Assembly (NCBI RefSeq): GCF_037154075.1
Contig: NZ_JBANRJ010000001.1
Span: 3,777,501-3,841,500 of the forward strand
Reading direction: 5' to 3'
Source of the DNA: Sphingobium aromaticiconvertens
GTDB taxonomy: Bacteria > Pseudomonadota > Alphaproteobacteria > Sphingomonadales > Sphingomonadaceae
DNA length: 64,000 nt
Position numbers and translations under genes: made by a program. Below, in pieces: positions 1-64,000 of the stretch. Under the pieces are notes generated by a model. It was given only the letters and a program-made list of their open reading frames with translations, did not search any database and was not told the DNA's origin. Every line of letters begins with the position of its first letter. Within the stretch, counting starts at the first letter, position 1.

Positions 1-433
1 CGTCATCATCATAGTCGCTCTTCACATCGACAGTGACGGTGATCGGCCCAGTCGCGCCCACGATCAGCTTCGCAACGATCTCGTCCGACACGATCGTGTC
101 GCCATTCAGGATGATGAAGTCCTGATCCATCTCCTCCCGCGCGATCCAGCAGGTGCCCAAATTATCGGCAACCTGAAAGAAGGGGTTGAACAGCGTCCGT
201 ATCCGCGCGCCGGTGTCGCGATAGAGTTGCAGCGCATGATCCTCGACCCGCTCGGTGCGAAAGCCGGTGACGACGACGATATCGGTCACGCCATTGGCGA
301 CCAGTGCCGCGACCTGCCAACTGATGAGGCTGCGACCGTTGAAGTCGATCATGCATTTGGGCACGTCGCGCGTCAGCGGCAACAGGCGTGAGCCTTGCCC
401 CGCGGAAAGGATGATGGCTTTGGTGATGCTCAT
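1..433 (-). CDS. Sugar-phosphate nucleotidyltransferase (3' truncated by window edge)
   Basis: The reading frame starts at the ATG at 433-431 and stays open to base 1, so only about the first 144 residues are visible. The N-terminus carries the nucleotidyltransferase signature: LSAGQGSRLLPLT followed by DVPKCMI, the G-rich NTP-binding loop with the Arg and Lys that contact phosphate. A later LNGDTIVSDEIV segment fits the metal-binding Asp strand. These enzymes transfer NMP to a sugar or choline phosphate, giving precursors for surface polysaccharide. The family assignment is firm, but the substrate cannot be read from this fragment. The divergent neighbour is a polysaccharide flippase, which fits an envelope-glycan role. 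Confidence 0.85.
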   Translation of the reverse strand, partial: MSITKAIILSAGQGSRLLPLTRDVPKCMIDFNGRSLISWQVAALVANGVTDIVVVTGFRTERVEDHALQLYRDTGARIRTLFNPFFQVADNLGTCWIAREEMDQDFIILNGDTIVSDEIVAKLIVGATGPITVTVDVKSDYDDD

Positions 434-555
434 GCGCGCGCTCTACCGCAAACTTGCCTTTGTGGACAATCGCCAACTGCGGACATTTGCCGTTTGGCGA
501 CCATCACCCTAGATAGGCCGCGCCGGACCGTCCGGCGCCGGAGCATGAAACAGAC

Positions 556-1914
556 GTGAGCAAGCCCGACAGCGTAGCGGCCAAAAACTCCAAAGCTGGC
601 GATTCAGGCGCGAACAGCGGCTTCGCGCGCATTCTTGCCAACACCGGCTGGCTGCTGGGCGGCAAGGGCGTGGGCGCGATCCTCTCCATCGTCTATCTCG
701 CCATCGCCACACGCACCCTGGGCGTGGCCGACTTCGGCCGCTTCGCCCTGGTCCTCTCCGCCGCGCAGGCGATCAAGACGCTGGTATCCTTCGAAAGCTG
801 GCAGATCATCATCCGCTATGGGCAGGAACATCTGAAGGCGGCGGACGCGGCAGAGGGCGGGCACGCACTCAATCGCCTCGCCCGCTTCTGCATTCTGGTC
901 GATCTGGTTTCTGCCATCGTCGGCTGCGCGCTGGCGGCGGCACTGACCCTGATCTTCGGGCCTATGATGGATCTGTCGCGCGACATGGCGATCGACGCGA
1001 TCCTCTTCTGTGCGGTCATGCTGCTGACGATCCGATCGACACCGATGGGCATATTGCGCCTGTTCGACCGCTTTGACGCGGGGGCGCTCGCTGAAACGAT
1101 GGTGCCCATCGGCCGGATGATCGGTGCGCTCGCCGTGCTGGCGGCTGGCCCGTCCATCGCAGGCTTTCTGCTCGCCTGGGCTGGCGCGGAACTGCTTTGC
1201 GCAATCAGCTACTGGTGGCTGGCATTGCGGGCAGGCAAAGGCCGGATGGGATCATGGCGCGCAGGCCACACGCTGGATGCCCGGACCGAAAATCCTGGCC
1301 TCGTCGGCTTTCTCACCGCCACCAACCTGCAAGTGACACTCTCTTCAATGGGCCAGCAAGTCGCTGTACTGTTCATCGGCATATTCGTCGGCCCTACCGG
1401 CGCGGGCCTCTATCGCCTCGCCAATCAGCTCTCCGCCTCGCTCACAAAGATTTCGGGCCTCCTCTCCCGCAGCATCTTCGTGGAACTGGCGCGCACCCAC
1501 AGCCATGAAGGCACCGCAGAACTGCGCACCCTGTTTCGCCGCACCAACCGGCTGGCGCTGATCGCTGGCGCGGTCATCATCCTGCTGATCCTCGCCGTCG
1601 GCCACCCGCTGCTGGGCCTGATCGCGGGCAAGGATTTCCTCCCCGCCTATCCGCTATTGCTGGTGCTGGGCGTCGCCGCGTCGATCGACCTTGTGGGCGT
1701 CAGCTATCGCCCCCTCCTTATGGCGACCGACGGCGCGCGCCTGTCGCTTCGCATCACCTTCGTTGCAACTTTGCTGATGTTCGTCCTGCTCGCCGTGCTG
1801 CTACCGCTTTACGACACGATCGGCGCGGCCTTTGCCAATCTGGCATCCTCGATCGTCGCCTTCTTCATGATGGGCTGGGCCAGCCGCAGGATGATGCGCG
1901 GCGGCACATCCTGA
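556..1914 (+). CDS. Polysaccharide/lipopolysaccharide flippase (Wzx-like, MATE/MVF fold)
   Basis: This 452-residue protein has roughly 12 to 14 hydrophobic segments. An N-terminal cytoplasmic stretch is followed by NTGWLLGGKGVGAILSIVYLAIATRTLGV, the usual first helix of the polysaccharide-synthase/oligosaccharide flippase family. Such proteins move lipid-linked glycans across the inner membrane. The start is a GTG at 556, about 120 bases from the divergent nucleotidyltransferase gene, so both may belong to one surface-glycan locus. Length and helix count match the family, but the transported glycan is unknown. Confidence 0.8.
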   Translation: MSKPDSVAAKNSKAGDSGANSGFARILANTGWLLGGKGVGAILSIVYLAIATRTLGVADFGRFALVLSAAQAIKTLVSFESWQIIIRYGQEHLKAADAAEGGHALNRLARFCILVDLVSAIVGCALAAALTLIFGPMMDLSRDMAIDAILFCAVMLLTIRSTPMGILRLFDRFDAGALAETMVPIGRMIGALAVLAAGPSIAGFLLAWAGAELLCAISYWWLALRAGKGRMGSWRAGHTLDARTENPGLVGFLTATNLQVTLSSMGQQVAVLFIGIFVGPTGAGLYRLANQLSASLTKISGLLSRSIFVELARTHSHEGTAELRTLFRRTNRLALIAGAVIILLILAVGHPLLGLIAGKDFLPAYPLLLVLGVAASIDLVGVSYRPLLMATDGARLSLRITFVATLLMFVLLAVLLPLYDTIGAAFANLASSIVAFFMMGWASRRMMRGGTS

Positions 1915-1951
1915 CTCCCCGCCCCACCGCGCTCCTGCCGCGCGAGAAAGC

Positions 1952-2317
1952 TTAATCCTTTTGGTCGAGCCAAATCTGCGCCGCATCCATCGATGAAAAA
2001 ACCTGCACGCGAGGATGCGCCAGGGTCCGCTCGGCCTGCAATTTGTTGAGTTGGCTACCGACGATCACCGCCGCGCGGCCGGACGTCAGGACGATTCCCC
2101 TTTGCATGATTCCCGTCAGCAATTCGGCAACATCCGTCGCCTGCACTGGAAATTCCAGCGACTCCACGATCACGTTGAAATCATCGCGGACCGCATGCGC
2201 CTCGCGCGCCTTCGCATCGACAACCGCTGCAAGGCGCAAGGCATCTTCGGGTTTCATGAACCCACTCACACTGATCATCAACAGATTGGCGGGAATATCA
2301 TAATCAACTCGAAACAT
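1952..2317 (-). CDS. Hypothetical protein, STAS/SpoIIAA-like
   Basis: This 121-residue soluble protein begins MFRVDYD. It has alternating strands and helices: an N-terminal strand (LLMISVSGFM), a central DFNVIVESLEF strand, a helix-rich middle, and a C-terminal VQVFSSMDAAQIWL. That pattern resembles STAS or SpoIIAA-like domains often found as lone proteins in alphaproteobacteria. It lacks signal peptide and membrane segments. The call is a fold-level impression, and no specific function is proposed. Confidence 0.6.
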   Translation of the reverse strand: MFRVDYDIPANLLMISVSGFMKPEDALRLAAVVDAKAREAHAVRDDFNVIVESLEFPVQATDVAELLTGIMQRGIVLTSGRAAVIVGSQLNKLQAERTLAHPRVQVFSSMDAAQIWLDQKD

Positions 2318-2415
2318 GCCGGCGCCGAATCCCTTGTCGAACCTTTACTCTACAGCGCTGCGTCCTAGCCCTTTTCCGGCGCGCATGGGAACAACACAAG
2401 GAGAAGAAATTCGCC

Positions 2416-2775
2416 CTAGTCCCCAACAATCCGTAACAGTTTGCGCTCCACCGGCGCCAGCACGCCATGCAGTTCCTGCCCGCGTTTCAGCACGGCCCCG
2501 GCCTCGCCGATCAGCGCCCACATGCCCTGCCGCAAGCGTAGTGCAGGGCGCTTCTCGATTCGAAATTCGGGTCGTTCGGTCGCGCGGCGGAAGGCGGAGA
2601 AGATCGCCGCATCCTTGCCCAGATCAATCGCATAGTCGCGCCAGTGTCCCGCCGACACCATTCGACCATAGAGATCCATGATCCGTTGCAATTCCAGCCG
2701 GTCGAATCCGATCTGCCCTGCGGTTCTATGACCGGATTGGCCACCCTGCGCCGGGAACGGTGTCACATTGGACAT
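2416..2775 (-). CDS. DUF2794 family protein
   Basis: This 119-residue protein matches my recollection of DUF2794, a short alphaproteobacterial family of unknown function. Core features are RLELQRIMDLYGRMVSAGHWRDYAIDLGKDAAIFSAFRR followed by an EFRIEKRPALRLRQGMW stretch. The start ATG shares one base with the cysE stop codon (TGATG), so the two genes are translationally coupled. No signal peptide or membrane helix is seen. Confidence 0.8.
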   Translation of the reverse strand: MSNVTPFPAQGGQSGHRTAGQIGFDRLELQRIMDLYGRMVSAGHWRDYAIDLGKDAAIFSAFRRATERPEFRIEKRPALRLRQGMWALIGEAGAVLKRGQELHGVLAPVERKLLRIVGD

Positions 2776-3497
2776 CAGGCCCGGTCGCGTTCCTTGAACA
2801 ACGGCATATCGCCTTCATCCTTCGCCGCGGACGGGGCCTCGCGTTCCACGATCAGTTCGGCCAGCCGCTTGCGAAGTTGCTCGACCTCGCACTGCAACAG
2901 TTCCAGCTTCTGCTTTTCAGGGTCGAAACAATCGCTGCAAGGCGTGCCATAGGGCAGGAAATCGCGCTGATAGGCCGTGACATCGACCAGCATCTGCCGT
3001 GCCGGGATGCCGACCATCGTCGCCCCCTCCGGCACATCCTTGGTCACGACCGCATTGGCGCCGACGCGGGCGCGTGCGCCGACCGTCACCGGTCCCAGCA
3101 CCTGCGCACCGGACCCGACAATCACGCCATCCATCAACGTGGGATGCCGCTTGCCCGCTATGCCATTGGCCGGGTCGGTCCCGCCCAGCGTGACATTCTG
3201 ATACAGCGTTACATCGTCGCCAATTTCCGCCGTCTCACCAATCACGGTAAAGCCATGGTCGATGAAGAAGCGCTTGCCGATCTTCGCGCCCGGATGAATG
3301 TCGTTGCCGGTCAGGAAACGAGCGATATGGTTCACCAGTCGCGCCAGAAAATACAGCCGCACCCGATACAGCCTGTGCGCCACCCGGTGGAAAACCAGCG
3401 ACCAGACGCCCGGATAGAGCAGGATTTCGGCGCGCGATCGCGGCGCGGGATCACGCGACTTGACCGAATCCAGATAGGCAATGAAATTGCGGAGCAT
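2775..3497 (-). CDS. cysE: Serine O-acetyltransferase (EpsC/CysE type)
   Basis: Acetylates L-serine with acetyl-CoA to give O-acetylserine, the precursor of cysteine. The 240-residue protein has an N-terminal helical part and then the left-handed beta-helix hexapeptide repeats, including [19 protein letters not shown] and [20 protein letters not shown], with the catalytic His-Asp context of the family. The C-terminus has a coiled-coil-like [22 protein letters not shown] extension. The frame is open upstream to 3659, but the ATG at 3497 gives the usual N-terminus. The neighbouring TauE/SafE gene suggests a shared sulfur-metabolism context. Confidence 0.9.
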
Positions 3498-3662
3498 ACA
3501 CGCGCCCTTTAAACCCTGAACCTTGTTGCGGATACATAGTCGCAAAGCCGCAATTTTTCCAGATGCCCCCTTAATTCCCCTTGGGTACCTCCAATAGAAA
3601 CTTGCTTTGCAAAGCCTGAATTTCCTATCTAACAGGTAGACAATTAGTAAAAAGGCCACCGA
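3498..3662. promoter_or_regulatory. Divergent intergenic region between cysE and the TauE/SafE gene
   Basis: This 165-base spacer separates two divergent genes and must carry both promoters. It is visibly more AT-rich than the flanking genes. I cannot assign -35/-10 boxes with confidence. An imperfect palindrome, CTTTGCAAAG at about 3604-3613, could be a regulator site. Confidence 0.35.
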
Positions 3663-4436
3663 ATGATCGACGCCCTCTCGACGAATGCCAGTGATCTATG
3701 GCCTTTCATTCTCGTCGGTTTCGGGGCGCAAATTATCGATGGCGCGCTGGGCATGGCCTATGGCGTGATCTCGTCCACATTATTGCTCGCGCTTGGCCTG
3801 CCCCCCAGCCGCGCTTCTGCGAGCGTTCACGCGGCTGAGACATTCACGACCGGCGTTTCGGCCGTCAGCCACATTCTGCACCGCAATGTGGACTGGAACC
3901 TGTTTGCCAAGCTGCTGATCCCCGGCATCGTCGGCGGCGTCGCGGGCGCCTATCTCTTGTCCAACATCGATGGAAACGTCATCAAGCCCTTCATCCAGGT
4001 CTATCTGCTCGCCATCGGCATATATCTGGTCTGGCGCGGTTTCCGCATCCCTCCCAAGCATAAAAACCCTCGTCTGGTCGCGCCGCTCGGCCTGATCGGC
4101 GGTTTCATGGACGCCACCGGCGGCGGTGGTTGGGGACCGGTCGTCACGTCGAACCTGCTGCTTCAGGGGTCCAGCCCCCGGCATACGATCGGCACCGTCA
4201 ACAGCGTTGAATTTTTTCTGACACTCTCGATCAGCATCACCTTCCTGTTCCATCTGGGATGGGAGACGTTCACGACCTACACGGTCGGCCTGCTGATCGG
4301 CGGCGTGGTGGCCGCGCCCTTTGGCGCGATGCTCGCCCGCCATGTCGCACCGCGTATTCTGCTGACGTCGGTCGGCGTGGTCCTGACGCTCACCTCCGCA
4401 TTCGGCTTCGCCAAATGGCTTGGATATATCGGCTAA
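3663..4436 (+). CDS. Sulfite exporter TauE/SafE family membrane protein
   Basis: This 257-residue protein is almost entirely hydrophobic, with about eight membrane helices. It carries the family's two internal repeats, each with a Gly-rich start: [20 protein letters not shown] near residue 20 and [20 protein letters not shown] near residue 145. Members export sulfite, sulfoacetate or other organosulfur anions, or act in sulfur uptake. The divergent cysE gene supports a sulfur-related role. The ATG at 3663 lacks a strong Shine-Dalgarno sequence, and a slightly downstream start cannot be excluded. Confidence 0.88.
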
Positions 4437-4476
4437 GGCACTTATATTCGACTTTCTGATTGAGGAAGTCACTTAA

Positions 4477-5406
4477 ATGTCCAGCTATCTGCCGACCCTC
4501 AAGCAACTCCAATATCTGGTCGCGCTGAAGGAACATGGTCATTTCGGCAAGGCGGCCGATAGCTGCTATGTCACGCAATCCACCCTGTCGGCCGGCATTC
4601 GCGAACTGGAGTCGCTGGTCGGCATCACCCTGGTAGAGCGCACGCGCCGCGTGGTCCGCTTCACCGCGCTGGGCGACCGTATCGCTGAAAAGGCACACCG
4701 CGTCCTGCGCGAAGCGGAAGAATTGTCCGCCATTGCTGAGGCTTCGGGCAAGCCGCTGACCGGCGAACTGCGGATGAGCGTCATCCCCACTATCGCCCCC
4801 TTCCTCCTGCCCCGCCTGCTACCGCGCCTGCGGGCAGAGCGTCCCGAGCTTAAACTCTATCTGCGCGAGGAAGTGACGCAGGCCTCGCTCGATTCGCTGC
4901 GGCACGGCCATGTCGACTGCGTGTTGATGGCGCTTCCCTATGCGCTGGGCGAGCTGGATCGTGAGATTTTGTTCAGGGACAAGCTCTACGTCGCCTTCCC
5001 GCGCGATGATCCACGCGATCCGCCAGAATGGATCACGCCGGAGATGATCGACGAAAGCCGCCTGCTTCTGCTGGAGGACGGCCATTGCCTTAAGGACCAT
5101 GCGCTCGCCGCCTGCAACCGCCCGGAATTGCGAGCGGAGGCGACGATGATGGGCACCTCTCTCCACACGATGGTGCAGATGGTCGACAATGGCCTGGGGC
5201 TGACGATGCTGCCTGAAATGGCGATTGCGGGCGGCATATTGGAGCATACCGGCATCGTCGCCCGGCCGCTTCGCTCAGAAAATGCAGCGCGCGATATTGC
5301 GCTGGTCTGGCGCCACAACAGTCCGCGCGAAAAGGAGTTTCGCCTGATGGCCGATCTGCTCCGCGCTGCCGCTGGCCCGGTGGGACAAACGGCGCAAGCC
5401 GCGTAA
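4477..5406 (+). CDS. oxyR: Hydrogen peroxide-inducible activator OxyR (LysR family)
   Basis: Peroxide-sensing LysR-type regulator of 309 residues. The N-terminal winged HTH reads LPTLKQLQYLVALKEHGHFGKAADSCYVTQSTLSAGI. The redox pair is present: Cys204 and Cys213 lie in EDGHCLKDHALAAC, with the same nine-residue spacing as C199/C208 of E. coli OxyR. This makes OxyR more likely than a generic LysR protein. It lies 40 bases after the TauE/SafE gene on the same strand. No catalase or peroxiredoxin target is adjacent. Confidence 0.93.
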   Translation: MSSYLPTLKQLQYLVALKEHGHFGKAADSCYVTQSTLSAGIRELESLVGITLVERTRRVVRFTALGDRIAEKAHRVLREAEELSAIAEASGKPLTGELRMSVIPTIAPFLLPRLLPRLRAERPELKLYLREEVTQASLDSLRHGHVDCVLMALPYALGELDREILFRDKLYVAFPRDDPRDPPEWITPEMIDESRLLLLEDGHCLKDHALAACNRPELRAEATMMGTSLHTMVQMVDNGLGLTMLPEMAIAGGILEHTGIVARPLRSENAARDIALVWRHNSPREKEFRLMADLLRAAAGPVGQTAQAA

Positions 5407-5412
5407 TCACCG

Positions 5413-5865
5413 TCAGGCGACAGGCGGATCCCACCGCGCCTTCTGCACCTCATCCTCTGCCCGCGCCTCGACCCAGCGGGACACCCCATCGGCGAAATGC
5501 TCCTTCTTCCAGAAGGGCGCGGCGGATTTCAGCCAGTCGATCAGAAAGGCGCAGCTTTCCAGCGCCGCCGTCCGATGCCGCGATGCTGTCCCGACAAAGA
5601 CGATTCGCTCCCCCGGTCCCAACCGCCCGACGCGGTGGATCACACGCACCGCCAGCAGCGGCCAGCGCTCCTGCGCCTGTTCCACGATTCGCTCGACCTG
5701 CCCCTGGGTCATCGCCGGATAATGATCGAGCTGGAGCGCGGTCAGCCCGCCCTCACCCCGCACGATCCCGGTAAAACTTGCGACACCGCCACCGCCAGAA
5801 GCCTCCAGCGCCGCCAGTTCAGCCGCGACGTCGAAATCCTCTTCCTGAATCGAGACCCGGCTCAT
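5413..5865 (-). CDS. moaE: Molybdopterin synthase catalytic subunit MoaE
   Basis: Large subunit of molybdopterin synthase, which inserts sulfur carried on MoaD into precursor Z during molybdenum-cofactor synthesis. The 150-residue protein shows the expected motifs: GVASFTGIVR near the start, RVGRLGPGERIVFV, then SRHRTAALESCAFLIDWLKSAAPFWKKE with the active-site Lys pair. Its ATG overlaps the moaD stop by four bases (ATGA), so the subunits are translationally coupled. Confidence 0.95.
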   Translation of the reverse strand: MSRVSIQEEDFDVAAELAALEASGGGGVASFTGIVRGEGGLTALQLDHYPAMTQGQVERIVEQAQERWPLLAVRVIHRVGRLGPGERIVFVGTASRHRTAALESCAFLIDWLKSAAPFWKKEHFADGVSRWVEARAEDEVQKARWDPPVA

Positions 5866-6119
5866 CCGCCCGTCACCGGTGGAAAGATCGCCAGTTCGCG
5901 CGCTTCACCAACGGGCATATCAAGGGACACGAACGTCTGATCCATCGCAACCCGCACCCGCGCCCGGTCAGCCAGCGCCTCGGCATAGCCTCCACCCCGA
6001 TCAGCCAGCGCGTCGATCAGGTCGGCCACGGTGGTGTCAGGGCTGGGCCGCTCGATTCGCTCTTCGTCGAGGCCAATCATCTCCCGCACCCAAGCGAAAT
6101 AGAGGATGGTCAGCATCAT
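5862..6119 (-). CDS. moaD: Molybdopterin synthase sulfur carrier subunit MoaD
   Basis: Ubiquitin-fold sulfur carrier of 85 residues ending in the required Gly-Gly (PPVTGG), which is adenylated and thiocarboxylated before sulfur transfer. The N-terminus ILYFAWVREMIGLDEERI is typical of MoaD. It sits between pgsA, whose stop is three bases upstream of its start, and moaE, which it overlaps. The three genes form one minus-strand operon. Confidence 0.93.
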   Translation of the reverse strand: MMLTILYFAWVREMIGLDEERIERPSPDTTVADLIDALADRGGGYAEALADRARVRVAMDQTFVSLDMPVGEARELAIFPPVTGG

Positions 6120-6122
6120 CGG

Positions 6123-6686
6123 TCAGTCCATGTGCCGGATGCCGACACGCAGATAGTCCCAGCCGGTAATGGCGGTAAGGATGGCCGCGGCCCACAGCGT
6201 CACGATCCCCACCATCTGCACGAACGGATAATGCGGCACCGCGCCCGCCAGGATCAACGCGCCCAGCGACACGATCTGAAACGTCGTCTTCCACTTGGCC
6301 AGCTTCGACACCGGTACCGATACCTGCAATCCCGCCAGAAATTCGCGCAGCCCCGACACCGCGATCTCACGCAGCAGGATGATCATCGCAGCAACGATAT
6401 GGATGCCTGCTATGTCACGGGTCGTGCCCAGCATAAGGATCACCGCACCGATCATGATCTTGTCGGCAATCGGATCCAGAAAAACACCCAGCTTCGACAC
6501 CGTGCCCTGCGCGCGGGCCAGATAGCCATCGAAATAATCGGTGATGCCCATCAGGCAATAAAGCGCGAACGCCAGCGCATAGCCGGTCGTCCAGCGCGCG
6601 CCATTATCGCCCGGCCACAGCAGGGCAACCAGCAGCGGGACTGTGAAGATGCGCGAAAGCGTCAGCAAATTTGGCAGCGTCAGCAT
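6123..6686 (-). CDS. pgsA: CDP-diacylglycerol-glycerol-3-phosphate 3-phosphatidyltransferase
   Basis: Membrane enzyme making phosphatidylglycerol phosphate from CDP-diacylglycerol and glycerol-3-phosphate. The CDP-alcohol phosphotransferase signature DG-x2-AR-x8-G-x3-D-x3-D is complete in the segment from DGYLARAQ to PIADK. About five to six hydrophobic helices follow. The frame extends to 6722, but the ATG at 6686 gives the standard MLTLPNLLTLSRI N-terminus. It is the first gene of the pgsA-moaD-moaE cluster. Confidence 0.93.
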   Translation of the reverse strand: MLTLPNLLTLSRIFTVPLLVALLWPGDNGARWTTGYALAFALYCLMGITDYFDGYLARAQGTVSKLGVFLDPIADKIMIGAVILMLGTTRDIAGIHIVAAMIILLREIAVSGLREFLAGLQVSVPVSKLAKWKTTFQIVSLGALILAGAVPHYPFVQMVGIVTLWAAAILTAITGWDYLRVGIRHMD

Positions 6687-6830
6687 GGTCAAGCGCCTGC
6701 CACAGTCCGCGCGAACGCACAAGTCGGTGCGCGCGCGCCGGCGACGGAAGGCTCCTCTATCATTGGACAGGCGCGCAGGCAGCGGCTAGACATCCCCTCG
6801 CCTTATCACAGAAAAAAGACCCCCTTGCCC

Positions 6831-8126
6831 ATGCAGGCCTCTCTCAGGCTATTGAACAAGCGGCGTTTTCTGCCGATTTTCATCACTCAGCTCCTCGGCG
6901 CCTTCAACGACAATCTGTTCAAGAACGCCATGGTGCTGTTCGTCGTGTACAGCGTTTATAATGACGAGCGATCGGAAACCTGGTTCAGCGCGATCGCGAC
7001 CGGCGTCTTCATCCTGCCCTTCTTCCTGCTATCCGCCCTGTCAGGCCAACTCGCGGATCAGCGGGACAAGGCGAAGATTATTCGTATCGTAAAGGCGGCG
7101 GAAATCGGGATCATGATCGTGGGGGCCATCGGCCTTTCGCTGATCTGGACCGGCTTCGCTGTCCATAGCCTCGCCATCCCGCTGCTGCTCGCCGCGCTGT
7201 TCGCCATGGGTATCCACTCGACCTTTTTTGGCCCGATCAAATATGCGATTCTGCCCCAGCATCTGCACGATGACGAAGTGCTGGGCGGGACGGGACTGGT
7301 CGAGGCGGGCACCTATATTGCCATTCTCGCCGGCACCATATTGGCCGGGATCATCCCGATCGAGGCCGCGGCGATCGGCGTCATCGTCACCGCCTGCATC
7401 GGCTATTTCGCCGGGCGCTCGGTGCCCCCCGCCCCGTCGCTGATGGTGCCGCAGCCCATCGACTTCCACATCATCCGGTCGTCCATCACGCTGGTGCGCG
7501 GGACCATGCATGTACGGCGACTGTTCCTGGCGATCATGTCGATCAGCTTCTTCTGGACGATCGGCGCAGTGCTGTTCATCCAGTTCCCGCCGCTGGTGAA
7601 GAATGTACTGACCGCCGACAAGGCTGTTGCCAGCCTGTTCCTCGCCATTTTCTCGATCGGCATCGCCATCGGCTCGATCGCGATCAACCGGCTTCTGGGG
7701 GGCCATGTGTCGGCGAAATACGCGCCCGCATCGGTGATCGGCATGGCCGCCTGCCTCATCGCTTTTCACCTCGTCTGCCGCTTCTGGGTCGCCGCGCCCG
7801 ACGGGCACCTCCTGTCCTTCCACGATTTCCTCAATCACCCCATGGCGATCCCGCTGTCGGCCTGCCTGCTGGGCGTGGCGACCTTCGGGGGCATGTTCGT
7901 GGTACCGCTCTACGCCTTCCTGACCACTACCGTCGAAAAGTGTGAGGCCGCGCGGACGGTCGCCGCCAACAATATCGTTAATTCGGGCGCGATGGTCGTC
8001 GGCTCGCTGATCGCCATCGGCCTCAGCATTGCAGGCATGTCGGTCATCGATCAACTCTTGCTGGTCGCGGCCATGTGCCCGCCCTGCGCCTGGCTGGCGT
8101 GGCGGCTGCATTGCGCCTGCGACTGA
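6831..8126 (+). CDS. MFS transporter, LplT-like (lysophospholipid transporter family)
   Basis: This 431-residue protein has about 12 membrane helices. The N-terminal FLPIFITQLLGAFNDNLFKNAMVLFVVY motif is typical of the MFS part of LplT/Aas proteins, which flip lysophospholipids inward for reacylation. The acyltransferase domains found in Aas fusions are absent. The frame is open far upstream, over pgsA and moaD antisense, but the ATG at 6831 is the natural start. Adjacent divergent pgsA gives a phospholipid context. The substrate is inferred from family resemblance only. Confidence 0.82.
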   Translation: MQASLRLLNKRRFLPIFITQLLGAFNDNLFKNAMVLFVVYSVYNDERSETWFSAIATGVFILPFFLLSALSGQLADQRDKAKIIRIVKAAEIGIMIVGAIGLSLIWTGFAVHSLAIPLLLAALFAMGIHSTFFGPIKYAILPQHLHDDEVLGGTGLVEAGTYIAILAGTILAGIIPIEAAAIGVIVTACIGYFAGRSVPPAPSLMVPQPIDFHIIRSSITLVRGTMHVRRLFLAIMSISFFWTIGAVLFIQFPPLVKNVLTADKAVASLFLAIFSIGIAIGSIAINRLLGGHVSAKYAPASVIGMAACLIAFHLVCRFWVAAPDGHLLSFHDFLNHPMAIPLSACLLGVATFGGMFVVPLYAFLTTTVEKCEAARTVAANNIVNSGAMVVGSLIAIGLSIAGMSVIDQLLLVAAMCPPCAWLAWRLHCACD

Positions 8127-8136
8127 CGGGCGCGGA

Positions 8137-8331
8137 TCAGGCGATGAAGCTATAGAAGGCCGTGAAAAAAGCGGAAAAGCTCAACATGAAGAGCTTCCAG
8201 TCCTGATCGTCATTCGCCTGACGCCTGGCCTCTTTCCCGTCCGCATCGATGCGAAATACATGGGCGGGCAGCCGCTGGCGAAAGGGATGCCGGGCCGATT
8301 CGGTGGTGAGGACCAGAGGACGTGTTCGCAT
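8137..8331 (-). CDS. Small protein with C-terminal membrane anchor
   Basis: This is a 64-residue protein that I do not recognise. It starts at ATG 8331 with a basic, soluble part (MRTRPLVLTTESARHPFRQR) and ends in one hydrophobic helix, WKLFMLSFSAFFTAFYSFIA. It converges on the MFS gene and is divergent from the PBP gene. The amphipathic layout and clean start suggest a real tail-anchored protein, perhaps envelope-related. It is small enough that conservation would be needed to be sure. Confidence 0.55.
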   Translation of the reverse strand: MRTRPLVLTTESARHPFRQRLPAHVFRIDADGKEARRQANDDQDWKLFMLSFSAFFTAFYSFIA

Positions 8332-8452
8332 GATAGAGACGTTAACGCTTTCTTTACCTTTTCGGCCACTGGCAAACAGGGTTAACAAAAACCTGTCCCG
8401 CGCCGGGACAGGCTTGACTGTATCACCTATATAATACAGCATCGCGGAACGC

Positions 8453-10510
8453 ATGAACGACGCTTTCACTCCACCCCCTCACCCGATCCCCACGCCCGCG
8501 CCGGATCAGCCCTTTGGCGCGGGTCCGCCCAGCGCCTTTGCGCCGCCCATGCCGTGGAAGAAGCGGATGCGGATCGTCGGCTGGGTGCTCGCCGGGCTGG
8601 TCGCGCTGCTGCTGCTGATCATCGCCTGGCTGGCGGTGACGGCGCCCCTGTCCCGCTCCCTGCAACCCATCGCCCCGCCCAGCATCAGCCTGATGTCGGC
8701 GGACGGGCACCTGATCGCCCGGCGCGGCGCGGTGATCGACAAGCCTGTCACCGTCGTCGAACTGCCACCTCATGTACCCCAGGCGTTCATGGCGATCGAG
8801 GATCGGCGCTTCCGCACCCATTGGGGCATCGACCCCCGCGGCATCGCGCGCGCGGCCTGGCATAATCTCTGGTCCGATGGCTCGTCTCAGGGCGGCAGCA
8901 CCATCACCCAGCAACTGGCGAAGGGCGTGTTCCTGTCCAGCGACCGCACCTTCGGCCGCAAGGCGCGCGAGGCGCTGATCGCCTTCTGGCTGGAGGCGTG
9001 GCTGACCAAGGACGAGATCATGGAGCGCTATCTCTCCAACGTCTATTTCGGCGATAATGTTTATGGCCTGCGCGCGGCCTCGCTCCATTATTTCAACCGG
9101 AAACCGGAACGGCTGACGATCCCCCAGGCGGCGATGATGGCGGGCTTGCTGAAGGCGCCTTCGCGACTCGCTCCCACCTCCAACCTCAAGGGCGCACGGA
9201 CGCGCGCCAATCTGGTGACGCAGGCGATGGTGGACGCGGGCTATCTGACAACGGCGGACCGCAACGCCCTGCGTCCCGCCCGCCTCGACGTGCGGGAGGA
9301 ACCGGAATCGACCAGCGGTACTTATTTCGCGGACTGGGTTCTGCCCGAAGCGCGCGACCGCGCAGGCGCCGTCTATGGCGCGCAAAATGTGACGACGACG
9401 CTCGACTGGCGCATCCAGCGGCTGGCCGAGGCCGCAATCCGCCGCGCGCCGCTTGGGCAGGCGCAGGCCGCGCTGGTGGCGATGAAGCCCGATGGCAACG
9501 TCGTCGCGATGGTCGGCGGCAAAAATTACAAGACCAGCAGCTTCAATCGCGCGGTGCAGGCAAAGCGCCAGCCCGGATCGACCTTCAAACTGTTCGTCTA
9601 TCTCGCCGCCTTCCGGGAAGGCATGACGCCGGAGGACGAGATTGACGACACGCCGATCACCACCGGCACCTATCGCCCGGCCAATCATGGTGGCAAATAT
9701 CGCGGTCGCATCACCTTGCGGCAAGCTTTTGCCGTGTCCAGCAACGTCGCCGCCGTTCGCCTGACGCAGAAAGTGGGCGTGGACAAGGTCATCAAGGTCG
9801 CCCGTGACCTGGGCGTCACCGCGCCCTTGACCGAGGATTTGAGCCTTGCGCTGGGTACGTCTGAAATTCCGCTGATCGAACTGGCCGAAGCCTATGCGTC
9901 AGTCGCGGCGGGGGCTTATCCTGTGATGGCACACGGCCTGCCGCCCGAAGAACGCGGCTGGTTCGAAAAACTGATGGATCGGCAGCGCCGCTTTGGCGAG
10001 GATCAACTGGGCATGATCCGCGACCTCCTGTCATCCGCCGCCAATCGCGGCACCGGTAGCGCGGCCGCCTTGCGGACCAGTACATTCGGCAAGACCGGCA
10101 CAACCCAGGACAGCCGCGACGCGATCTTCGTCGGCTATGCCGGTGGGCTGGTAACGGCGGTCTGGATCGGCAATGATGACAACGCCCCGCTACCCGGTGG
10201 CGCGGCGGGAGGCGGCATTCCCGCGCGCATCTGGCGCGATTTCATGGGCCGCGCGATCAATGAGCCGGTCGAGCAGGTCGAACCGGCGGAACAGGACAGC
10301 GATCTGGTCAATGCCATCGCCAATGTCACGGTCGAAACGGGCGTAGGCAACATGACGCTGGGGATCGACAGCGAAGGCATGACGGTCCGGCTAGGCCCGA
10401 ACGGTACGCTGCGCCTGCCGACCGATACCCCCCTTCCCGACACAGCGCCGCCACCGCGCATCGCACCCACTCAGCCTCCGCTGGGCGAGGAGGAGCCAGT
10501 GCCGCAATAG
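8453..10510 (+). CDS. Class A penicillin-binding protein (bifunctional transglycosylase/transpeptidase)
   Basis: Polymerises and cross-links peptidoglycan in the periplasm. The 685-residue protein has a Pro-rich cytoplasmic tail, one membrane anchor (residues about 41-63), and a GT51 glycosyltransferase domain with EDRRFRTHWG and GGSTITQQLAK. The transpeptidase domain carries all three penicillin-binding motifs: STFK near residue 376, SSN near 428 and KTGT near 546. A Pro-rich tail ends the protein. It resembles PBP1a/PbpC-type proteins of sphingomonads; the subclass is not certain. Confidence 0.93.
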   Translation: MNDAFTPPPHPIPTPAPDQPFGAGPPSAFAPPMPWKKRMRIVGWVLAGLVALLLLIIAWLAVTAPLSRSLQPIAPPSISLMSADGHLIARRGAVIDKPVTVVELPPHVPQAFMAIEDRRFRTHWGIDPRGIARAAWHNLWSDGSSQGGSTITQQLAKGVFLSSDRTFGRKAREALIAFWLEAWLTKDEIMERYLSNVYFGDNVYGLRAASLHYFNRKPERLTIPQAAMMAGLLKAPSRLAPTSNLKGARTRANLVTQAMVDAGYLTTADRNALRPARLDVREEPESTSGTYFADWVLPEARDRAGAVYGAQNVTTTLDWRIQRLAEAAIRRAPLGQAQAALVAMKPDGNVVAMVGGKNYKTSSFNRAVQAKRQPGSTFKLFVYLAAFREGMTPEDEIDDTPITTGTYRPANHGGKYRGRITLRQAFAVSSNVAAVRLTQKVGVDKVIKVARDLGVTAPLTEDLSLALGTSEIPLIELAEAYASVAAGAYPVMAHGLPPEERGWFEKLMDRQRRFGEDQLGMIRDLLSSAANRGTGSAAALRTSTFGKTGTTQDSRDAIFVGYAGGLVTAVWIGNDDNAPLPGGAAGGGIPARIWRDFMGRAINEPVEQVEPAEQDSDLVNAIANVTVETGVGNMTLGIDSEGMTVRLGPNGTLRLPTDTPLPDTAPPPRIAPTQPPLGEEEPVPQ

Positions 10511-10810
10511 GAGTGCGATGCATGAAGCGATGCAAGTCTCCACGTCAGGCGAGAGGGCGGGCTTAGGCGCAGATCAGTCGCGCGTACCCGCATAGCTGGC
10601 GCAGTTGAACCAGCCTAAGGACGTCCGGGATAGGTGGAGAGCGGAATGGGCGCGTTATGTGCCTTCATTCTTTAAATTTAATGTCCACTAGTCATCGATA
10701 GCCATCCACCTTCGCTCCCTCCCGACCACGCATAGCGCTGATCGAAACCGGGTAGCGCATCGCGATGCTTTACGTCACGCTGCGCCATCTGCGCCGCACA
10801 GGAGAGTCCC
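10511..10810. other. Intergenic region, no gene seen
   Basis: This spacer lies between the PBP gene and a GST gene on the same strand. I see no ORF with coding character and no strong terminator. The last 20 bases carry a GGAGAG Shine-Dalgarno sequence for the GST gene. An AT-rich patch around 10670-10690 could hold its promoter. Confidence 0.4.
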
Positions 10811-11443
10811 ATGACCGCCAATCTGACCTTCTACACCAACCCCATGTCGCGCGGGCAGATCGCCCGTTGGATGCTGGAGGAGACTGGCGTACCCTATAAA
10901 ACGGTCGTGCTGTCCTACGAAGGCGACATGCAGGATCCCGATTATCTGGCGATCAACCCGATGGGCAAGGTTCCTGCCATTGTCCATAATGGCGAAGTCG
11001 TGACAGAGGCCGCCGCGATCTGCGCCTATCTGGCCGATGCATTCCCCGAATTCGGCCTTGCTCCGCCAACCACGAGCCGCGCCGCCTATTATCGCTGGCT
11101 CTTCTTTGCCGCTGGTCCGGTCGAAGCGGCCGTCACAAACCGCGCGCTAGGTTTCGAAGTCAGCGAAGATCGCAGCCGTATGGCCGGCTATGGCAATTTC
11201 GATCGTGCGATCGATACGCTGGAAAAGGCGGTATCCTGCAATGCCTGGCTCTGCGGCGACCAGTTCACCGCCGCAGATGTCTATGTCGGTTCACAGGTGG
11301 ACTGGGGATTGATGTTCAAATCCATTCCAACCCGGCCGGTGTTCGAGGCCTACGCCACCCGCCTGCGGGAGCGCCCCGCCTATCAGCGTGCCAAGGCCAT
11401 CGATACGGACCTGATCGCGAAGATGCAGGCCAAAACCGACTGA
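10811..11443 (+). CDS. Glutathione S-transferase family protein
   Basis: Conjugates glutathione to electrophiles, or uses it for reduction. The 210-residue protein has an N-terminal thioredoxin-like domain (NLTFYTNPMSRGQIARWMLEE, then the cis-Pro segment INPMGKVPAIV and the EAAAIC glutathione site). An all-helical C-terminal domain includes QFTAADVYVGSQVDW, the N-capping box of GSTs. A strong Rho-independent terminator follows 18 bases after the stop. Confidence 0.92.
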   Translation: MTANLTFYTNPMSRGQIARWMLEETGVPYKTVVLSYEGDMQDPDYLAINPMGKVPAIVHNGEVVTEAAAICAYLADAFPEFGLAPPTTSRAAYYRWLFFAAGPVEAAVTNRALGFEVSEDRSRMAGYGNFDRAIDTLEKAVSCNAWLCGDQFTAADVYVGSQVDWGLMFKSIPTRPVFEAYATRLRERPAYQRAKAIDTDLIAKMQAKTD

Positions 11444-11461
11444 CACCCAACCGCTGACAAC

Positions 11462-11498
11462 AAAAAGGCCCGGCGGATCGCTCCGCCGGGCCTTTTTT
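11462..11498 (+). terminator. Rho-independent terminator after the GST gene
   Basis: A perfect GC-rich stem (AAGGCCCGGCGGA paired with TCCGCCGGGCCTT) with a four-base TCGC loop is followed by a T-run. A-tracts also lie on the left arm, so it can work in both directions and serve the convergent Bax-inhibitor gene. Confidence 0.9.
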
Positions 11499-11516
11499 CT
11501 CATATGACTGCCGCGA

Positions 11517-12245
11517 TCAGTCGCGATTGCCCATGAAGTTCAGCAGGAAGGTGAACATATTAATGAAGTCCAGATACAGGCTCAACGCGCCCATCACGAC
11601 CGTCTTGCCCATCATGTCCGTGCCCGCGACATAGGCGTACATGGACTTGATCTTCTGCGTGTCATAGGCGGTCAGGCCGGCAAACAGCAGCACGCCGATG
11701 GCGCTGATCGCAAACTGCATCGCGGTCGACTTCAGGAACATATTGATGAGCATGGCGACCAACAGGCCGACGACACCCATGATCAGGAAGGTGCCCATAC
11801 CCGACAGATCCTTCTTGGTCGTATAGCCCCACAGGCTCAGACCGACGAAAGCCGCCGCCGTCGCAATGAAGGTCTGGGCGATCGAAACGCCCGTGAACAC
11901 CAGGAAGATCGACGACATGCTGAGACCCATCAGCACCGTGAAGGCCCAGAACATCCCCTGCACAGCCGCCGTGGAGAAGCGATTAATGCCAAAGCTCATC
12001 GCAAACACAATCGCCAGCGGCGACAACATGATCACCCAGCGCAGCGGCGTGTTCAGCACCTGCACCGCCAGGCCGCTGCTGGCGAAGAACATCGCCACCA
12101 AGCCGGTGAGCAGCACGCCGCTCGCCATATAATTATAAACCGACAGCATATAGGATCGCAGACCGGCGTCGAACGCCACGTCACGCGCGGCGGTGGCGCC
12201 GCCAAATCCCGCTACGCCCGGACGGGGGTCAGACCAGTTGGCCAT
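11517..12245 (-). CDS. Bax inhibitor-1/YccA family membrane protein
   Basis: This 242-residue protein has seven membrane helices after a soluble N-terminus, typical of the TMBIM/BI-1 family. The SVYNYMASGVLLTGLVA first helix and the terminal SLYLDFINMFTFLLNFMG segment are family hallmarks. Bacterial members are implicated in membrane calcium leak and protease (FtsH) interaction; the exact role here is unknown. It converges with the GST gene across a shared terminator. Confidence 0.9.
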   Translation of the reverse strand: MANWSDPRPGVAGFGGATAARDVAFDAGLRSYMLSVYNYMASGVLLTGLVAMFFASSGLAVQVLNTPLRWVIMLSPLAIVFAMSFGINRFSTAAVQGMFWAFTVLMGLSMSSIFLVFTGVSIAQTFIATAAAFVGLSLWGYTTKKDLSGMGTFLIMGVVGLLVAMLINMFLKSTAMQFAISAIGVLLFAGLTAYDTQKIKSMYAYVAGTDMMGKTVVMGALSLYLDFINMFTFLLNFMGNRD

Positions 12246-12371
12246 GTCACATCATCTCCTTTGACGGCACCAATGCCGTTACCTGTCTATTATCGGATGA
12301 GCCGGGGCGCTTTTCAAGCAAAACCGGGCCTTTCTCTCGCAACTACAGATATGCGGGCCTATACTCGGTTA

Positions 12372-12923
12372 ATGCATCGCCTATTTGTTGCCATACGCCC
12401 GCCTGCAGCAATTATCAGCAATATTTTGGCAATCATGTCGGGTATCGAGGGTGCCCGCTGGCAGAATGATGCCCAACTCCATATCACTCTACGATATATC
12501 GGCGAGGTGGATCGCCACAGGGCGCAAGACATCGCCGTAGCCCTGGATCACATCGCATTTGCCCCGTTCGAGATAGCGCTGTCGGGCGTGGGAAATTTCC
12601 AGCGGAAGGGGCGACTTGACAGTCTCTGGACAGGGATCACCCCCGTCGACCATCTTGAGCATCTGCATCGCAAGATCGACCGCGCCTGTATCCAGTGCGG
12701 CCTCCCGCCGGAGGGCCGCGCCTATCTGCCACATATGACCCTCGCCCGCTTCGGTCGCATCGCAGGTTCGGCCGACCACTTCATGGCTCAGCACGCAGGA
12801 CTGATCAGTACGCCTTTCATGGTTCGCGACTTTTGCCTGTTCGAAAGCGAACTGGGTCAGGGCGGGTCAACATATCAACTGATTGAGCGTTATCGGGCAA
12901 ATGAACCAGGGGCGTCCCTCTAA
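12372..12923 (+). CDS. thpR: RNA 2',3'-cyclic phosphodiesterase (2H superfamily)
   Basis: Opens 2',3'-cyclic phosphates on RNA ends. The 183-residue protein has both catalytic H-x-T/S-x motifs of the 2H superfamily: HITL near residue 44 and HMTL near residue 122. The start at ATG 12372 gives the family N-terminus MHRLFVAIRPP; upstream codons in frame read through the intergenic region and look noncoding. It converges with sodC. Confidence 0.9.
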   Translation: MHRLFVAIRPPAAIISNILAIMSGIEGARWQNDAQLHITLRYIGEVDRHRAQDIAVALDHIAFAPFEIALSGVGNFQRKGRLDSLWTGITPVDHLEHLHRKIDRACIQCGLPPEGRAYLPHMTLARFGRIAGSADHFMAQHAGLISTPFMVRDFCLFESELGQGGSTYQLIERYRANEPGASL

Positions 12924-12933
12924 GGAACGCCCC
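12909..12933. terminator. Hairpin between converging thpR and sodC genes
   Basis: GGGGCGTCCC pairs with GGAACGCCCC with one mismatch around a TCTAA loop that includes the thpR stop codon. A short A-run follows. It may act as a bidirectional terminator, but the T-run is weak on either strand. Confidence 0.4.
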
Positions 12934-12942
12934 AAAGTCAGT

Positions 12943-13485
12943 TCAGGACAGCGAAAGCACACCACAGGCCACACGCCCGCCAGCATTCCCTGCCGGATCG
13001 CTCACATTGTCATCTGGTGCTGCATGAACGACAATGGCCGCGCCATCTGCATCCAGCAGGGGCGTCGCTCCTGTGGTCAAGAGGCCACCCGCGACGACAT
13101 ATTCCATCTGGCCCGTGCCATCCGCACCGACCGTCATGTTGGGCATGTCACCCATATGCATACCCGCCGGATTATTCATGCCATGCTTGCGTGCAGTGGG
13201 ATTCCAATGGCCGCCCGCGCTGGTGAAGTCGGGACCTGTGCAGGTGCCCGTCATATGGACGTGGACTGCATGAATTCCAGGCGTCAGCCCCGTGGCTTTG
13301 ACAAGCACATGCAGGCCATCGCTCCCCTCTGTCACGCTCGCTTCACCGCGCGCCGCGCCATCGCCCGCCATCAACGAGGCTCGCGCCATGGGCGCCGCCT
13401 TCCCCACCCCTTCAGCCCCGGCGGTCGCACAAGCGCCCAGCGACAAAGCACATGGCAGACTCAAAAGAAGCGGCGCAATTTTCAT
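12943..13485 (-). CDS. sodC: Cu/Zn superoxide dismutase, lipoprotein form
   Basis: Dismutates superoxide in the periplasm. The 180-residue protein starts at ATG 13485 and has a signal peptide ending in the lipobox LGAC, so it should be membrane-anchored. Metal ligands are visible in HAVHVHM, GGHWNPTARKH and VVHAAPDDN, and the conserved disulfide Cys residues (GTCTGP and RVACGVL) are present. A longer frame adds only six residues (MPMEIV) before this ATG. Confidence 0.93.
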   Translation of the reverse strand: MKIAPLLLSLPCALSLGACATAGAEGVGKAAPMARASLMAGDGAARGEASVTEGSDGLHVLVKATGLTPGIHAVHVHMTGTCTGPDFTSAGGHWNPTARKHGMNNPAGMHMGDMPNMTVGADGTGQMEYVVAGGLLTTGATPLLDADGAAIVVHAAPDDNVSDPAGNAGGRVACGVLSLS

Positions 13486-13794
13486 GACGATCTCCATGGG
13501 CATTTCAAAAGGGAATCTTCCGCGAACGCGGAACAGACAGCTTTGTTGCGCGAAGCCGATCGATTGTCACGCGATAGCTGCGGATCAGCATCCGACCTTC
13601 CGATCTTGCTGTCGATGACCGCCCTTTCAGTATCGCCCATCATTCCTCCGGGCATACCGCAAGGCCCTTCATCAACACCAAGCGCCTGCGCGTTTCAGCG
13701 TGAAATGACCGAGCGTTGACTGAACAGGGCGCGCGCACCGCGATAAACCAAGCTTCGGCTCACACCCCCTCATTATAAAAACGAGATGGAAACG
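13486..13794. other. Intergenic region upstream of sodC
   Basis: This is mainly the promoter side of sodC, read right to left, together with the 3' flank of ompA. I found no convincing gene. The sequence around 13510-13560 is AT-richer than its surroundings and probably carries the sodC promoter. Confidence 0.4.
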
Positions 13795-13823
13795 AAAAAG
13801 GGCCGGTCGTAAGACCGGCCCTC
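13795..13823 (-). terminator. Rho-independent terminator of the ompA gene
   Basis: AGGGCCGGTC pairs with GACCGGCCCT around TTAC, and on the minus strand is followed by TTTTTCG. It lies about 35 bases after the OmpA stop codon. Confidence 0.85.
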
Positions 13824-13859
13824 TCGTCATCCCAATCCACAAGGGACTGGATATGATCC

Positions 13860-14921
13860 TTACTGGCCCGAACCCGGACCGTAGGTGATTTCCACGCGAC
13901 GGTTCTGCAGTTCGCGAACACCGTCGGCAGTTTCGACGCGGGGGTTGGCTTCACCAAACGCCTGGGTCGTCATCACGCCGTCAGGGATACCCTTCGACGC
14001 CATGTATGCCTTGACGGCATCGGCACGACGCTGGGAAAGACCAACGTTGTACGAGGCCGAACCCGAACGATCCGCATAACCTGCCAGCATGACCTGGGCG
14101 CTACCGCAATTGCTGTAGGCCGAAACCGCGTTGTCCAGGATGGTGCCCGCGTCAGGCGTGATGTCCGACTTGTCGAAGTCGAAGAACACGATGTACGGCC
14201 CAGGGCTGCACTCTGCCACTGGCGGAGGCGGCGGCGGGGGAGGCGGCGGGGGAGGCGGCGGCGGCGGGGGCGGCGGAGGAGCAGCCGGCTCACCAAAGTT
14301 GTACGCCAGGCCCAACAGCAGGCTGTGCGAACGGATCTTGGTGTCAACCGACGAACCAGCCGGACCGCCCAGGGCAGTGCCGTAAGCCGAAACCAGCTTG
14401 ATATCGTCCTGGTTAAAGAAGCGATACTTCAGCGAGACATCGACATGGTCGGTCAGCGGGTAGCGAACGCCAGCGATTGCCTGCCAAGCGAAACCGGTGT
14501 CGGAATCGTTGACCAGATCGTTGGCGAGCTTGCCGCGCGAAACGCCGACACCGCCGCCGACGAAGCCCTGCAGGCCATCATCGGGACCGAAGTCGAGCAA
14601 GCCGTTCAGCATGAACGACAGGGCCGAAGTGGCGCCACCGAAGCCGCTGGCGTCCAGGTCAACTTCAGCGCGCTTGTAGCCCGCTTCTGCTTCCAGACGG
14701 AACCCACCGAAATCGTAACCGATCACGGCATCAGCATCCAGACCCTTATGATGGTCAGCGCTGATGGTACGGCTAGTAGTACCGGAATCGAAGGTCAGGT
14801 CGGCGTCTTCGACGATGGTTACGCCGGAGTCGATACCGACATACCAGCTATTGTCACGCGCCAAGGCCGGAGTGGCCAGGGCGGAGGTCGCAAGCGCAGC
14901 CGCGAGGGCAAGCTTCCGCAT
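13860..14921 (-). CDS. OmpA family outer membrane protein
   Basis: Outer membrane barrel that also binds peptidoglycan. The 353-residue protein has a signal peptide (LALAAALATSALATPALA) and an eight-strand-like barrel to about residue 210. An uninterrupted run of about 18 prolines (DNA repeat at about 14221-14280) precedes the C-terminal OmpA-like domain. That domain shows VFFDFDKSDITPDA and LSQRRADAVKAYM, with the Asp and Arg that bind diaminopimelate. The long polyproline hinge is typical of sphingomonad OmpA. A strong terminator follows. Confidence 0.93.
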   Translation of the reverse strand: MRKLALAAALATSALATPALARDNSWYVGIDSGVTIVEDADLTFDSGTTSRTISADHHKGLDADAVIGYDFGGFRLEAEAGYKRAEVDLDASGFGGATSALSFMLNGLLDFGPDDGLQGFVGGGVGVSRGKLANDLVNDSDTGFAWQAIAGVRYPLTDHVDVSLKYRFFNQDDIKLVSAYGTALGGPAGSSVDTKIRSHSLLLGLAYNFGEPAAPPPPPPPPPPPPPPPPPPPPVAECSPGPYIVFFDFDKSDITPDAGTILDNAVSAYSNCGSAQVMLAGYADRSGSASYNVGLSQRRADAVKAYMASKGIPDGVMTTQAFGEANPRVETADGVRELQNRRVEITYGPGSGQ

Positions 14922-15095
14922 AGAAATCCCCTTTCAAAAGTGTCACGAAGGACTACTGAAATCCTTTATCGAGTGGAAAGTTTCATGGCAAGCGTACAAT
15001 TGCCGAAACTGTTGCAAAAATATCTCAGAAACAGCAACTTCCAAGAGTTCGGCAGCCGTTGGCAGGCACATATCCACGGCGAAAAGCCCATTCTC

Positions 15096-15599
15096 TCAGG
15101 CGTCGATCAGCCCGTGATTTCGCATCGCCGTTAAAATTGCGGCGATAGCATCGCGAGAGGCTTCGTCGATCGTGCTTCCCCCCGCCGGGTCAGCGATGGC
15201 AGCAACCCTCTCACCCACGACGCGATTTCCACCCACATGCATGCCGTCCGCGCGCATCGGTCCGTCAATCCAGTCGGCGCCGTCAAAAATCATCGCATGT
15301 CCGCGATCGGCAACGCCTATCGCCAATCCCGCACGCGGCATGACGAAGCGCCACCCCCCTTCCGTCCAGCAGGCAATTGCGCTGTCCTGTCCCGTCCAGG
15401 CGCCATTCGCGCCGTCCGCCACGATCCAGCAGTTGCCGATCGCGAGCGAAACGGGCGGCTCAGCCAGATCCGCGCTTTCAACAATGCCGTGGAGCAGCAT
15501 GTCGATCCGCGCCAACGCTTCGTTGTGAAACAATTCCTTCTGCGCTTGGCCTGCATGAAGCAGCGGCAAGTCCCAGCGCGGCGTTGCGTCCTGCGTCAT
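15096..15599 (-). CDS. DUF2793 family protein, distal GTA gene
   Basis: This 167-residue protein begins MTQDATPRWDLPLLHAGQAQKELFHNEAL, the characteristic start of DUF2793, which is found at the tail-fibre end of alphaproteobacterial GTA and prophage clusters. A middle GNCWIVADGANGAWTGQDSAIA and a WRFVMPRAG segment are also typical. It is probably a minor tail or attachment component. It lies 36 bases after gp15 and is the last gene of the cluster. Confidence 0.8.
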   Translation of the reverse strand: MTQDATPRWDLPLLHAGQAQKELFHNEALARIDMLLHGIVESADLAEPPVSLAIGNCWIVADGANGAWTGQDSAIACWTEGGWRFVMPRAGLAIGVADRGHAMIFDGADWIDGPMRADGMHVGGNRVVGERVAAIADPAGGSTIDEASRDAIAAILTAMRNHGLIDA

Positions 15600-15635
15600 C
15601 CTGTTGATCCTTCCTCAAAAATGTCATTCGTTGTT

Positions 15636-17825
15636 TCAGACAGGCAGCGCGATCCGCAGCGCGCGCCCGGCCCCCAGCGCACCGATCTGCCACAGGGCCA
15701 GATGCCTCCCCTCTCCAGGCGCAAAGCCTACATCCGCCGCGATCATCGCTGCATCATAGATCCAGGCCGGACTGGCCGTTTCGACCGTCCGTATCGCCGT
15801 ATCGCCAGCCATCACCGCACCCCCGTAGCGCTCCACCTCCTCGCCCAGCGGCGTTTCCACACCGTCCCGCCAGGTCCAGCCGATCCGACTGCGCCGAACC
15901 CAACTCATCACCAGACCACCTTCACCATCGGACTTCACCCGGCCATGCACCGGCGCGGGTGGCGCCATCGCCTCCCCCCTTACCGTCAGCATCGCCTCGG
16001 CCGGTTCAGCATCGCCAATGCCGATCGCCAACACGGTCAACACCCCGCCCGTCCCGGCAAAGGCGCTGGCGGGCATAGCCGCCAACCTTTCCTGCTCCAC
16101 CAACAGGAAGGGCGTGTCCTCTCCATGTCCCAATGCCATGGCCCACTCACTCCCCCGCAAGCCGCGCCGCAGACCACTTAATCGCCAGGTTCCCGCCCCC
16201 GTCTGCACCGCGGCCTCGAACTGAACCAATTCCTGTCCGATCAGACACAGGTTCCGCCCCTGCGCCAATCCGCTCTCGTCGCTGCTGCCCAACGCCATGT
16301 CATCGGCCAGCAGCGCCACCTCGCACGTCCGCGCCCGGTCGATCATCGTCGCGCTCCCTGCGGCCAGCGGTGTTGCCAGCCGCCCCAGCGTAGCGCGCAG
16401 CGCGCTACGCCCCAGCGGCTCTGCAACACCATTCGCACCGCGCGAAAACAGTGCTGCCCGACGCCATCCAGCGCCCCCACTCGCCACCGCCACGACAACA
16501 GGCCCGGTAGCCGCCACATCCTCCAGCGGAGGCAAATCGACCAGCATCAGCGTCGTCGCCCCATGCGGCGCATCCACCTCGCGCACGATCGCACCACCCG
16601 ACGCTCCCTCGGGCAGCCCGACCGCTCCGCCCGGCACCCGGCGCAGGGTCAATCGTACCGCCATCGCCTCCCACTCGCGCTCCTCGACCCGCCAATGCCC
16701 GCCAATGCCCCCCACGCTCACCAGCGACCCCGGCCGGATCGTCAACGCCTCCCATCCGCACTGCACCTCCATGGTCGCGCGTCCAGCCCAGGCCGATCGC
16801 AGCCGCACCGCGGCCAGCTCCCGCGCCTCATCCGCCGCCAGCATGGCAGGCATGTCGATCCCCTGTTCCACCCGCCCCGGCCCCGGTCGCGCCACCTTCT
16901 GCACACCCGCCTGATAATCGCGCGCCGCGTCATAATGGCGCAGCGACAGTTGCACCGGCACATCCTGCGCCATCCCGCTCCGGCTCGTCACCGGATCGCG
17001 CGCCCTGCCATTGACGCGGCTACACAAAGAAGTCGCCGCAACCACCTCGACCTCACCCCCAACAGCGCGCAACCATGTGCCGTCCAGCGCCAGCCCGAAC
17101 CCCTCAACCAATGGAACCAGCGCCTCACTCACATTGCCGCCACTCGCCGCATAGCCGCCAACGACGCCCAGCCCTTCGCCCTCGATCGCCCCATCACTCA
17201 GCATTGCCGCGATGGCGACCACCTTCACCGCCCCCTCATCCGCCTCAATCTCAAAGGTCAGCGACGGGATGCGATTGCCATAATCCGCCAGCGCCAGATC
17301 CTCGAACACCACATAAGCGATGCCCCGATGAGCAGGTGCATGGTCAATGCCCTGCGCCGACGCGATCAGCGGATCGACAGGCTGATCTTCGCCGCCCAGA
17401 TGGACCCGAAACGCCCCCAGTTCGGTCTTGAAATCGCCCGCACTCCCGCGCAGCAAATTACCCTCCGCCCAGATCCGCTTCACCGCCCTGATCGGCCGCG
17501 CCGACAACGCCACCGCGAAACTCGCCGCATATTCATAGCTGGTGACGCTGGGCCGCCCCTTGCCGCCGCCGCTCTTGCTTGTCGTCTCCCGCAGGTCGGT
17601 CGCCCAGATTACCGTCCCCGCCACCCGCATCGTCCCGAACAGGCGCGGTATCTGGCTGCCATAGCTCGACGTCTGCACCTGCAAATCGTTGATCCGTGGC
17701 CCGGTCCGCCCCTTGGGCCGGAACAACACCGCCTGATCGAACGCCCGCCCCGCCATCGCTCCGATCGCGCCACCGATCGGCCCGCCCAGCGCCGTCCCCA
17801 CCGCAGTCAGCAATAAAGTCGCCAT
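15636..17825 (-). CDS. GTA gp15-like baseplate/tail protein
   Basis: This 729-residue protein resembles the tail-tip/host-specificity protein gp15 of RcGTA. It begins with a Gly-rich hydrophobic segment (GTALGGPIGGAIGAMAG), then NDLQVQTSSYGSQIPRLFGTMRVAGTVIWATDL, a conserved block of this family. The C-terminal half is beta-rich (Phage-tail_3-like). It is much shorter than the roughly 1300-residue Rhodobacter protein, and I cannot see a TIM-barrel segment in it. A possible relocation of that domain to gp12 is discussed as a finding. Confidence 0.85.
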   Translation of the reverse strand: MATLLLTAVGTALGGPIGGAIGAMAGRAFDQAVLFRPKGRTGPRINDLQVQTSSYGSQIPRLFGTMRVAGTVIWATDLRETTSKSGGGKGRPSVTSYEYAASFAVALSARPIRAVKRIWAEGNLLRGSAGDFKTELGAFRVHLGGEDQPVDPLIASAQGIDHAPAHRGIAYVVFEDLALADYGNRIPSLTFEIEADEGAVKVVAIAAMLSDGAIEGEGLGVVGGYAASGGNVSEALVPLVEGFGLALDGTWLRAVGGEVEVVAATSLCSRVNGRARDPVTSRSGMAQDVPVQLSLRHYDAARDYQAGVQKVARPGPGRVEQGIDMPAMLAADEARELAAVRLRSAWAGRATMEVQCGWEALTIRPGSLVSVGGIGGHWRVEEREWEAMAVRLTLRRVPGGAVGLPEGASGGAIVREVDAPHGATTLMLVDLPPLEDVAATGPVVVAVASGGAGWRRAALFSRGANGVAEPLGRSALRATLGRLATPLAAGSATMIDRARTCEVALLADDMALGSSDESGLAQGRNLCLIGQELVQFEAAVQTGAGTWRLSGLRRGLRGSEWAMALGHGEDTPFLLVEQERLAAMPASAFAGTGGVLTVLAIGIGDAEPAEAMLTVRGEAMAPPAPVHGRVKSDGEGGLVMSWVRRSRIGWTWRDGVETPLGEEVERYGGAVMAGDTAIRTVETASPAWIYDAAMIAADVGFAPGEGRHLALWQIGALGAGRALRIALPV

Positions 17826-17841
17826 CGGCCTCCCTTTCTTT

Positions 17842-18228
17842 CTAAATCATCCGCCAATGTCCGATCACTGGCCATGGCGACGCCCCCGGCATTTCGACCA
17901 CCCGGCGCAGGCCCGCATGGGCATGGACGTGCCCACCCTCGACCTTCACCATCAGATGCAATTGCAGCGGTCCCGGTCGCACCAGAACCAGATCGCCGAC
18001 CGCGCCCAAGTCGACAGCCCGCAACCCTGCCGCCGCCAGCCAGCGCTCCGCCAGCCCCACATTCCCGCTCCGCAAACCATAATGTGGCGGCAACACAACC
18101 GCGCCACCCAGCGCCAGAGCCGCCAGCCCAACACAATCCAGCCCGCTCGCCGCACTGCGCCCCTGCAACCGAAAGCGCACCCCCACCAGGTCGCGCGCCG
18201 CCGCCGCGATAGAAACGCCCTTATCCAC
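17842..18228 (-). CDS. NlpC/P60 family peptidase, GTA gp14-like
   Basis: Tail-associated cell-wall peptidase of 128 residues. The NlpC/P60 catalytic Cys is in GLDCVGL (residue about 31), the catalytic His in GGHVHAHAGLRRVVEM, and GDLVLVRPG is the usual preceding strand. In GTA particles this enzyme cuts peptide stems of the target cell wall during DNA entry. Its start overlaps the end of gp13 by eight bases. Confidence 0.88.
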   Translation of the reverse strand: MDKGVSIAAAARDLVGVRFRLQGRSAASGLDCVGLAALALGGAVVLPPHYGLRSGNVGLAERWLAAAGLRAVDLGAVGDLVLVRPGPLQLHLMVKVEGGHVHAHAGLRRVVEMPGASPWPVIGHWRMI

Positions 18229-19039
18229 CGGGATAACGGGTCAGCAGGTCATTCCCCGGCAACCACGGCTCCCCCCGGAAATTGGCGACATTGGCAAAGC
18301 GCCCCGCACAGGTCGCCAGCCGCCGGTCACACCCCTGCGTCAACAGCGCCAATGCCCCCGATGGCACCGCCACGACCGGCATATCGCTCAGCCACACCCC
18401 GTCCGCGTCATTGTCCACCACCGCCTGCGTCAGCCCGGTCGCCGCACCAGTCATCCAGCGCAAAGTGCCAAAGGCATAGGCCCCCGCCACAAGTCCGCCG
18501 CCGACAACGACATACTCACCATCAGCGCTCGCAACCGCCACGATCTTCCGCCGCCCAGCCATATCGACACGGCAATCCCGGTCGCCCAGCCACGCCCGAC
18601 AATCGGGCGACGTGGCAGGCGCAACCGGCGCATCCAGCACGCTCGCCACCCCCGCCAGTTCCGCCGCAAAGGCCGTGCCTCGCCGCTCGACCCCGCCAAT
18701 CGTGCCGCGCGAAAGCTCCAGCCACAGTTCACCCGGCGCCTCCCACTGCGTCAGCCACAGCGTCAACGCCGCCCCATCCCATCGCCCCGCCGCCAGATCG
18801 GCGGCGGTAATCGCATCGGCGGTCAGCGCGCCCTCAATCTCCAGCGCATCCGCCTCCAGACCAATATCCGTCCGTATCGCCGAAGGCGTCATCCCCGGCG
18901 CCGCCCGATAACGCAGCCCGCCTATATAAAGGTCATGGTCATGGCTGGTCAGCCCGATCGTCACCCCGTCCCGCCGCTCCAGCCGCCAGCAAAAGGCCAG
19001 CGTCGAGAGCGGCTGCGCCAAACTCGCCACACCACTCAT
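18221..19039 (-). CDS. DUF2163 tail protein, GTA gp13-like
   Basis: This 272-residue protein has the DUF2163 layout: LAFCWRLERRDGVTIGLTSHDHDLYIGGLRYRAAPGM at the start, and a C-terminal TQGCDRRLATCAGRFANVANFRGEPWLPGND with the paired cysteines that bind an iron-sulfur cluster in the RcGTA hub protein. It is therefore probably the baseplate hub subunit. The start overlaps gp12 by four bases. Confidence 0.88.
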   Translation of the reverse strand: MSGVASLAQPLSTLAFCWRLERRDGVTIGLTSHDHDLYIGGLRYRAAPGMTPSAIRTDIGLEADALEIEGALTADAITAADLAAGRWDGAALTLWLTQWEAPGELWLELSRGTIGGVERRGTAFAAELAGVASVLDAPVAPATSPDCRAWLGDRDCRVDMAGRRKIVAVASADGEYVVVGGGLVAGAYAFGTLRWMTGAATGLTQAVVDNDADGVWLSDMPVVAVPSGALALLTQGCDRRLATCAGRFANVANFRGEPWLPGNDLLTRYPGG

Positions 19040-21393
19040 TCGCGTATCTCCACCAGCGGCACCGACGGCGCCTCCCCCGCCGCAAAGGTCGTGCGGTTGA
19101 TTTCCAGCCGATCCTCGGCAAAGCGCACCGGCACATCGAACCGGAACCCAGCCGTAAGCACCGCCCCCGCCGCCGGAGCCACATCAAAGGCGATGACACC
19201 CAACCCCGCATGGCTCCACCCGCCGACCATCTCGACGCCATCCACGGCAACGCGCACGCTCCCCGCCACCGGCCGCGTGATCCGCCGCGCCTGCGCCTGA
19301 TCCCCGCTGCCATAATGGCGATGCAGCGCAAAACCGCTCGTCACCCCATCCCCAATGCCCAACCGCTGATCGAGCGGCCCCGGCATCTCCCCCATCGCGC
19401 AACTGCGATCATCATAGGGATCGGTAAAACGAAACCCCCGCGCCGCCCCCCGCCGCGCCCGGAAAAAGGCGATCAGCGCGGCAATATCCGCCTCCGACCT
19501 TATCCCCGGCCCAGCATCGAAAGACAGCCGCGCATCGGCCCAATCGCTACTACGCCGTTCATGCCCCGAAGGGCTTTCGACAATCTGCGTCGAAAAGGCC
19601 GGGGCCAGGCTCGCCTCCCGCCCGATGGCCAGCGGAAACAGCATATCATCAAAGGCTTGCACGCCATCCTCCCCATCCATGTTGAAAAGCGTAAAGCCGT
19701 CGCGCGCCACCTGCGGGAGCGCCCAGATAAAGGTCGCCGCCGTCCCCCGCGCCACCGCCGCCTTCGCGGCGCCCGCAATGTCACGCCATTGCGCGGCCTG
19801 CTCCGGCAACAGCACAAACCCCGCCAGATAATGCTGATCTTCTTGCCGATAGCCCAACCGCGCCGTCGCTTCCGCGATCCCGCGCACGGTCAGGTTCGAC
19901 CGCCCCTGCGTCACCCAGTCATAATCTTCCAGTTGCAGCACATCGAAGGCCGGAGCCGCCCACCCAACCGGCATATTCGCCCGCTTCGCCTCCGGCGCCA
20001 ACGGGTCCAATATGGTCGGCAGATACGCCAGCAAATGCGTAACCGCCCCCGGCGCCACTCCCTTCACATGCGCGCACAAAGCCGCCGTAGACGCCGCGAG
20101 CACCACCCCCGCCGCATCCAGCAAAGCCGTCTGCGCGCCACTCAACGCCCCCCGCACATCAGCAATCGACACCGGACTCCCGCCCAGCGCCACTCGCGCC
20201 GCCTCATCATACAGGCAGATGCGCCCATCGGCGGGCATCACCCACCACCACGGCTCCCCCACCTGAAACTTGACCGCCAGCCCCTCATCCAGCGCCAGCC
20301 CAACAAAAGCCCCCGCCACCGCCCGCAAATAGGCCATCGCCCCCTCATGCGCAGGCGACAACAGCGTAGAAGGCGGCTCCCACCCGGTCAGCGCCGGATC
20401 GCCATTCTCCGCCCGCTGCTTCCAGTCGCCCCAGCAATGCGCGTCCAGCAATTCATAGGACAGCGACCAGATGACGCCAAAGCCCATCGCCTTCGCCCGC
20501 CGCGCCAGATCGCGATGCCACGCGGCGCAGGGCGCATTCAACACCCCGACTGCCAGGCTGACATACAACCCCTCCTCCCCGGCCCGCTCCAGCCGGAAAT
20601 AATGGCTCATGCCCACATAATGATTGATGTCGCCGCGATAGCCGAGCGCATGGATGGCCGCGACGATCCGCTCGGGCGTCTGATTGAACGCATCGTCATA
20701 GCCGGTCGCCATGGACAGCCCATGTTCCGGCACCATCACGTCCCCCACCGCCAGCACCGACCCAACCCCATCGCAACGGATGTCGGTCAGCTCCGCCCAC
20801 CCCTCCACCGCAGCAACAAAGGGCGTATCACCCGCATCATAATCGGGCGGCACCAGCGAGATAAACATCCGGTCAATGTCTCCCGCCCACACCGGATCGG
20901 CCGCCTCCGGCCATTGATAGCCGCCCACAAGATCGCCAAAATCCAGCACGATCTCCGCATCTTCCGGCGCACCTTGAGCATAGTTCCACAAGCGCACATA
21001 CCAGGCGCGGGGAACGCCCGCCGCATCGCGCCCCTCGATCGTCAGGGTCGGCCCATGCGTTTCATCCAGCGGCCTGATCCCCCCGCTGCGCCAGCGGAAC
21101 CGCAACACACAGCCACGAAAATCCCGCGCCGTCTCATAGGCCAGCAGTGGATGGCTCCATTTGTCCTCCGCCTCCCAGATCAGCCCCGCCAGATCGCCCG
21201 ACCCATGAAAGACCGCATCCACGCGCAGGCCTTGTCCAGAGTCCGGGGCATCCGCCCCAATCGTTACCACGCAAGCCATCACCGGCCGGGGGAAATTCAC
21301 GGTCCAGTGCGTCGCGGCAAACCGCTTCATCACCCCCGTTTCCTGCCCCCCACGCGCCTCGGCCAGCCAATAGTCCATCCCAGCAGCCGTCAT
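19036..21393 (-). CDS. GTA gp12-like DUF2460 protein with large N-terminal TIM-barrel-like domain
   Basis: This is a two-part protein of 785 residues. The C-terminal ~210 residues are DUF2460 (AFSTQIVESPSGHERRSSDW, then ARLSFDAGPGIRSEADIAALIAFFRARRGAARGFRF), the distal tail protein gp12. The first ~570 residues are not part of ordinary gp12. They contain repeated strand-helix units with Trp-rich, hydrolase-like segments (NHYVGMSHYF, VIWSLSYELLD, FQVGEPWWWVM, LQLEDYDWV), suggesting a glycoside-hydrolase-like TIM barrel. This fold call is my inference. The protein overlaps gp11 and gp13 by four bases each. Confidence 0.78.
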   Translation of the reverse strand: MTAAGMDYWLAEARGGQETGVMKRFAATHWTVNFPRPVMACVVTIGADAPDSGQGLRVDAVFHGSGDLAGLIWEAEDKWSHPLLAYETARDFRGCVLRFRWRSGGIRPLDETHGPTLTIEGRDAAGVPRAWYVRLWNYAQGAPEDAEIVLDFGDLVGGYQWPEAADPVWAGDIDRMFISLVPPDYDAGDTPFVAAVEGWAELTDIRCDGVGSVLAVGDVMVPEHGLSMATGYDDAFNQTPERIVAAIHALGYRGDINHYVGMSHYFRLERAGEEGLYVSLAVGVLNAPCAAWHRDLARRAKAMGFGVIWSLSYELLDAHCWGDWKQRAENGDPALTGWEPPSTLLSPAHEGAMAYLRAVAGAFVGLALDEGLAVKFQVGEPWWWVMPADGRICLYDEAARVALGGSPVSIADVRGALSGAQTALLDAAGVVLAASTAALCAHVKGVAPGAVTHLLAYLPTILDPLAPEAKRANMPVGWAAPAFDVLQLEDYDWVTQGRSNLTVRGIAEATARLGYRQEDQHYLAGFVLLPEQAAQWRDIAGAAKAAVARGTAATFIWALPQVARDGFTLFNMDGEDGVQAFDDMLFPLAIGREASLAPAFSTQIVESPSGHERRSSDWADARLSFDAGPGIRSEADIAALIAFFRARRGAARGFRFTDPYDDRSCAMGEMPGPLDQRLGIGDGVTSGFALHRHYGSGDQAQARRITRPVAGSVRVAVDGVEMVGGWSHAGLGVIAFDVAPAAGAVLTAGFRFDVPVRFAEDRLEINRTTFAAGEAPSVPLVEIRE

Positions 21394-21950
21394 CGATCCA
21401 ACGCTCCCCTCACCGCCCGCGCCACCTGCCGCGCACTCCGCGCCAACAGCCGCGGCCCATCCTCGCCACCAGCGCCACGCACCGCGATGCTCACCCGCAC
21501 ATCGCGCGAACCACCTCCGCCATTCGGCACCACGCGCCCGCTGCTCGTCGGCACAAACACCTCCGGCCCCCGCTCACCGACCAGATAAGCATTGCCCGGT
21601 CCCACCGGCCCGCCAGTCGCCCGCCCCGGCAAGCCCAGCACCGATCCCAGCAACGACGCACCAATCCCCAGCAGCCCACCGCCACCACCGCCAACGCTCC
21701 CTACTGCCGACCGAACAGCGCCCGCCGCAATCTCGTCCAGCACACCTACGGCCACCCGCCGCAGATCCTCAAAGCCGAACTTGCCGCTCCGCGCCGCCCG
21801 CAACAGCCCCTGCTCGATCCGCCGCCCCGCTCGCTCCGCCCCCGAAGCGAGCGGTCCTTCCAGCCCCTCGCGCATCGCCGCCACGTCCCGCGCCAGCCCC
21901 TGCGTATCCGCCCGAACCCGCACCACCAGCGTCTCGATTTCCTCGTCCAT
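21390..21950 (-). CDS. Short tail tape measure protein, GTA gp11-like
   Basis: This 186-residue protein starts MDEEIETLVVRVRADTQGLARDVAAMREGL, a typical tape-measure N-terminus. A helical middle and a Gly-rich hydrophobic stretch (SVGGGGGGLLGIGASLLGSVLG) follow, then the RATGGPVGPGNAYLVGERGPEVFVP motif seen in many tail tape measure proteins. The short length matches GTAs, whose tails are short. The frame opens a few codons earlier at 21971, but the ATG at 21950 fits better. Confidence 0.85.
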   Translation of the reverse strand: MDEEIETLVVRVRADTQGLARDVAAMREGLEGPLASGAERAGRRIEQGLLRAARSGKFGFEDLRRVAVGVLDEIAAGAVRSAVGSVGGGGGGLLGIGASLLGSVLGLPGRATGGPVGPGNAYLVGERGPEVFVPTSSGRVVPNGGGGSRDVRVSIAVRGAGGEDGPRLLARSARQVARAVRGALDR

Positions 21951-22015
21951 CCCGCCCTCTCCCATGTCCAAAGACCCGTTCGTTTCGAGCGCAGTCGAGA
22001 AATGCTCGCGCTGCC

Positions 22016-22228
22016 CTATCCGTCAGGAAACGCCGCCCTCAACCGCGCCAGTTCCGCGCCATCCACCCCCTCGACCCCACCAGCCTCCCCACGCGCCGCC
22101 GCCATCACCGCCGCCAGTTCATCCGGCGTCGCTCGCCAAAACTCGTCCGGCCGCCAGCCCAGCAGCCAGGCCGCCACCCCCGCCAGCCGCGCCGCGCGTC
22201 CTGAAAAATCATCGGCCGAAAAGCTCAT
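22016..22228 (-). CDS. Phage tail assembly chaperone, GTA gp10.1-like
   Basis: This 70-residue protein, MSFSADDFSGRAARLAGVAAWLLGWRPDEFWRATPDELAAVM, matches the small DUF2376-type tail assembly chaperone found between gp10 and the tape measure. The WRPDEFWRATPDEL box is its clearest hallmark. The frame opens upstream, but the ATG at 22228 overlaps the gp10 stop (ATGA), as expected for coupled tail chaperone genes. Confidence 0.82.
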   Translation of the reverse strand: MSFSADDFSGRAARLAGVAAWLLGWRPDEFWRATPDELAAVMAAARGEAGGVEGVDGAELARLRAAFPDG

Positions 22229-22551
22229 CGCCCTGCCAATATCTGCCGCACGATGGTCCGCAGCACCGGCGCCGCCGCCGCCAGCCCCGCCACGACCACC
22301 GCCTCGCCCAGCACCTCGCGGGTCAGCCCCGGCGGCGGATCGATCACACAATGCCAGAACAGCGCCGCCATCTCGCCCAGCGTCAGTTCGCCCGACGCCG
22401 CCCGCTCGACCAGCGCGAACAGCGACCCCAGCTCGCCCTCCGCCGCCACCAGCGCGCCAAAACTCGGCCGCAACGTCAGGCTCTCGCCCGCCACGGTCAG
22501 CGCCGCCTCCCCGCGTTCTGGATTGGCGAGGGTGGAATTGGCCGCGCTCAT
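22225..22551 (-). CDS. GTA gp10 family tail protein
   Basis: This 108-residue protein matches the gene-transfer-agent gp10 family. The LTVAGESLTLRPSFGALVAAEGELGSLFALVERAASGELTLGEMAALFW segment is the family core. It probably works with gp10.1 in tail assembly. It is coupled by four-base overlaps on both sides, to gp9 and gp10.1. Confidence 0.85.
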   Translation of the reverse strand: MSAANSTLANPERGEAALTVAGESLTLRPSFGALVAAEGELGSLFALVERAASGELTLGEMAALFWHCVIDPPPGLTREVLGEAVVVAGLAAAAPVLRTIVRQILAGR

Positions 22552-22955
22552 TCGCTCACCACCGGGCCGGAGCTTTCCAGGCTCAACGCATAATTGCGCT
22601 CGCCATTATAATCGCCCGCATAGTCCAGCCGCGACACCAGAAAGCGCCCACGCATCCGTTCCCCGCTTTCGAAAGAGAGTTCATAGTCCCCGATCGTGCC
22701 CGACAGCGCATGATTGCGGACGCGGACCTCCGCCACCGACCCGGTAAAGATGCCCGCCGCCGACACGCTGACCGACCGCACCCCCGCCCCCGACAACAGT
22801 TCGCGCCAGCCGCCGCTGTCCTTGCTGGTGATGTTCACCGCCTCGCCATTGACGGACAGTTGCGTGGTTCGCATCCCCGCCACCGTGGCGTAGGCGACCG
22901 GCGTTTCGCCGTCGCCAATTTTCAATAGAAATGCACTTCCCTTTTCAACGCCCAT
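22548..22955 (-). CDS. Phage major tail protein, TP901-1 family, GTA gp9-like
   Basis: Tail tube subunit of 135 residues. It begins MGVEKGSAFLLKIGDGETPVAYATVAGMRTTQLSVNGEAVNITSKDSGGWRELL, the standard TP901-1-type major tail protein N-terminus. The beta-rich C-terminus includes RNHALSGTIGDYELSFESGERMRGRFLVSRLDYAGDYNG. No defect is seen. Confidence 0.92.
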   Translation of the reverse strand: MGVEKGSAFLLKIGDGETPVAYATVAGMRTTQLSVNGEAVNITSKDSGGWRELLSGAGVRSVSVSAAGIFTGSVAEVRVRNHALSGTIGDYELSFESGERMRGRFLVSRLDYAGDYNGERNYALSLESSGPVVSE

Positions 22956-23009
22956 GTCGCATTCTCCCTTCAGTCAGACAGTGCAAAAAGCACGATAAGG
23001 AGAGGTCCG

Positions 23010-23333
23010 ATGATCATATCGATTGCCCTCATGATGATGCTGGCCGCCCCGGCGGGCGACCCGGTGGGCGACGGTCGCAGGGCCTTCAGCGCCTGCCTCA
23101 CAGCCCAGATGCAGCCATCGCTGGAAGCCAAGCTTTCGCTCGAAGCATTCCGCGCCGACCTGAAAACAAAATGTGCAAAGGAAGAGGACGTCTTCCGCAA
23201 GGCCGTCCTCGCCGCCGACAAGGCCGACGGCATGCCCCTCAAGGGCGCACAGGCAGACGCCGACGACCAGGTGCTGGAATATGTGGAGAAGATCAGCGGC
23301 GAATATGCCGACTATCAATCCACACCCCGCTAA
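23010..23333 (+). CDS. Exported hypothetical protein inside the GTA cluster, opposite strand
   Basis: I do not recognise this 107-residue protein. A short hydrophobic leader (MIISIALMMMLAAPAGD) is followed by a helical, charged body (LEAKLSLEAFRADLKTKCAKEEDVFRKAVLAADKADG). An AAGGAGAGG-type Shine-Dalgarno sequence precedes the ATG. It is wedged between gp9 and gp8 on the opposite strand, like a phage moron gene. A repeat array follows its stop codon. Confidence 0.6.
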   Translation: MIISIALMMMLAAPAGDPVGDGRRAFSACLTAQMQPSLEAKLSLEAFRADLKTKCAKEEDVFRKAVLAADKADGMPLKGAQADADDQVLEYVEKISGEYADYQSTPR

Positions 23334-23342
23334 CCCTACTTA

Positions 23343-23411
23343 CTCCCCTCCCTTCCAGGGAGGGTGCCACTATTTAACTCCCCTCCCTTCCAGGGAGGGG
23401 TTGGGGGAGGG
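23343..23411. repeat. Two copies of a palindromic CTCCCCTCCC-type repeat
   Basis: Copies at 23343-23364 and 23378-23400 share CTCCCCTCCCTTCCAGGGAG and can fold into CCCTCCCT/AGGGAGGG hairpins. The second copy continues into GGTTGGGGGAGGGT. That tail closely matches the GGTTGGGTGAGGGT tail of the repeats flanking the DUF559 gene, so all belong to one REP-like family. They may also terminate the plus-strand gene just upstream. Confidence 0.75.
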
Positions 23412-23448
23412 TAGCGAGCGCAGCGAGCCTACAACATCGCGACCGAGC

Positions 23449-23865
23449 CTACACCCCCTCAACCACCACCCGCACCCGATAATCCACCACCCCTTGCCAG
23501 CCACCCTCGCGCCGCTGCGACGCCACGCTCCGCGCCACCCGCGACCGCACGAAGCGCATCGTAACGATCCGCCACCCGTCCACGACACCCTCCATCCCGC
23601 GCATCGCCGCCTCGACCCGCCCCAGCATCGCCGCGATCGTCGCCGACGTATCGCCCTTGTCATGCAGCGAAATCGACAACCGCACCTCGCGCCCATCCAG
23701 CCCCTTCGCGCCCCAATCGACGCCCGCACATTCCGCGACCACCACAAAGGGTTCGCTCGCCTGCACCGGCGCGCCATCATAGACACCGTTGACCAACGCC
23801 ATCAGCGCTGCATCCCCGCCCAGCGCCGCGACGACCGCCGCGCGCATCGCCCCTTCCGCACTCAT
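23449..23865 (-). CDS. DUF3168 tail completion protein, GTA gp8-like
   Basis: This 138-residue protein matches DUF3168: MSAEGAMRAAVVAALGGDAALMALVNGVYDG, then PFVVVAECAGVDWGAKGLDGREVRLSISLHDKGD, and a C-terminal VDYRVRVVVEG strand. It probably caps the tail or joins head and tail. The start overlaps the gene before it by four bases. Confidence 0.85.
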   Translation of the reverse strand: MSAEGAMRAAVVAALGGDAALMALVNGVYDGAPVQASEPFVVVAECAGVDWGAKGLDGREVRLSISLHDKGDTSATIAAMLGRVEAAMRGMEGVVDGWRIVTMRFVRSRVARSVASQRREGGWQGVVDYRVRVVVEGV

Positions 23866-24047
23866 GGCCCATCCCTCCCGACATCGCGCAACCGCGCCTC
23901 ATCCATCCAGCGCTGCTGAATATCGCGCCCCGACAGCCGCACAGCATCACCCTCGACCACCGCCGCGACGCCCAGTTCGCGCGCCGCCTCTACGATCCGC
24001 GCCCGCCACCGCGCCGCCCGCGCCTCGACCCGATCGCCCAGCCTCAT
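23862..24047 (-). CDS. Small protein at the GTA gp7 position
   Basis: This 61-residue basic, helical protein begins MRLGDRVEARAARWRARIVEAARELGVAAVVEGD. I do not recognise the sequence itself. Its place between gp6 and gp8, with ATGA overlaps on both sides, is that of the head-tail adaptor gp7 in RcGTA, though it is shorter than I would expect. The function is inferred from position only. Confidence 0.65.
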   Translation of the reverse strand: MRLGDRVEARAARWRARIVEAARELGVAAVVEGDAVRLSGRDIQQRWMDEARLRDVGRDGP

Positions 24048-24577
24048 AGGAGCCGCATCCGCCGCCAGGGCCGCCACAGCGCCGTGACGGCAGCGGGCGG
24101 CTTTACCTCGCCACCCTCGCGCGTCGCATAATGGTCCGCCGCCAGCCGCACGATCCCCTGCCCCAGCCCCGCCGGAACCATGGTCATATCGCCCGCCAGC
24201 CCGGCGCTATAAGTCACGCGCACCCGCGCCACCCCCGGCGCATGGACCCGCACCCAGGCCTCGCCGCTCGCATCGATATCGACCGCATAGCCCTCGACCG
24301 GCAGCACGCTCGCCACGCCCGCCTCGGACCAGCCCTCCACCGCACTGACCGCCACCACCGGCCGCGCCGTCAGCCGCTGCCACTCGGCCCGCGCCGCAAC
24401 CACCTCGCGCGCCTGCCGCACGACCAGCCATTGCCCGGTAAATTGCTCGCAAAGCCCCGTCGCACTCGCCAGCAACCGCGCCAGCAGCCCATCCTCCTGC
24501 GTCCCCGTGATCCGCAGATAGGTCTTCAAATCCTCCAGCGGCACGGCTGGTTCGCCGCCCTCTTCGTCCAGCATCAT
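24044..24577 (-). CDS. Head-tail connector protein, GTA gp6-like
   Basis: This 177-residue protein has the gp6-like connector pattern: PLEDLKTYLRITGTQEDGLLARLLASATGLCEQFTGQWLVVRQ, then beta-rich segments and a C-terminal AAVTALWRPWRRMRLL. The start is one of two tandem ATGs (24577 or 24574), preceded by GGAAGG. A longer frame to 24646 would run through a terminator-like hairpin and is rejected. Its stop overlaps the next gene. Confidence 0.83.
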   Translation of the reverse strand: MMLDEEGGEPAVPLEDLKTYLRITGTQEDGLLARLLASATGLCEQFTGQWLVVRQAREVVAARAEWQRLTARPVVAVSAVEGWSEAGVASVLPVEGYAVDIDASGEAWVRVHAPGVARVRVTYSAGLAGDMTMVPAGLGQGIVRLAADHYATREGGEVKPPAAVTALWRPWRRMRLL

Positions 24578-24599
24578 CGTGCACCCTTCCGCCGCCCGC

Positions 24600-24637
24600 A
24601 AAAAAGAAGGGGCGGGCGCCCGACGACGCCCGCCCCC
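24600..24637 (-). terminator. Strong terminator-like hairpin after the capsid gene
   Basis: On the minus strand GGGGCGGGCG and CGCCCGCCCC form a 10-bp GC stem with an 8-base loop, followed by TTCTTTTTT. It lies 22 bases after the capsid stop and about 32 bases before the gp6 start, so the capsid message could end here while some transcripts read on. Confidence 0.8.
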
Positions 24638-24658
24638 AAAGATCACCGCTCGCGGCTC

Positions 24659-25783
24659 TTACGAAACAGCGAACTTCATCAGCTTGATCGCTTCGCTGTT
24701 CGCCACCGCGCCACCAATCCGCTTGACGGCGTAGAAGTGAACGAACGGCTTGTTGCTGAACGGATCGCGCAGGATGCTCGTCTCGCTCCGTTCGGCGATC
24801 ACATAGCCCGCCTGGAAGTTACCGAACGCGATCGACAGACTGCCCGCGCTCACATCGGGCATGTCCTCCGCCTCGACCACTGGATAGCCCAGCAACGTAG
24901 CGGGCACGCCAGCGGCCAGACCCGGCTGCCAGATAAACGCACCCTCGCTGGTTTTCATCTTGCGGATCGCCGCCATCGTGGCCGAGTTCATGACAAAGCT
25001 CGCCCCCTGTCGGTACGGCGCACGCAGGCTCTGCACCAGGTCGATCAGCCTGTCCTGCGGATTGCTGCCAAACGCCCCCGCAGCGCCCGACGCCACATAT
25101 TGCAGGCTGCCGAACGCCCGCACGCCATCGGCTTCCGCCGTGGTCGTATAGGTCAGGAAGCCCTTGGGTTTGTTCGTGCCATTGCCGCTGACAAAGGCCG
25201 CACCCTCCGCCGCCGCAAACTCACGCCCGATCTCACTCGCCAGCCAGCTTTCGACATCGAACTGCGCGTCATCCAGCATCGCCTGACTCGCCGCCGGATT
25301 GGCGTACAACTCACCCGAAGGCGGCGCGATCTCGTTGAACACCGGCGTCCCCGTCTCACCCCGCGCCCCCGTCTCGCTCGCCCAGCCCGACACGATCCCG
25401 CCCGCCGTCACCAGCTTGCGATAGCCCGCCGTCCCGGTCCGCACCACATTGGCGATGGCGCGAATAGGCGAGATGCTTTTCAGCGTCGCATCGATCAACT
25501 GGTCGATCTCCCGCGGCACCGCATAGCCACCCGCGCCGCCACTCGCCCCGGAAAAGCTCTTCAGTTCGACACCCGCCTCAAGCCCCTGCCGCAAATAGCG
25601 ATCGACAAAAGCCCCCCTTGCCGGATCAATATCGCCTCCCTTCACCCCATCCAGCGCAGGCCGCTGCCTAGCGAGCACCTGCCCCTGCAGCGCCGCAACC
25701 TCCCCTTCCAGCACCCCAATCCGCTCATCCGCCAGCACCTTGTCAAAGCTGCCTTCGAGGGTCGCCATCACACCGTCCGTCAT
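24659..25783 (-). CDS. HK97-family phage major capsid protein, GTA gp5-like
   Basis: This 374-residue capsid subunit has an N-terminal coiled-coil delta region (LADERIGVLEGEVAALQGQVLARQR), then the mature domain starting near FSGASGGAGGYAVPREIDQLIDATLKSISPIRAIANVVRTG. The ending VHFYAVKRIGGAVANSEAIKLMKFAVS is typical. The start at ATG 25783 has a GGGAG ribosome site. The gene is bracketed by terminator-like hairpins on both sides, which would favour a separate abundant mRNA. Confidence 0.93.
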   Translation of the reverse strand: MTDGVMATLEGSFDKVLADERIGVLEGEVAALQGQVLARQRPALDGVKGGDIDPARGAFVDRYLRQGLEAGVELKSFSGASGGAGGYAVPREIDQLIDATLKSISPIRAIANVVRTGTAGYRKLVTAGGIVSGWASETGARGETGTPVFNEIAPPSGELYANPAASQAMLDDAQFDVESWLASEIGREFAAAEGAAFVSGNGTNKPKGFLTYTTTAEADGVRAFGSLQYVASGAAGAFGSNPQDRLIDLVQSLRAPYRQGASFVMNSATMAAIRKMKTSEGAFIWQPGLAAGVPATLLGYPVVEAEDMPDVSAGSLSIAFGNFQAGYVIAERSETSILRDPFSNKPFVHFYAVKRIGGAVANSEAIKLMKFAVS

Positions 25784-25805
25784 ACGCTTCTCCCACTTGA
25801 AAACG

Positions 25806-25833
25806 AAAAAAGGCGACCCCGGATGGGACCGCC
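25806..25833 (-). terminator. Terminator-like hairpin just upstream of the capsid gene
   Basis: On the minus strand GGCGGTCCC pairs with GGGGTCGCC (two G-U pairs) around ATCC and is followed by six Ts. It is 22 to 30 bases before the capsid ATG and after the protease stop. Confidence 0.72.
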
Positions 25834-25861
25834 CGAAGACCAAAACTTCCTGGAGGAAGCG

Positions 25862-26260
25862 CTAACCCACCACCGCATGCACCCGCGCCAGATCCTGCAT
25901 CGGATGGCTCACCAGGCTCACCTCCACCAACTCCAGCGCCAGCAACTCCCGCGGCCCAGCACCCCGCGCCGCCTTCACCCGATAACCGAACGACAACCCG
26001 TCCAGCCCCCCACCGCGCAAAGCAGCCGCCGCCTCGCGCCCCGCCGCGGTCCGCGCCGACACTCGCCCGATCACACGCAGCCCGCGCCCATCCTCCGCCA
26101 CCCCCTCGACCATCCCGATCGCGCAGCCGGGGCGATGCTGCCACAGCAACGGCACAGCCCCCGCCACCGCCCCAAAAGCCCCCCGCCGCACCACATCCCC
26201 ACCCCGGTCCACCCGATCGAATATCGCCGCATAGCCCGCAAACCGAACGTCGCCGCTCAT
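25862..26260 (-). CDS. HK97-family prohead protease, GTA gp4-like
   Basis: Serine protease of 132 residues that matures the capsid. It starts MSGDVRFAGYAAIFDRVDRGGDVVRRGAF, with WQHRPGCAIG carrying the catalytic-type His region and GLDGLSFGYRV carrying the expected Ser. The C-terminal LALELVEVSLVSHPMQDLARV is a family hallmark. The start at 26260 overlaps the DUF6127 stop by four bases; longer upstream frames are antisense shadow. Confidence 0.88.
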   Translation of the reverse strand: MSGDVRFAGYAAIFDRVDRGGDVVRRGAFGAVAGAVPLLWQHRPGCAIGMVEGVAEDGRGLRVIGRVSARTAAGREAAAALRGGGLDGLSFGYRVKAARGAGPRELLALELVEVSLVSHPMQDLARVHAVVG

Positions 26261-26595
26261 GCCCGCACCAACCCCGGCAAACCAACCTTCACCGCCAGCC
26301 CCAGCAGCAACAGCGCCAGCGCCACCCGCACCAGCCAGCCGATCAGCGCCCCGCGCGCCGCCTTCTTCGCGTCCCGCCACGCGCCCAGCAACTGCCGCAA
26401 TTCGCGCACATCGTCCGCCGCCCCGCGATCGGACAGGCCCAGCCGCTCCAGCGCCCGCCCCGCGCCCATCTCCGCCGCTTCCTCGATCAGCGCACGGATC
26501 GTCACCATGTCGACCACGCCGCCCCATCCTCCACCAACCCCACCACTCTCCGCCTGCGCGACCAGCCGCGCCAGCATCTCGCCATCATGTTTCAT
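26257..26595 (-). CDS. DUF6127 family protein with C-terminal membrane helix
   Basis: This 112-residue protein begins MKHDGEMLARLVAQAESGGVGGGWGGVVDMVTIRALIEEAAEMGAGRALERLGL. It ends in one membrane helix (LVRVALALLLLGLAVKVGLPGLV). It lies at the place of the small gp3.5 gene between portal and protease. As I recall, DUF6127 is found in sphingomonad GTA clusters. The role is unknown. Confidence 0.72.
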   Translation of the reverse strand: MKHDGEMLARLVAQAESGGVGGGWGGVVDMVTIRALIEEAAEMGAGRALERLGLSDRGAADDVRELRQLLGAWRDAKKAARGALIGWLVRVALALLLLGLAVKVGLPGLVRA

Positions 26596-26647
26596 GTACG
26601 CCCTCCCATCTTCCCCTGAAGCCCGCCGCCCGTTAGAACCCGGTCCC

Positions 26648-26809
26648 ATGCAAAAGCACCGCCGCAAGATCCTCATCCTCCTCGCCCTCCTGGCTCTAGG
26701 CGGCATCGCCTGGGCGACCGGCCTCAACCGCGCGGGCGATTGTCTGTTGCAGGGTGGCCGCTGGAACTGGGATGGCGGCTTCTGCCGCCTCGACCGCCCC
26801 GCGCCTTAA
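26648..26809 (+). CDS. Small exported or membrane protein inside the GTA cluster, opposite strand
   Basis: This 53-residue protein has a basic N-terminus (MQKHRRKILILLALLALGGIAWATG) forming a signal or membrane segment, then a short Cys-containing tail (CLLQGGRWNWDGGFCRL) that could form a disulfide. The DCLLQGGRWN pattern recurs in small proteobacterial envelope proteins. Its stop overlaps the end of the portal gene by four bases in convergent orientation. It is too short for a firm call. Confidence 0.5.
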   Translation: MQKHRRKILILLALLALGGIAWATGLNRAGDCLLQGGRWNWDGGFCRLDRPAP

Positions 26810-27945
26810 CCCGCCGCGCAAATCCCCAGCATCGCCCGCTTCTCCTCCGCACTCAGGAAATCGGCCGCCATCACCCGCTCCCACAATGCCGTGCGCTCGT
26901 CCGACAGCGCATGCACCTGGTCCAGATCTGCACACAGCCGCACCTCCGGCAGCCAGCCACTCAAACCCTGCATGATCCCGCCCGCAACCTTGTCGACCAG
27001 CGGCAAGATCGTCTGCCGCCACAGCGCCTTGTTCGCCTCTCGATAATTGGCGTAGCTATTGTCGCCCGGCAGGCCGAGCAGCATCGGCGGCACGCCAAAG
27101 GCCAGCGCGATCTCCCGCGCCGCCGCCGCCTTCAGCCCCACAAAGTCCATCTCCGCAGGCGTCAGGCTCATCGCCTTCCAGTCCAGCCCGCCCTCCAGCA
27201 GCATCGGGCGCCCCGCATTCGCAGCCCCCGCAAAGGCCGCCTCCATCTCGCGCTTCACCCGCTCATACTGCTCCGGCGACATCACCGATCCGTCACCCGG
27301 CGCATAGACCATCGCCCCCGAAGGCCGCGCCGCATTGTCCAGCAAAGCCTTGTTCCACACGGTCGCGGCATTGTGAATCGCCACCGCGCCCGCCGCTGCC
27401 CCCGCACAGCCCAGCCCATAATGGTCATCCAGCGGATGCAGCGCCTTCAGGTGAATGACGCTGATACGCCCCGCCGCATCCTGCGGCGACAGGCGCGTCA
27501 CGCTCTCCCCCACTCGATATAGATAGGCCGCAGGCCACCCCCGCGCATCGCCCTCCACGCTCACCCGCTCGGGCCGCAACGCGAACAATTCGGCGGGCGC
27601 GCCATCCGCCCCGGTCAATATCTGCACATAGCCATTGCCATGCAGCAGCAGATGGCAGGCCAGCGTCTCCACCAGCGATTGCCCCGCCGAGCGCGCACCC
27701 ACCAGCGCCAGCACCCGCGCCCGGTCAGCCTCATCGCCGCCATGCGCCTCCAGAGCCGCACCCCCCGCGCCCTCCGTCACCAGCCGCAAAGCCCGCTGCG
27801 CCACCGGATTGGTCATCACCCCCGCGCGCAACTGCGCCTCATAGGAAGCCGGCCACTCCCCCAGCGCCACCGCCCCCGTCCCCCAGGCACGCGCCAGCAC
27901 CGGCCGCCCGCCATCGCGAACCGCCTTCGTTCCAAAGAATTTCAT
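26806..27945 (-). CDS. Phage portal protein, HK97 family, GTA gp3-like
   Basis: Portal of 379 residues forming the DNA entry ring. Family features include LGEWPASYEAQLRAGVMTNPVAQRALRLV, LLLHGNGYVQIL, and LAFGVPPMLLGLPGDNSYANYREANKALWRQTILPL, the diagnostic HK97 portal block. The start at ATG 27945 is chosen over the longer frame. A terminator-like hairpin ends only 15 bases upstream. Confidence 0.93.
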   Translation of the reverse strand: MKFFGTKAVRDGGRPVLARAWGTGAVALGEWPASYEAQLRAGVMTNPVAQRALRLVTEGAGGAALEAHGGDEADRARVLALVGARSAGQSLVETLACHLLLHGNGYVQILTGADGAPAELFALRPERVSVEGDARGWPAAYLYRVGESVTRLSPQDAAGRISVIHLKALHPLDDHYGLGCAGAAAGAVAIHNAATVWNKALLDNAARPSGAMVYAPGDGSVMSPEQYERVKREMEAAFAGAANAGRPMLLEGGLDWKAMSLTPAEMDFVGLKAAAAREIALAFGVPPMLLGLPGDNSYANYREANKALWRQTILPLVDKVAGGIMQGLSGWLPEVRLCADLDQVHALSDERTALWERVMAADFLSAEEKRAMLGICAAG

Positions 27946-27959
27946 GCCTACCCCGCCAC

Positions 27960-27989
27960 AAAAAAATCCCCGCCCGTCAGGGCGAGGAT
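27960..27989 (-). terminator. Terminator-like hairpin just upstream of the portal gene
   Basis: On the minus strand ATCCTCGCCC pairs with GGGCGGGGAT (one G-U pair) around TGAC and is followed by a run of seven Ts. It lies after the glycine-zipper gene and 15 bases before the portal start codon. Confidence 0.8.
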
Positions 27990-28046
27990 GTTGAAAACCG
28001 GAAGCCGCAGCCACCGCCAGAAAATCAGAGCATCCGGTAAATGCCG

Positions 28047-28385
28047 CTAAGGATTACGCGCCAGCACCCGGTCGCAGGTCGAATTGGTGCCCTCGCTCTT
28101 GCCGATCACCCGGCCCGCCACCGCGCCAGCCGCACCGGCCAGCAACGATTCACCCAGATTGCCACCAGCAATCGCACCAACGCCCGCGCCACCCGCCGCG
28201 CCGATCACCGTCCCCTTGTCGCGCCCCTTCTTGGCCTGCAACAGACAGTAGCGCACATCATCCCGATCCCGCGACGAAGCCCGCGCCACCCGCGCCCGCT
28301 CCTTGCTGCTCAGCGACGCCGCCAGCACCGGGGTTGCGACCAGCGACACACCGACAAAGGCCGCCAAAAGCTTGACCATTTTCAT
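28047..28385 (-). CDS. Exported glycine-zipper protein
   Basis: This 112-residue protein has a clear signal peptide (MKMVKLLAAFVGVSLVATPVLAA). A Gly/Ala-rich zipper (GTVIGAAGGAGVGAIAGGNLGESLLAGAAGAVAGRVIGK) of the type found in outer-membrane lipoproteins follows. Single Cys residues in YCLLQ and STCDRVL may pair. The ATG at 28385 is the natural start. It sits between large terminase and portal and is not a known GTA structural gene. Confidence 0.7.
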   Translation of the reverse strand: MKMVKLLAAFVGVSLVATPVLAASLSSKERARVARASSRDRDDVRYCLLQAKKGRDKGTVIGAAGGAGVGAIAGGNLGESLLAGAAGAVAGRVIGKSEGTNSTCDRVLARNP

Positions 28386-28476
28386 GACAGAAACTCCACA
28401 TAGTCCACGCCATCGAAACGACTTGGGCGGGGCCGTTGTTCCGATCAGCCTCTCCCCTAATCCAGCCGTTGCTTCT

Positions 28477-28519
28477 AGCCCTCTCCCGCCTTCGCGGGAG
28501 AGGGTTGGGTGAGGGTCTT
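28477..28519 (+). repeat. Left 43-bp inverted repeat flanking the DUF559 gene
   Basis: The repeat contains the palindrome CCTCTCCCGCC/GGCGGGAGAGG-type hairpin with tail GGTTGGGTGAGGGTCTT. It matches the reverse complement of 28882-28924 at 42 of 43 positions. Confidence 0.88.
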
Positions 28520-28539
28520 TCTTCCTATAGTCTGCCGCC

Positions 28540-28926
28540 ATGTTCCCCGTGCATCGTCAAATCAGCCCTCATGCCAGCCGTCTTCGGCGCAATATGACAG
28601 ATGTGGAAAGCCGCATGTGGGCAGCATTACGCAATCGACAGCTTGAAGGTTTCAAGTTTCGGCGACAGACGACGATCGGATCGTTCGTCGTAGATTTCCT
28701 TTGTGTCGAGGCGAGCCTGGTGATTGAACTCGATGGAGGCCAGCATGACGAAGAGCGGGACAAGGGGCGCACCGCTTTTCTCGAAGCCAGGGGTCTGACA
28801 GTGATGCGATTCTGGAATCACGACGCGCAGAGCAATTTCGATGGCGTTGTGGAAGCCATCAGGCTTGCGCTTCTGAATAAGAAGACCCTCACCCAACCCT
28901 CTCCCGCAAAGGCGGGAGAGGGCTAA
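28540..28926 (+). CDS. DUF559 endonuclease-like protein
   Basis: This 128-residue protein has the DUF559/Vsr-like fold signature: RRNMTDVESRMWAALRNRQLEGFKFRRQTTIG, then FVVDFLCVEASLVIELDGGQHDEERDKGR, with Asp, Glu and Gln of a PD-(D/E)XK-like nuclease core. A final VMRFWNHDAQ is also typical. The last residues (LTQPSPAKAGEG) are encoded by the right inverted repeat, so the repeat supplies the stop codon. It is opposite in strand to the surrounding GTA genes. Confidence 0.85.
   Translation: MFPVHRQISPHASRLRRNMTDVESRMWAALRNRQLEGFKFRRQTTIGSFVVDFLCVEASLVIELDGGQHDEERDKGRTAFLEARGLTVMRFWNHDAQSNFDGVVEAIRLALLNKKTLTQPSPAKAGEG
28882..28924 (-). repeat. Right 43-bp inverted repeat flanking the DUF559 gene
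   Basis: Reverse complement of the left arm at 28477-28519 with one mismatch in the hairpin loop. It overlaps the 3' end of the DUF559 coding region. Confidence 0.88.
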
Positions 28927-28972
28927 GAAAGCGTCTGCAATTGCTCCCTCCCCACCAAAACACACACCCCCC

Positions 28973-30304
28973 TCAAAACCCCCGCACCCGAGCCTCACCC
29001 CGCACCCCCAGCATCAACTCCGTCAACGCCCACACCAAAGCATCCGCCCGATCCGGCGACCGCCCCGGCCCCACATAGCCGCCGCCCATCACCAACCCAC
29101 ACATCTCATCCTCCAACGCCGGAAAAGCCCCGCGATGCGCCACTCGTCCGGCCTCATAGAGAGCCGCCACCGGCTCGGCCCGCGCCACCTTCCCCCGGCT
29201 CGCATGGACCAGCCGCACCGGCAGCCCGGCCTCCGCCGCGCGCAGCACGCTTTCCACCATAGCCCCGCCCTGATTGGCCTCCGCCACCACCCGGTCCGCG
29301 CCATGGGTCGCCGCCGCATAGGCCACCGCCCGCGCCCAGCCCTCCGGCCCCAGACCCTCGACGCTTTCATCGGCAATCACATAACCACGCCCGTCCCGGC
29401 CCAGCCCGACCACCACGATCCCGCAGGCGTCGCCGCCAATCCCGGCAGGCGGATCGACCGCCACCACCACCCGCACCAGCGCCATATCACCAGCCTCAAC
29501 ACACGGCACATGCCGCACCCGGCACCGCTCGATCAGCGCCCGGCTCCACAGCGCGCCCTCCACCTCCTCGATCAATTCGCCATCCAGTTCCTGCCGCCCC
29601 AGCCGCGTGCCGCCATAATCGCGCTGCATCGCCTCGACGAAGCCCACCGCCAGATTGGCCGCATTGTCCGCTGTCCGCCCGCGCGTCACCACTAGTTCGC
29701 GCCCCTCGCGCGCCAGCAATCGCCGCACCAGCGGCACCGGGCGCGGCGTCGTCGTCGCCACCACCTGCGGGCGCTTACCCAGCCGCATCCCCATCATCAA
29801 ATTGTCCCAGGTCGCCTCCCCCGCTGGCCATTTCGCCACTTCGTCGGCCCAGCCATGGCTGAACTGCGGCCCGCGCAGGCTCTCCGGCTCCGCCGCGCCG
29901 TGCAAAGTCGCCACCGCCCCGCTCGGCCACATCAATTTGCGCAGCGCAGGGGAAAAGGCCGGGCGGCACCACCAGGGCGCAATCGCCAACAGGCCCGACG
30001 CCCCCTCCACCATCACCGACCGCGCCTCCGCCAATGTCGCCGCGACCAGCGCAATCCGCGCTTTCCCATCGCGCTCGGCAATCGCGCGCACCCATTCCGC
30101 CCCGGCCCGCGTCTTGCCAAAGCCGCGCCCGGCCATCACCATCCAGGTCGACCATGCCCCCGGCGGCGCCAGTTGCTCGGGCCGCGCCAGCCAGCGCCAG
30201 TCCTGCGCCAGCACCGCCGCGCCGCTGGCGTCCAGCCCCGCCAGCACCCGCCCCCGCGACTCCTCCGGCAAATCGGCCAGCCGCTGCATCAAAGACGCGC
30301 TCAT
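28973..30304 (-). CDS. Terminase large subunit, GTA gp2-like
   Basis: DNA-packaging motor of 443 residues. Walker A is VMAGRGFGKTRAG near residues 56-68, with a Walker-B-like segment at SHGWADEVAKWP. The nuclease domain carries AVDPPAGIGGDACGIVVVG and a terminal GRSPDRADALVWALTEL, which match its acidic active site. It starts four bases inside the small terminase end. The length is normal and no damage is seen. Confidence 0.93.
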   Translation of the reverse strand: MSASLMQRLADLPEESRGRVLAGLDASGAAVLAQDWRWLARPEQLAPPGAWSTWMVMAGRGFGKTRAGAEWVRAIAERDGKARIALVAATLAEARSVMVEGASGLLAIAPWWCRPAFSPALRKLMWPSGAVATLHGAAEPESLRGPQFSHGWADEVAKWPAGEATWDNLMMGMRLGKRPQVVATTTPRPVPLVRRLLAREGRELVVTRGRTADNAANLAVGFVEAMQRDYGGTRLGRQELDGELIEEVEGALWSRALIERCRVRHVPCVEAGDMALVRVVVAVDPPAGIGGDACGIVVVGLGRDGRGYVIADESVEGLGPEGWARAVAYAAATHGADRVVAEANQGGAMVESVLRAAEAGLPVRLVHASRGKVARAEPVAALYEAGRVAHRGAFPALEDEMCGLVMGGGYVGPGRSPDRADALVWALTELMLGVRGEARVRGF

Positions 30305-30828
30305 AGCGACTCTTCCTCCTCCGACCGCAACCGCGCCAGCACCTCCTCCAGTTGCGACCGTGCGCTGGACGTGTCCGGCCCATCCTCCGCGCGCAGGGCA
30401 CGCACCTGCATCACCTCGGCGCGATGATCCTGCAACAGCCGGTGCGCCAGCATCAGCGGGATTTCCCGCTTCACCTTGCGTGCCTTGACCGCGCCCTTCT
30501 CATCCTCGGTAATCTCGACCTGCTCGGTCCCGAACAGCGCCTGCCGCAGCAACAGCGTGCCCAGTTCGTCAAAGGCGACGTCCAGCGCCTGCGCCCAGGC
30601 CCTGGCAAAGCCCGGATCGCGCTGCCGGTAATAATAGGCACAGGTTTTTCCCACACCCGCGACCCGCGCCGATTCCCGCACATTGGCCGTCTCCGCCAGC
30701 GTCTCCAGGAACAGCGCCCGGCGCTTGGCGGTCCAGCCATCCTTGCGCACCGCCCGCCTCTGCGGCCCGCGCCGCCCGTCCGACACCGGCAGCGCGCTCG
30801 ACCCGCTTTTCTTGCCCCTGTTGTCCAT
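30301..30828 (-). CDS. Small terminase-like protein, GTA gp1 position
   Basis: This 175-residue protein has a helix-turn-helix segment (KRRALFLETLAETANVRESARVAGVGKTCAYYYRQRDPGFARAWAQAL), as seen in terminase small subunits that recognise DNA and load the large subunit. A charged helical C-terminus (HRAEVMQVRALRAEDG, then EEVLARLRSEEEESL) follows. It is the first gene of the cluster and overlaps gp2 by four bases. Confidence 0.8.
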   Translation of the reverse strand: MDNRGKKSGSSALPVSDGRRGPQRRAVRKDGWTAKRRALFLETLAETANVRESARVAGVGKTCAYYYRQRDPGFARAWAQALDVAFDELGTLLLRQALFGTEQVEITEDEKGAVKARKVKREIPLMLAHRLLQDHRAEVMQVRALRAEDGPDTSSARSQLEEVLARLRSEEEESL

Positions 30829-30859
30829 GATCGCCCCCCTCCGTTCCCGCCAAACAGGA

Positions 30860-30891
30860 AAGGGGCCAGTCCGCTCCCGGACTAGCCCCTT
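30860..30891 (-). terminator. Hairpin upstream of the GTA gp1 gene
   Basis: AAGGGGCTAGTCCG pairs with CGGACTGGCCCCTT over 14 bp (one G-U pair). It lies 32 bases before the gp1 start and about 100 bases after the GST stop. The T-run is poor, so it may be a leader structure rather than a true terminator. Confidence 0.45.
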
Positions 30892-30991
30892 CCTCTGTTG
30901 CCACCGCGTCGCGGCGACTCACATTTGCTCAGTGTTCACATCTCTGCCCGAACAGCGTGACGATGTCAAGAAAAATGTTCCAAATAGGTTA

Positions 30992-31645
30992 TTATCGAAC
31001 CTTGAAACGTGCTACGATTTTCGCCTCTTCAGCCTCCAGCCCAACAAAAGAGGGGCGTGCCCGGATCGCCGCGATATAAGCAACCATTCGCGGCCAGCGA
31101 TCTGCTGTCAGCGCCTCGCTGCACCAGCCGACATTGACCATCGGGCTGACCACCGCAATATCCGCCAGCGTGAAGCGATCTTCGATCAGGAAGCCGCTAT
31201 CCGGCAAGGCTTTTTCCAGATAGTCATAGAGGGGCGGCATCTTCTCCGCCTCCACCGCATCGGCTGCGGCCAGGTCCGGCTCCCGCCCCATTGCCGCCGC
31301 CAGCATCCGGTTGAAAAAGATCGTCGCGCCCGCCGGTTGCAGGATCGTGTCGGCAAATTCCTCATACCATATGGTCCGCGCCCGCGCCTTCGCCTCGGTC
31401 GGGATCAGGTTCGGATCGGGGTGCAGGCTATCCAGATAGGTTATGATTGCTGTACTATCACAGATACTGAAATCCCCGTCGACAAAGGCGGGCATCTTGC
31501 CAAAGGGCGATGCCGCCCGAAACGCTTCGTCACCGCTGCCCATGCCCGCAGGCACTACCTCCAGCGCGATCCCCTTTTCCGCCGCAAAGGCCAGAACCTT
31601 GCGAACGAACGGCGAAGGCCGCATCCCGAACAACTGCATGAACAT
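30992..31645 (-). CDS. Glutathione S-transferase family protein
   Basis: This 217-residue GST has an N-terminal thioredoxin-like domain (MQLFGMRPSPFVRKVLAFAAEKGIALEVV, SPFGKMPAFVDGDFSICDSTAIITYLD). The helical C-terminal domain contains DRFTLADIAVVSPMVNV. Either of two ATGs (31645 or 31639) may be used. It lies between the GTA cluster and hrpB, transcribed away from hrpB. Confidence 0.9.
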   Translation of the reverse strand: MFMQLFGMRPSPFVRKVLAFAAEKGIALEVVPAGMGSGDEAFRAASPFGKMPAFVDGDFSICDSTAIITYLDSLHPDPNLIPTEAKARARTIWYEEFADTILQPAGATIFFNRMLAAAMGREPDLAAADAVEAEKMPPLYDYLEKALPDSGFLIEDRFTLADIAVVSPMVNVGWCSEALTADRWPRMVAYIAAIRARPSFVGLEAEEAKIVARFKVR

Positions 31646-31752
31646 CCTTTCGTTAAGGGTAGCTCATGCAAATTGATCCACCCCGTTGCATAATGCAATG
31701 AATTATCCAGCCCATTGCGGCCCGCCCCAAATAAGGCGAGAGGGGACAGGCC

Positions 31753-34209
31753 ATGCCCGCCCCAACGCTTCCGATCCACGCAGTCCTCCCCGACCTGCTC
31801 GCCGCGCTGCGGAGCACGAGCAACGCCGTGCTGGTCGCCCCTCCCGGCGCGGGCAAGACCACCGCCGTCGCCCCCGCCTTGCTGGATCAGCCATGGTGTA
31901 CGGGGCAAGTTCTCCTGCTCTCCCCCCGCCGCCTCGCCGCCCGCGCCGCCGCCGAACGCATAGCCGAGCAGTTGGGCGAACAGCCGGGCGGCACCGTCGG
32001 CTACGCCACCCGCATGGACAGCAAACAGTCCGCCCGCACCCGCCTGCTGGTGCTGACCGAAGGGATTTTCCGTAACCGCATTCAGGACGATCCCGAACTC
32101 AGCGGCATATCCGCCGTGCTGTTCGACGAAGTCCATGAACGCAGCCTCGACAGCGATTTCGGCCTCGCCCTCGCCCTCGACGCGCAGGAAGCGCTACGCC
32201 CGGACCTGCGCCTCCTCGCCATGTCCGCCACGCTGGACGGCGCGCGCTTTTCCGCCCTGATGGGCAACGCCCCGGTGATCGAGAGCGAAGGCCGCATCCA
32301 GCCGCTGGAGCTACGCCACATCGGCCGCGCCACCGAAAAGCGCATCGAAGACGAAATGGCCGCCGCCATTCGCCGCGCTCTCAGCGAAGAACCGACCGGC
32401 GACCTCCTGGCCTTCCTCCCCGGCGTCGCGGAAATCGAACGCACCGCAGAACGCCTCGCGGGGGTGGCCGCGGACATCCACAAACTCCACGGCTCCCTCG
32501 ATCCAACAGCCCAACGCGCCGCCCTGCGCCCCGCCCCTGCTGGAAACCGCAAGGTCATCCTCGCCACCTCCATAGCCGAAACCAGCCTAACCATCGACGG
32601 CGTCCGAATCGTAGTGGATTCGGGCCTCGCCCGCCGCCCCCGCTACGACCGCGCCGCCGGCGTCACCCGCCTCGTCACCGAACGCGCCAGCCAAGCTTCC
32701 GCCACCCAACGCGCAGGCCGCGCCGCCCGCCAGGTCGCAGGCGTCGCCTATCGCCTCTGGGAAGCCGCCGCCAACGCCGGGATGCCACCCTACGACCCAC
32801 CCCAAATCCTTGAGAGCGACCTCTCCTCCCTACTCCTCGACTGCGCGCTCTGGGGCGTATCCGATCCCGCAGCCCTGCGCTGGCTCGACCCGCCCCCCGC
32901 CGCCGCCCTGACCGAAGCCCGCAAACGCCTCACCACCCTGGAAGCGCTGGACGCCGACGCCCGCATCACTCCCCATGGCCGCGCCCTCGCAAAGCTCCCC
33001 CTCGAACCCCGCATCGCCCATATGCTCATCCGTGCGGGCGAGATGGGCCTCGCCCGCACGGCCGCCGAGATCGCGGTCTTGCTGGGAGAACGCGGCCTGG
33101 GCGGCCCCGACGCCGATCTCACCTTGCGCCTCCAGCGCTGGCGCCACGAGCCCGGCAAACGCGCCGAAGCAGGCCGCACGCTGGCCAAACGCTGGACACA
33201 ACTGACCCCACGCCCGCCAATAACGGCAACAGAGGCCGACCACGCCCCCGGCCTCTGCCTCGCCCTCGCCTTTCCTGACCGCCTCTCAAAACGCCGCTCC
33301 GCCGACGGCGCGGACTGGGCCAGCGTCGGTGGCCGCGGCTTCCGCCTCGACCCCGCCGATCCGCTCGCCCGCGAACCCTGGCTCGCGGTCGGTGAGGTTC
33401 AGGGCAGCGCGGCGGGCGCCCGCATCCTCTCCGCCGCCCCGATCAGCGAAGCCGACGTCCTCACGCTCTTCGCGGACCGCATCGCCGAGTACCGCACCGT
33501 CCGCTTCCGCCCGGAAAACGGCGGCATCGAAGCACTGCGTGAACGCCGCCTCGGCTCCGTCCGCCTCTCGTCAGGCTCAGACGACCGCCCCGACCCGGAC
33601 GCCGTGGCTGCGGCCCTCCTCAGCGGTGTCCGACAGGGCGGCCTCCCCCTCCTCCCTTGGTCGGACGCCGCCCAGTCGCTCCGCATCCGAGCTGCCTTCG
33701 CCGGAATCGAAGCACTATCCGACACCACCCTTCTCGCGACACTCGACGACTGGCTCCCGACTCTCCTCACAGGCAAGCGCCGCCTCTCCGACATCGACCG
33801 CTCCGCCTTGTCCAATATGCTGGAAAACCGCATTGGCTGGGACGGAAAGCAACAGCTCGACCGCCTCGCACCACCCGATTTCCGCTCACCCGCAGGCAGC
33901 ATCCATGAAATCGACTATGCAGCCGAAGGCGGCCCCCGCGTACAATTGCGGGTTCAGGCGCTCTACGGCCTCGCCGAGCATCCCACCGTCGGCACCCAGC
34001 GCATTCCACTTGTCCTCAGCCTCACCAACCCCGCAGGCCGCCCGATCCAGACCACCCGCGACCTCCCCGGCTTCTGGGCGGGCAACTGGCGTGACGTGGC
34101 AAAGGAAATGCGCGGCCGTTACCCCCGCCACCCATGGCCCGACGATCCGACTGCCGCCGCCGCCACCCTTCGCACCAAAAGAGCCGACGCCGCCCGAGGC
34201 CGATCCTGA
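31753..34209 (+). CDS. hrpB: ATP-dependent helicase HrpB
   Basis: DEAH-box helicase of 818 residues. Walker A is APPGAGKTT near residue 31, the DEVH box is LFDEVHERSLDSDF near residue 120, SAT is MSATLDGARF, and motif VI is ERASQASATQRAGRAAR near residue 315. The HrpB C-terminal domain ends with the PATHPWPDDPT-like YPRHPWPDDPTAAAAT block. Length and domain order match bacterial HrpB, whose physiological RNA substrate is not well defined. Confidence 0.95.
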   Translation: MPAPTLPIHAVLPDLLAALRSTSNAVLVAPPGAGKTTAVAPALLDQPWCTGQVLLLSPRRLAARAAAERIAEQLGEQPGGTVGYATRMDSKQSARTRLLVLTEGIFRNRIQDDPELSGISAVLFDEVHERSLDSDFGLALALDAQEALRPDLRLLAMSATLDGARFSALMGNAPVIESEGRIQPLELRHIGRATEKRIEDEMAAAIRRALSEEPTGDLLAFLPGVAEIERTAERLAGVAADIHKLHGSLDPTAQRAALRPAPAGNRKVILATSIAETSLTIDGVRIVVDSGLARRPRYDRAAGVTRLVTERASQASATQRAGRAARQVAGVAYRLWEAAANAGMPPYDPPQILESDLSSLLLDCALWGVSDPAALRWLDPPPAAALTEARKRLTTLEALDADARITPHGRALAKLPLEPRIAHMLIRAGEMGLARTAAEIAVLLGERGLGGPDADLTLRLQRWRHEPGKRAEAGRTLAKRWTQLTPRPPITATEADHAPGLCLALAFPDRLSKRRSADGADWASVGGRGFRLDPADPLAREPWLAVGEVQGSAAGARILSAAPISEADVLTLFADRIAEYRTVRFRPENGGIEALRERRLGSVRLSSGSDDRPDPDAVAAALLSGVRQGGLPLLPWSDAAQSLRIRAAFAGIEALSDTTLLATLDDWLPTLLTGKRRLSDIDRSALSNMLENRIGWDGKQQLDRLAPPDFRSPAGSIHEIDYAAEGGPRVQLRVQALYGLAEHPTVGTQRIPLVLSLTNPAGRPIQTTRDLPGFWAGNWRDVAKEMRGRYPRHPWPDDPTAAAATLRTKRADAARGRS

Positions 34210-34279
34210 CCACTGGGCCTTGACGCACCCGCCCCCTCTGGTGCAACGCAGCATCAGCAATCCGCAGGAGTTTCCGGCC

Positions 34280-34558
34280 ATGGCCGCACGCATTTACCAG
34301 ATCCAGAAAAACGCCATGCAGTCCGGCAAGGCGCTGAACCACCTCTGGGTGCTGGAATATGTGCCCGCCGAAGCCAAACAGGCCGACCCTCTGACCGGCT
34401 GGGCCGGGTCCGGCGATACGCAGCAGCAGCTCAAACTCACCTTCCCCGACGAAGCCGCCGCCCGCGCCTATGCGGACCGCAACGGCATCCCTGCGACTGT
34501 CATCGCCACCCCGCCCAAGACGCTCAAGCTCCAGGCCTACGCCGACAACTTCCGCTAA
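34280..34558 (+). CDS. ETC complex I subunit (NDUFS4-like accessory protein)
   Basis: This 92-residue protein, MAARIYQIQKNAMQSGKALNHLWVLEY, then DPLTGWAGSGDTQQQLKLTFPDEAAARAYADRNGI, matches the alphaproteobacterial homologue of the complex I 18-kDa accessory subunit. The GW-x-GS-D-T-Q-Q block is diagnostic. The ATG at 34280 follows CAGGAG. It is conserved because alphaproteobacteria are related to mitochondria. It is separated from the other nuo genes. Confidence 0.9.
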   Translation: MAARIYQIQKNAMQSGKALNHLWVLEYVPAEAKQADPLTGWAGSGDTQQQLKLTFPDEAAARAYADRNGIPATVIATPPKTLKLQAYADNFR

Positions 34559-34778
34559 ATCGGCACAGCGCCCTTACGCATAGCCGTCATCCCGGATCGG
34601 ATCCGGTATTCAGGAGCCTTCAACCTGACGCTCAACCGTCGAGCCAATGACCCCCACCTTTGCGGGAATGGCGATAACGGGTGGATTGGAGACGGTCTGC
34701 TATGATTTCAGATGAAGTCCATAGCTGCCTGTTGCGAAGGGTTTGGTGATGGGACATATCTGCCTTCGCTAAAAGTGG

Positions 34779-35090
34779 ATGTGGCAGATGTTCAGCTTCT
34801 TCAACAAGGTCACGTTCGATAAGAGAAGTGGACGGCCCGAAGCTCCAATCTTTTGGAGACTGACCACGTTTTTCCTCATTTGCGCTTGGCTCATGGCTTT
34901 TCTCTTGTCGTTCTGCGCATGGTTGGCAGTGAGGGACGATGACCCCGGTGTCGTCTTTTCGTGTGGTATGGCAGCCGTATTCATTCTTGTGGTCGCACAT
35001 TTGCGCAAAAGGCAGATACGGAAAGCCGAAGCTGAATTTCAGCGGATGGTGGTCGAGTATGAGCGGGCAGTCTCGACACCCTCTTGGTAA
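34779..35090 (+). CDS. Hypothetical membrane protein
   Basis: This 103-residue protein has two membrane helices (WRLTTFFLICAWLMAFLLSFCAWLAV and VVFSCGMAAVFILVVAHL) and a charged helical C-terminus (RKRQIRKAEAEFQRMVVEYERAV). Its base composition is less GC-rich than the neighbours, suggesting either a recent arrival or no selection. I do not recognise it. The start could also be the fourth codon. Confidence 0.45.
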   Translation: MWQMFSFFNKVTFDKRSGRPEAPIFWRLTTFFLICAWLMAFLLSFCAWLAVRDDDPGVVFSCGMAAVFILVVAHLRKRQIRKAEAEFQRMVVEYERAVSTPSW

Positions 35091-35214
35091 CTCTATGGCA
35101 GGTGCCGGGTATACCGATTTTGCGATTCAATGTCCGCAAATGGTCGCAATTAGCCCCCTTCATGCCAACCTAAACGCCCGCAACCAACGCCTGATACTCA
35201 CCGATTAGTTCCTC

Positions 35215-35585
35215 TTACGCCTCCATCTGCGAGAACCGCGCGAAACTGTGGCGTGCGGGCATATGCACCCAGTCCAGCCTCTCGCTGACATAGGTTTCGA
35301 TGAACGGTTTGGTCCATGCCTGGTCGCCTGCCCCTTGCTCATCCATCATCGTCGGACGGATATTGACAAAGGGCATCCCCTCGAAGCGGGTGAACAGTCA
35401 GCTTTTGCAATGCGGGCAGAAATGATGACGAATCTCACCATGTAACCCGCCGATCACCGGCTCGTCCTGCGTCACCGCAAAGCCGTCCACCGGGCCATGG
35501 TCAGCAGCGGTGCCAGGCTGATGGTGAAGCGCACCTGTCCGCAGCGACACTGCCCGGTCTTTTCCTCAATGCTTTTCACCGCCAT
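35215..35585 (-). pseudogene. Broken GFA family gene (glutathione-dependent formaldehyde-activating type)
   Basis: The minus strand reads MAVKSIEEKTGQCRCGQVRFTISLAP before the frame ends. Coding resumes in another frame with FAVTQDEPVIGGLHGEIRHHFCPHCKS, a TGA where Trp is expected, then LFTRFEGMPFVNIRPTMMDEQG to ARFSQMEA. The CRCG and CPHC zinc-ligand motifs belong to the CENP-V/GFA fold. At least one deletion or frameshift plus one nonsense change have killed it. Confidence 0.82.
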
Positions 35586-35673
35586 CGCTCCCGGCCCCGC
35601 CCCTCTTTCGCACTATCGCTACGGGCCGACATAGCCTAGCCTTGCTGCCGTCAACAGGGGGAAGGACGCGGAC

Positions 35674-36069
35674 ATGCCGGTCGAAATCATGATTCTCGCC
35701 TGGGGCGCGATATTGCTGCTGGTCCATATCTTCGCGGCCGCCCATGTGAAGACGAAGCAATATGGCACCAACTGGAACATGGGCGCGCGTGACGAAAATC
35801 TGCCGCCGATGAACCCGGTCGCCGGCCGCCTCTCCCGCGCGCAGGCCAATTTTCAGGAAACATTGCCCATCGCCATCGTCGCGCTGCTGGGCGTCGTGCT
35901 GGCGGGGCGGACCAGCGAATGGACGGCGATCGGCGGCTGGATCTGGCTTGGCGCCCGTATCGCCTATCTGCCCATCTATGGTCTGGGCATCCCCAAAATC
36001 CGTACCTTGTTCTTCCTTGTCAGCTTGATCGGCCTGGGGATGATCCTCTGGCCGCTGCTGACGGATTAA
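35674..36069 (+). CDS. MAPEG family membrane protein
   Basis: This 131-residue protein has four membrane helices with the MAPEG pattern: LAWGAILLLVHIFAAAHVKT, the RLSRAQANFQETLPIAIVALLGVVLAGR block with the conserved Arg/Asn/Glu, then GARIAYLPIYGLGIPKIRTLFFLVSLIGLGMIL. Bacterial members are glutathione-related membrane transferases or have unknown roles. The start is the ATG at 35674 after GGGGGAAGG. Confidence 0.88.
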   Translation: MPVEIMILAWGAILLLVHIFAAAHVKTKQYGTNWNMGARDENLPPMNPVAGRLSRAQANFQETLPIAIVALLGVVLAGRTSEWTAIGGWIWLGARIAYLPIYGLGIPKIRTLFFLVSLIGLGMILWPLLTD

Positions 36070-36072
36070 ATC

Positions 36073-38094
36073 TTAGCGGCCCATAACCAGCGTCACCAAT
36101 TCCTCAGACCCGATCCCCGCCGACCGCAGGAACCCCTGATAAAAATCGCACCCTTCGCGTGAGAGCAGGTCACGCTGCTGCTCTGTCTCCACTCCTTCGG
36201 CGATGACCTTCAGCCCCAGCGACTTGGCCATGTGAATAACTCCGCGCACGATGATCCTGTCCCGCGCTGATCCGGCAATATCCTGCGCCAGCCCGCTGTC
36301 GATCTTCAGATAATCGAGCGGCAGGCTTTTCAGATAGGCGAGGCTGGAATAGCCCGTCCCGAAATCGTCGATCGCCACTGCCAGCCCCGCGTCCCGCAGC
36401 GCCGTCAGCAGCGCGGCGGCGGCATCGACATCCTCGATCAGCCCGCTCTCGGTAATCTCCACCGTCAACCGCGCCCGCGGAAAGCCGCTGCGGTCCACCT
36501 GCGCCAACAGGTCCGGCATGAAGGCGGGCTGGGCGAGGTCAGCGGCAGTGACGTTGATCGACAGGCGCAGGTCCGACAGTGGCACGGGCCAGCCTGCCGC
36601 CTGCCGCAGTGCCTCTGCCTGGATATGGGCGGACAGCGGCAACATATAATCAGACCGCTCGGCCGTCGCGAACAATATGCCCGCGCCCAACGGACCGTAA
36701 CGCGGATGGTTCCAGCGGGCGAGCGCCTCGACGCCGCTGATCCGCTCCTGATTCATCGGATATTGCGGCTGGAACACGATGCCGATCTCACCACGATCCA
36801 GCGCCAGCCGCAGATCGGTTTCCAACTGGTCGGCATCCACCTGCCGACTACGCTTGTCGGCGGACAGGATGCGAATCCCCTCGCCGCCTGCCTGCCGCGC
36901 GTCGGCCAGCGCCGTGCCCGCCCGGCGGATCAACTGGCTGGCGTCATCCTCCAGCCGTTTCTGGGCAATGCCACAGCGCGCCGTCAGCCGGATAAGATGA
37001 TCGCCCGCGCTGAACGGCCGCCCGATCGCTCCGATCAAGCGCCGCGCCAGAAAGATCGCTCGCTCGCTCGAAGCCGCCTCCCCGGTCAGGCCGATCAGGA
37101 ACTCCGTGCCCGCGACCCGAGCCACCAGCGTGCCTGGTCCAGCGACTTCCTCCGCCATTCGCTCGATCCGCCGCGCGATGCGGCCCAGCAGGGCATCGCC
37201 CGCCATCTGGCCATAAGCAGCGTTCATCCGGTCGAACTGGCTGAGCGAAAGCAGGATCACGCTGACATCGCGTTCGCCCTGACGCTCGATCCAGCCAACT
37301 GCGCCCTGTCGCGTATAGAGGCCGGTCAGATAGTCACGCATTGTCGGGTCGCGATCCCGCCCTTGCGCCAATAATTCGACGTCCGCGATGATCGCGCCGA
37401 CCCCCGCCCGCAGATGATGGACCAGACGATCGGCTCCGCGCCCCGGCACCGCATGTGCGAAAGTGCCCAGCCGCCCCGACTGCATCATCCCGCGCAAGGC
37501 GGTCAGTACCACGCGTCGTTCGCCTCGGTCCAGCCGCCGCAGCAACATTGCGGGGGTGACATCATCGCGATCCAGCTCCAGCGCCTGGCGCAATGTGTCG
37601 CTCAACTGCACCCGTCCGCGCGCCCGGTCCAATCGCCAAGTCAGCGCATCGGTCCGCAACATGCCCGTCGTCTGCCGCGCCTGCGCCGTGCCGCCACCCA
37701 ACCGGTCGGCGAGCGTCCGGGCGGACATCAACGTCACCCGCAGCAGCTCTATCGATATGGGAGAGGCCAGGAAATGCGTCGCCCCCGCCGAAAGACATTC
37801 GGCCGCGCGCACCACATCCCCTGCCTCCAGCAGGGCGACAAGCGCGCCGCCGCTGGCTTCGATAGCTTGGGCGAGTGGTGCGATCAGGCGCTCCACATCC
37901 TGCTCACCCCGCAGATCGACCAGCGCGATCAGGGCGTCACTAGCCAAAAATCGTTGAACGGCTCCAGCGGGACGCCGCGCTGCAATGGCAGTCCAGCCCG
38001 CCTCTTGAGCGATCTGGGTCAGGCCGTCGCGGTCGCCAGGCGACAGGATGAACAGGCTGTTATGCCAATCCGTATGAACCGCGCCTGCTTCCAC
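36073..38094 (-). CDS. Cyclic-di-GMP phosphodiesterase with degenerate GGDEF and intact EAL domain
   Basis: This 673-residue protein has an N-terminal receiver/PAS-like region, a GGDEF-type domain (DYLTGLYTRQGAVGWIERQ, then AGTEF instead of GGDEF) and a C-terminal EAL domain. The EAL domain keeps its catalytic residues: VEALARWNHP, SINVTAADL, TVEITESGL, DDFGTGYSSL, DYLKID and AEGVE. It should hydrolyse c-di-GMP while the first domain serves as sensor or GTP-binding regulator. There is no membrane segment. A possible shadow in the moaA direction is ignored. Confidence 0.9.
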   Translation of the reverse strand: MEAGAVHTDWHNSLFILSPGDRDGLTQIAQEAGWTAIAARRPAGAVQRFLASDALIALVDLRGEQDVERLIAPLAQAIEASGGALVALLEAGDVVRAAECLSAGATHFLASPISIELLRVTLMSARTLADRLGGGTAQARQTTGMLRTDALTWRLDRARGRVQLSDTLRQALELDRDDVTPAMLLRRLDRGERRVVLTALRGMMQSGRLGTFAHAVPGRGADRLVHHLRAGVGAIIADVELLAQGRDRDPTMRDYLTGLYTRQGAVGWIERQGERDVSVILLSLSQFDRMNAAYGQMAGDALLGRIARRIERMAEEVAGPGTLVARVAGTEFLIGLTGEAASSERAIFLARRLIGAIGRPFSAGDHLIRLTARCGIAQKRLEDDASQLIRRAGTALADARQAGGEGIRILSADKRSRQVDADQLETDLRLALDRGEIGIVFQPQYPMNQERISGVEALARWNHPRYGPLGAGILFATAERSDYMLPLSAHIQAEALRQAAGWPVPLSDLRLSINVTAADLAQPAFMPDLLAQVDRSGFPRARLTVEITESGLIEDVDAAAALLTALRDAGLAVAIDDFGTGYSSLAYLKSLPLDYLKIDSGLAQDIAGSARDRIIVRGVIHMAKSLGLKVIAEGVETEQQRDLLSREGCDFYQGFLRSAGIGSEELVTLVMGR

Positions 38095-38220
38095 CTTGTA
38101 TCGCCTCCCCCTGATCCCGTCGCGCCTCGCATGGCGTACCCACCTGCGAGCCCAACGGCAACCGTCAGACAGACGGCGGCGCGCCTTGCGTGGGGCACGG
38201 GCATAGCCTAACTATTGCGA

Positions 38221-39237
38221 ATGGCCGTCACAGATCTCCAACGCGCACATCTGACCGACGGTTTTGGCCGCCGGATCGACTATCTGCGCATTTCCGTCAC
38301 CGACCGTTGCGACCTGCGTTGCCGCTACTGCATGGCGGAGCGGATGACCTTTCTGCCTCGCAACGAAATTCTGACGCTGGAAGAAATCGGACTGATCGCC
38401 GACCGCTTCATTGCGCGCGGCGTCAGCAAAATCCGCCTGTCGGGCGGCGAACCGCTGGTGCGGCGCGACTTTACCGACCTTGCGCGGCGGATCGGGCGAC
38501 ATCTGGATGACGGGTCGCTCAAGGAACTGACGCTTACGACCAATGGCACGCACCTTGCCGCCCATGCGGAGAATCTGTTCGGCGCGGGTATCCGCCGGAT
38601 CAATGTCAGCCTCGACACGCTCGATCCCGCTGTCTTTTCCCATATCACCCGCGGCGGGGACATCAGCCAGGTCATGACCGGGCTTGAAGCGGCGAAAGCG
38701 GCTGGTTTGACCGTCAAGATCAATATGGTTGCGCTCAAAGGGCTGAATCAGGACATAATTCTGCCGATGCTGCACTGGTGCGACGCGCAGGGACATGATC
38801 TGACGCTGATCGAAACCATGCCTCTGGGTGAAACCGGCGAGGATCGCACCGACCATTATCTGCCGATGGACGAGGCGTTGAAGCCTGTCCGCGCGCGCCA
38901 TCTACTGACGCCAATGAGCGCACGAACCGGTGGCCCGGCACGCTATTTCGCGGTCGATGGCCTCAACGTGCGCCTGGGCACTATCACCCCGCTTACCCAT
39001 AATTTTTGCGCCGATTGCAACCGGATGCGGATGACATGTGAAGGGCGCATCTTCATGTGCCTTGGACATGAAGATCATGTCGATCTGAAGACCGCCTTCC
39101 GCACGGGCGGCGCCGATGCGCTGGATCCGCTGATCGACCGGGCGCTCGGCGCAAAACCGCTGCGTCATGAATTTGCGATCGGCCCCGACGAACGGCCTGC
39201 CGCCACACACCGCCACATGAGCGTCACGGGTGGGTGA
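38221..39237 (+). CDS. moaA: GTP 3',8-cyclase MoaA
   Basis: Radical SAM enzyme for the first step of molybdenum-cofactor synthesis. The 338-residue protein has the N-terminal CDLRCRYC cluster, the C-terminal FCADCNRMRMTCEGRIFMC cluster that binds GTP, and RLSGGEPLVRRD. It ends in Gly-Gly, required for activity in MoaA. A TTG at 38215 lies two codons upstream of the chosen ATG. The stop overlaps nadK by four bases (GTGA). Confidence 0.95.
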   Translation: MAVTDLQRAHLTDGFGRRIDYLRISVTDRCDLRCRYCMAERMTFLPRNEILTLEEIGLIADRFIARGVSKIRLSGGEPLVRRDFTDLARRIGRHLDDGSLKELTLTTNGTHLAAHAENLFGAGIRRINVSLDTLDPAVFSHITRGGDISQVMTGLEAAKAAGLTVKINMVALKGLNQDIILPMLHWCDAQGHDLTLIETMPLGETGEDRTDHYLPMDEALKPVRARHLLTPMSARTGGPARYFAVDGLNVRLGTITPLTHNFCADCNRMRMTCEGRIFMCLGHEDHVDLKTAFRTGGADALDPLIDRALGAKPLRHEFAIGPDERPAATHRHMSVTGG

Positions 39238-40025
39238 GTTATGACAGTATGAACATGGAAGTACGGCGCGCCCTTGTCGCGTCCCCCACCCAGGCTTCCA
39301 AGGCTGCGGAGGAGAGGCTGCGCGCCGCCTATGACTTCGTGCCGGTCGAACAGGCCGAGATGATCGTTGCATTGGGTGGCGACGGCTTCATGCTCCAGAC
39401 CCTGCACGCCATGTTGGAAAGCCGCCGGATCGTGCCAATCTTTGGCATGAACCTGGGCACGGTCGGCTTTTTGATGAACGAATGGCGGCTGGAACGGCTG
39501 GAACAGCGTATGCAGGCGGCCAAGGCGTTCAAGGTCAATCCGCTAAGGATGACGGTGGACACGGTGGATGGAGAGCGCTTCTCTATCCCCGCCATCAATG
39601 AAGTGTCGCTGCTGCGCGAAACCCGCCAGACCGCCAAGCTGGAGGTCGCGGTCAACGATCGCATCGTCCTGCCGGAGTTGGTTTGCGATGGCGTGCTGGT
39701 CGCGACTCCTGCGGGGTCGACCGCCTATAATCTATCGGCCCATGGCCCCATCCTGCCGCTCGGCTCCGGCTTGGTCGCGTTGACGCCGATCAGCCCCTTT
39801 CGTCCGCGCCGCTGGCGCGGTGCCATCTTGCCCGAAAATACCGCGATTCGCTTTCGCATACTTGACCCGGTCAAGCGCCCGGTCAGTGCGGTCGCCGACC
39901 AGCGCGAAGTGCGCGACATCGCCAGCGTGGACGTAAAGATTGATCGCGCCACCCCGTTAACCTTGTTGTTTGACCCCGAACATACGCTGGACGACCGCAT
40001 CGCCGCCGAGCAGTTCATCGCGTAA
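39234..40025 (+). CDS. nadK: NAD kinase
   Basis: Phosphorylates NAD to NADP. The protein has the GGDG motif (VALGGDGFMLQTLHAM) near residue 48, NEVSLLRE, and TPAGSTAYNLSAHGPI near residue 162. The GTG at 39234 overlaps the moaA stop; the ATGs at 39249 and 39255 are alternatives. It is the last chromosomal gene before tRNA-Asn. Confidence 0.92.
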   Translation: MSYDSMNMEVRRALVASPTQASKAAEERLRAAYDFVPVEQAEMIVALGGDGFMLQTLHAMLESRRIVPIFGMNLGTVGFLMNEWRLERLEQRMQAAKAFKVNPLRMTVDTVDGERFSIPAINEVSLLRETRQTAKLEVAVNDRIVLPELVCDGVLVATPAGSTAYNLSAHGPILPLGSGLVALTPISPFRPRRWRGAILPENTAIRFRILDPVKRPVSAVADQREVRDIASVDVKIDRATPLTLLFDPEHTLDDRIAAEQFIA

Positions 40026-40104
40026 AAAACTTGTCTTTTTACCGCTTGCGCTTTGTCGAATCTCGCTGCTATAGGCGCGGCCTGCCCGGCGAAAGTCGGG
40101 CTGC

Positions 40105-40179
40105 TCCCCGATAGCTCAGCGGTAGAGCATTCGACTGTTAATCGAATGGCCGTAGGTTCGAATCCTACTCGGGGAGCCA
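40105..40179 (+). tRNA. tRNA-Asn (anticodon GTT)
   Basis: The cloverleaf reads TCCCCGA acceptor, GCTC D-arm, TTCGA anticodon stem with CTGTTAA loop, GTAGG-TTCGAAT-CCTAC T-arm, TCGGGGA and encoded CCA. The 3' part is the integration site of the mobile element: the recombinase stop codon at 40165 lies inside it. Confidence 0.97.
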
Positions 40180-41733
40180 ACTTGAAACTCCAGAGCCACC
40201 CGACCCGGTCGGGGGCTCGGCGGGCGGGGCTCCAGACACAATTTTCTCAAGCATATCAAATGGTTCGCGGAAGGTGACCGTCAGCTGGCCGTTTGCCCAC
40301 GTGCTGTTCAAAACCAACAGATTCAAAGCGATGTTTTTGCCGTTTTGTGACTGTAGGTTGAAGGTTGAGTGAGCCTTCCGAGCAAGATTCAGCAGCGCGA
40401 TACCATCGTCGACGAAAGCGTCTTCCGCATTGTGGAGGGCATCTAGTCGCCGTAGACAGACCGCCCGCTCTTCGCGCCACGTCGCTGCCATTCGATCATG
40501 CATGTCGCTCGATATCCGACCGTCAAGATTATCGACATAAAGAGTGTCCAGGCGGTGCTGTAGCCGATCGGCGTCTGCCCGCAGTCGGGCAATCGCCTCA
40601 ACCCGCTCCCGGCTCTTATCTGTATGAGATTCGCGAATAGCCCGCTCGATGAGCGAGAAGACCTCGTCATCCATGTGCAAACGGGCGAGTTGCTCCGAAA
40701 ATGCCTTTGCTAAGGCTTCCTCTCGGACGTACTTCTCAGGGCATTTCTGCTTGAATCCGGAACAGTGGTAATAAATGTAGCGGCCACGCTGCATCTGAGC
40801 CACGACCGCACACCCACAGTGTCCGCACGTGATAAGGCCCGTGAACGCAAATCGTAATGGCTCGGCACGAACATTGCTCGCGCTGCGACCGTCCAGAACC
40901 TCCTGGACGTTCTCCCATGTCTCACGGGTTACGATCGGCTCATGGGTTCCCTGAAAAAGGCGTCCTGCCCACTCGAAAGCCCCTGCGTAGAGCCGGTTCC
41001 GAAGCATGTAGTGGATTGTGCTGATTCCAACCGGCCGTTGGCTGCGACGATAGCGGAGGCCGGCAGCTCTCGCTTTTTGTGTAACGTCCTTCAGAGCATA
41101 ATCGCCAGTCTCGAACCATTCGAAGACGCGGGTTACGATGGGTGCGAGGTCGGGGTCAGGAACGATAATTTTCTTCCCAAGAGGCCCGACGACGTTGAGA
41201 TACCCCAAAGGCGCCTGAGAGGGCCAGATGCCCTGCTTCGCCTTCTCCAGCATGCCCTTGCGGGCCTCTTCGGACAGATTGTCCACATAGTTCTTGGCCA
41301 TGAGAACCTTGATCCCATGCATGAACTTTTCCGAAGAGCGCGAATCGCGAGAGAGGACCGTTCCTTCCTTGACCAGATGGAGCTCGATGTCGAACCCATC
41401 AAGCGTTACCCAGTCTTTGATGTTGCGATAGAGCCTGTCCGTCTTTTCCACCAGCAGATGTCGGACGCCTGGATGCCCGCGAAGATACTTGAGCATCGCC
41501 TCAAACTGAGTTCGACCCGTTTTTTTGGCGGTTTCAACGTCTACGTACTGCTCGACGATGAGGAGACCCATGCGCTCGGCGTATTCACGCACTAGAGCCA
41601 CCTGGGCGTCGATCGAGAAGCCTTCCTTTTCCTGCTCAGCGGTAGATACGCGAGCATAGAGGACAGCCTTCTCGGTTCCGGCGGGGCGTCCCCGACCAGT
41701 TTGCTGCGCTTTGGGTTTACGTGGGCGTGCCAT
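40165..41733 (-). CDS. Large serine recombinase (integrase of the element)
   Basis: This 522-residue serine recombinase has an N-terminal resolvase domain (KAVLYARVSTAEQEKEGFSIDAQV, with the catalytic Ser in ARVS), a recombinase domain, and a zinc ribbon (CGHCGCAVVAQMQRGRYIYYHCSGFKQKCPEK). A coiled-coil segment follows near residues 390-440. The ATG at 41733 follows AGGACAG. The final residues SSWLPE and the stop are encoded by the tRNA-Asn 3' end. It probably integrates and excises the element. Confidence 0.9.
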   Translation of the reverse strand: MARPRKPKAQQTGRGRPAGTEKAVLYARVSTAEQEKEGFSIDAQVALVREYAERMGLLIVEQYVDVETAKKTGRTQFEAMLKYLRGHPGVRHLLVEKTDRLYRNIKDWVTLDGFDIELHLVKEGTVLSRDSRSSEKFMHGIKVLMAKNYVDNLSEEARKGMLEKAKQGIWPSQAPLGYLNVVGPLGKKIIVPDPDLAPIVTRVFEWFETGDYALKDVTQKARAAGLRYRRSQRPVGISTIHYMLRNRLYAGAFEWAGRLFQGTHEPIVTRETWENVQEVLDGRSASNVRAEPLRFAFTGLITCGHCGCAVVAQMQRGRYIYYHCSGFKQKCPEKYVREEALAKAFSEQLARLHMDDEVFSLIERAIRESHTDKSRERVEAIARLRADADRLQHRLDTLYVDNLDGRISSDMHDRMAATWREERAVCLRRLDALHNAEDAFVDDGIALLNLARKAHSTFNLQSQNGKNIALNLLVLNSTWANGQLTVTFREPFDMLEKIVSGAPPAEPPTGSGGSGVSSWLPE

Positions 41734-41806
41734 TTTCTCTGTCCTGAATCCTAACAAACGCCGTCCCATCCCCCCCCTTCCCTCCACTAAACGGCGAAGG
41801 ACATAA

Positions 41807-42199
41807 TTATGTGGGTGGCGATCGACGTGACTGTCTTCGCTTTTCATAATCGGATTTCCGAGACCGTCCACGGGGTTTGCCCCGAGGGTTCTTTTCCCGG
41901 ATCGCTGCGGTCGGATCAACGGCGGACACCTCCCACTCGACGAGCATCCAGACATAATCGGCGAGATTGCCTAGCATGTTTCTGGCCCCGTTTTCGGAGA
42001 CTTGCCGTTGCATTCTCTGCTCGAAGAGCGCCTGAGCATCGAGAACTAACTGCCGCGACAGCGCGCCTCTCCTGACCGTCCAACGGTCCTCTCTGCCGGA
42101 CGGTTCATCCACGAAAGGCACGCGCGCCGTCTCGTCTACCTCATCGGAGACAGGTTTCGCCTCTCCATAGGTGGTGGAATCGAGCCTGGTCCGCCTCAT
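41807..42199 (-). CDS. Hypothetical protein of the element
   Basis: I do not recognise this 130-residue hydrophilic protein. It has a central helix-rich block (ALSRQLVLDAQALFEQRMQRQVSENGARNMLGNLADYVWMLVEWE) and a basic tail (KPRGRSRKSDYEKRRQSRRSP) that may bind nucleic acid. The ATG overlaps the end of the lytic transglycosylase gene by four bases, so it belongs to the transfer operon. Confidence 0.65.
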   Translation of the reverse strand: MRRTRLDSTTYGEAKPVSDEVDETARVPFVDEPSGREDRWTVRRGALSRQLVLDAQALFEQRMQRQVSENGARNMLGNLADYVWMLVEWEVSAVDPTAAIREKNPRGKPRGRSRKSDYEKRRQSRRSPPT

Positions 42200-42729
42200 T
42201 GCTTCACCGACGAGCGATCAGAGCCAAAGACGCGGCTACCGAAGCGATTCGCCAGATGGCGCGATACGGCGGCGGCATACCTTCGCTGTCGCCAAGCCGT
42301 TGGACTATGATAGACGCCGACCGCTTTCCAATAGTCGCGTGTTACGGACAGGCCTTTGAGGAATATCCATCTCGCCGCCTGCACGTTGAAGCATGGATCG
42401 CGAATCAGCCAAGCGCGCACGTCGGCGGGCGGGCGACCCACAGCATTAGCGAGCTTCGGCACCCAGAAGCTGTTGACCTGAAGTGGACCGAGGTCATGCG
42501 TGCCGTTGGTGTTGGCGATTTCGGCACCGATCCAGCCTGCCTCTTGGTCGCGCAGACCCCATAAGGTTTTTTCAAGCCAAGCACGGCCGCCTGATGCCTG
42601 CCGAATGCAGTCACCTATGCGAGCCTCGTGAATAGCCGCCGCCACAGGCCGCGCATTCGCGCCCGCTGGAGCAACAATCAGGATGAGCAGCGTCAGAAGC
42701 CGGCGGGTATGTCTGGCGTTAGCGATCAT
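42196..42729 (-). CDS. Lytic transglycosylase of the conjugation system (VirB1-like)
   Basis: Opens peptidoglycan for assembly of the transfer apparatus. The 177-residue protein has a signal peptide (LLTLLILIVAPAGANA), the catalytic Glu in LRDQEAGWIG, and the substrate-cleft block NTNGTHDLGPLQVNSFWVPKL. Two Cys residues (DCIRQ and DPCFN) may form a disulfide. The start at 42729 overlaps the relaxase gene end. Confidence 0.88.
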   Translation of the reverse strand: MIANARHTRRLLTLLILIVAPAGANARPVAAAIHEARIGDCIRQASGGRAWLEKTLWGLRDQEAGWIGAEIANTNGTHDLGPLQVNSFWVPKLANAVGRPPADVRAWLIRDPCFNVQAARWIFLKGLSVTRDYWKAVGVYHSPTAWRQRRYAAAVSRHLANRFGSRVFGSDRSSVKQ

Positions 42730-45703
42730 GGCCGGCGTCGTGATCCTGGGAGGGCGCGTGGGCAGATTCAGGAGCCGGTCGCGGCGCGGTCGTAGCGGAC
42801 CGCCCGTCTTCGTGATCCTCTGCTTGGGCGGGACTTCGGTCGAGCAGCGAGACAATCCATCGATCCAGAATGGTCGCTGCGGACTGAGCACGGCTGGCGA
42901 TGCGTTTGGCTATCCCCCTCGGACGAGAGATTTCCGAGGGTTCTCGTTGCGCCGCGGACCGATCCTCGCGGGCCTCGCGGGCCTCGCGATCGGTACGCTG
43001 CTCGGCTCGGAGCCGATCCCAGCGTTCCCCGTGGCGGGCCGTCCGGCCCCTGACGCTGTCCCGTTCGATCCGTCCCAGACCCTGGAGCGAAGAGGTCTTC
43101 TCGCCCGAGCGCTGTTTCAGCTTTTCGACCAGCCGCTTCCGGTCCTCTGTCCAAAGCTTCGCGCCGAACCTCGCGCGGGTGATGGCGGTGTAATAGTTCT
43201 GGCCAGTGACGAGCGGCGAATTCACCGGCGCAAGGACGTAGACCCGATCGTAGGTCTTGGACTGCGCGGAATAAACGGTTTCGCCGTAACCATGGTCCCA
43301 GTTCTTGTGCTGAGACAGATCGATCTCCTGGTTCCTGCCGTCTCGATCCCAGCGGATTGTCGCGAGGGTACCGTCGAGTCGCTCGACGGTGCCGCGCTCG
43401 GCATTTTTGAGATCCAGATCCTTGTTGACCAGACGCCACTGGATCCGATCGCCGGCGGCAAGAACGCGCGCTTCTTCCCTGAACACATTGATCTGGGAGG
43501 CCCGCCCTAGCCGGGGGTCCCAATGGATGCTTCGGCCATGCTCATCGACCAGATTGACTGTCTGGCGTCCGCGAGCATCCCGCCCGACCCCAATCACCTT
43601 GTATTCGGCATCCCGGGCGATCCCGAGCCCAACATTGTCGCGGGAGAACACCACGACCTGTCCTCGGGAATAGAAGCGCGCGAAATGCTTCTCCTGGTCG
43701 GACATGCCGGAGGGTGACAGGATTGAAAGCCGAGTCTCTTCGGCCGCGATGGCGTCCTCGGTTTTTAGAGCTTCGCGGACCTTGGTGTTGACGATCAGGC
43801 GGGTGGCATTCTCCAGCACCAGGATGTTGGTCTTCGCCCGTCCCTCGGGCGTCAGGCGCGTCCAATCAGCGACCAGAGACTCCGCAAGCTTCTCGCTGGT
43901 TTCGCCGCTAATGACCTTGTCCAGGGCCCCGATCGAACCGTCATAATTCTGGAGACGGGCCAGCCGGACGGCCTGCATGATCTTGTCGTCTTGCTGGCGG
44001 ATTGGATCCTTCAGCTCCGCCCTGGGCATACCCAATCGCATCATCAGCCAGAAGGGTTTGCCCTGCTCGATTGCTCCTGTCTGACGGGTGTCACCGAGCA
44101 GGATGATACGCGCGCCGGTGGTCCGGCTGATCTCGAGTAGACGGATCGCCTGGCGGTTACCGAGCTGCCCGGCTTCGTCGATCAAGAGGACATGGCTGTC
44201 GTCGAGCCTCGCCCCGCCGGTGGCGAGCAGACTCGCCACCGTGCGCGATTCGATATTGGCTTTTTGACCCAATTCACCGGCAGCCGATGAGGTGGGAGCC
44301 AATGCTATCAGGGTGGCACTCTCCCCTACGGCTTCGCGTAATGCGCCGATGATGGTCGACTTTCCGGAGCCGGCCACACCGTGCACGGCAACAACCCGAT
44401 GGTCGGTCGTGCCGATATGGAGAAGCGCCGTTCTCTGCTCTGACAAGAGATTGTGGGCAATCCCGGCGTCGCGGAGCGCCTCGACGGATGCGAGTGGCCG
44501 CGCGTCGTTTAGGGCGAGCGCCAGATGGTCCGACAATGCCATTTCCAGGCGGGCCGTCTTCCGTGTGGTTCGGCCGCGCGTGTGGATTTCGTCACCAGTG
44601 CGATGCCGGGTTTCCAGGAGCTTGGCCCGCGCCTGATGTTCCTCGACGACGGGTCGGATGTCCGAGAGGCGAACCTCCCCGACATGCGAGGCCAATGCGG
44701 TCTGCAACAGTCGCCCGAGATTGTTGACCGCTTCCTTGCCTTCAGACTGGCGAAGGCCGAAGAGCATTGCGCGTGCAGCGGTCGCGAGCTCGACTTCGAT
44801 CTTCCGCTGGCCGGCTCGGTCGGCGCTCGCGCGAGTCTCATTCACCGCCTCGGCATGTTGGCCAAGTCGACCATCCCATCGCAGGTGCAGGTCTTCGAGC
44901 GACACCTTCTGCTTTGGACCGCGGGTAACGTAGAAGGCCTGCTGCCGCGCCGCCTGCCCGGTCAGACCATGTTCCTTCGCATGAGCTTCGATCTGCTCGG
45001 CGCGCTGGGACATCTCGGTGATCAGATCCCTGGGAACGCCCTTGATTTCGAAGAGGCCGCGCCGGGGATCGAACTCGACCTCATAACCAAGCTCCTTGAG
45101 AAGGTGCGCCAGTTCGTTCCGATAGACCTGTCCCGCTGCCATCTGCTCGGCGAACATGGCGCGCGTCTCGAGGCTGACCTTCTTTGCGCCATCACGTTCA
45201 TCGGTGATGTTCATGACGACGACATGGGTGTGAAGATGAGGATCGAGCTCGCGCGACGCATGTTCCGTGAAACGAGCGTAGATCAGGCGCCCGGTCGTCT
45301 TCTCGACAACCTCTCTATCGACGCGATGCCGCATTGTGGCATGCTCTTCGAGGTAGGAGAGCGCGACCCCGACCGCCCGCTCATGCGCCTGTACGATACG
45401 ATCATCGCCTGCCACGAGCGCCATGATCGAGACCGATTTCGGAGCGTTGACCGCGAAATCCCAGCCCGGATGATGCTGGATGTTGCCATCCTTGCGGCGA
45501 CGGCCAAGCTGTTGATCACCAACCTTGCCGGCAAGAAGCTCCTTGAAAACGCCGGGATCGACCTTCCCTTCAAGGCCGAGTTCGGCGGCGATCTTGCCAC
45601 CCCATTCGGAGTGCTCGTCGGCACCTTTGGTGTAATAGTCGCCGACGGTATAGTAGCGGGCGATGTTCGCGGGTTTCCCCTTCAGGCGGATGGGATTGAT
45701 CAT
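42719..45703 (-). CDS. MobF-family conjugative relaxase/helicase (TraA/TrwC type)
   Basis: Nicks oriT and unwinds DNA for transfer. The 994-residue protein has N-terminal Tyr pairs (RYYTVGDYYTKG, residues 17-24), the three-His metal site (HLHTH, residues 156-160) and a RecD-like helicase domain with Walker A AGSGKST at 444-450. Further helicase motifs include LIDEAGQLGN and YYTAITRARFG near the C-terminus. A long charged C-terminal tail follows. It overlaps traD by four bases. Confidence 0.93.
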   Translation of the reverse strand: MINPIRLKGKPANIARYYTVGDYYTKGADEHSEWGGKIAAELGLEGKVDPGVFKELLAGKVGDQQLGRRRKDGNIQHHPGWDFAVNAPKSVSIMALVAGDDRIVQAHERAVGVALSYLEEHATMRHRVDREVVEKTTGRLIYARFTEHASRELDPHLHTHVVVMNITDERDGAKKVSLETRAMFAEQMAAGQVYRNELAHLLKELGYEVEFDPRRGLFEIKGVPRDLITEMSQRAEQIEAHAKEHGLTGQAARQQAFYVTRGPKQKVSLEDLHLRWDGRLGQHAEAVNETRASADRAGQRKIEVELATAARAMLFGLRQSEGKEAVNNLGRLLQTALASHVGEVRLSDIRPVVEEHQARAKLLETRHRTGDEIHTRGRTTRKTARLEMALSDHLALALNDARPLASVEALRDAGIAHNLLSEQRTALLHIGTTDHRVVAVHGVAGSGKSTIIGALREAVGESATLIALAPTSSAAGELGQKANIESRTVASLLATGGARLDDSHVLLIDEAGQLGNRQAIRLLEISRTTGARIILLGDTRQTGAIEQGKPFWLMMRLGMPRAELKDPIRQQDDKIMQAVRLARLQNYDGSIGALDKVISGETSEKLAESLVADWTRLTPEGRAKTNILVLENATRLIVNTKVREALKTEDAIAAEETRLSILSPSGMSDQEKHFARFYSRGQVVVFSRDNVGLGIARDAEYKVIGVGRDARGRQTVNLVDEHGRSIHWDPRLGRASQINVFREEARVLAAGDRIQWRLVNKDLDLKNAERGTVERLDGTLATIRWDRDGRNQEIDLSQHKNWDHGYGETVYSAQSKTYDRVYVLAPVNSPLVTGQNYYTAITRARFGAKLWTEDRKRLVEKLKQRSGEKTSSLQGLGRIERDSVRGRTARHGERWDRLRAEQRTDREAREAREDRSAAQREPSEISRPRGIAKRIASRAQSAATILDRWIVSLLDRSPAQAEDHEDGRSATTAPRPAPESAHAPSQDHDAGHDR

Positions 45704-47745
45704 GCCGGCCTCGCTGTGTTGCGGGCGCCGTCATGGCGGCCGTGCTGGCTGAGGCGAAATCCCGCGGGCTTGCCGAACAGCTCAAGCGGGGGTGAAGTGG
45801 GTGCCGGTTCGTTGTCCCCGTTCGGATGGGACGGCGACATCGGACCAGCACTTGGGGCGCCATCCGATGTTCCTGTCTCTTCTGGTGGCGGAGGAAGTGG
45901 CAGCTCGGCCTCGTGCGCCTTTGGATCGGGCCGGCGTCGCTTCTGGGTGCCCGCCCTCGGCTTAGCCGGAGGCGGCGGCGTAACCGAAATAGGCGGCGCC
46001 GGTGGGACCGCGACCGCCAGCCGAATGGGCGGTGCTCCGCGCTCCTCGAACGCATCGGCGACAGAAGCGACCTTATGGTAGCTGTCCTCGAACCGGACCA
46101 CCGGCAGGCTGCGTCCGAAGCGCAGATAGCCCACCAGATTGGGCAGGTTGGTGACCTCGGTGTGCATGACCAGGGGCCGCGTCACCTGCATGCGCGAGAG
46201 GTTCACACCGTCGCGCATGTCGTTCACGCCATAGGACATGCCTTCGTTTGCCTCGACCTGCTCGACCTGGCCGAGGTTCTCGCTGACATGCTTTGCGGTC
46301 GGGGTGTCGTTGGCTCTGAGCGCCACCCACGTCGAGCAGTAGCCGGTGATCGCTGCGGCGTCCTGGATGCCGTAAGTCGCCTCGAGCTGAGGGTAGCTCT
46401 GAAAACCGAGGATGCCGCAGCCGCCGTATTTCCGGGCGCGGGCAAGGAAGTCGCCGAGCGAGGGCAGACGCTGGAGCGTCGGCAACTCGTCGATGACGCA
46501 ATAGAGGCGGCGGCTGCGATCGGCTGTCATACTCATGATCGCGCTGATCGCGATGTCGAGCCACACCGTGATCAGGGGGCGGAGCGAGGGAAGCTGGTCC
46601 GCCTTCACGGTGATGAAGAGCCAGCTGTCGTCCCTTTCGTTGGCAACCCAGTCGCGGATCGAGAAGCCGTCGGCGGTATCGTCGAGATAGGAGAAGCTGC
46701 GCATGACGGAGGCGAGCTCGGCCTGGATGCCGGCGCTGGTACGCTCGCCTTCGGTCGAGATGAACGCCGCCGCATCGGTGCCGGCGGCGAAAGCAGCGAG
46801 GTCCTTCAGCTTGGAGCGCAGCAGCGTGTCGAGCAGGATCGAGACGAGAGTCCGTTCCTGGCGCGCCAACTTCCGCAGGACGGCGACCAGAGTCCCGCGC
46901 GCGGCCTTTGCCCAGAAGGGATCGCCAGTCTTGTCCGGGATCGTGGACTCGGCGATCTGGTCGTAGTGATAGTCGCGAGGAACATCGACCCAGGGCGACC
47001 AGCAATCCGCCCGGGCGTCGAGCGGGTTCAACAGCACGTCGATACCGGGCCGGTAGAATTTCTCGACGAAGGTTCCGGCAGTGTCATAGACGATGGCGCG
47101 GCGCTTCCGCTTGCGGATGCCGTCGAGCATCTTGACGATGATGTTGGTCTTGCCGGTGCCCGGAGCGCCGCAGATGAGAATGTGCTCCGGTTCGAAGGCG
47201 TCGGGCACGTTGACGCCGCCGATTTCGAAGCTGCCCCTGGCGTAGCGCCAGAGCGCGCGGCGAACCTGCCGAACGGTTCCAAAGCGCGCGCCGCGCAGGA
47301 ACTGGTTGGAGCCAAGCCCTCTCCCCGTTCGGGTGAAATAGAACCAGGCCCAGAAGAGCATGGCGAGGGCGAAAAGCCCGGAGAGCGCTGCACCGTGTAG
47401 CAGGTAGGTCTCGAAGGCAGCGAGCGTCTTGTGGGCAACACCGGAGTCGAGCAAGCCCTTCGGCGTCGTCCAATACTGCTTGCCCGCCGGAGTCTTGAAG
47501 AGGATCGGGGTCGCGTTGCCGGGAACAGTGTCCCCCATGAAGGCCGCCTGGCCGAGCTTCACCAGAACGAAGCGCTCATACTCTGAGGATTTCTCAAGCG
47601 CGTACCAGATGATCCCACCGATCCAGATGACCAGTCCTGCAAGGAAGGTCTGGTAGAAGACCTGGGTGGTCATCCGGACGTTGTGGACGATGGCTTGCCC
47701 GCCGCGGGTCCAGGAGCCCAGCGTGTCGTGGCGGAAGATGCTCAT
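45700..47745 (-). CDS. traD: Type IV coupling protein TraD
   Basis: Inner-membrane ATPase that hands the relaxase-DNA complex to the T4SS. The 681-residue protein has two N-terminal helices (about 29-50 and 115-137), Walker A APGTGKT near 194-200, Walker B VIDELPTLQ near 418, and a TraD C-terminal domain. A Pro-rich tail ends it. It lies directly between the relaxase and the RHH gene, overlapping both by four bases. Confidence 0.93.
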   Translation of the reverse strand: MSIFRHDTLGSWTRGGQAIVHNVRMTTQVFYQTFLAGLVIWIGGIIWYALEKSSEYERFVLVKLGQAAFMGDTVPGNATPILFKTPAGKQYWTTPKGLLDSGVAHKTLAAFETYLLHGAALSGLFALAMLFWAWFYFTRTGRGLGSNQFLRGARFGTVRQVRRALWRYARGSFEIGGVNVPDAFEPEHILICGAPGTGKTNIIVKMLDGIRKRKRRAIVYDTAGTFVEKFYRPGIDVLLNPLDARADCWSPWVDVPRDYHYDQIAESTIPDKTGDPFWAKAARGTLVAVLRKLARQERTLVSILLDTLLRSKLKDLAAFAAGTDAAAFISTEGERTSAGIQAELASVMRSFSYLDDTADGFSIRDWVANERDDSWLFITVKADQLPSLRPLITVWLDIAISAIMSMTADRSRRLYCVIDELPTLQRLPSLGDFLARARKYGGCGILGFQSYPQLEATYGIQDAAAITGYCSTWVALRANDTPTAKHVSENLGQVEQVEANEGMSYGVNDMRDGVNLSRMQVTRPLVMHTEVTNLPNLVGYLRFGRSLPVVRFEDSYHKVASVADAFEERGAPPIRLAVAVPPAPPISVTPPPPAKPRAGTQKRRRPDPKAHEAELPLPPPPEETGTSDGAPSAGPMSPSHPNGDNEPAPTSPPLELFGKPAGFRLSQHGRHDGARNTARPA

Positions 47746-48044
47746 GGCCGGTCCTGCTCGGGATCGAGCAGCCCCCTTTCGCGGAGGAGCCGGCGCGCCT
47801 CGCCCAGTCCCTTCTGGAGGATGTCGGGCGACCGCTCGCCGACAGACGTGGCGAGGATGGCGAAGGCCTGGATGACCGTCGCATGGAGCTCATCGAAGCG
47901 GGCATGGTAGCCCGAAGGATCTGTGCCTTCGAAGCGTTCGAGGATGTCGCGACAATAGGTCGCGGCGCCGAGACCGGCATTGCGCGCCTGGATAGAAAGG
48001 CGCGCATAGAGGTCATCGTCGATGCGAATAGTGATGCGTGCCAA
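47742..48044 (-). CDS. Ribbon-helix-helix relaxosome accessory protein (MobC/TraJ-like)
   Basis: This 100-residue protein begins MARITIRIDDDLYARLSIQARNAGLG, the beta-strand and first helix of a ribbon-helix-helix DNA binder. A helical C-terminus (LQKGLGEARRLLRERGLLDP) follows. It sits next to traD and a repeat-rich intergenic region, so it probably binds oriT and aids the relaxase. It may also autoregulate the operon. Confidence 0.78.
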   Translation of the reverse strand: MARITIRIDDDLYARLSIQARNAGLGAATYCRDILERFEGTDPSGYHARFDELHATVIQAFAILATSVGERSPDILQKGLGEARRLLRERGLLDPEQDRP

Positions 48045-48510
48045 GCGGCGGACTCCTTGTCCGGCACGCCAGCAACGTGGTGAAGCGTCACCCTTATAGC
48101 CGATTTACGCCGTGATCTCAACAATTTATCGAAACTGCCGGTGGCAGCCAGTGAGTGCCAAGCGAGATCAATCGCTTAGGCCCGCATCATTCCGGGCCTG
48201 GCTGCCGGCGGCAGCCGATCAGTGCCCGATCGACAGCCGCTCTGTGCCCTCGGAAAATGGCGGAATTCCTGGCGATTCGCGCCCGCAGCACCCGTGCGTG
48301 GGGTGCATTACACCCGCCTCCGGCGTGCGTCCCTCGCCCGCAGCGCGCTTGCCCGCTGCGCCCGTCGATCCCGATCGGCGCGGGTCCTCCCGGCAGGGGA
48401 GCCGCGCTTGATCGACTGCGCTCTGTTGGCGGGAAGGCGTTGCAAGCGAAAGCTCCTTGATGAATAGTCGGGACTGGCGAGCAGACCTCCTTCCTAGAAG
48501 GAGTCCAAAC
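48045..48510. other. Candidate oriT / operator region with iterated repeats
   Basis: This 466-base gene-free region lies between the divergent RHH and plus-strand genes. It holds three copies of a 17-base repeat, GGCAGCC-N5-AGTGCC-like, at 48143-48159, 48210-48226 and 48232-48248. Two near-identical palindromes (CTGCCGGTGGCAG at 48135-48147 and CTGCCGGCGGCAG at 48202-48214) and a hairpin AGGCCCG/CCGGGCCT at 48178-48199 accompany them. This layout fits an oriT bound by the RHH protein, but no nic site can be placed. Confidence 0.6.
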
Positions 48511-48867
48511 ATGCCCAAGATGACGGAACGGGAACGGCTCGCGAAGATCGAGGCCGACCAGCGCAACCTCGCGCAAGAAGCCGAGACGGTGCGGCGCGGA
48601 TTGCGGGCGCATTATGGGAGGCTCGCGACCGAGCTTGCGGTTGAACGCTTGAGCGAGCGCGAGTTTCGCGATGTCCTCGGCCAAGCGATCAGGGTCGGCG
48701 GTGGTGCCGCGCTGGCAGCCTTGAAGGCGCTTCCCGCTGCGTCCGATGATCCGCCCGCACGGGGTTTGCCGGTCAAGACTGGTGCCGCCGCGCGGGGGAA
48801 GTCCGGCGCCACGCCGCCGCCCGGATCGGAGGCCGGAGGAGCGAGCCAGGCGACGGTGCAGCCTTAG
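48511..48867 (+). CDS. Hypothetical helical protein of the element
   Basis: This 118-residue protein begins MPKMTERERLAKIEADQRNLAQEAETVRRGLRAHYGRLATELAVERLSEREFRDVLGQAIRVGG. It is helical and charged, ending in a disordered Gly/Pro/Ala tail. A clear AGAAGGAG ribosome site precedes the ATG at 48511. It might bind DNA or the relaxosome, but I do not recognise it. Its orientation is opposite to the transfer genes. Confidence 0.65.
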   Translation: MPKMTERERLAKIEADQRNLAQEAETVRRGLRAHYGRLATELAVERLSEREFRDVLGQAIRVGGGAALAALKALPAASDDPPARGLPVKTGAAARGKSGATPPPGSEAGGASQATVQP

Positions 48868-48917
48868 CGGAAAGGGGAGCGACGTTGGCGGGCGGAACGC
48901 CCGGCAAAAGGAGCGAC

Positions 48918-48946
48918 GCGGGGGAAACCGTTCGGGTTTCCCCCGC
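48918..48946 (+). terminator. Hairpin after the plus-strand hypothetical gene
   Basis: GCGGGGGAAACC pairs perfectly with GGTTTCCCCCGC. There is no T-run after it, so termination is only likely, not certain. Confidence 0.42.
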
Positions 48947-48965
48947 TCGTGCGACAAGCACGACA

Positions 48966-48998
48966 AGGGACCGGCTGCGGTGTGCCGCGCCGGTCCCT
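48966..48998 (-). terminator. Hairpin downstream of the DUF2493 gene
   Basis: AGGGACCGGC pairs with GCCGGTCCCT around a GC-rich loop. On the minus strand it is followed by TTGTCG, 20 bases after the DUF2493 stop. Confidence 0.5.
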
Positions 48999-49018
48999 CT
49001 CGTTCGGTGTTCGTCCGA

Positions 49019-50032
49019 TCAGGCCGCTATGACGCGGCGCTTGCGCTTGATCGGCACATCGGGTTCCTGATCGGTCCTCATGAAAACATGCGTGGGCACG
49101 CGGTGGCCCTTCTCCGGGTTGAGCAGGTCATAGAGGCTCGACTGGATGCCGGAACCTTCGCACAGCAGCGCCTCGACCGGCATAAGCTCGGCAATGTCGC
49201 GGTTGCGCTTGAAGCCCTTGCCCTTGCCGCGTCCATAGAGGCCGAACGCGATACAGACGGCACCGCGCTGCGCTGCCCATGCGGCGGCGGCGGCGTCCAC
49301 ACCGGCGCGCTGCCCGGTGGTGACAAGCACCATGTGCGGGATGCGCGCCCTGATCTGGTCGAGCCTGTTCCAGATGACGCGCCAGTCGTGCCAGTCCTGC
49401 GGGCCGGAAACGACGACGACGGGGCCTTGCGGGTCGTAGCGATCGCGCCGCCGCTCGGATCGTGCGCGCAGGAAGTCGAGCGCGGAAATCTGGCTGGCGG
49501 TGGTGACATGGGATGCGCGCGAGCCTTTGGCCGGAGACCAAGGGCGACCGGCATAGGCGCGAAACATGGCGGCGGCATAGTCGCGCATGGCTTCCATTGC
49601 CGCGCGCTGTTCGGCGACCGACTGGCATTCAAGCTGGGTGTCTTCCAATTCCTTGTTGAACACCTCGCCCGGTTCCAGACGGCGGGCCATGTCGCGGATC
49701 GTATCGGCCAGCCTGTCCTCCCGGCTTTCCAGCTTGTTCGCGACGAAGTGAAAGCTGTTGACGAAGCCCCATGCGAGTTCCGGCGCAAGCGGGTCCAATC
49801 GCGTATCGTCCAGCAGGTCGAAAATGGCGGCGATGATCCCGCCGCATTCCGCCTGCGCCGCGAGCGGGTTGGGCATGGTGTGTTCGGCGGGTTCCTCGCC
49901 CGCGTCGATAATGGTAAGAGGCAAGGGATCGCCGAACGACGCCACGAAATCGGGGGTTGCGGTGAGTTCGGCATAGAGTTCCGGCAGGTCGGCAAAGTTG
50001 CTAACGCTGCGCAAGGCCGTTGGCTTGCTCAT
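49019..50032 (-). CDS. DUF2493 (YspA/SLOG family) protein
   Basis: This 337-residue protein has an N-terminal helical part and a C-terminal Rossmann-like SLOG domain (DPQGPVVVVSGPQDWHDWRVIWNRLDQIRARIPHMVLVTTGQRAGVDAAAAAWAAQRGA). The strand-GPQDW-helix block is the DUF2493 nucleotide-sensing signature. SLOG proteins bind nucleotides or ligands, and this family is common on plasmids and ICEs. It is probably co-transcribed with DUF736. Confidence 0.85.
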   Translation of the reverse strand: MSKPTALRSVSNFADLPELYAELTATPDFVASFGDPLPLTIIDAGEEPAEHTMPNPLAAQAECGGIIAAIFDLLDDTRLDPLAPELAWGFVNSFHFVANKLESREDRLADTIRDMARRLEPGEVFNKELEDTQLECQSVAEQRAAMEAMRDYAAAMFRAYAGRPWSPAKGSRASHVTTASQISALDFLRARSERRRDRYDPQGPVVVVSGPQDWHDWRVIWNRLDQIRARIPHMVLVTTGQRAGVDAAAAAWAAQRGAVCIAFGLYGRGKGKGFKRNRDIAELMPVEALLCEGSGIQSSLYDLLNPEKGHRVPTHVFMRTDQEPDVPIKRKRRVIAA

Positions 50033-50112
50033 GGGATGGACTCCTTTGGTCGGGTGACGGTTCAGGACCGGGGAAGCGTTCCAGCGCTCCCCCGGCCCGC
50101 CTTTAGTGCCGC

Positions 50113-50604
50113 TTAGAAGGGCACCTCATCGTCAAGGCCGCGTCCGCCTCCGGTATATTCGCCGCCTGCCCCTGCGGTGCTGCCGCCGGAGAAACCGCCA
50201 CCTGACCGGCCTCCGAAACCGCCCTGTCGTTGTCCGCCATTGGAGCGCCCGCCGAAGCCGCCGCCCTGCGCCTCGCGCTCGCGTTCGCGCCGCCACTGGA
50301 CATCGAAGCCGTTCGTTTCGTCCCCGAACAAGGCGATGGGGAGCGGCTCGCGGAAACTCGGATCGTCGACCATGCCGGACAGGAACACCTCGTCATTGGA
50401 GCGCATCTTGCGTTCCCAGACGACACCGATCTGGATTTCGTCGCCCGCGCGGTTCGTCTCGTAGATTTCATAGACGGGGGCGCTGTCGCTCTGTCGATCC
50501 TCGACACGGCGCATGATGAGGTAGGGAAAGCGCATCTCGCGAGTGGCGATCTTGCCGATAATGTCGCTGGCGCGCTCGTCGAATTTGAAGCTACCGATCT
50601 TCAT
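50113..50604 (-). CDS. DUF736 protein with SSB-like acidic C-terminal tip
   Basis: This 163-residue protein has an N-terminal DUF736 domain (MKIGSFKFDERASDIIGKIATREMRFPY, then ETNRAGDEIQIGVVWERK). A Gly-rich linker (about residues 110-150) follows, ending DDEVPF. That tail closely resembles the C-terminal peptide of single-stranded-DNA-binding protein (DDxIPF). DUF736 is a plasmid-associated family of unknown function. The ATG at 50604 is the natural start; the upstream 18 codons look noncoding. Confidence 0.85.
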   Translation of the reverse strand: MKIGSFKFDERASDIIGKIATREMRFPYLIMRRVEDRQSDSAPVYEIYETNRAGDEIQIGVVWERKMRSNDEVFLSGMVDDPSFREPLPIALFGDETNGFDVQWRREREREAQGGGFGGRSNGGQRQGGFGGRSGGGFSGGSTAGAGGEYTGGGRGLDDEVPF

Positions 50605-50997
50605 GACTTCATCCTTTCTCTTGGGTGCGGTCCGTTTTTCTTTCCCGGCCGCATCCAAACCCTACTCCCTCCCCTCCATTACTTCCATGTTATTGATTTA
50701 TTGACAGATTTTCATCGTGCCTGGTGAGCCCGAGCACAGACGGCCGCGTCAGCGGCCCACAAATGACGAAGACGCACCGGCCGCGCAGCAGTCGGTTCCG
50801 CTTGAATGGAAAGGGAGCGTGGGCCGGCTCGATCGTCATCGCACCCGGAGCCGCCCTCGCAGGTCCGAAGGCGCAGGGCGGGGCTCTTGTCCGCAAGAAG
50901 CACGGGAGGGGCTCTAGCGAAGCTTGGCGAAAAGGGGCCGGCGCTTCTGTTGAAAACAGACAAACATCGCCGGCCCCTTTTCGCCTAGCGTAGCTTT
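50605..50997. other. Intergenic region between DUF736 and IS21
   Basis: I see no convincing gene here; open frames cross the IS end and lack coding character. It holds a large inverted repeat at 50927-50943 and 50968-50984. It probably also includes the promoter of the DUF736-DUF2493 operon, read right to left. Confidence 0.45.
50927..50984. repeat. 17-bp perfect inverted repeat with nested hairpin
   Basis: GCGAAAAGGGGCCGGCG (50927-50943) matches the reverse complement at 50968-50984. The 24-base loop holds a nested TCTGTT/AACAGA hairpin, so the whole folds as a two-level stem. It ends 13 bases before the IS21 left end. It could be a terminator, an operator or a remnant of the pre-insertion sequence. 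Confidence 0.75.
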
Positions 50998-51101
50998 TGT
51001 TGATTGCCGTTGAGAAGTGACCCGGGGAAGCCAGTAATTTCCACTGAGAAGTGACCCATGTTTGAACACGTCCCTGGCTTTGACGAGCGGGGGACCATGG
51101 A

Positions 51102-52634
51102 GTGTTGGACATGGCATTATTGAGCGTTATCCGGCGGTGGCATTACCGCGATCATCTATCGATCCGGGAGATAGCCAGGCGCACCGGTCTTTCCCGCAAC
51201 ACCGTTCGTAAATATCTGCGGTCGGACACGATCGAGCCGCAGTTCAAGGTGCCGGAGCGACCGAGCAAGCTGGACCCGTTCGTCGAGCGGCTGACAGCCT
51301 GGCTGAGGCGGGAGATGGGCCGTCCGCGCAAGCAGAAGCGCACGGTCAAGCAGTTGTATGCCGATCTGGTGAGCCTCGGCTTTGACGGTTCCTATGGCCG
51401 TGTCGCGGCCTTTGCCCGGGACTGGCGTGATGATTATCGCCGCCAGCAGCAGATGAGCGGCAGAGGCACCTTCGTGCCGTTGTCCTTCGCACCGGGTGAG
51501 GCGTTCCAGTTCGACTGGAGCGAGGACTGGGCGATCATCGATGGCGTGCGCACCAAGCTGCAGGTCGCGCACTTCAAGCTCAGCTACAGTCGCGCCTTCT
51601 TTGTGCGGGCCTATCTACTGCAGACCCACGAGATGCTGTTCGACGCCCATAATCATGCGTTCCGCGTGCTGGGCGGCGTGCCGCGACGCGGCATCTACGA
51701 CAACATGAGGACTGCCGTCGACAAGGTCGGGCGCGGCAAGAGCCGGACCGTCAACGCCCGCTTCCTGACGATGGTGAGCCATTATCTGTTCGAGGCCGAG
51801 TTCTGTAATCCGGCCGCTGGGTGGGAGAAGGGCCAGGTCGAGAAGAACGTGCAGGATGCACGGCATCGCCTGTGGCAGCCTGTCCCCCAGACTCAGAGCC
51901 TCGACGCTTTGAACATCTGGCTGGAGGAGCGCTGCAAGGCGCTATGGCAGGATATTCCGCACGGAATCGAGCCCGGGTCTGTCGCTGATGCCTGGGCGGA
52001 TGAGGTGGCGAGCCTGATGCCGACAGGCAGGGCGTTCGATGGCTTTGTCGAGTATGGCAAGCGGGTCTCACCGACCTGCCTCGTCCATCTCGAGCGCAAC
52101 CGCTACAGCGTGCCGGCGTCGTTCGCCAACCGCCCCGTCAGCCTGCGCGTCTATCCCGACCGCTTCCTGGTGGTCGCCGAGGGACAGTTGCTGTGCGAAC
52201 ACCAGCGTATCATCGAACGATCCCACGATGGGCCGGGGCGCACCGTCTATGACTGGCGCCATTATCTGGCGGTGGTGCAGCGCAAGCCAGGTGCCCTGCG
52301 CAATGGGGCGCCGTTCCTTGAACTGCCTGATCCCTTCCAGCGGCTGCAGCGGCATCTGTTGCGGTCTCCTGGCGGTGACAGGGAGATGGTCGAGATCCTG
52401 GCCCTGGTGCTGCATCATGACGAGCAGACCGTGCTGACGGCCGTCACGATGGCGTTGGAGGGGGGCGTTCCAACCAAGACCCATATCCTCAACCTCCTGC
52501 ACCGTCTGCTCGACGGCAAGCCGCTGACAACGCCGCCGGTCACGGCGCCACAGGCGCTGAGACTGGTCAGCGAGCCGATGGCCAATGTCGAGCGCTATGA
52601 CGCTCTGCGTCGGGAGAGCCGCCATGCGTCATGA
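51102..52634 (+). CDS. istA: IS21 transposase IstA
   Basis: DDE-type transposase of 510 residues. It has an N-terminal helix-turn-helix ([24 protein letters not shown]) and the catalytic core, with the first Asp in [12 protein letters not shown], the second region in [13 protein letters not shown], and a Glu in [15 protein letters not shown]. No frameshift is visible. Its stop overlaps the istB start. Confidence 0.95.
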
Positions 52635-53406
52635 TCCCGCCAGCGGCGCTATTATCGTCATGCTGCGCAGCCTCAAGATGCACGGCATGGCGCAGGCCGT
52701 TACCGATCTCATGGAACAGGGTGCACCGGCGTTCGATGCCGCCATCCCGATCCTGTCCCAGCTCCTGAAGGCGGAGACTGCTGAACGAGAGGTGCGATCG
52801 GTATCCTATCAACTCAAGGCTGCGCGGTTCCCGGCCTATCGCGACCTGGCAGGCTTCGACTTCGCCAGCAGTGAGATCAACGAAGCGCTGGTGCGCCAGC
52901 TTCACCGCTGTGAGTTTATCGACGTTGCCGACAACATCGTGCTGGTCGGCGGCCCCGGCACCGGCAAGACCCACATCGCGACAGCGCTGGGCGTTCAGGC
53001 CATCGAGCATCATCGAAAACGGGTGCGGTTCTTCTCCACCGTCGAGTTGGTTAATGCGCTCGAACAGGAGAAGGCCCAGGGCAAGGCAGGCCAGGTCGCC
53101 GGAAGGCTCGCCCACGCCGATCTCGTGATCCTCGATGAGCTCGGCTATCTGCCGTTCAGCGCCTCAGGCGGTGCATTGCTGTTCCATCTGCTCAGCAAAC
53201 TTTACGAGCGCACCAGCGTCATCATCACCACCAACCTCAGCTTCAGTGAATGGGCCACCGTGTTCGGTGATGCCAAGATGACCACAGCGCTGCTCGATCG
53301 GCTGACCCATCACTGCCACATCCTTGAAACCGGCAACGACAGCTTCCGGTTCAAAAACAGCTCTGCTCAGCAGCCCACAGCGCGAAAGGAGAAAACCTCA
53401 TCTTGA
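52624..53406 (+). CDS. istB: IS21 helper ATPase IstB
   Basis: AAA+ ATPase of 260 residues that loads IstA and selects targets. Walker A is [11 protein letters not shown] near residue 120, Walker B is [13 protein letters not shown] near residue 168, and a [13 protein letters not shown] sensor follows. Translation starts at ATG 52624, overlapping istA by 11 bases. Confidence 0.95.
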
Positions 53407-53467
53407 CCCAACGGTGACATCCGAAACATAATCGCAAGGTGGGTCACTTCTCGATGAAAACCCCGGG

Positions 53468-53548
53468 TCACTTCTCAACGGCAATCAACACCATCCCTTT
53501 GTCAAGAACTCCGGCTCGGGCAACCAATATGAGATACTGCAACGCCAT
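53468..53548 (-). pseudogene. Truncated lasso cyclase (C gene) start, cut by IS21
   Basis: An ATG (53548-53546) overlaps the B stop as TGATG and reads MALQYLILVARAGVLDKGM before entering the IS21 right end at 53490, after about 19 native codons. The frame ends within the IS. In proteobacterial lasso clusters the gene after B is the asparagine-synthetase-like macrolactam cyclase C, and a YLILV-type first strand fits its N-terminus. The assignment rests on position and start coupling more than sequence. Confidence 0.65.
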
Positions 53549-54222
53549 CAGGCTGCAAATATCGGCGTGAAGCAGCGAACCCGTTCCAACGTATCGTTGA
53601 GAACGAGACCGCTGGATTGAACCCATGCGTGCGCCGAGAATGGATCCAGAGTCACCCCGATTACGAGGGTAGCCCTCACGCCACTTGCCTTACACATCCG
53701 CGTGAAAGCAATTGATCGAGGCAGACATTGGTCCCGCTGCCTAAATATCCCGGCGGTAGCCCGAAATGCCGTCGCGATGCGTGTCAACCGTGCATCGGCT
53801 GCCTCGCTCCTATCAGGAAGCTGAGAAGGTGTTGGTCCCAGAAGATCGGCAAGGACCTCTACCATAGGTCGCGTGCGAATCCCCAGCCAGGCCTTTAGCT
53901 GATAGACTGCAGCGCGAGCAGCATCGACCCGATGACGTCGCATTGGTTCGAGCGCGATGAGTTCAGAGCTAGCTGGTACAATCGTGGAGGGACGGCGACC
54001 GCCACGTGGTGCTGTGCAATCGGTCACCACGACACCCGTTGATCTCAGGCGCCCGAGGTCGAGTTGATCTCGTTCTTCTGCAGGCTCGCAATTCCACAGT
54101 CTGAGAAATGCCGAGCCAACTTCCTCGGGAAGCATGAAATACCTATCGGCCTGAGTATCCAAGAGAATAATGCGCCCCGTGCAACTGCAGCAATAGATGT
54201 TCTCTCGGATTGTGAAGTCCAT
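53548..54222 (-). CDS. Lasso peptide B protein (RRE plus transglutaminase-like leader peptidase)
   Basis: Binds the precursor leader and cleaves it. The 224-residue protein has an N-terminal PqqD-like RRE domain (residues 1-85; ILLDTQADRYFMLPEEV is characteristic) and a C-terminal transglutaminase-like protease domain. The Cys-His-Asp triad is Cys166 (RDQCLPRS), His198 (SAHAWV) and Asp210 (VLNDT). The start at ATG 54222 has a GGAGAAGG site. It lies 51 bases after the precursor gene, in the common order A-B-C. Confidence 0.9.
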   Translation of the reverse strand: MDFTIRENIYCCSCTGRIILLDTQADRYFMLPEEVGSAFLRLWNCEPAEERDQLDLGRLRSTGVVVTDCTAPRGGRRPSTIVPASSELIALEPMRRHRVDAARAAVYQLKAWLGIRTRPMVEVLADLLGPTPSQLPDRSEAADARLTRIATAFRATAGIFRQRDQCLPRSIAFTRMCKASGVRATLVIGVTLDPFSAHAWVQSSGLVLNDTLERVRCFTPIFAA

Positions 54223-54237
54223 GTGCCTTCTCCGGTA

Positions 54238-54267
54238 GCGGACGCACACTGTGGGGCGTGCGTCCGC
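54238..54267 (-). promoter_or_regulatory. Hairpin between lasso precursor and B gene
   Basis: GCGGACGCAC and GTGCGTCCGC form a perfect 10-bp stem with a 10-base loop, in the 51-base space between precursor stop and B start. Without a T-run it is likely a message-stability or attenuation element, letting more precursor than enzyme be made. Confidence 0.65.
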
Positions 54268-54273
54268 ATCGTT

Positions 54274-54414
54274 TCAGTCGTCGGCGATCCCGGGGCCGGT
54301 CAGATCCCGACCGTTCTGGTTATCGAAGATGACCGACTGGCCGCCCTTGGTGGCTTCGGTCGCGACGCCGAGATCGATCAGCGCATCGATGTTGTGATCG
54401 TCATTCCGTTCCAT
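54274..54414 (-). CDS. Lasso peptide precursor (A gene), 46 residues
   Basis: This short gene is easily missed. The start ATG at 54414 follows GATGAGGAG. The leader is residues 1-23, with LIDLGVATEATK, putting Thr at position -2 (T22) as lasso proteases require. The core is residues 24-46, beginning GGQSVIFD, so Gly1 can form a macrolactam with Asp8 (eight-residue ring). Asp8 is the only acidic residue at positions 7 to 9. It is placed directly before the B gene. Confidence 0.85.
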   Translation of the reverse strand: MERNDDHNIDALIDLGVATEATKGGQSVIFDNQNGRDLTGPGIADD

Positions 54415-54490
54415 GACACACTCCTCATCAACTGCCGCGTGAATGGCGGCAATTTAGAGTAGTGCCATTCTGAACTCACGTGGTGCGAAT

Positions 54491-54515
54491 ATATCGCGAC
54501 AGGTTGGCGCGATAT
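54491..54515. promoter_or_regulatory. Candidate operator upstream of the lasso precursor gene
   Basis: ATATCGCG and CGCGATAT form an 8-bp inverted repeat separated by nine bases, about 80 bases before the precursor start. It fits a dimeric regulator site such as that of the adjacent GntR or XRE protein. The DNA between the GntR stop and the precursor is AT-rich in part and likely holds the promoter. Confidence 0.5.
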
Positions 54516-54593
54516 TCTGCGGTAGACGGCGGAGAGGTCGTTCGCGACCAGCGGCCACTGGGACTCCTTTATTAAATGACTGAATTTATTTAG

Positions 54594-55229
54594 TTATTCT
54601 GATGCCTGCCCCATTTGGATAATATGCTGTTGACGGCATATTTTCCTCAAGTGGTAGGCTTCTATTCTCCTTCGCAAAGCTTTTTGAAAATCCGCGACTT
54701 GAGGGCGCGTGAGAGTCGAAAGTTCCCTTTCGGCAATCTTCGGTTCGACGGCATCTGCAATTCTCGCGTAGTGGAGTCGTTCGTTCAATCGACGGACATG
54801 GATTGATGCTTGGTTATTTCCTCCTGCATCAGCCAGTGATGTAAAGATTTCCATTGTTCGCGACGCGAAAGCCACCGCGGAGGAATCCTCGACCATGTTG
54901 GAATATTGCTGAAGGGCACGTCGCAGCGCAGGTTCTCTCAGACCCGAGATACACGCCATTATCAGCTGCATATGCCACTCGAGGAGCTCAATGAGCTCGG
55001 CTGGCTCGATGATCGGAACCAAGAATCCCCCATCTGCATGGTGCATGAAAATCCCCTCGCCGACGAGGATAAAGGCAGCCTCGCGAACGGGGGTCTTGCT
55101 TGAGTGATGCCGGTTGGCGAGGTCCTGGATGTCGATCCGTTTGCCCGGAACGAACTGACCGGCCAGGTAGTCGGCCTTCAGCCCAAGATATACACGCTCC
55201 TGCAATGGAGGGTCCATTGCCGACATCAT
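54594..55229 (-). CDS. GntR family transcriptional regulator
   Basis: This 211-residue protein starts MMSAMDPPLQERVYLGLKADYLAGQFVPGKRIDIQDLANRHHSSKTPVREAAFILVGEGIF, a GntR winged HTH. A helical C-terminal ligand domain (FCD-like, EWHMQLIMACI) follows. Its start overlaps the XRE stop (ATGA). It is the likely regulator of the lasso operon just downstream. Confidence 0.85.
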   Translation of the reverse strand: MMSAMDPPLQERVYLGLKADYLAGQFVPGKRIDIQDLANRHHSSKTPVREAAFILVGEGIFMHHADGGFLVPIIEPAELIELLEWHMQLIMACISGLREPALRRALQQYSNMVEDSSAVAFASRTMEIFTSLADAGGNNQASIHVRRLNERLHYARIADAVEPKIAERELSTLTRPQVADFQKALRRRIEAYHLRKICRQQHIIQMGQASE

Positions 55230-55645
55230 AGTCCGGCTCCTGCCGGGACCGGAGGACTCGCCCACGCCGGGGTGAGAGCCTGGGTCAGGTGATCCAAATT
55301 TCGCTGCGCAATCATCTCGATGCACATGCGCTCAAGATCGCTGAGGTCTCCCATTGCCAACTGCCGTGGAAAGCACATCTTCTGCCCCGCGAAGAGCAGA
55401 GGAATGAGGATGTGGCCGGTCGAGAGCTCCAGTTTGTAGGCGCAGACAAGATGATCATCGAGCCGCGAACGGGGATTGCCGGCTTCGATTTCACGAAGCC
55501 AACGCACACCCATGCCGAGCTCGCGAGCCAGATCGCGCTGCGTCAGGCGCCGTTTCTTCCGTGCCTCTTCAATTTGCCGCCCCGATTGCACCTTCACATA
55601 CAGGATCGGACTTTCAGCAACGGAAGTCGCTATCAAATGCGACAT
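55226..55645 (-). CDS. XRE-family transcriptional regulator
   Basis: This 139-residue protein has an N-terminal helix-turn-helix (RQIEEARKKRRLTQRDLARELGMGVRWLREIEAGNPRSRLDDHLV, residues about 22-67). A helical tail (LSDLERMCIEMIAQRNLDHL) ends it. It precedes GntR and the lasso genes on the same strand with overlap, so it may be the first gene of the regulatory-lasso unit. The ligand is unknown. Confidence 0.82.
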   Translation of the reverse strand: MSHLIATSVAESPILYVKVQSGRQIEEARKKRRLTQRDLARELGMGVRWLREIEAGNPRSRLDDHLVCAYKLELSTGHILIPLLFAGQKMCFPRQLAMGDLSDLERMCIEMIAQRNLDHLTQALTPAWASPPVPAGAGL

Positions 55646-55757
55646 ATCCGCGTCTCCTTACGGGAGATTCCGCCCGCCAAGGCATTTCCATAAGGTCGAA
55701 CGCTAAGGTGTACTTACCACTAGTGTCAATATGGAACCTCGGCCAACTTGTCGGGAT

Positions 55758-56207
55758 TTATCCAGCAAGATCATGGGTATCCCGGATAGCAGGCGTTCTG
55801 GCTCCCGATTGTAGAGCGCGATCAAACGCGCGCAACAGCGCCGACTGGTCGGCCGTGGTGATCTGCCGGAGCGCCAGGATGTAGATCATGCCGAGGGTCG
55901 GCGCCCGGCCTTCCGCCATGTGACCCTGGACGCGTTCGGTAATGCTTGTGGCGATATTCCAGAGTTGGTGCGACGCCCCGACATGATGCTCCTCACTTCC
56001 ACCAAAGCCGGCGAGTTCCGGCTCCTTCAGTTGGTCGGCAATTATGCTGGGTGGTAGGGTATTCAGATGTTCGATCGCCACGTGAAGCGTGGTTCCCCAG
56101 GCGATCAGCGAGCGCGTAACGCGAATCAGATGGCAGTGGGAATCGATCAGGACGTCAAGGCCTGCGGATGAAAGCCGGAGTTTGAAGCTGCGTCGTGCTC
56201 GACCCAT
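55758..56207 (-). CDS. Hypothetical protein upstream of the lasso regulators
   Basis: This is a 149-residue protein I do not recognise. It has a helical N-terminus (RSFKLRLSSAGLDVLIDSHCHLIRVTRSLIAWGTTLHVAIEHLNTL), a His-rich middle (GGSEEHHVGASHQLW), and a helical end (IYILALRQITTADQSALLRAFDRALQSG). Nothing suggests a signal peptide. It ends 112 bases before the XRE gene and its role in lasso or transfer functions is unknown. Confidence 0.55.
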   Translation of the reverse strand: MGRARRSFKLRLSSAGLDVLIDSHCHLIRVTRSLIAWGTTLHVAIEHLNTLPPSIIADQLKEPELAGFGGSEEHHVGASHQLWNIATSITERVQGHMAEGRAPTLGMIYILALRQITTADQSALLRAFDRALQSGARTPAIRDTHDLAG

Positions 56208-56550
56208 TGCCTGTCTCTCCTGCCTGACTAGTGCGCCGGCACCCGTTCGCGAACCCGAACAGGTGCTTTTGCAAGACGAACGGAGGCAAAAGCGGCATTA
56301 TAGTGCCGCTTTACGCCAAATCTGATCGTCTCGACATTCCTCGACTTCATCGATCCGTTCTGCTCTATCTCTTCTTTGTTGCGCCGCTTCGGCACTTCAG
56401 TGCCCTGCCTATTGCGGCAGTCGTTCGAGACCGCCATTGCTGTGAACGCACCGGATTGGGGGAGGTCTAGAACCTAACTCCAGCTCCACCGTCCGGACCA
56501 TCCAAACCCCAGACCCGAGCGCCTTGCGGCGCCATGAGGAGACGCGTGCC
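56208..56550. other. Intergenic region before the T4SS operon
   Basis: This divergent region contains the hairpin AAAGCGGCA/TGCCGCTTT (56289-56297 and 56304-56312). It must also hold the promoter of the plus-strand T4SS operon. I see no convincing gene; short frames on both strands lack coding character. Confidence 0.45.
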
Positions 56551-56868
56551 ATGGACTTTCCATGCTCCCCGCCCATGCTTGCAGCAGTCCTTCTGCATGT
56601 CATCGGCGCCAATCCCGCCAGCGGCCAGAGCTATCGTCCCGACGCGGAAGCCTATCCTTGCGCCCGTACCGCCCAACTCGCGGTCGTCCAGGGCGAGACC
56701 GGCTTTTCGATCCGCGAAAAGGCCGACTCTGTCCCGCCTCCCCCTGCGGCGACACCGGCGCCTCTGTCGGCGGCGATCAAGCTCGGAAACTCGCTCACTC
56801 TCGACAGGCGAATTTTCGCGCGCACCTCCCTCGTTCGTCCGGAGTCCTCCGATGTCCCGCAGCGGTAA
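56551..56868 (+). CDS. Small exported protein, first gene of the T4SS operon
   Basis: This 105-residue protein has an N-terminal hydrophobic stretch (MLAAVLLHVIGANPASG) that may be a signal peptide, followed by a Pro-rich middle. A single Cys lies near residue 37 in EAYPCARTAQLAVV. It precedes dsbC with a 17-base overlap. I do not recognise it; alternative starts at 56551 and 56575 both fit. Confidence 0.5.
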   Translation: MDFPCSPPMLAAVLLHVIGANPASGQSYRPDAEAYPCARTAQLAVVQGETGFSIREKADSVPPPPAATPAPLSAAIKLGNSLTLDRRIFARTSLVRPESSDVPQR

Positions 56869-57616
56869 ACTGATCCTGGCTGCGCTACTTTGCGCGTCGG
56901 CTCCCGCCTATGCGCAAGAGAACAGCGCCGAGCCGCTCACGGCGGCGGCCGCGGAGGCTCAGCGTCAATTGCGCCAGACCTTCACCAATCTGACCTTCGA
57001 GGACTTCGGTCCGGCGCCTGTCAGTGGTCCGATATATCAGGCTATTGCCGGTGGACGAGTCATCTATTTCGCGCCGGAGAGCCAGCATCTGCTCTTTGCG
57101 GCGATCTACGACAAGAACGGGGTCAACCTGACAGCGCTGGCGCAGGATGCGAGCGCCAGGAAGCGCCTCAGCGCGATCAATCCCGCAGAGGCCCTTGTGA
57201 TAGGGCCTGCAGGCGCGCCCAAGGTCATAGAGTTCACCGATCCCGACTGTCCCTATTGCCAGGCGCTCGAACGCTTCTGGCTGGCCAAGGAAGCCGAGGG
57301 GAAACCAGTCCAGCGCCTCGTCTACTTCGTGAGCGGTATTCACCCGCAGGCGGCAGCGAAAGCCGAGCATATCCTCTGTTCCCCGGACAGCCAAGCGGCC
57401 TTCAAATCCGTCTACTCCGGTGCTCAGCCTGCCACGCTGCACAAATGCCGTCCCGGCGCCGAGAAGGTCGCCCGCGACGCCGAAACCGTCCGCAAGATGG
57501 GCGTCTCAGGCACGCCGACGCTCTTCGTCAACGGCAAACTCGTTTCGGGCTTCCAGCAGGCCGAACTCGAAGCGTTCCTCGAGACCGAAAGCCGGAGACC
57601 CAAGCCCAGTCCCTGA
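56852..57616 (+). CDS. DsbC-family thiol:disulfide interchange protein
   Basis: Periplasmic disulfide isomerase, probably for T4SS proteins. The 254-residue protein has a signal peptide (LILAALLCASAPAYA), an N-terminal dimerisation-like domain, and a thioredoxin domain with CPYC at residues 133-136 and cis-Pro in SGTPTLF. A second Cys pair (LCSPDS, HKCRPG) is also present. F-type systems often carry such a chaperone (TrbB/DsbC). Confidence 0.88.
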   Translation: MSRSGKLILAALLCASAPAYAQENSAEPLTAAAAEAQRQLRQTFTNLTFEDFGPAPVSGPIYQAIAGGRVIYFAPESQHLLFAAIYDKNGVNLTALAQDASARKRLSAINPAEALVIGPAGAPKVIEFTDPDCPYCQALERFWLAKEAEGKPVQRLVYFVSGIHPQAAAKAEHILCSPDSQAAFKSVYSGAQPATLHKCRPGAEKVARDAETVRKMGVSGTPTLFVNGKLVSGFQQAELEAFLETESRRPKPSP

Positions 57617-57804
57617 AGGGGCGGCCCCGACGACTTTGGCGGATCTCGCACGAGCGCGGCGAATGCAGTGCCGACGAGGGACCGGGATGCCGGCGGCAGC
57701 GCGCCTCCAAGGGCCGTCCAGCGAAGCCGCCGGCCGGACACGACCACCGATCGGTACCGGCAAGCATGATCTGGACGGCTCTGGTGACCACAAGGAGACT
57801 GAAT

Positions 57805-58122
57805 ATGTTGACTTTACTTCGGGGAAGGACGTTCCGCACGATCGACGCGGCCGTCCTTTTCCTTCTGGCCGCGATCGCCGGCACGAGCGTCGCCCACGCC
57901 TTCCAGGCGCCGGCCGCCGGCGACCTTGGTTACGATATTTACGACATCGTCGTGAACCAGGGCGTGAAGGGACCGCTCGGCTTCGTGGGTGGCGTTGCCG
58001 CCTTCCTGTTCGGCGTCTCGCGGCTCTTTTCGAACATCATGATCGGCATCCCGACGATCGTGGCGGCGGTCTGCCTCATCAAGGCGGATTCGATCCTCCA
58101 GACCTTCGGCATGCTGATCTGA
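57805..58122 (+). CDS. Pilin subunit, TraA/VirB2-like
   Basis: This 105-residue protein has a long signal region (TFRTIDAAVLFLLAAIAGTSVAHAF), then a short polar stretch and two hydrophobic helices (GFVGGVAAFLFGVSRLFSN and IMIGIPTIVAAVCLIKADSIL). That layout and its place before traL fit conjugative pilin. It is preceded by a Shine-Dalgarno AAGGAG and follows a 188-base gap that may contain a promoter. Confidence 0.8.
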   Translation: MLTLLRGRTFRTIDAAVLFLLAAIAGTSVAHAFQAPAAGDLGYDIYDIVVNQGVKGPLGFVGGVAAFLFGVSRLFSNIMIGIPTIVAAVCLIKADSILQTFGMLI

Positions 58123-58229
58123 AGACAGGTCGGGTGGCCGGTCCGCCGGCGCCCGTCCACCGGAACGGAAGGTGATGGTCGCCTTCCGAAGACCACGCTC
58201 AGCAGCGTGGTGAAGCAAGGGAGAAGGGC

Positions 58230-58496
58230 GTGGACGAACGACTTCCGCAGTTCCTGCACCGGCCGGTCCAGATCCTCTGGTTTGACAGTCAGGAGTTCAT
58301 CGTCGTGATGAGCGTGATCTTCGTCGCGGTCATCGTCGGCGGAATCATCGGCTGGTCGCTCATCGGCGCTCTTCTCCTCTTCATTCCCTGGAAGCGGACC
58401 AAGCCGCGCGGCTTCATCCCGCACCTGGCCTGGCGATGGGGCCTTGCCCGCTTCCGCAACTATCCGGGTCCGACCCAGACCCGCTTCTTCGAGTAG
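58230..58496 (+). CDS. traL: Type IV conjugative transfer protein TraL
   Basis: Inner-membrane component of the pilus assembly machinery, 88 residues. It carries DERLPQFLHRPVQILWFDSQEFIVVMSVIFVAVIVGGIIGWSLIGALLLF, one or two membrane helices with the TraL start. A GTG start at 58230 follows AAGGGAGAAGG. It lies directly upstream of traE. Confidence 0.88.
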   Translation: MDERLPQFLHRPVQILWFDSQEFIVVMSVIFVAVIVGGIIGWSLIGALLLFIPWKRTKPRGFIPHLAWRWGLARFRNYPGPTQTRFFE

Positions 58497-58501
58497 GCGA
58501 G

Positions 58502-59137
58502 ATGGCACATCCATTCCGACGCAAGGCAGCGGCCGACATGATCGGCGACACGCGCCCGAGCTGGCACCTGCATCGCTATCTGCAGGGATCGGCCAACCTG
58601 TTCGAGGAGAACCGGCTGCTCAAGGTGGCGATCGCCGGCTTGTTCGGCATCACCGCGGTGCTCGGCACGCTCATCTACACCTCGAATCAGAACACGCGCA
58701 CCGTGATCGTGCCCTTCGGCGCAGACGGCGACCTCTATGTGACGGGGAACAAACCGTCGGAGAGCTATCTCCGCTCGATCACGTTCAACATCGTGGGCCT
58801 CGCCGGCACCTATTCCGCTTATTCGGCGGACCGGCAGTTCCAGGAACTGCTGCGGATCGCGCATCCCAGCGCGTATAATGGCCTGCGCGACAGTCTGAAC
58901 CGGCTGCTCGATGAGCTTGGCAACAATCCGACGCTCTCGATCGCGACCTATATCCGCGGCGACCAGCCCGTCACATGGACGGGCAGCGAAATCCTCGTGC
59001 CCGTCGAAAAGGTCCGTGTGATCGGCGGCGTCATCCGCAAGTTCCGCGGCAATCTGCGCATTCGCTACGCGCTCGAGAACGGCCGCTTCTGGCTGACTGC
59101 CCTCCAGGAGGAGAATTTCAGTGCCGATGTCCGGTAA
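58502..59137 (+). CDS. traE: Type IV conjugative transfer protein TraE
   Basis: VirB5-like or pilus assembly inner-membrane protein of 211 residues. It has an N-terminal helix (LLKVAIAGLFGITAVLGTLIY) and a periplasmic domain (TRTVIVPFGADGDLYVTGNKPSESYLRSITFNIVGLAGTYS), which is the TraE signature. The ATG at 58502 lies five bases after the traL stop. It overlaps traK. Confidence 0.9.
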   Translation: MAHPFRRKAAADMIGDTRPSWHLHRYLQGSANLFEENRLLKVAIAGLFGITAVLGTLIYTSNQNTRTVIVPFGADGDLYVTGNKPSESYLRSITFNIVGLAGTYSAYSADRQFQELLRIAHPSAYNGLRDSLNRLLDELGNNPTLSIATYIRGDQPVTWTGSEILVPVEKVRVIGGVIRKFRGNLRIRYALENGRFWLTALQEENFSADVR

Positions 59138-59915
59138 CCGCGCGAGGCTCGCTTGCCTCGCGGGGGCGTTCGTCGCGTCCCTTCCCGCTTGCGTTCCCGC
59201 ATTCGCCCAGTCGATCGCGGCACTGCCCGATCAGACGAGTCGCATCCGGCTCTCCAATCGCGACGTCAATCATGTCGTGTGCGTCGGCGGCGACATCGAG
59301 GACGTCAAATTCTCGGCCGAGAAGGGCCTCGCGGTCGAACGCGGTGGATCTGACGCATGGATCAAGTTCCTCGTCCTCGAAACCGAAGATCCGGGCGCGG
59401 CGCCAGGCGACATGAAGACGCGCACCTATGTGACGACACCGTCCGAATTCTTCGTCTCGTGCAACGGCGCAATCTATCCGCTCTACACCGAGCCCGCCGA
59501 CATTCCGGCCCAGACCGTGACGCTGGTCCCCGGCGGGGCACAGCGCGCGCGCGCCAATGATGCGCTTCTGGGCCCGTTAGTGGAGGAAGAGCGGGCTGTC
59601 GGGATTGCGCTCGCGATCCTGCAGGACCGGGTGCCCGCGTCGTTCTCCGAGGTGGCACCGTCCCACGACAGGCTCACCCTTGCCGACCTTCCCACGGCGT
59701 CGCTCAGTGAACGGCGGCGTCTCGAAGTCGAGGGCGCCGGGCTTTCGGTCAGTGAATATCTGGTCCGCACCAGCGTCGCGATCACGCTTGATGAACGCGA
59801 CTTCCTCGATACGGCGCTTGGGGCCGACATCTTTGCCATCACGATCGACCGACTGACGCTGGGTCCCAATGAGACGGCTCGGCTGATCGTCGTTCGCCGG
59901 AGTGTCCAGCCATGA
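59121..59915 (+). CDS. traK: Type IV conjugative transfer protein TraK
   Basis: Outer-membrane core secretin-like component (VirB9-like), 264 residues. It has a signal peptide (LACLAGAFVASLPACVPAFA) and the TraK pattern (SRIRLSNRDVNHVVCVGGDIEDVKF, then YVTTPSEFFVSCNGAIYPLYTEPADIPAQTVTLV). Its start overlaps traE by 17 bases and its end overlaps traB by four. Confidence 0.9.
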   Translation: MPMSGNRARLACLAGAFVASLPACVPAFAQSIAALPDQTSRIRLSNRDVNHVVCVGGDIEDVKFSAEKGLAVERGGSDAWIKFLVLETEDPGAAPGDMKTRTYVTTPSEFFVSCNGAIYPLYTEPADIPAQTVTLVPGGAQRARANDALLGPLVEEERAVGIALAILQDRVPASFSEVAPSHDRLTLADLPTASLSERRRLEVEGAGLSVSEYLVRTSVAITLDERDFLDTALGADIFAITIDRLTLGPNETARLIVVRRSVQP

Positions 59916-61207
59916 CAGCGCCCGAAGAGAAACCTCAGGGAGAGGCTGGCCCGTCGGCCCGTCAGGGTGGCGACGTCAACGAGACGGCGAATCTCCCGCG
60001 CCCGGCTCTGCTCGATCTGCCGGCGCAGTGGTCGAAGCTCAGTTCCAACCAGAAGTTACGCGCCAAGCAACTGGGTGTCGTATCGACGATCGCACTGCTT
60101 GGCCTCGGTCTCTACACGGCGAGCACCAGCGGCCAGAAGGAGGCGCCCAAGGCGCCCCAGGCTTCCAATCTCGACATGGGCGCGGGTCTTCGCGGCGACA
60201 GCCTCGAGGTGAAGCTGCGCGGCGATCTCCAGAAGATCCTCGACGGACAGACGCTGCTCGGAGACCGGGTGACTGCGATCGAGGAAGGCAAGGTGGTCCC
60301 GGGCGCCGCCGACACCGGCCACGCCCAAAGCGCGAGCGGCGACGGAGACCTTCCGCCTGCCCTACCCGGCGAGGCCCCCGCCTACCCGCCCGCTCCTCCC
60401 GACGCCAGGGGCGCAGCCGACGAAATCCCTGCGCCGCCTACTGCTCCGGCGGCACCACCCGCGCCGCCCACGGAACGGCAGGTTGGCGCGATCGGCGCGG
60501 CGACCGCCACGCAAGCGGCGGAGGGAGGCGCGGGCGGCGGGGCCGCGTCAAAAAAAGGGAAGCGGACGATCTATTTGCCACCTGGTTTCATGAAGGCGCG
60601 GCTGCTGACCGGTATCGACGCGCTGGCAAGCCGGGACGCGACCAGTAATCCCGAGCCGATCATCGCCCGGGTCCAGGCGCCCGCCGTGCTTCCGAATGAG
60701 GTGAAGGCCAATCTCGCCGGCTGCTTCGTCATCGGCAACGCGACCGGCAGCCTCGCCAAGGAGCGGGTCGAGATCCAGCTCGTCTCGATCTCGTGCGTCG
60801 ATTTCGAGAGCCACGCGGTGGTCGACCAGGCGATCAAGGGCTTCTTCGTCGATGCCGATGGAAAGAAGGGGCTGTCCGGGAAGGTCGTGACCCGCGCCGG
60901 CGCGACGCTCGCGCGCTCGTTCATCGCCGGGACGATCGCCGGCATTTCGCAGTCGGTCGAAGGTACGTTCGGGAGCCTCTCGACCTCGGCGCTTGGCAGC
61001 GTGCGCAGTCTCGACGCGGGCGATGCCGTCAAGTCGGGCGTTGCCGGCGGGCTCTCCAAATCGTCGGACAAGCTCACCGATTTTTATCTCGATCTCGCCC
61101 GCCAGGCCGGCCCGGTGGTCGAAGTCGGCGCGGCCAAGGATGTCGTGGTCGTCATCCAGGAAGGCCTCGCCCTCGAGATCAAGCCGTCGGTCGGAGCCAA
61201 ATTCTGA
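59912..61207 (+). CDS. traB: Type IV conjugative transfer protein TraB
   Basis: VirB10-like core channel protein of 431 residues. It has one membrane helix (GVVSTIALLGLGLYTAS) near residue 60, a Pro-rich periplasmic spacer (about 125-190), and a beta-barrel C-terminal domain (IYLPPGFMKARLLTGIDALA, then AGATLARSFIAGTIAGISQSVEG). It bridges the two membranes with TraK and TraV. Confidence 0.93.
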   Translation: MTAPEEKPQGEAGPSARQGGDVNETANLPRPALLDLPAQWSKLSSNQKLRAKQLGVVSTIALLGLGLYTASTSGQKEAPKAPQASNLDMGAGLRGDSLEVKLRGDLQKILDGQTLLGDRVTAIEEGKVVPGAADTGHAQSASGDGDLPPALPGEAPAYPPAPPDARGAADEIPAPPTAPAAPPAPPTERQVGAIGAATATQAAEGGAGGGAASKKGKRTIYLPPGFMKARLLTGIDALASRDATSNPEPIIARVQAPAVLPNEVKANLAGCFVIGNATGSLAKERVEIQLVSISCVDFESHAVVDQAIKGFFVDADGKKGLSGKVVTRAGATLARSFIAGTIAGISQSVEGTFGSLSTSALGSVRSLDAGDAVKSGVAGGLSKSSDKLTDFYLDLARQAGPVVEVGAAKDVVVVIQEGLALEIKPSVGAKF

Positions 61208-61242
61208 TGCGACGCTCCCCCCATCTTACAGGAGGTTCCGCC

Positions 61243-61875
61243 ATGCTCTCGCTGGCCCACCAGTCTCTCCATCGGTCTCTGCTCTCGCTCAGCCTGCTCG
61301 CGGGCTTGAGCGGATGCGCGACGGTCGGCTCGATGATGTCGCCCTATTCGGAGAAGTTCGACTGCAAGAACAGCGACCACGGCCAATGCATCCATCCCGA
61401 TCGGGCCTATGCGGATGCGGTTGCCGGCGTCACCTCGAAGTCGGACCCCAAGGTTACCAATGACCGTGCCATGCTGCGCGGGCAGGACGCCGACCGAGCG
61501 GTTTCCCGATCGCGCGGAGGAAGCGCGGGCAACGCCTATGGCAGCTATCGCGACAGTGTTTATCGTGAGCTGAAAGGCCTGATCGAAGCGCCGGTCACGC
61601 CGATGCTCAAGCCCGCGCAGACCGTCCGGACGCTAATCCTTCCCTATGCCGATCGGCAGCGCCCGGATCGGCTCTACATGCCGCGCTATGTTTATTCGGT
61701 GGTCGACAAGCCGGTCTGGGTCGTGGGCGGCGCACTTGTCGCCGCACCGGATCGTGCGGCTCAGACACCGATCCTCGGCCAGGTGCGTGATATCGCCGCA
61801 CCCGATGGCGAGCCCGCACCGGCAGGGACGACTCCACCCGCACCGGCCATCGTGCCGCCGGCGCCGCAGGCATGA
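61243..61875 (+). CDS. traV: Type IV conjugative transfer lipoprotein TraV
   Basis: VirB7-like outer-membrane lipoprotein of 210 residues. A signal peptide ends in the lipobox LSGC. The Cys-containing motif FDCKNSDHGQCIHPDRAYADAVAG is the TraV signature. The start at ATG 61243 follows AGGAGG; an ATG at 61207 is an alternative. It overlaps traC by four bases. Confidence 0.9.
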   Translation: MLSLAHQSLHRSLLSLSLLAGLSGCATVGSMMSPYSEKFDCKNSDHGQCIHPDRAYADAVAGVTSKSDPKVTNDRAMLRGQDADRAVSRSRGGSAGNAYGSYRDSVYRELKGLIEAPVTPMLKPAQTVRTLILPYADRQRPDRLYMPRYVYSVVDKPVWVVGGALVAAPDRAAQTPILGQVRDIAAPDGEPAPAGTTPPAPAIVPPAPQA

Positions 61876-64000
61876 GTGGCCTGACTTTTAGCCGGCTGCG
61901 CAATGCCGTGCGGCGCGACAGCTTCTCCGACTATCTGCCGCTTGTGGCCTGGGAGGAGGAAACCAACGCGTTTCTCTGTATCGACGACACTTGGGGCCAT
62001 GCCTGGGAGCTGGTGCCCACCGCCTATATGTTCGCGCATGTCCAGAGTGCGCTGCAGGGGTTGCTCAATATCCACTTCCCCGACGGGACAGTCCTGCAGC
62101 TCCATACCTTCGCGGATCCGCTGATCGACGACGCCCTCGACGCGTTTCTCGATCTGAAGACCCGCGACGATCCGCTCATTCAGGCCTCCGCGCGTCACAC
62201 CCACGCGTATCTCAGCGAAGGGCGTCATGGCCTGAAGGCCCTGCACGGCATCCCGGTCCGCAATTTCCGCACGCTGCTGTCGATCAAGACACGCCGGCCG
62301 CTGGGCGAGGATCTGCGTCGGCAGGTCGAGGAACAATTGTCAAAGCTCGGCATCCGCCGGCTCCCGCCAGAGGAGATGGTCGCCTTCTACCGGCGCGTCT
62401 TCAACGGCGTCGCGACGCAGGCCCCTGGCGTCTTCGCCGACGGCACTGCGACAGGCGCGCCGCCGATCGCCAAGCAGATCATCGATGCAGGCCCCGATCT
62501 CGTGTTCGAGGGCGCGGAGGTTTTCCTCGGCAACCAGGTTGCACGCTGCCTGACGCCCAAGGCGCCGGCCCGGCGCATCACCGCGGAGCGCGCCAACCGT
62601 CTGATGGGCGGGATGCGCGGCGCCTCGGAGGATAGCGACCAGATCGGCGGCCCCTTCCTCTATACGCTCAATATCCTGTTCGATCATTCCCAATTCGAGA
62701 TCCACAAACGGGCGCAGATCCTCTCGGCGCAGAAGGCGGCGGGCAGTTTCGCCGTCGAGGTCGGCAAGCAGATCGAGGAGATCGGCTGGATCCTCGACGA
62801 GGCGGGGAACAGCAAGTTCGTCCGGGTCATTCCCACCATCTGGGTGTTCGGTCGCGACCGTGCCCATGCCCGCGATCTCGCCGCGCGCGCCAAGCGACTA
62901 TGGGAGGGCGAACCCCTGCCCTTCTCGATGCAGGAGGAGAGCTATCTCAACCCGACCCTGCTGGTGATGAGCCTGCCGTTCGGGCTCTATCCCGACCGCG
63001 CGACGCTGCGCCTGCTCGAGCGCGACTTCCGCATGCCGGTCAAAGCGGCGGTAATGCTGGCGCCGATCCAGACCGACTTTCGCGGCGGCGGGCGTCCGGC
63101 GCTTCTCTACACGGGGCGCAAGGGCCAGCTTGTCACGCTCGATCTTTTCGACCCCAGGATCAATAACTACAATTTCATCGTCTCGGCGGAGAGCGGAGCG
63201 GGCAAGAGCTTCCTGCTCAACAATCTCTGCCAGCAATATTATGCCTGCGGCGCGCTCATCCGTATCATCGATATCGGCGGCAGCTACCGGAAACTCTGCA
63301 CGCTCTGCTCGGGCCGCTATATCGACATCGGCGAAGAGCATCTGGTTCTCAACCCCTTCGACATGGGGCTGGCGCTCGACGGCGACGACAAGCAGTCGGC
63401 CATCACCATGGCGGTCGCCATCGTCGCCGAGATGGCCAACGCCTCGACGCGCAAGGGCGTCACCACCTCGGAATGGAACCTCCTCAAGTCCGCCGTTCAA
63501 TGGACGATCGACACAGGGAGGGCCGATCATGGCATTGATGCCGTGCGCGAGTGGCTCGGCACCTATCCCTCACTCGTCGAGACCGATCTCGACCGCGTCG
63601 ATCACCTCGTGCCGACGTCACGCGAGCTGGCTTTCAATCTGCGGGATTTCGGCTCGGGCGGCGCCTATGGCCATTATTTCAACGGGCCGTCGACCCTCGA
63701 CATCCGCAATGACGAATTCGTGGTGCTCGAGCTCGAGCGCCTCAAAGCGATGCCCGACCTCTTCAACGTCATCGTCATGGTGGTGGTGAACGCGGTCACG
63801 CAGGAACTCTACCTGTCCGCGCGCGACCGTCCCCGCTTCGTGCTATGCGACGAAGCCGCGCAGTTCATGACCCGGACTGACGGGCAGGATCTCTCGCGCC
63901 TCGCCGAGGCATTCGGCCAGGGCTATCGGCGCGCGCGCAAATATCGCGGTTCGTTCGGCATCGTGCTGCAGTCGATGAACGACCTGACGCTGTTCGGCGG
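61872..64000 (+). CDS. traC: Type IV conjugative transfer ATPase TraC (3' truncated by window edge)
   Basis: VirB4-like pilus assembly ATPase; the visible part is about 710 residues. It starts MSGLTFSRLRNAVRRDSFSDYLPL. Walker A is SAESGAGKSF near residue 440 and Walker B is FVLCDEAAQFM near residue 655. The frame is open to the last base. TraU, TraN, TraF, TraH and TraG genes are expected to the right. Confidence 0.93.
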   Translation, partial: MSGLTFSRLRNAVRRDSFSDYLPLVAWEEETNAFLCIDDTWGHAWELVPTAYMFAHVQSALQGLLNIHFPDGTVLQLHTFADPLIDDALDAFLDLKTRDDPLIQASARHTHAYLSEGRHGLKALHGIPVRNFRTLLSIKTRRPLGEDLRRQVEEQLSKLGIRRLPPEEMVAFYRRVFNGVATQAPGVFADGTATGAPPIAKQIIDAGPDLVFEGAEVFLGNQVARCLTPKAPARRITAERANRLMGGMRGASEDSDQIGGPFLYTLNILFDHSQFEIHKRAQILSAQKAAGSFAVEVGKQIEEIGWILDEAGNSKFVRVIPTIWVFGRDRAHARDLAARAKRLWEGEPLPFSMQEESYLNPTLLVMSLPFGLYPDRATLRLLERDFRMPVKAAVMLAPIQTDFRGGGRPALLYTGRKGQLVTLDLFDPRINNYNFIVSAESGAGKSFLLNNLCQQYYACGALIRIIDIGGSYRKLCTLCSGRYIDIGEEHLVLNPFDMGLALDGDDKQSAITMAVAIVAEMANASTRKGVTTSEWNLLKSAVQWTIDTGRADHGIDAVREWLGTYPSLVETDLDRVDHLVPTSRELAFNLRDFGSGGAYGHYFNGPSTLDIRNDEFVVLELERLKAMPDLFNVIVMVVVNAVTQELYLSARDRPRFVLCDEAAQFMTRTDGQDLSRLAEAFGQGYRRARKYRGSFGIVLQSMNDLTLFG

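Follow-up and report, generated by a model that had tools for sequence, protein, structure and literature searches.

A probable remnant of a benenodin-family lasso peptide cassette at a recurrent address within a family of F-type conjugative elements

We analysed a 64,000-nucleotide stretch of the genome of Sphingobium aromaticiconvertens (NZ_JBANRJ010000001.1, positions 3,777,501 to 3,841,500; the window), which very probably carries a decapitated remnant of a lasso peptide cassette of the isopeptidase type (benenodin family), situated at a recurrent address in F-type conjugative elements. Taken alone, the broken cluster is a degraded one of an ordinary kind; what sets it apart is where it lies. 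Among 94 genomes of the genus, 55 of 120 matches to the lasso B protein (short, weak ones included) lie at this one address, behind a likely conjugation regulator, which raises the question of whether the peptide has an effect on transfer, exclusion or maintenance.

Precursor, B protein and cyclase fragment

The cassette and the insertion sequence that ends it comprise the following features.

54274-54414, minus strand: lasso precursor A, benenodin/subterisin family, 46 residues (NF033522, PF24178)
53548-54222, minus strand: lasso B protein, RRE and transglutaminase-like protease, 224 residues (triad C166/H198/D210)
53491-53548, minus strand: first 19 codons and one base of the presumed lasso cyclase C; the frame enters IS21 and stops at 53468
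50998-53490, plus strand: IS21-family insertion sequence, 2,493 bp, with matching inverted end repeats and IstA/IstB
51102-52634: IstA, within IS21
52585-53406: IstB, within IS21

The original prediction had described the gene at 54274-54414 as a lasso precursor that is easily missed. When run against curated lasso models it scored above both cut-offs (NCBIfam NF033522, benenodin, 36.7 bits with a cut-off of 33; Pfam PF24178, Subterisin, 43.6 bits with a cut-off of 27), and the two matches cover the protein nearly end to end; the gene is thus a lasso precursor as proposed, and one that current NCBIfam models do detect. Direct reading of the leader end (...DLGVATEATK) and of the core that follows, GGQSVIFDNQNGRDLTGPGIADD, located the predicted Thr at -2, Gly1 and Asp8, with Lys at -1 (TK/GGQSVIFD), placing an acidic residue within positions 7-9, and the ring would be expected to join Gly1 to Asp8. 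A search of PDB sequences with the precursor gave no lead.

The B protein likewise exceeded the cut-offs of its models (NF033537, 81.8 bits, cut-off 33; PF13471, 79.9 bits, cut-off 26), and both the A and B reading frames are intact. An RRE and a Cys-His-Asp triad had been attributed to it. The triad held up in an alignment of 23 B proteins, in which Cys166 and His198 never vary and Asp210 hardly does, while the RRE found weaker backing, in a profile match (E 0.056) of the N-terminus to a chain of TfuB1, which we take to be an RRE protein.

The B stop codon overlaps by one base (TGATG) an ATG at 53548, and the reading frame opened there continues for 19 codons and one base up to the end of the insertion sequence at 53490, as had been predicted and as we read directly. 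The residues encoded, MALQYLILVARAGVLDKGM, resemble the starts of lasso cyclases, for example MALRYLILIGSA from locus L071. Cyclase N-termini were read in 32 other clusters, and the 25 with an offset of -1 or -4 from the B stop were used for scoring, the others (L021, L084, L052, L051, L075, L060 and L101) being left out by hand; against these 25, MALQYLILVARAGVLDKGM ranked first of 3,709 starts in the window, above the 3,708 others. This short piece provides good evidence that the third gene was a lasso cyclase C, an assignment originally made by inference, and 19 codons are all of an asparagine synthetase-type cyclase that is present at the cluster. The overlap between B and C is of one base in 16 of the 32 other clusters and of four bases in 9, with other offsets in 7, counts biased toward overlaps given that the script picked the start closest to the B stop.

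Complete relatives are like known isopeptidase-type clusters (astexin, benenodin, sphingopyxin) in containing genes for a GntR regulator, precursor, B protein, cyclase, isopeptidase, TonB receptor and sigma/anti-sigma factors, and the layout with GntR before the precursor is described in PMC9266682. The window cluster differs from these in that C is cut after 19 codons and the isopeptidase, receptor and FecR/sigma genes were not found, and also in adjoining a transfer operon, a feature that the part of that review consulted here does not mention.

The surrounding conjugative element

The genes on either side of the cassette and of IS21 place it within a transfer region.

40105-40179, plus strand: tRNA-Asn, overlapped by the end of the recombinase gene
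40165-41955, minus strand: large serine recombinase, its gene ending inside tRNA-Asn
42719-45703, minus strand: TrwC-type relaxase (PF08751, 281 bits)
45700-47745, minus strand: TraD-type coupling protein (PF10412, 413 bits)
54487-54517: palindrome before A, putative GntR operator
54594-55229, minus strand: GntR-type regulator (PF00392, 32.8 bits)
55226-55645, minus strand: HipB-like helix-turn-helix (HTH) regulator (profile matches)
55758-56207, minus strand: U149, a protein of 149 residues with no Pfam family and a TraY-like model
56294-56307: palindromic site GGCAY-N4-RTGCC, copy 1, between U149 and the transfer operon
56391-56404: copy 2 of the same site
56852-57616, plus strand: DsbC-like protein, head of the divergent transfer genes (PF10411, 55.1 bits)
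58230-61207, plus strand: TraL, TraE, TraK and TraB of a divergent F-type type IV secretion system (PF07178, PF05309, PF06586/PF23536, PF03743)

The cassette lies behind U149, HTH and GntR and opposite DsbC-TraL-E-K-B, and TraD, the relaxase and the recombinase lie beyond IS21. Given that the TraL-E-K-B set, TraD and a relaxase are all present, together with a recombinase at tRNA-Asn, the region is an F-type conjugative element and a probably integrated one, with the recombinase and tRNA-Asn (40105-41955) as its likely border. No repeat of the tRNA-Asn end that could serve as an attachment repeat was found in the window or 20 kb beyond, and the ends of the element were not found.

The region is like the F plasmid (traM-traJ-traY-traA-traL-traE-traK-traB) in its TraL-E-K-B order, its TraD and TrwC-type relaxase, and a TraY-like model near traL, but unlike it in that U149 points away from the transfer operon, shows no sequence match to TraY in our searches, and leads into the HTH, GntR and lasso genes. 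The U149 model consists of two strand-helix-helix repeats, and its best structural matches are F-plasmid relaxosome entries (TraY); searches of Pfam and of PDB sequences with an alignment of U149 matched no TraY family or structure. Relatives of U149 fall in 151 protein clusters at E <=0.001, and among the 120 clusters listed the named ones come from sphingomonads. U149 may be a TraY-type protein with a tandem ribbon-helix-helix fold, and is a likely conjugation regulator.

Plasmid pCHQ1 of Sphingobium indicum UT26S has the same gene order, with a benenodin-family cluster in which cyclase, receptor, FecR and sigma genes are annotated. It differs from the window in that no break is seen, and its relaxase is of MOBP type (PLSDB typing) rather than TrwC-type. 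In the stretch of pCHQ1 that we read (63018-87665, L103) the isopeptidase gene is unlisted, yet there is a tblastn match at 14422-16470 of that stretch.

Recurrence of the address

A search for U149 matched 8 of 397 genomes of the family, at 10 places, and 3 records among 72,556 plasmids; with L017, which was found through a search for B rather than U149, these make up 14 loci. All 14 lie beside F-type genes, and 12, the window among them, contain a lasso B gene. The remaining two are L110, where a contig edge follows just after a benenodin-like precursor, and L111, with no lasso match. Cyclase sequence stands next to B in 11 of the 12, the window being the exception, although one of these cyclases (L050) is truncated at an IS21-type element and one (L107) is cut by a contig end; isopeptidase and TonB-receptor sequence is present in 9 of the 12. 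The original prediction had asked for related A-B pairs followed by an intact cyclase gene, and this comparison supplies 11 other loci with a cyclase after B, all of them distant relatives (B is about 30-35% identical in the closest elements). Nearer B proteins exist (P0122-P0128, 81-48% identical to that of the window) as sequences without neighbouring genes, and there is a hint that some of them are encoded alongside U149.

A scan of 94 genomes of the genus, a sample that overlaps the 397, gave 67 matches to U149 and the 120 to B. A B match lies within 6 kb of U149 in 55 of the 67 cases, in all 55 on the same strand and downstream, at a spacing of 1,986-5,381 bp (median 2,085). The other 12 copies of U149 have no B within 6 kb (three of them lie less than 600 bp from a contig start, and one is 6.8 kb from a weak B match), and 65 of the 120 B matches are elsewhere; a lasso cassette is therefore not required for the element. 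In the same scan, among the matches listed, a B match was present within 10 kb of at least 53 of 79 places with the divergent type of TraE and of at least 3 of 71 with the main type. In the 397 genomes, 23 TraE places are of the divergent type: nine with a lasso B gene, one with a precursor only, at a contig edge, and 13 where the stretch read gave no lasso match, contig ends having cut two of these stretches to about 4 and 10 kb.

Linkage to transfer genes was also seen in a scan of 119 genomes of the family. Outside the present genome, at least 12 of 23 benenodin-type clusters (those whose cyclase scored about 89 bits or higher by tblastn) lie less than 60 kb from a transfer marker, with 1.4 expected, and at least 4 of 36 other lasso B genes do so, with 1.6 expected (P about 0.07), both expectations assuming uniform placement and rounded genome sizes, without correction for accessory regions or shared ancestry. 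The same address is found again on plasmids pCHQ1 and pBSY17_1 and on the V4 plasmid.

A second conjugation linkage was observed at L014, L072 and L079, where benenodin-type clusters stand directly beside VirB10/VirB9/VirB6-like genes (in L014, VirB10 by a PF03743 match, VirB9 and VirB6 labelled by eye). In genome G011 a lasso cluster is apparently split between contigs, with the precursor at the start of C11 (L110) and B, C and isopeptidase at the end of C9 (L071).

Conservation of the slot and its contents

Compared with five close elements, the window proteins are 95-98% identical for TraE, 87-92% for TraB, 82-90% for TraK, 87-94% for DsbC and 86-94% for HTH, falling to 69-76% for U149, 64-69% for GntR and 30-35% for B. 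It is the slot that is conserved; its lasso content changes.

A tree of the cyclases was built from 34 of 36 pieces (L091 and L107 were too short, and the window contributed no piece). In this tree of 34 rows, which is a single one with long branches and in which L071 was set as F-type on an inferred join of C9 to C11 in G011, the F-type-linked cyclases need five label changes, at least three of them forced by supported branches. We therefore conclude that cassettes entered or left the slot on more than one occasion. A single founding event for all F-type-linked cyclases was considered and rejected on the same five label changes.

Regulation and a possible role in transfer

The GntR gene, with its start as assigned, begins within the stop codon of HTH, the two genes overlapping by four bases, and the HipB-like HTH gene is present also in related elements that have no lasso cassette. 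The palindrome at 54487-54517 is possibly the operator of GntR; a similar dyad occurs in L017 (imperfect), L050, L106, L107 and L108, with the arms changed together. The site GGCAY-N4-RTGCC, paired between U149 and the transfer operon, also occurs singly in the window at 17920 and 51465. A common operator for the transfer and lasso promoters was rejected, since the palindrome before A and GGCAY-N4-RTGCC differ.

In intact relatives the cassette follows the TraY-like, HTH and GntR genes, all divergent from the transfer operon, and lasso expression might in this way be tied to the state of the element. Carriers would produce their own peptide, take it up again and linearise it. A 2022 review (PMC9266682) calls the biological role of lasso peptides with an isopeptidase enigmatic, which is why a linkage to conjugation is of interest, and states that hydrolysis by isopeptidases is confined to peptides from their own cluster. 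A Sphingomonas B2 mutant is reported to have lost the use of phenanthrene (PMC11006600). The titles and abstract openings that we searched, a coverage that leaves most subscription journals outside, contained no tie of lasso clusters to conjugation genes.

A transfer-linked role for these lasso peptides is offered as a proposal that can be tested. In its specific form, the sphingomonad lasso peptides at this address would be element-encoded signals, with the TraY-like, HTH and GntR proteins tying production to transfer control and each element supplying its own peptide, matching receptor and isopeptidase, so as to tell carriers of other carriers (a type-specific pheromone or exclusion system) rather than to kill. 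We regard this form as speculative and rather unlikely to be right in full.

A better-placed explanation, to which we give a little under an even chance, is that the cassette is passenger DNA which shares a slot with conjugation genes and has no functional tie to them; this bears on the coupling and leaves the reading of the window as a remnant untouched. Accessory islands gather many gene clusters, and both the 65 B matches away from U149 and the 13 divergent-type TraE places without lasso genes (two of them in short, contig-cut stretches) are what a passenger would lead one to expect. Against it, order and strand are fixed in all 55 U149-B pairs, the supported label changes in the cyclase tree show a slot repeatedly filled or emptied, and GntR, on the assigned start, opens inside the HTH stop codon.

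IS21 and the missing genes

The genome contains seven full-length copies of the IS21 element, including that of the window, all listed as 100% identical (six of equal bit score, one slightly lower), together with short weak matches and four long partial stretches, apparently the pieces of two interrupted copies. Inspection by eye revealed no target duplication in the flanks of the window copy, and only the copy in L030 among the seven has one. The missing part of C is absent among the PF00733 matches of the genome (completeness 99.97): there are eight matches in seven genes, of which three are cyclases of other lasso clusters (one matched twice) and four are away from any PF13471 or lasso B match. 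Searches by tblastn with the three proteins covered, isopeptidase, TonB receptor and FecR, gave no match in L016 or L112.

Since a target duplication is lacking and the genome shows no further piece of the cyclase, the rest of C and the isopeptidase, TonB receptor and FecR/sigma genes have probably been deleted, and we infer that the deletion adjoins IS21. The insertion sequence would have entered C, and a later deletion bounded by it would have removed the remaining genes; recombination between IS copies is an alternative that would also leave no target duplication. The lasso locus is dead in cis, there being no second part of the window C in the genome, which agrees with the original claim that it should be dead unless a cyclase acts in trans. 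The loss of the cyclase was called correctly, but it extends further, since no isopeptidase, TonB receptor or FecR/sigma gene was found either; the original prediction named neither this wider loss nor the conjugative element around the locus. The B protein may still cleave the leader, which would yield at most a linear peptide.

The original prediction had also asked whether a C gene exists elsewhere in the genome. Three do, each in another lasso cluster with its own B (C1 at 2.72, 4.64 and 1.35 Mb), so that supply of a cyclase in trans would be possible. Transfer genes stand beside each of the four lasso clusters in this genome, in three cases of this F type and in one of VirB type. We consider it improbable that the A-B pair still functions with one of these cyclases closing the ring: the A and B frames are intact, and the precursors of the other clusters are also of the benenodin family, with leaders that share the pattern DLG...T.G, but the window B shares just 24-34% identity with the B proteins of those clusters, and the isopeptidase and receptor genes that normally go with such a pair are missing as well. 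That the lasso cluster here was incomplete from the outset, with foreign DNA always to the left of IS21 and an A-B fragment brought in by the rearrangement, fits the lack of a target duplication and the failure to find homologues of the DUF736-TraD-relaxase segment left of IS21 in the next 20 kb of three relatives, but is very hard to credit given that the 19 codons of C begin precisely where B stops, sharing one base as in 16 of the 32 other clusters (by a script favouring the nearest start), and that GntR, HTH, U149 and the transfer genes stand in their usual order.

As a decapitated remnant, the window copy is a natural knock-out, and so is the copy in genome G057, where a different IS21-type element is involved; pCHQ1 of Sphingobium indicum UT26, with no break seen, offers a named system. 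In the G057 copy (L050, 10135-13771) C is truncated at about codon 405, by reference to a 589-residue relative, and neither isopeptidase nor TonB receptor was matched in the remainder of L050 or in the 20 kb that follow. In the present genome, a copy of the same IS21 also interrupts the TonB receptor in another lasso cluster (L013, 11286-15977; G000 C1, about 2.729-2.734 Mb), and this copy has in turn been interrupted by a second IS21-type element.
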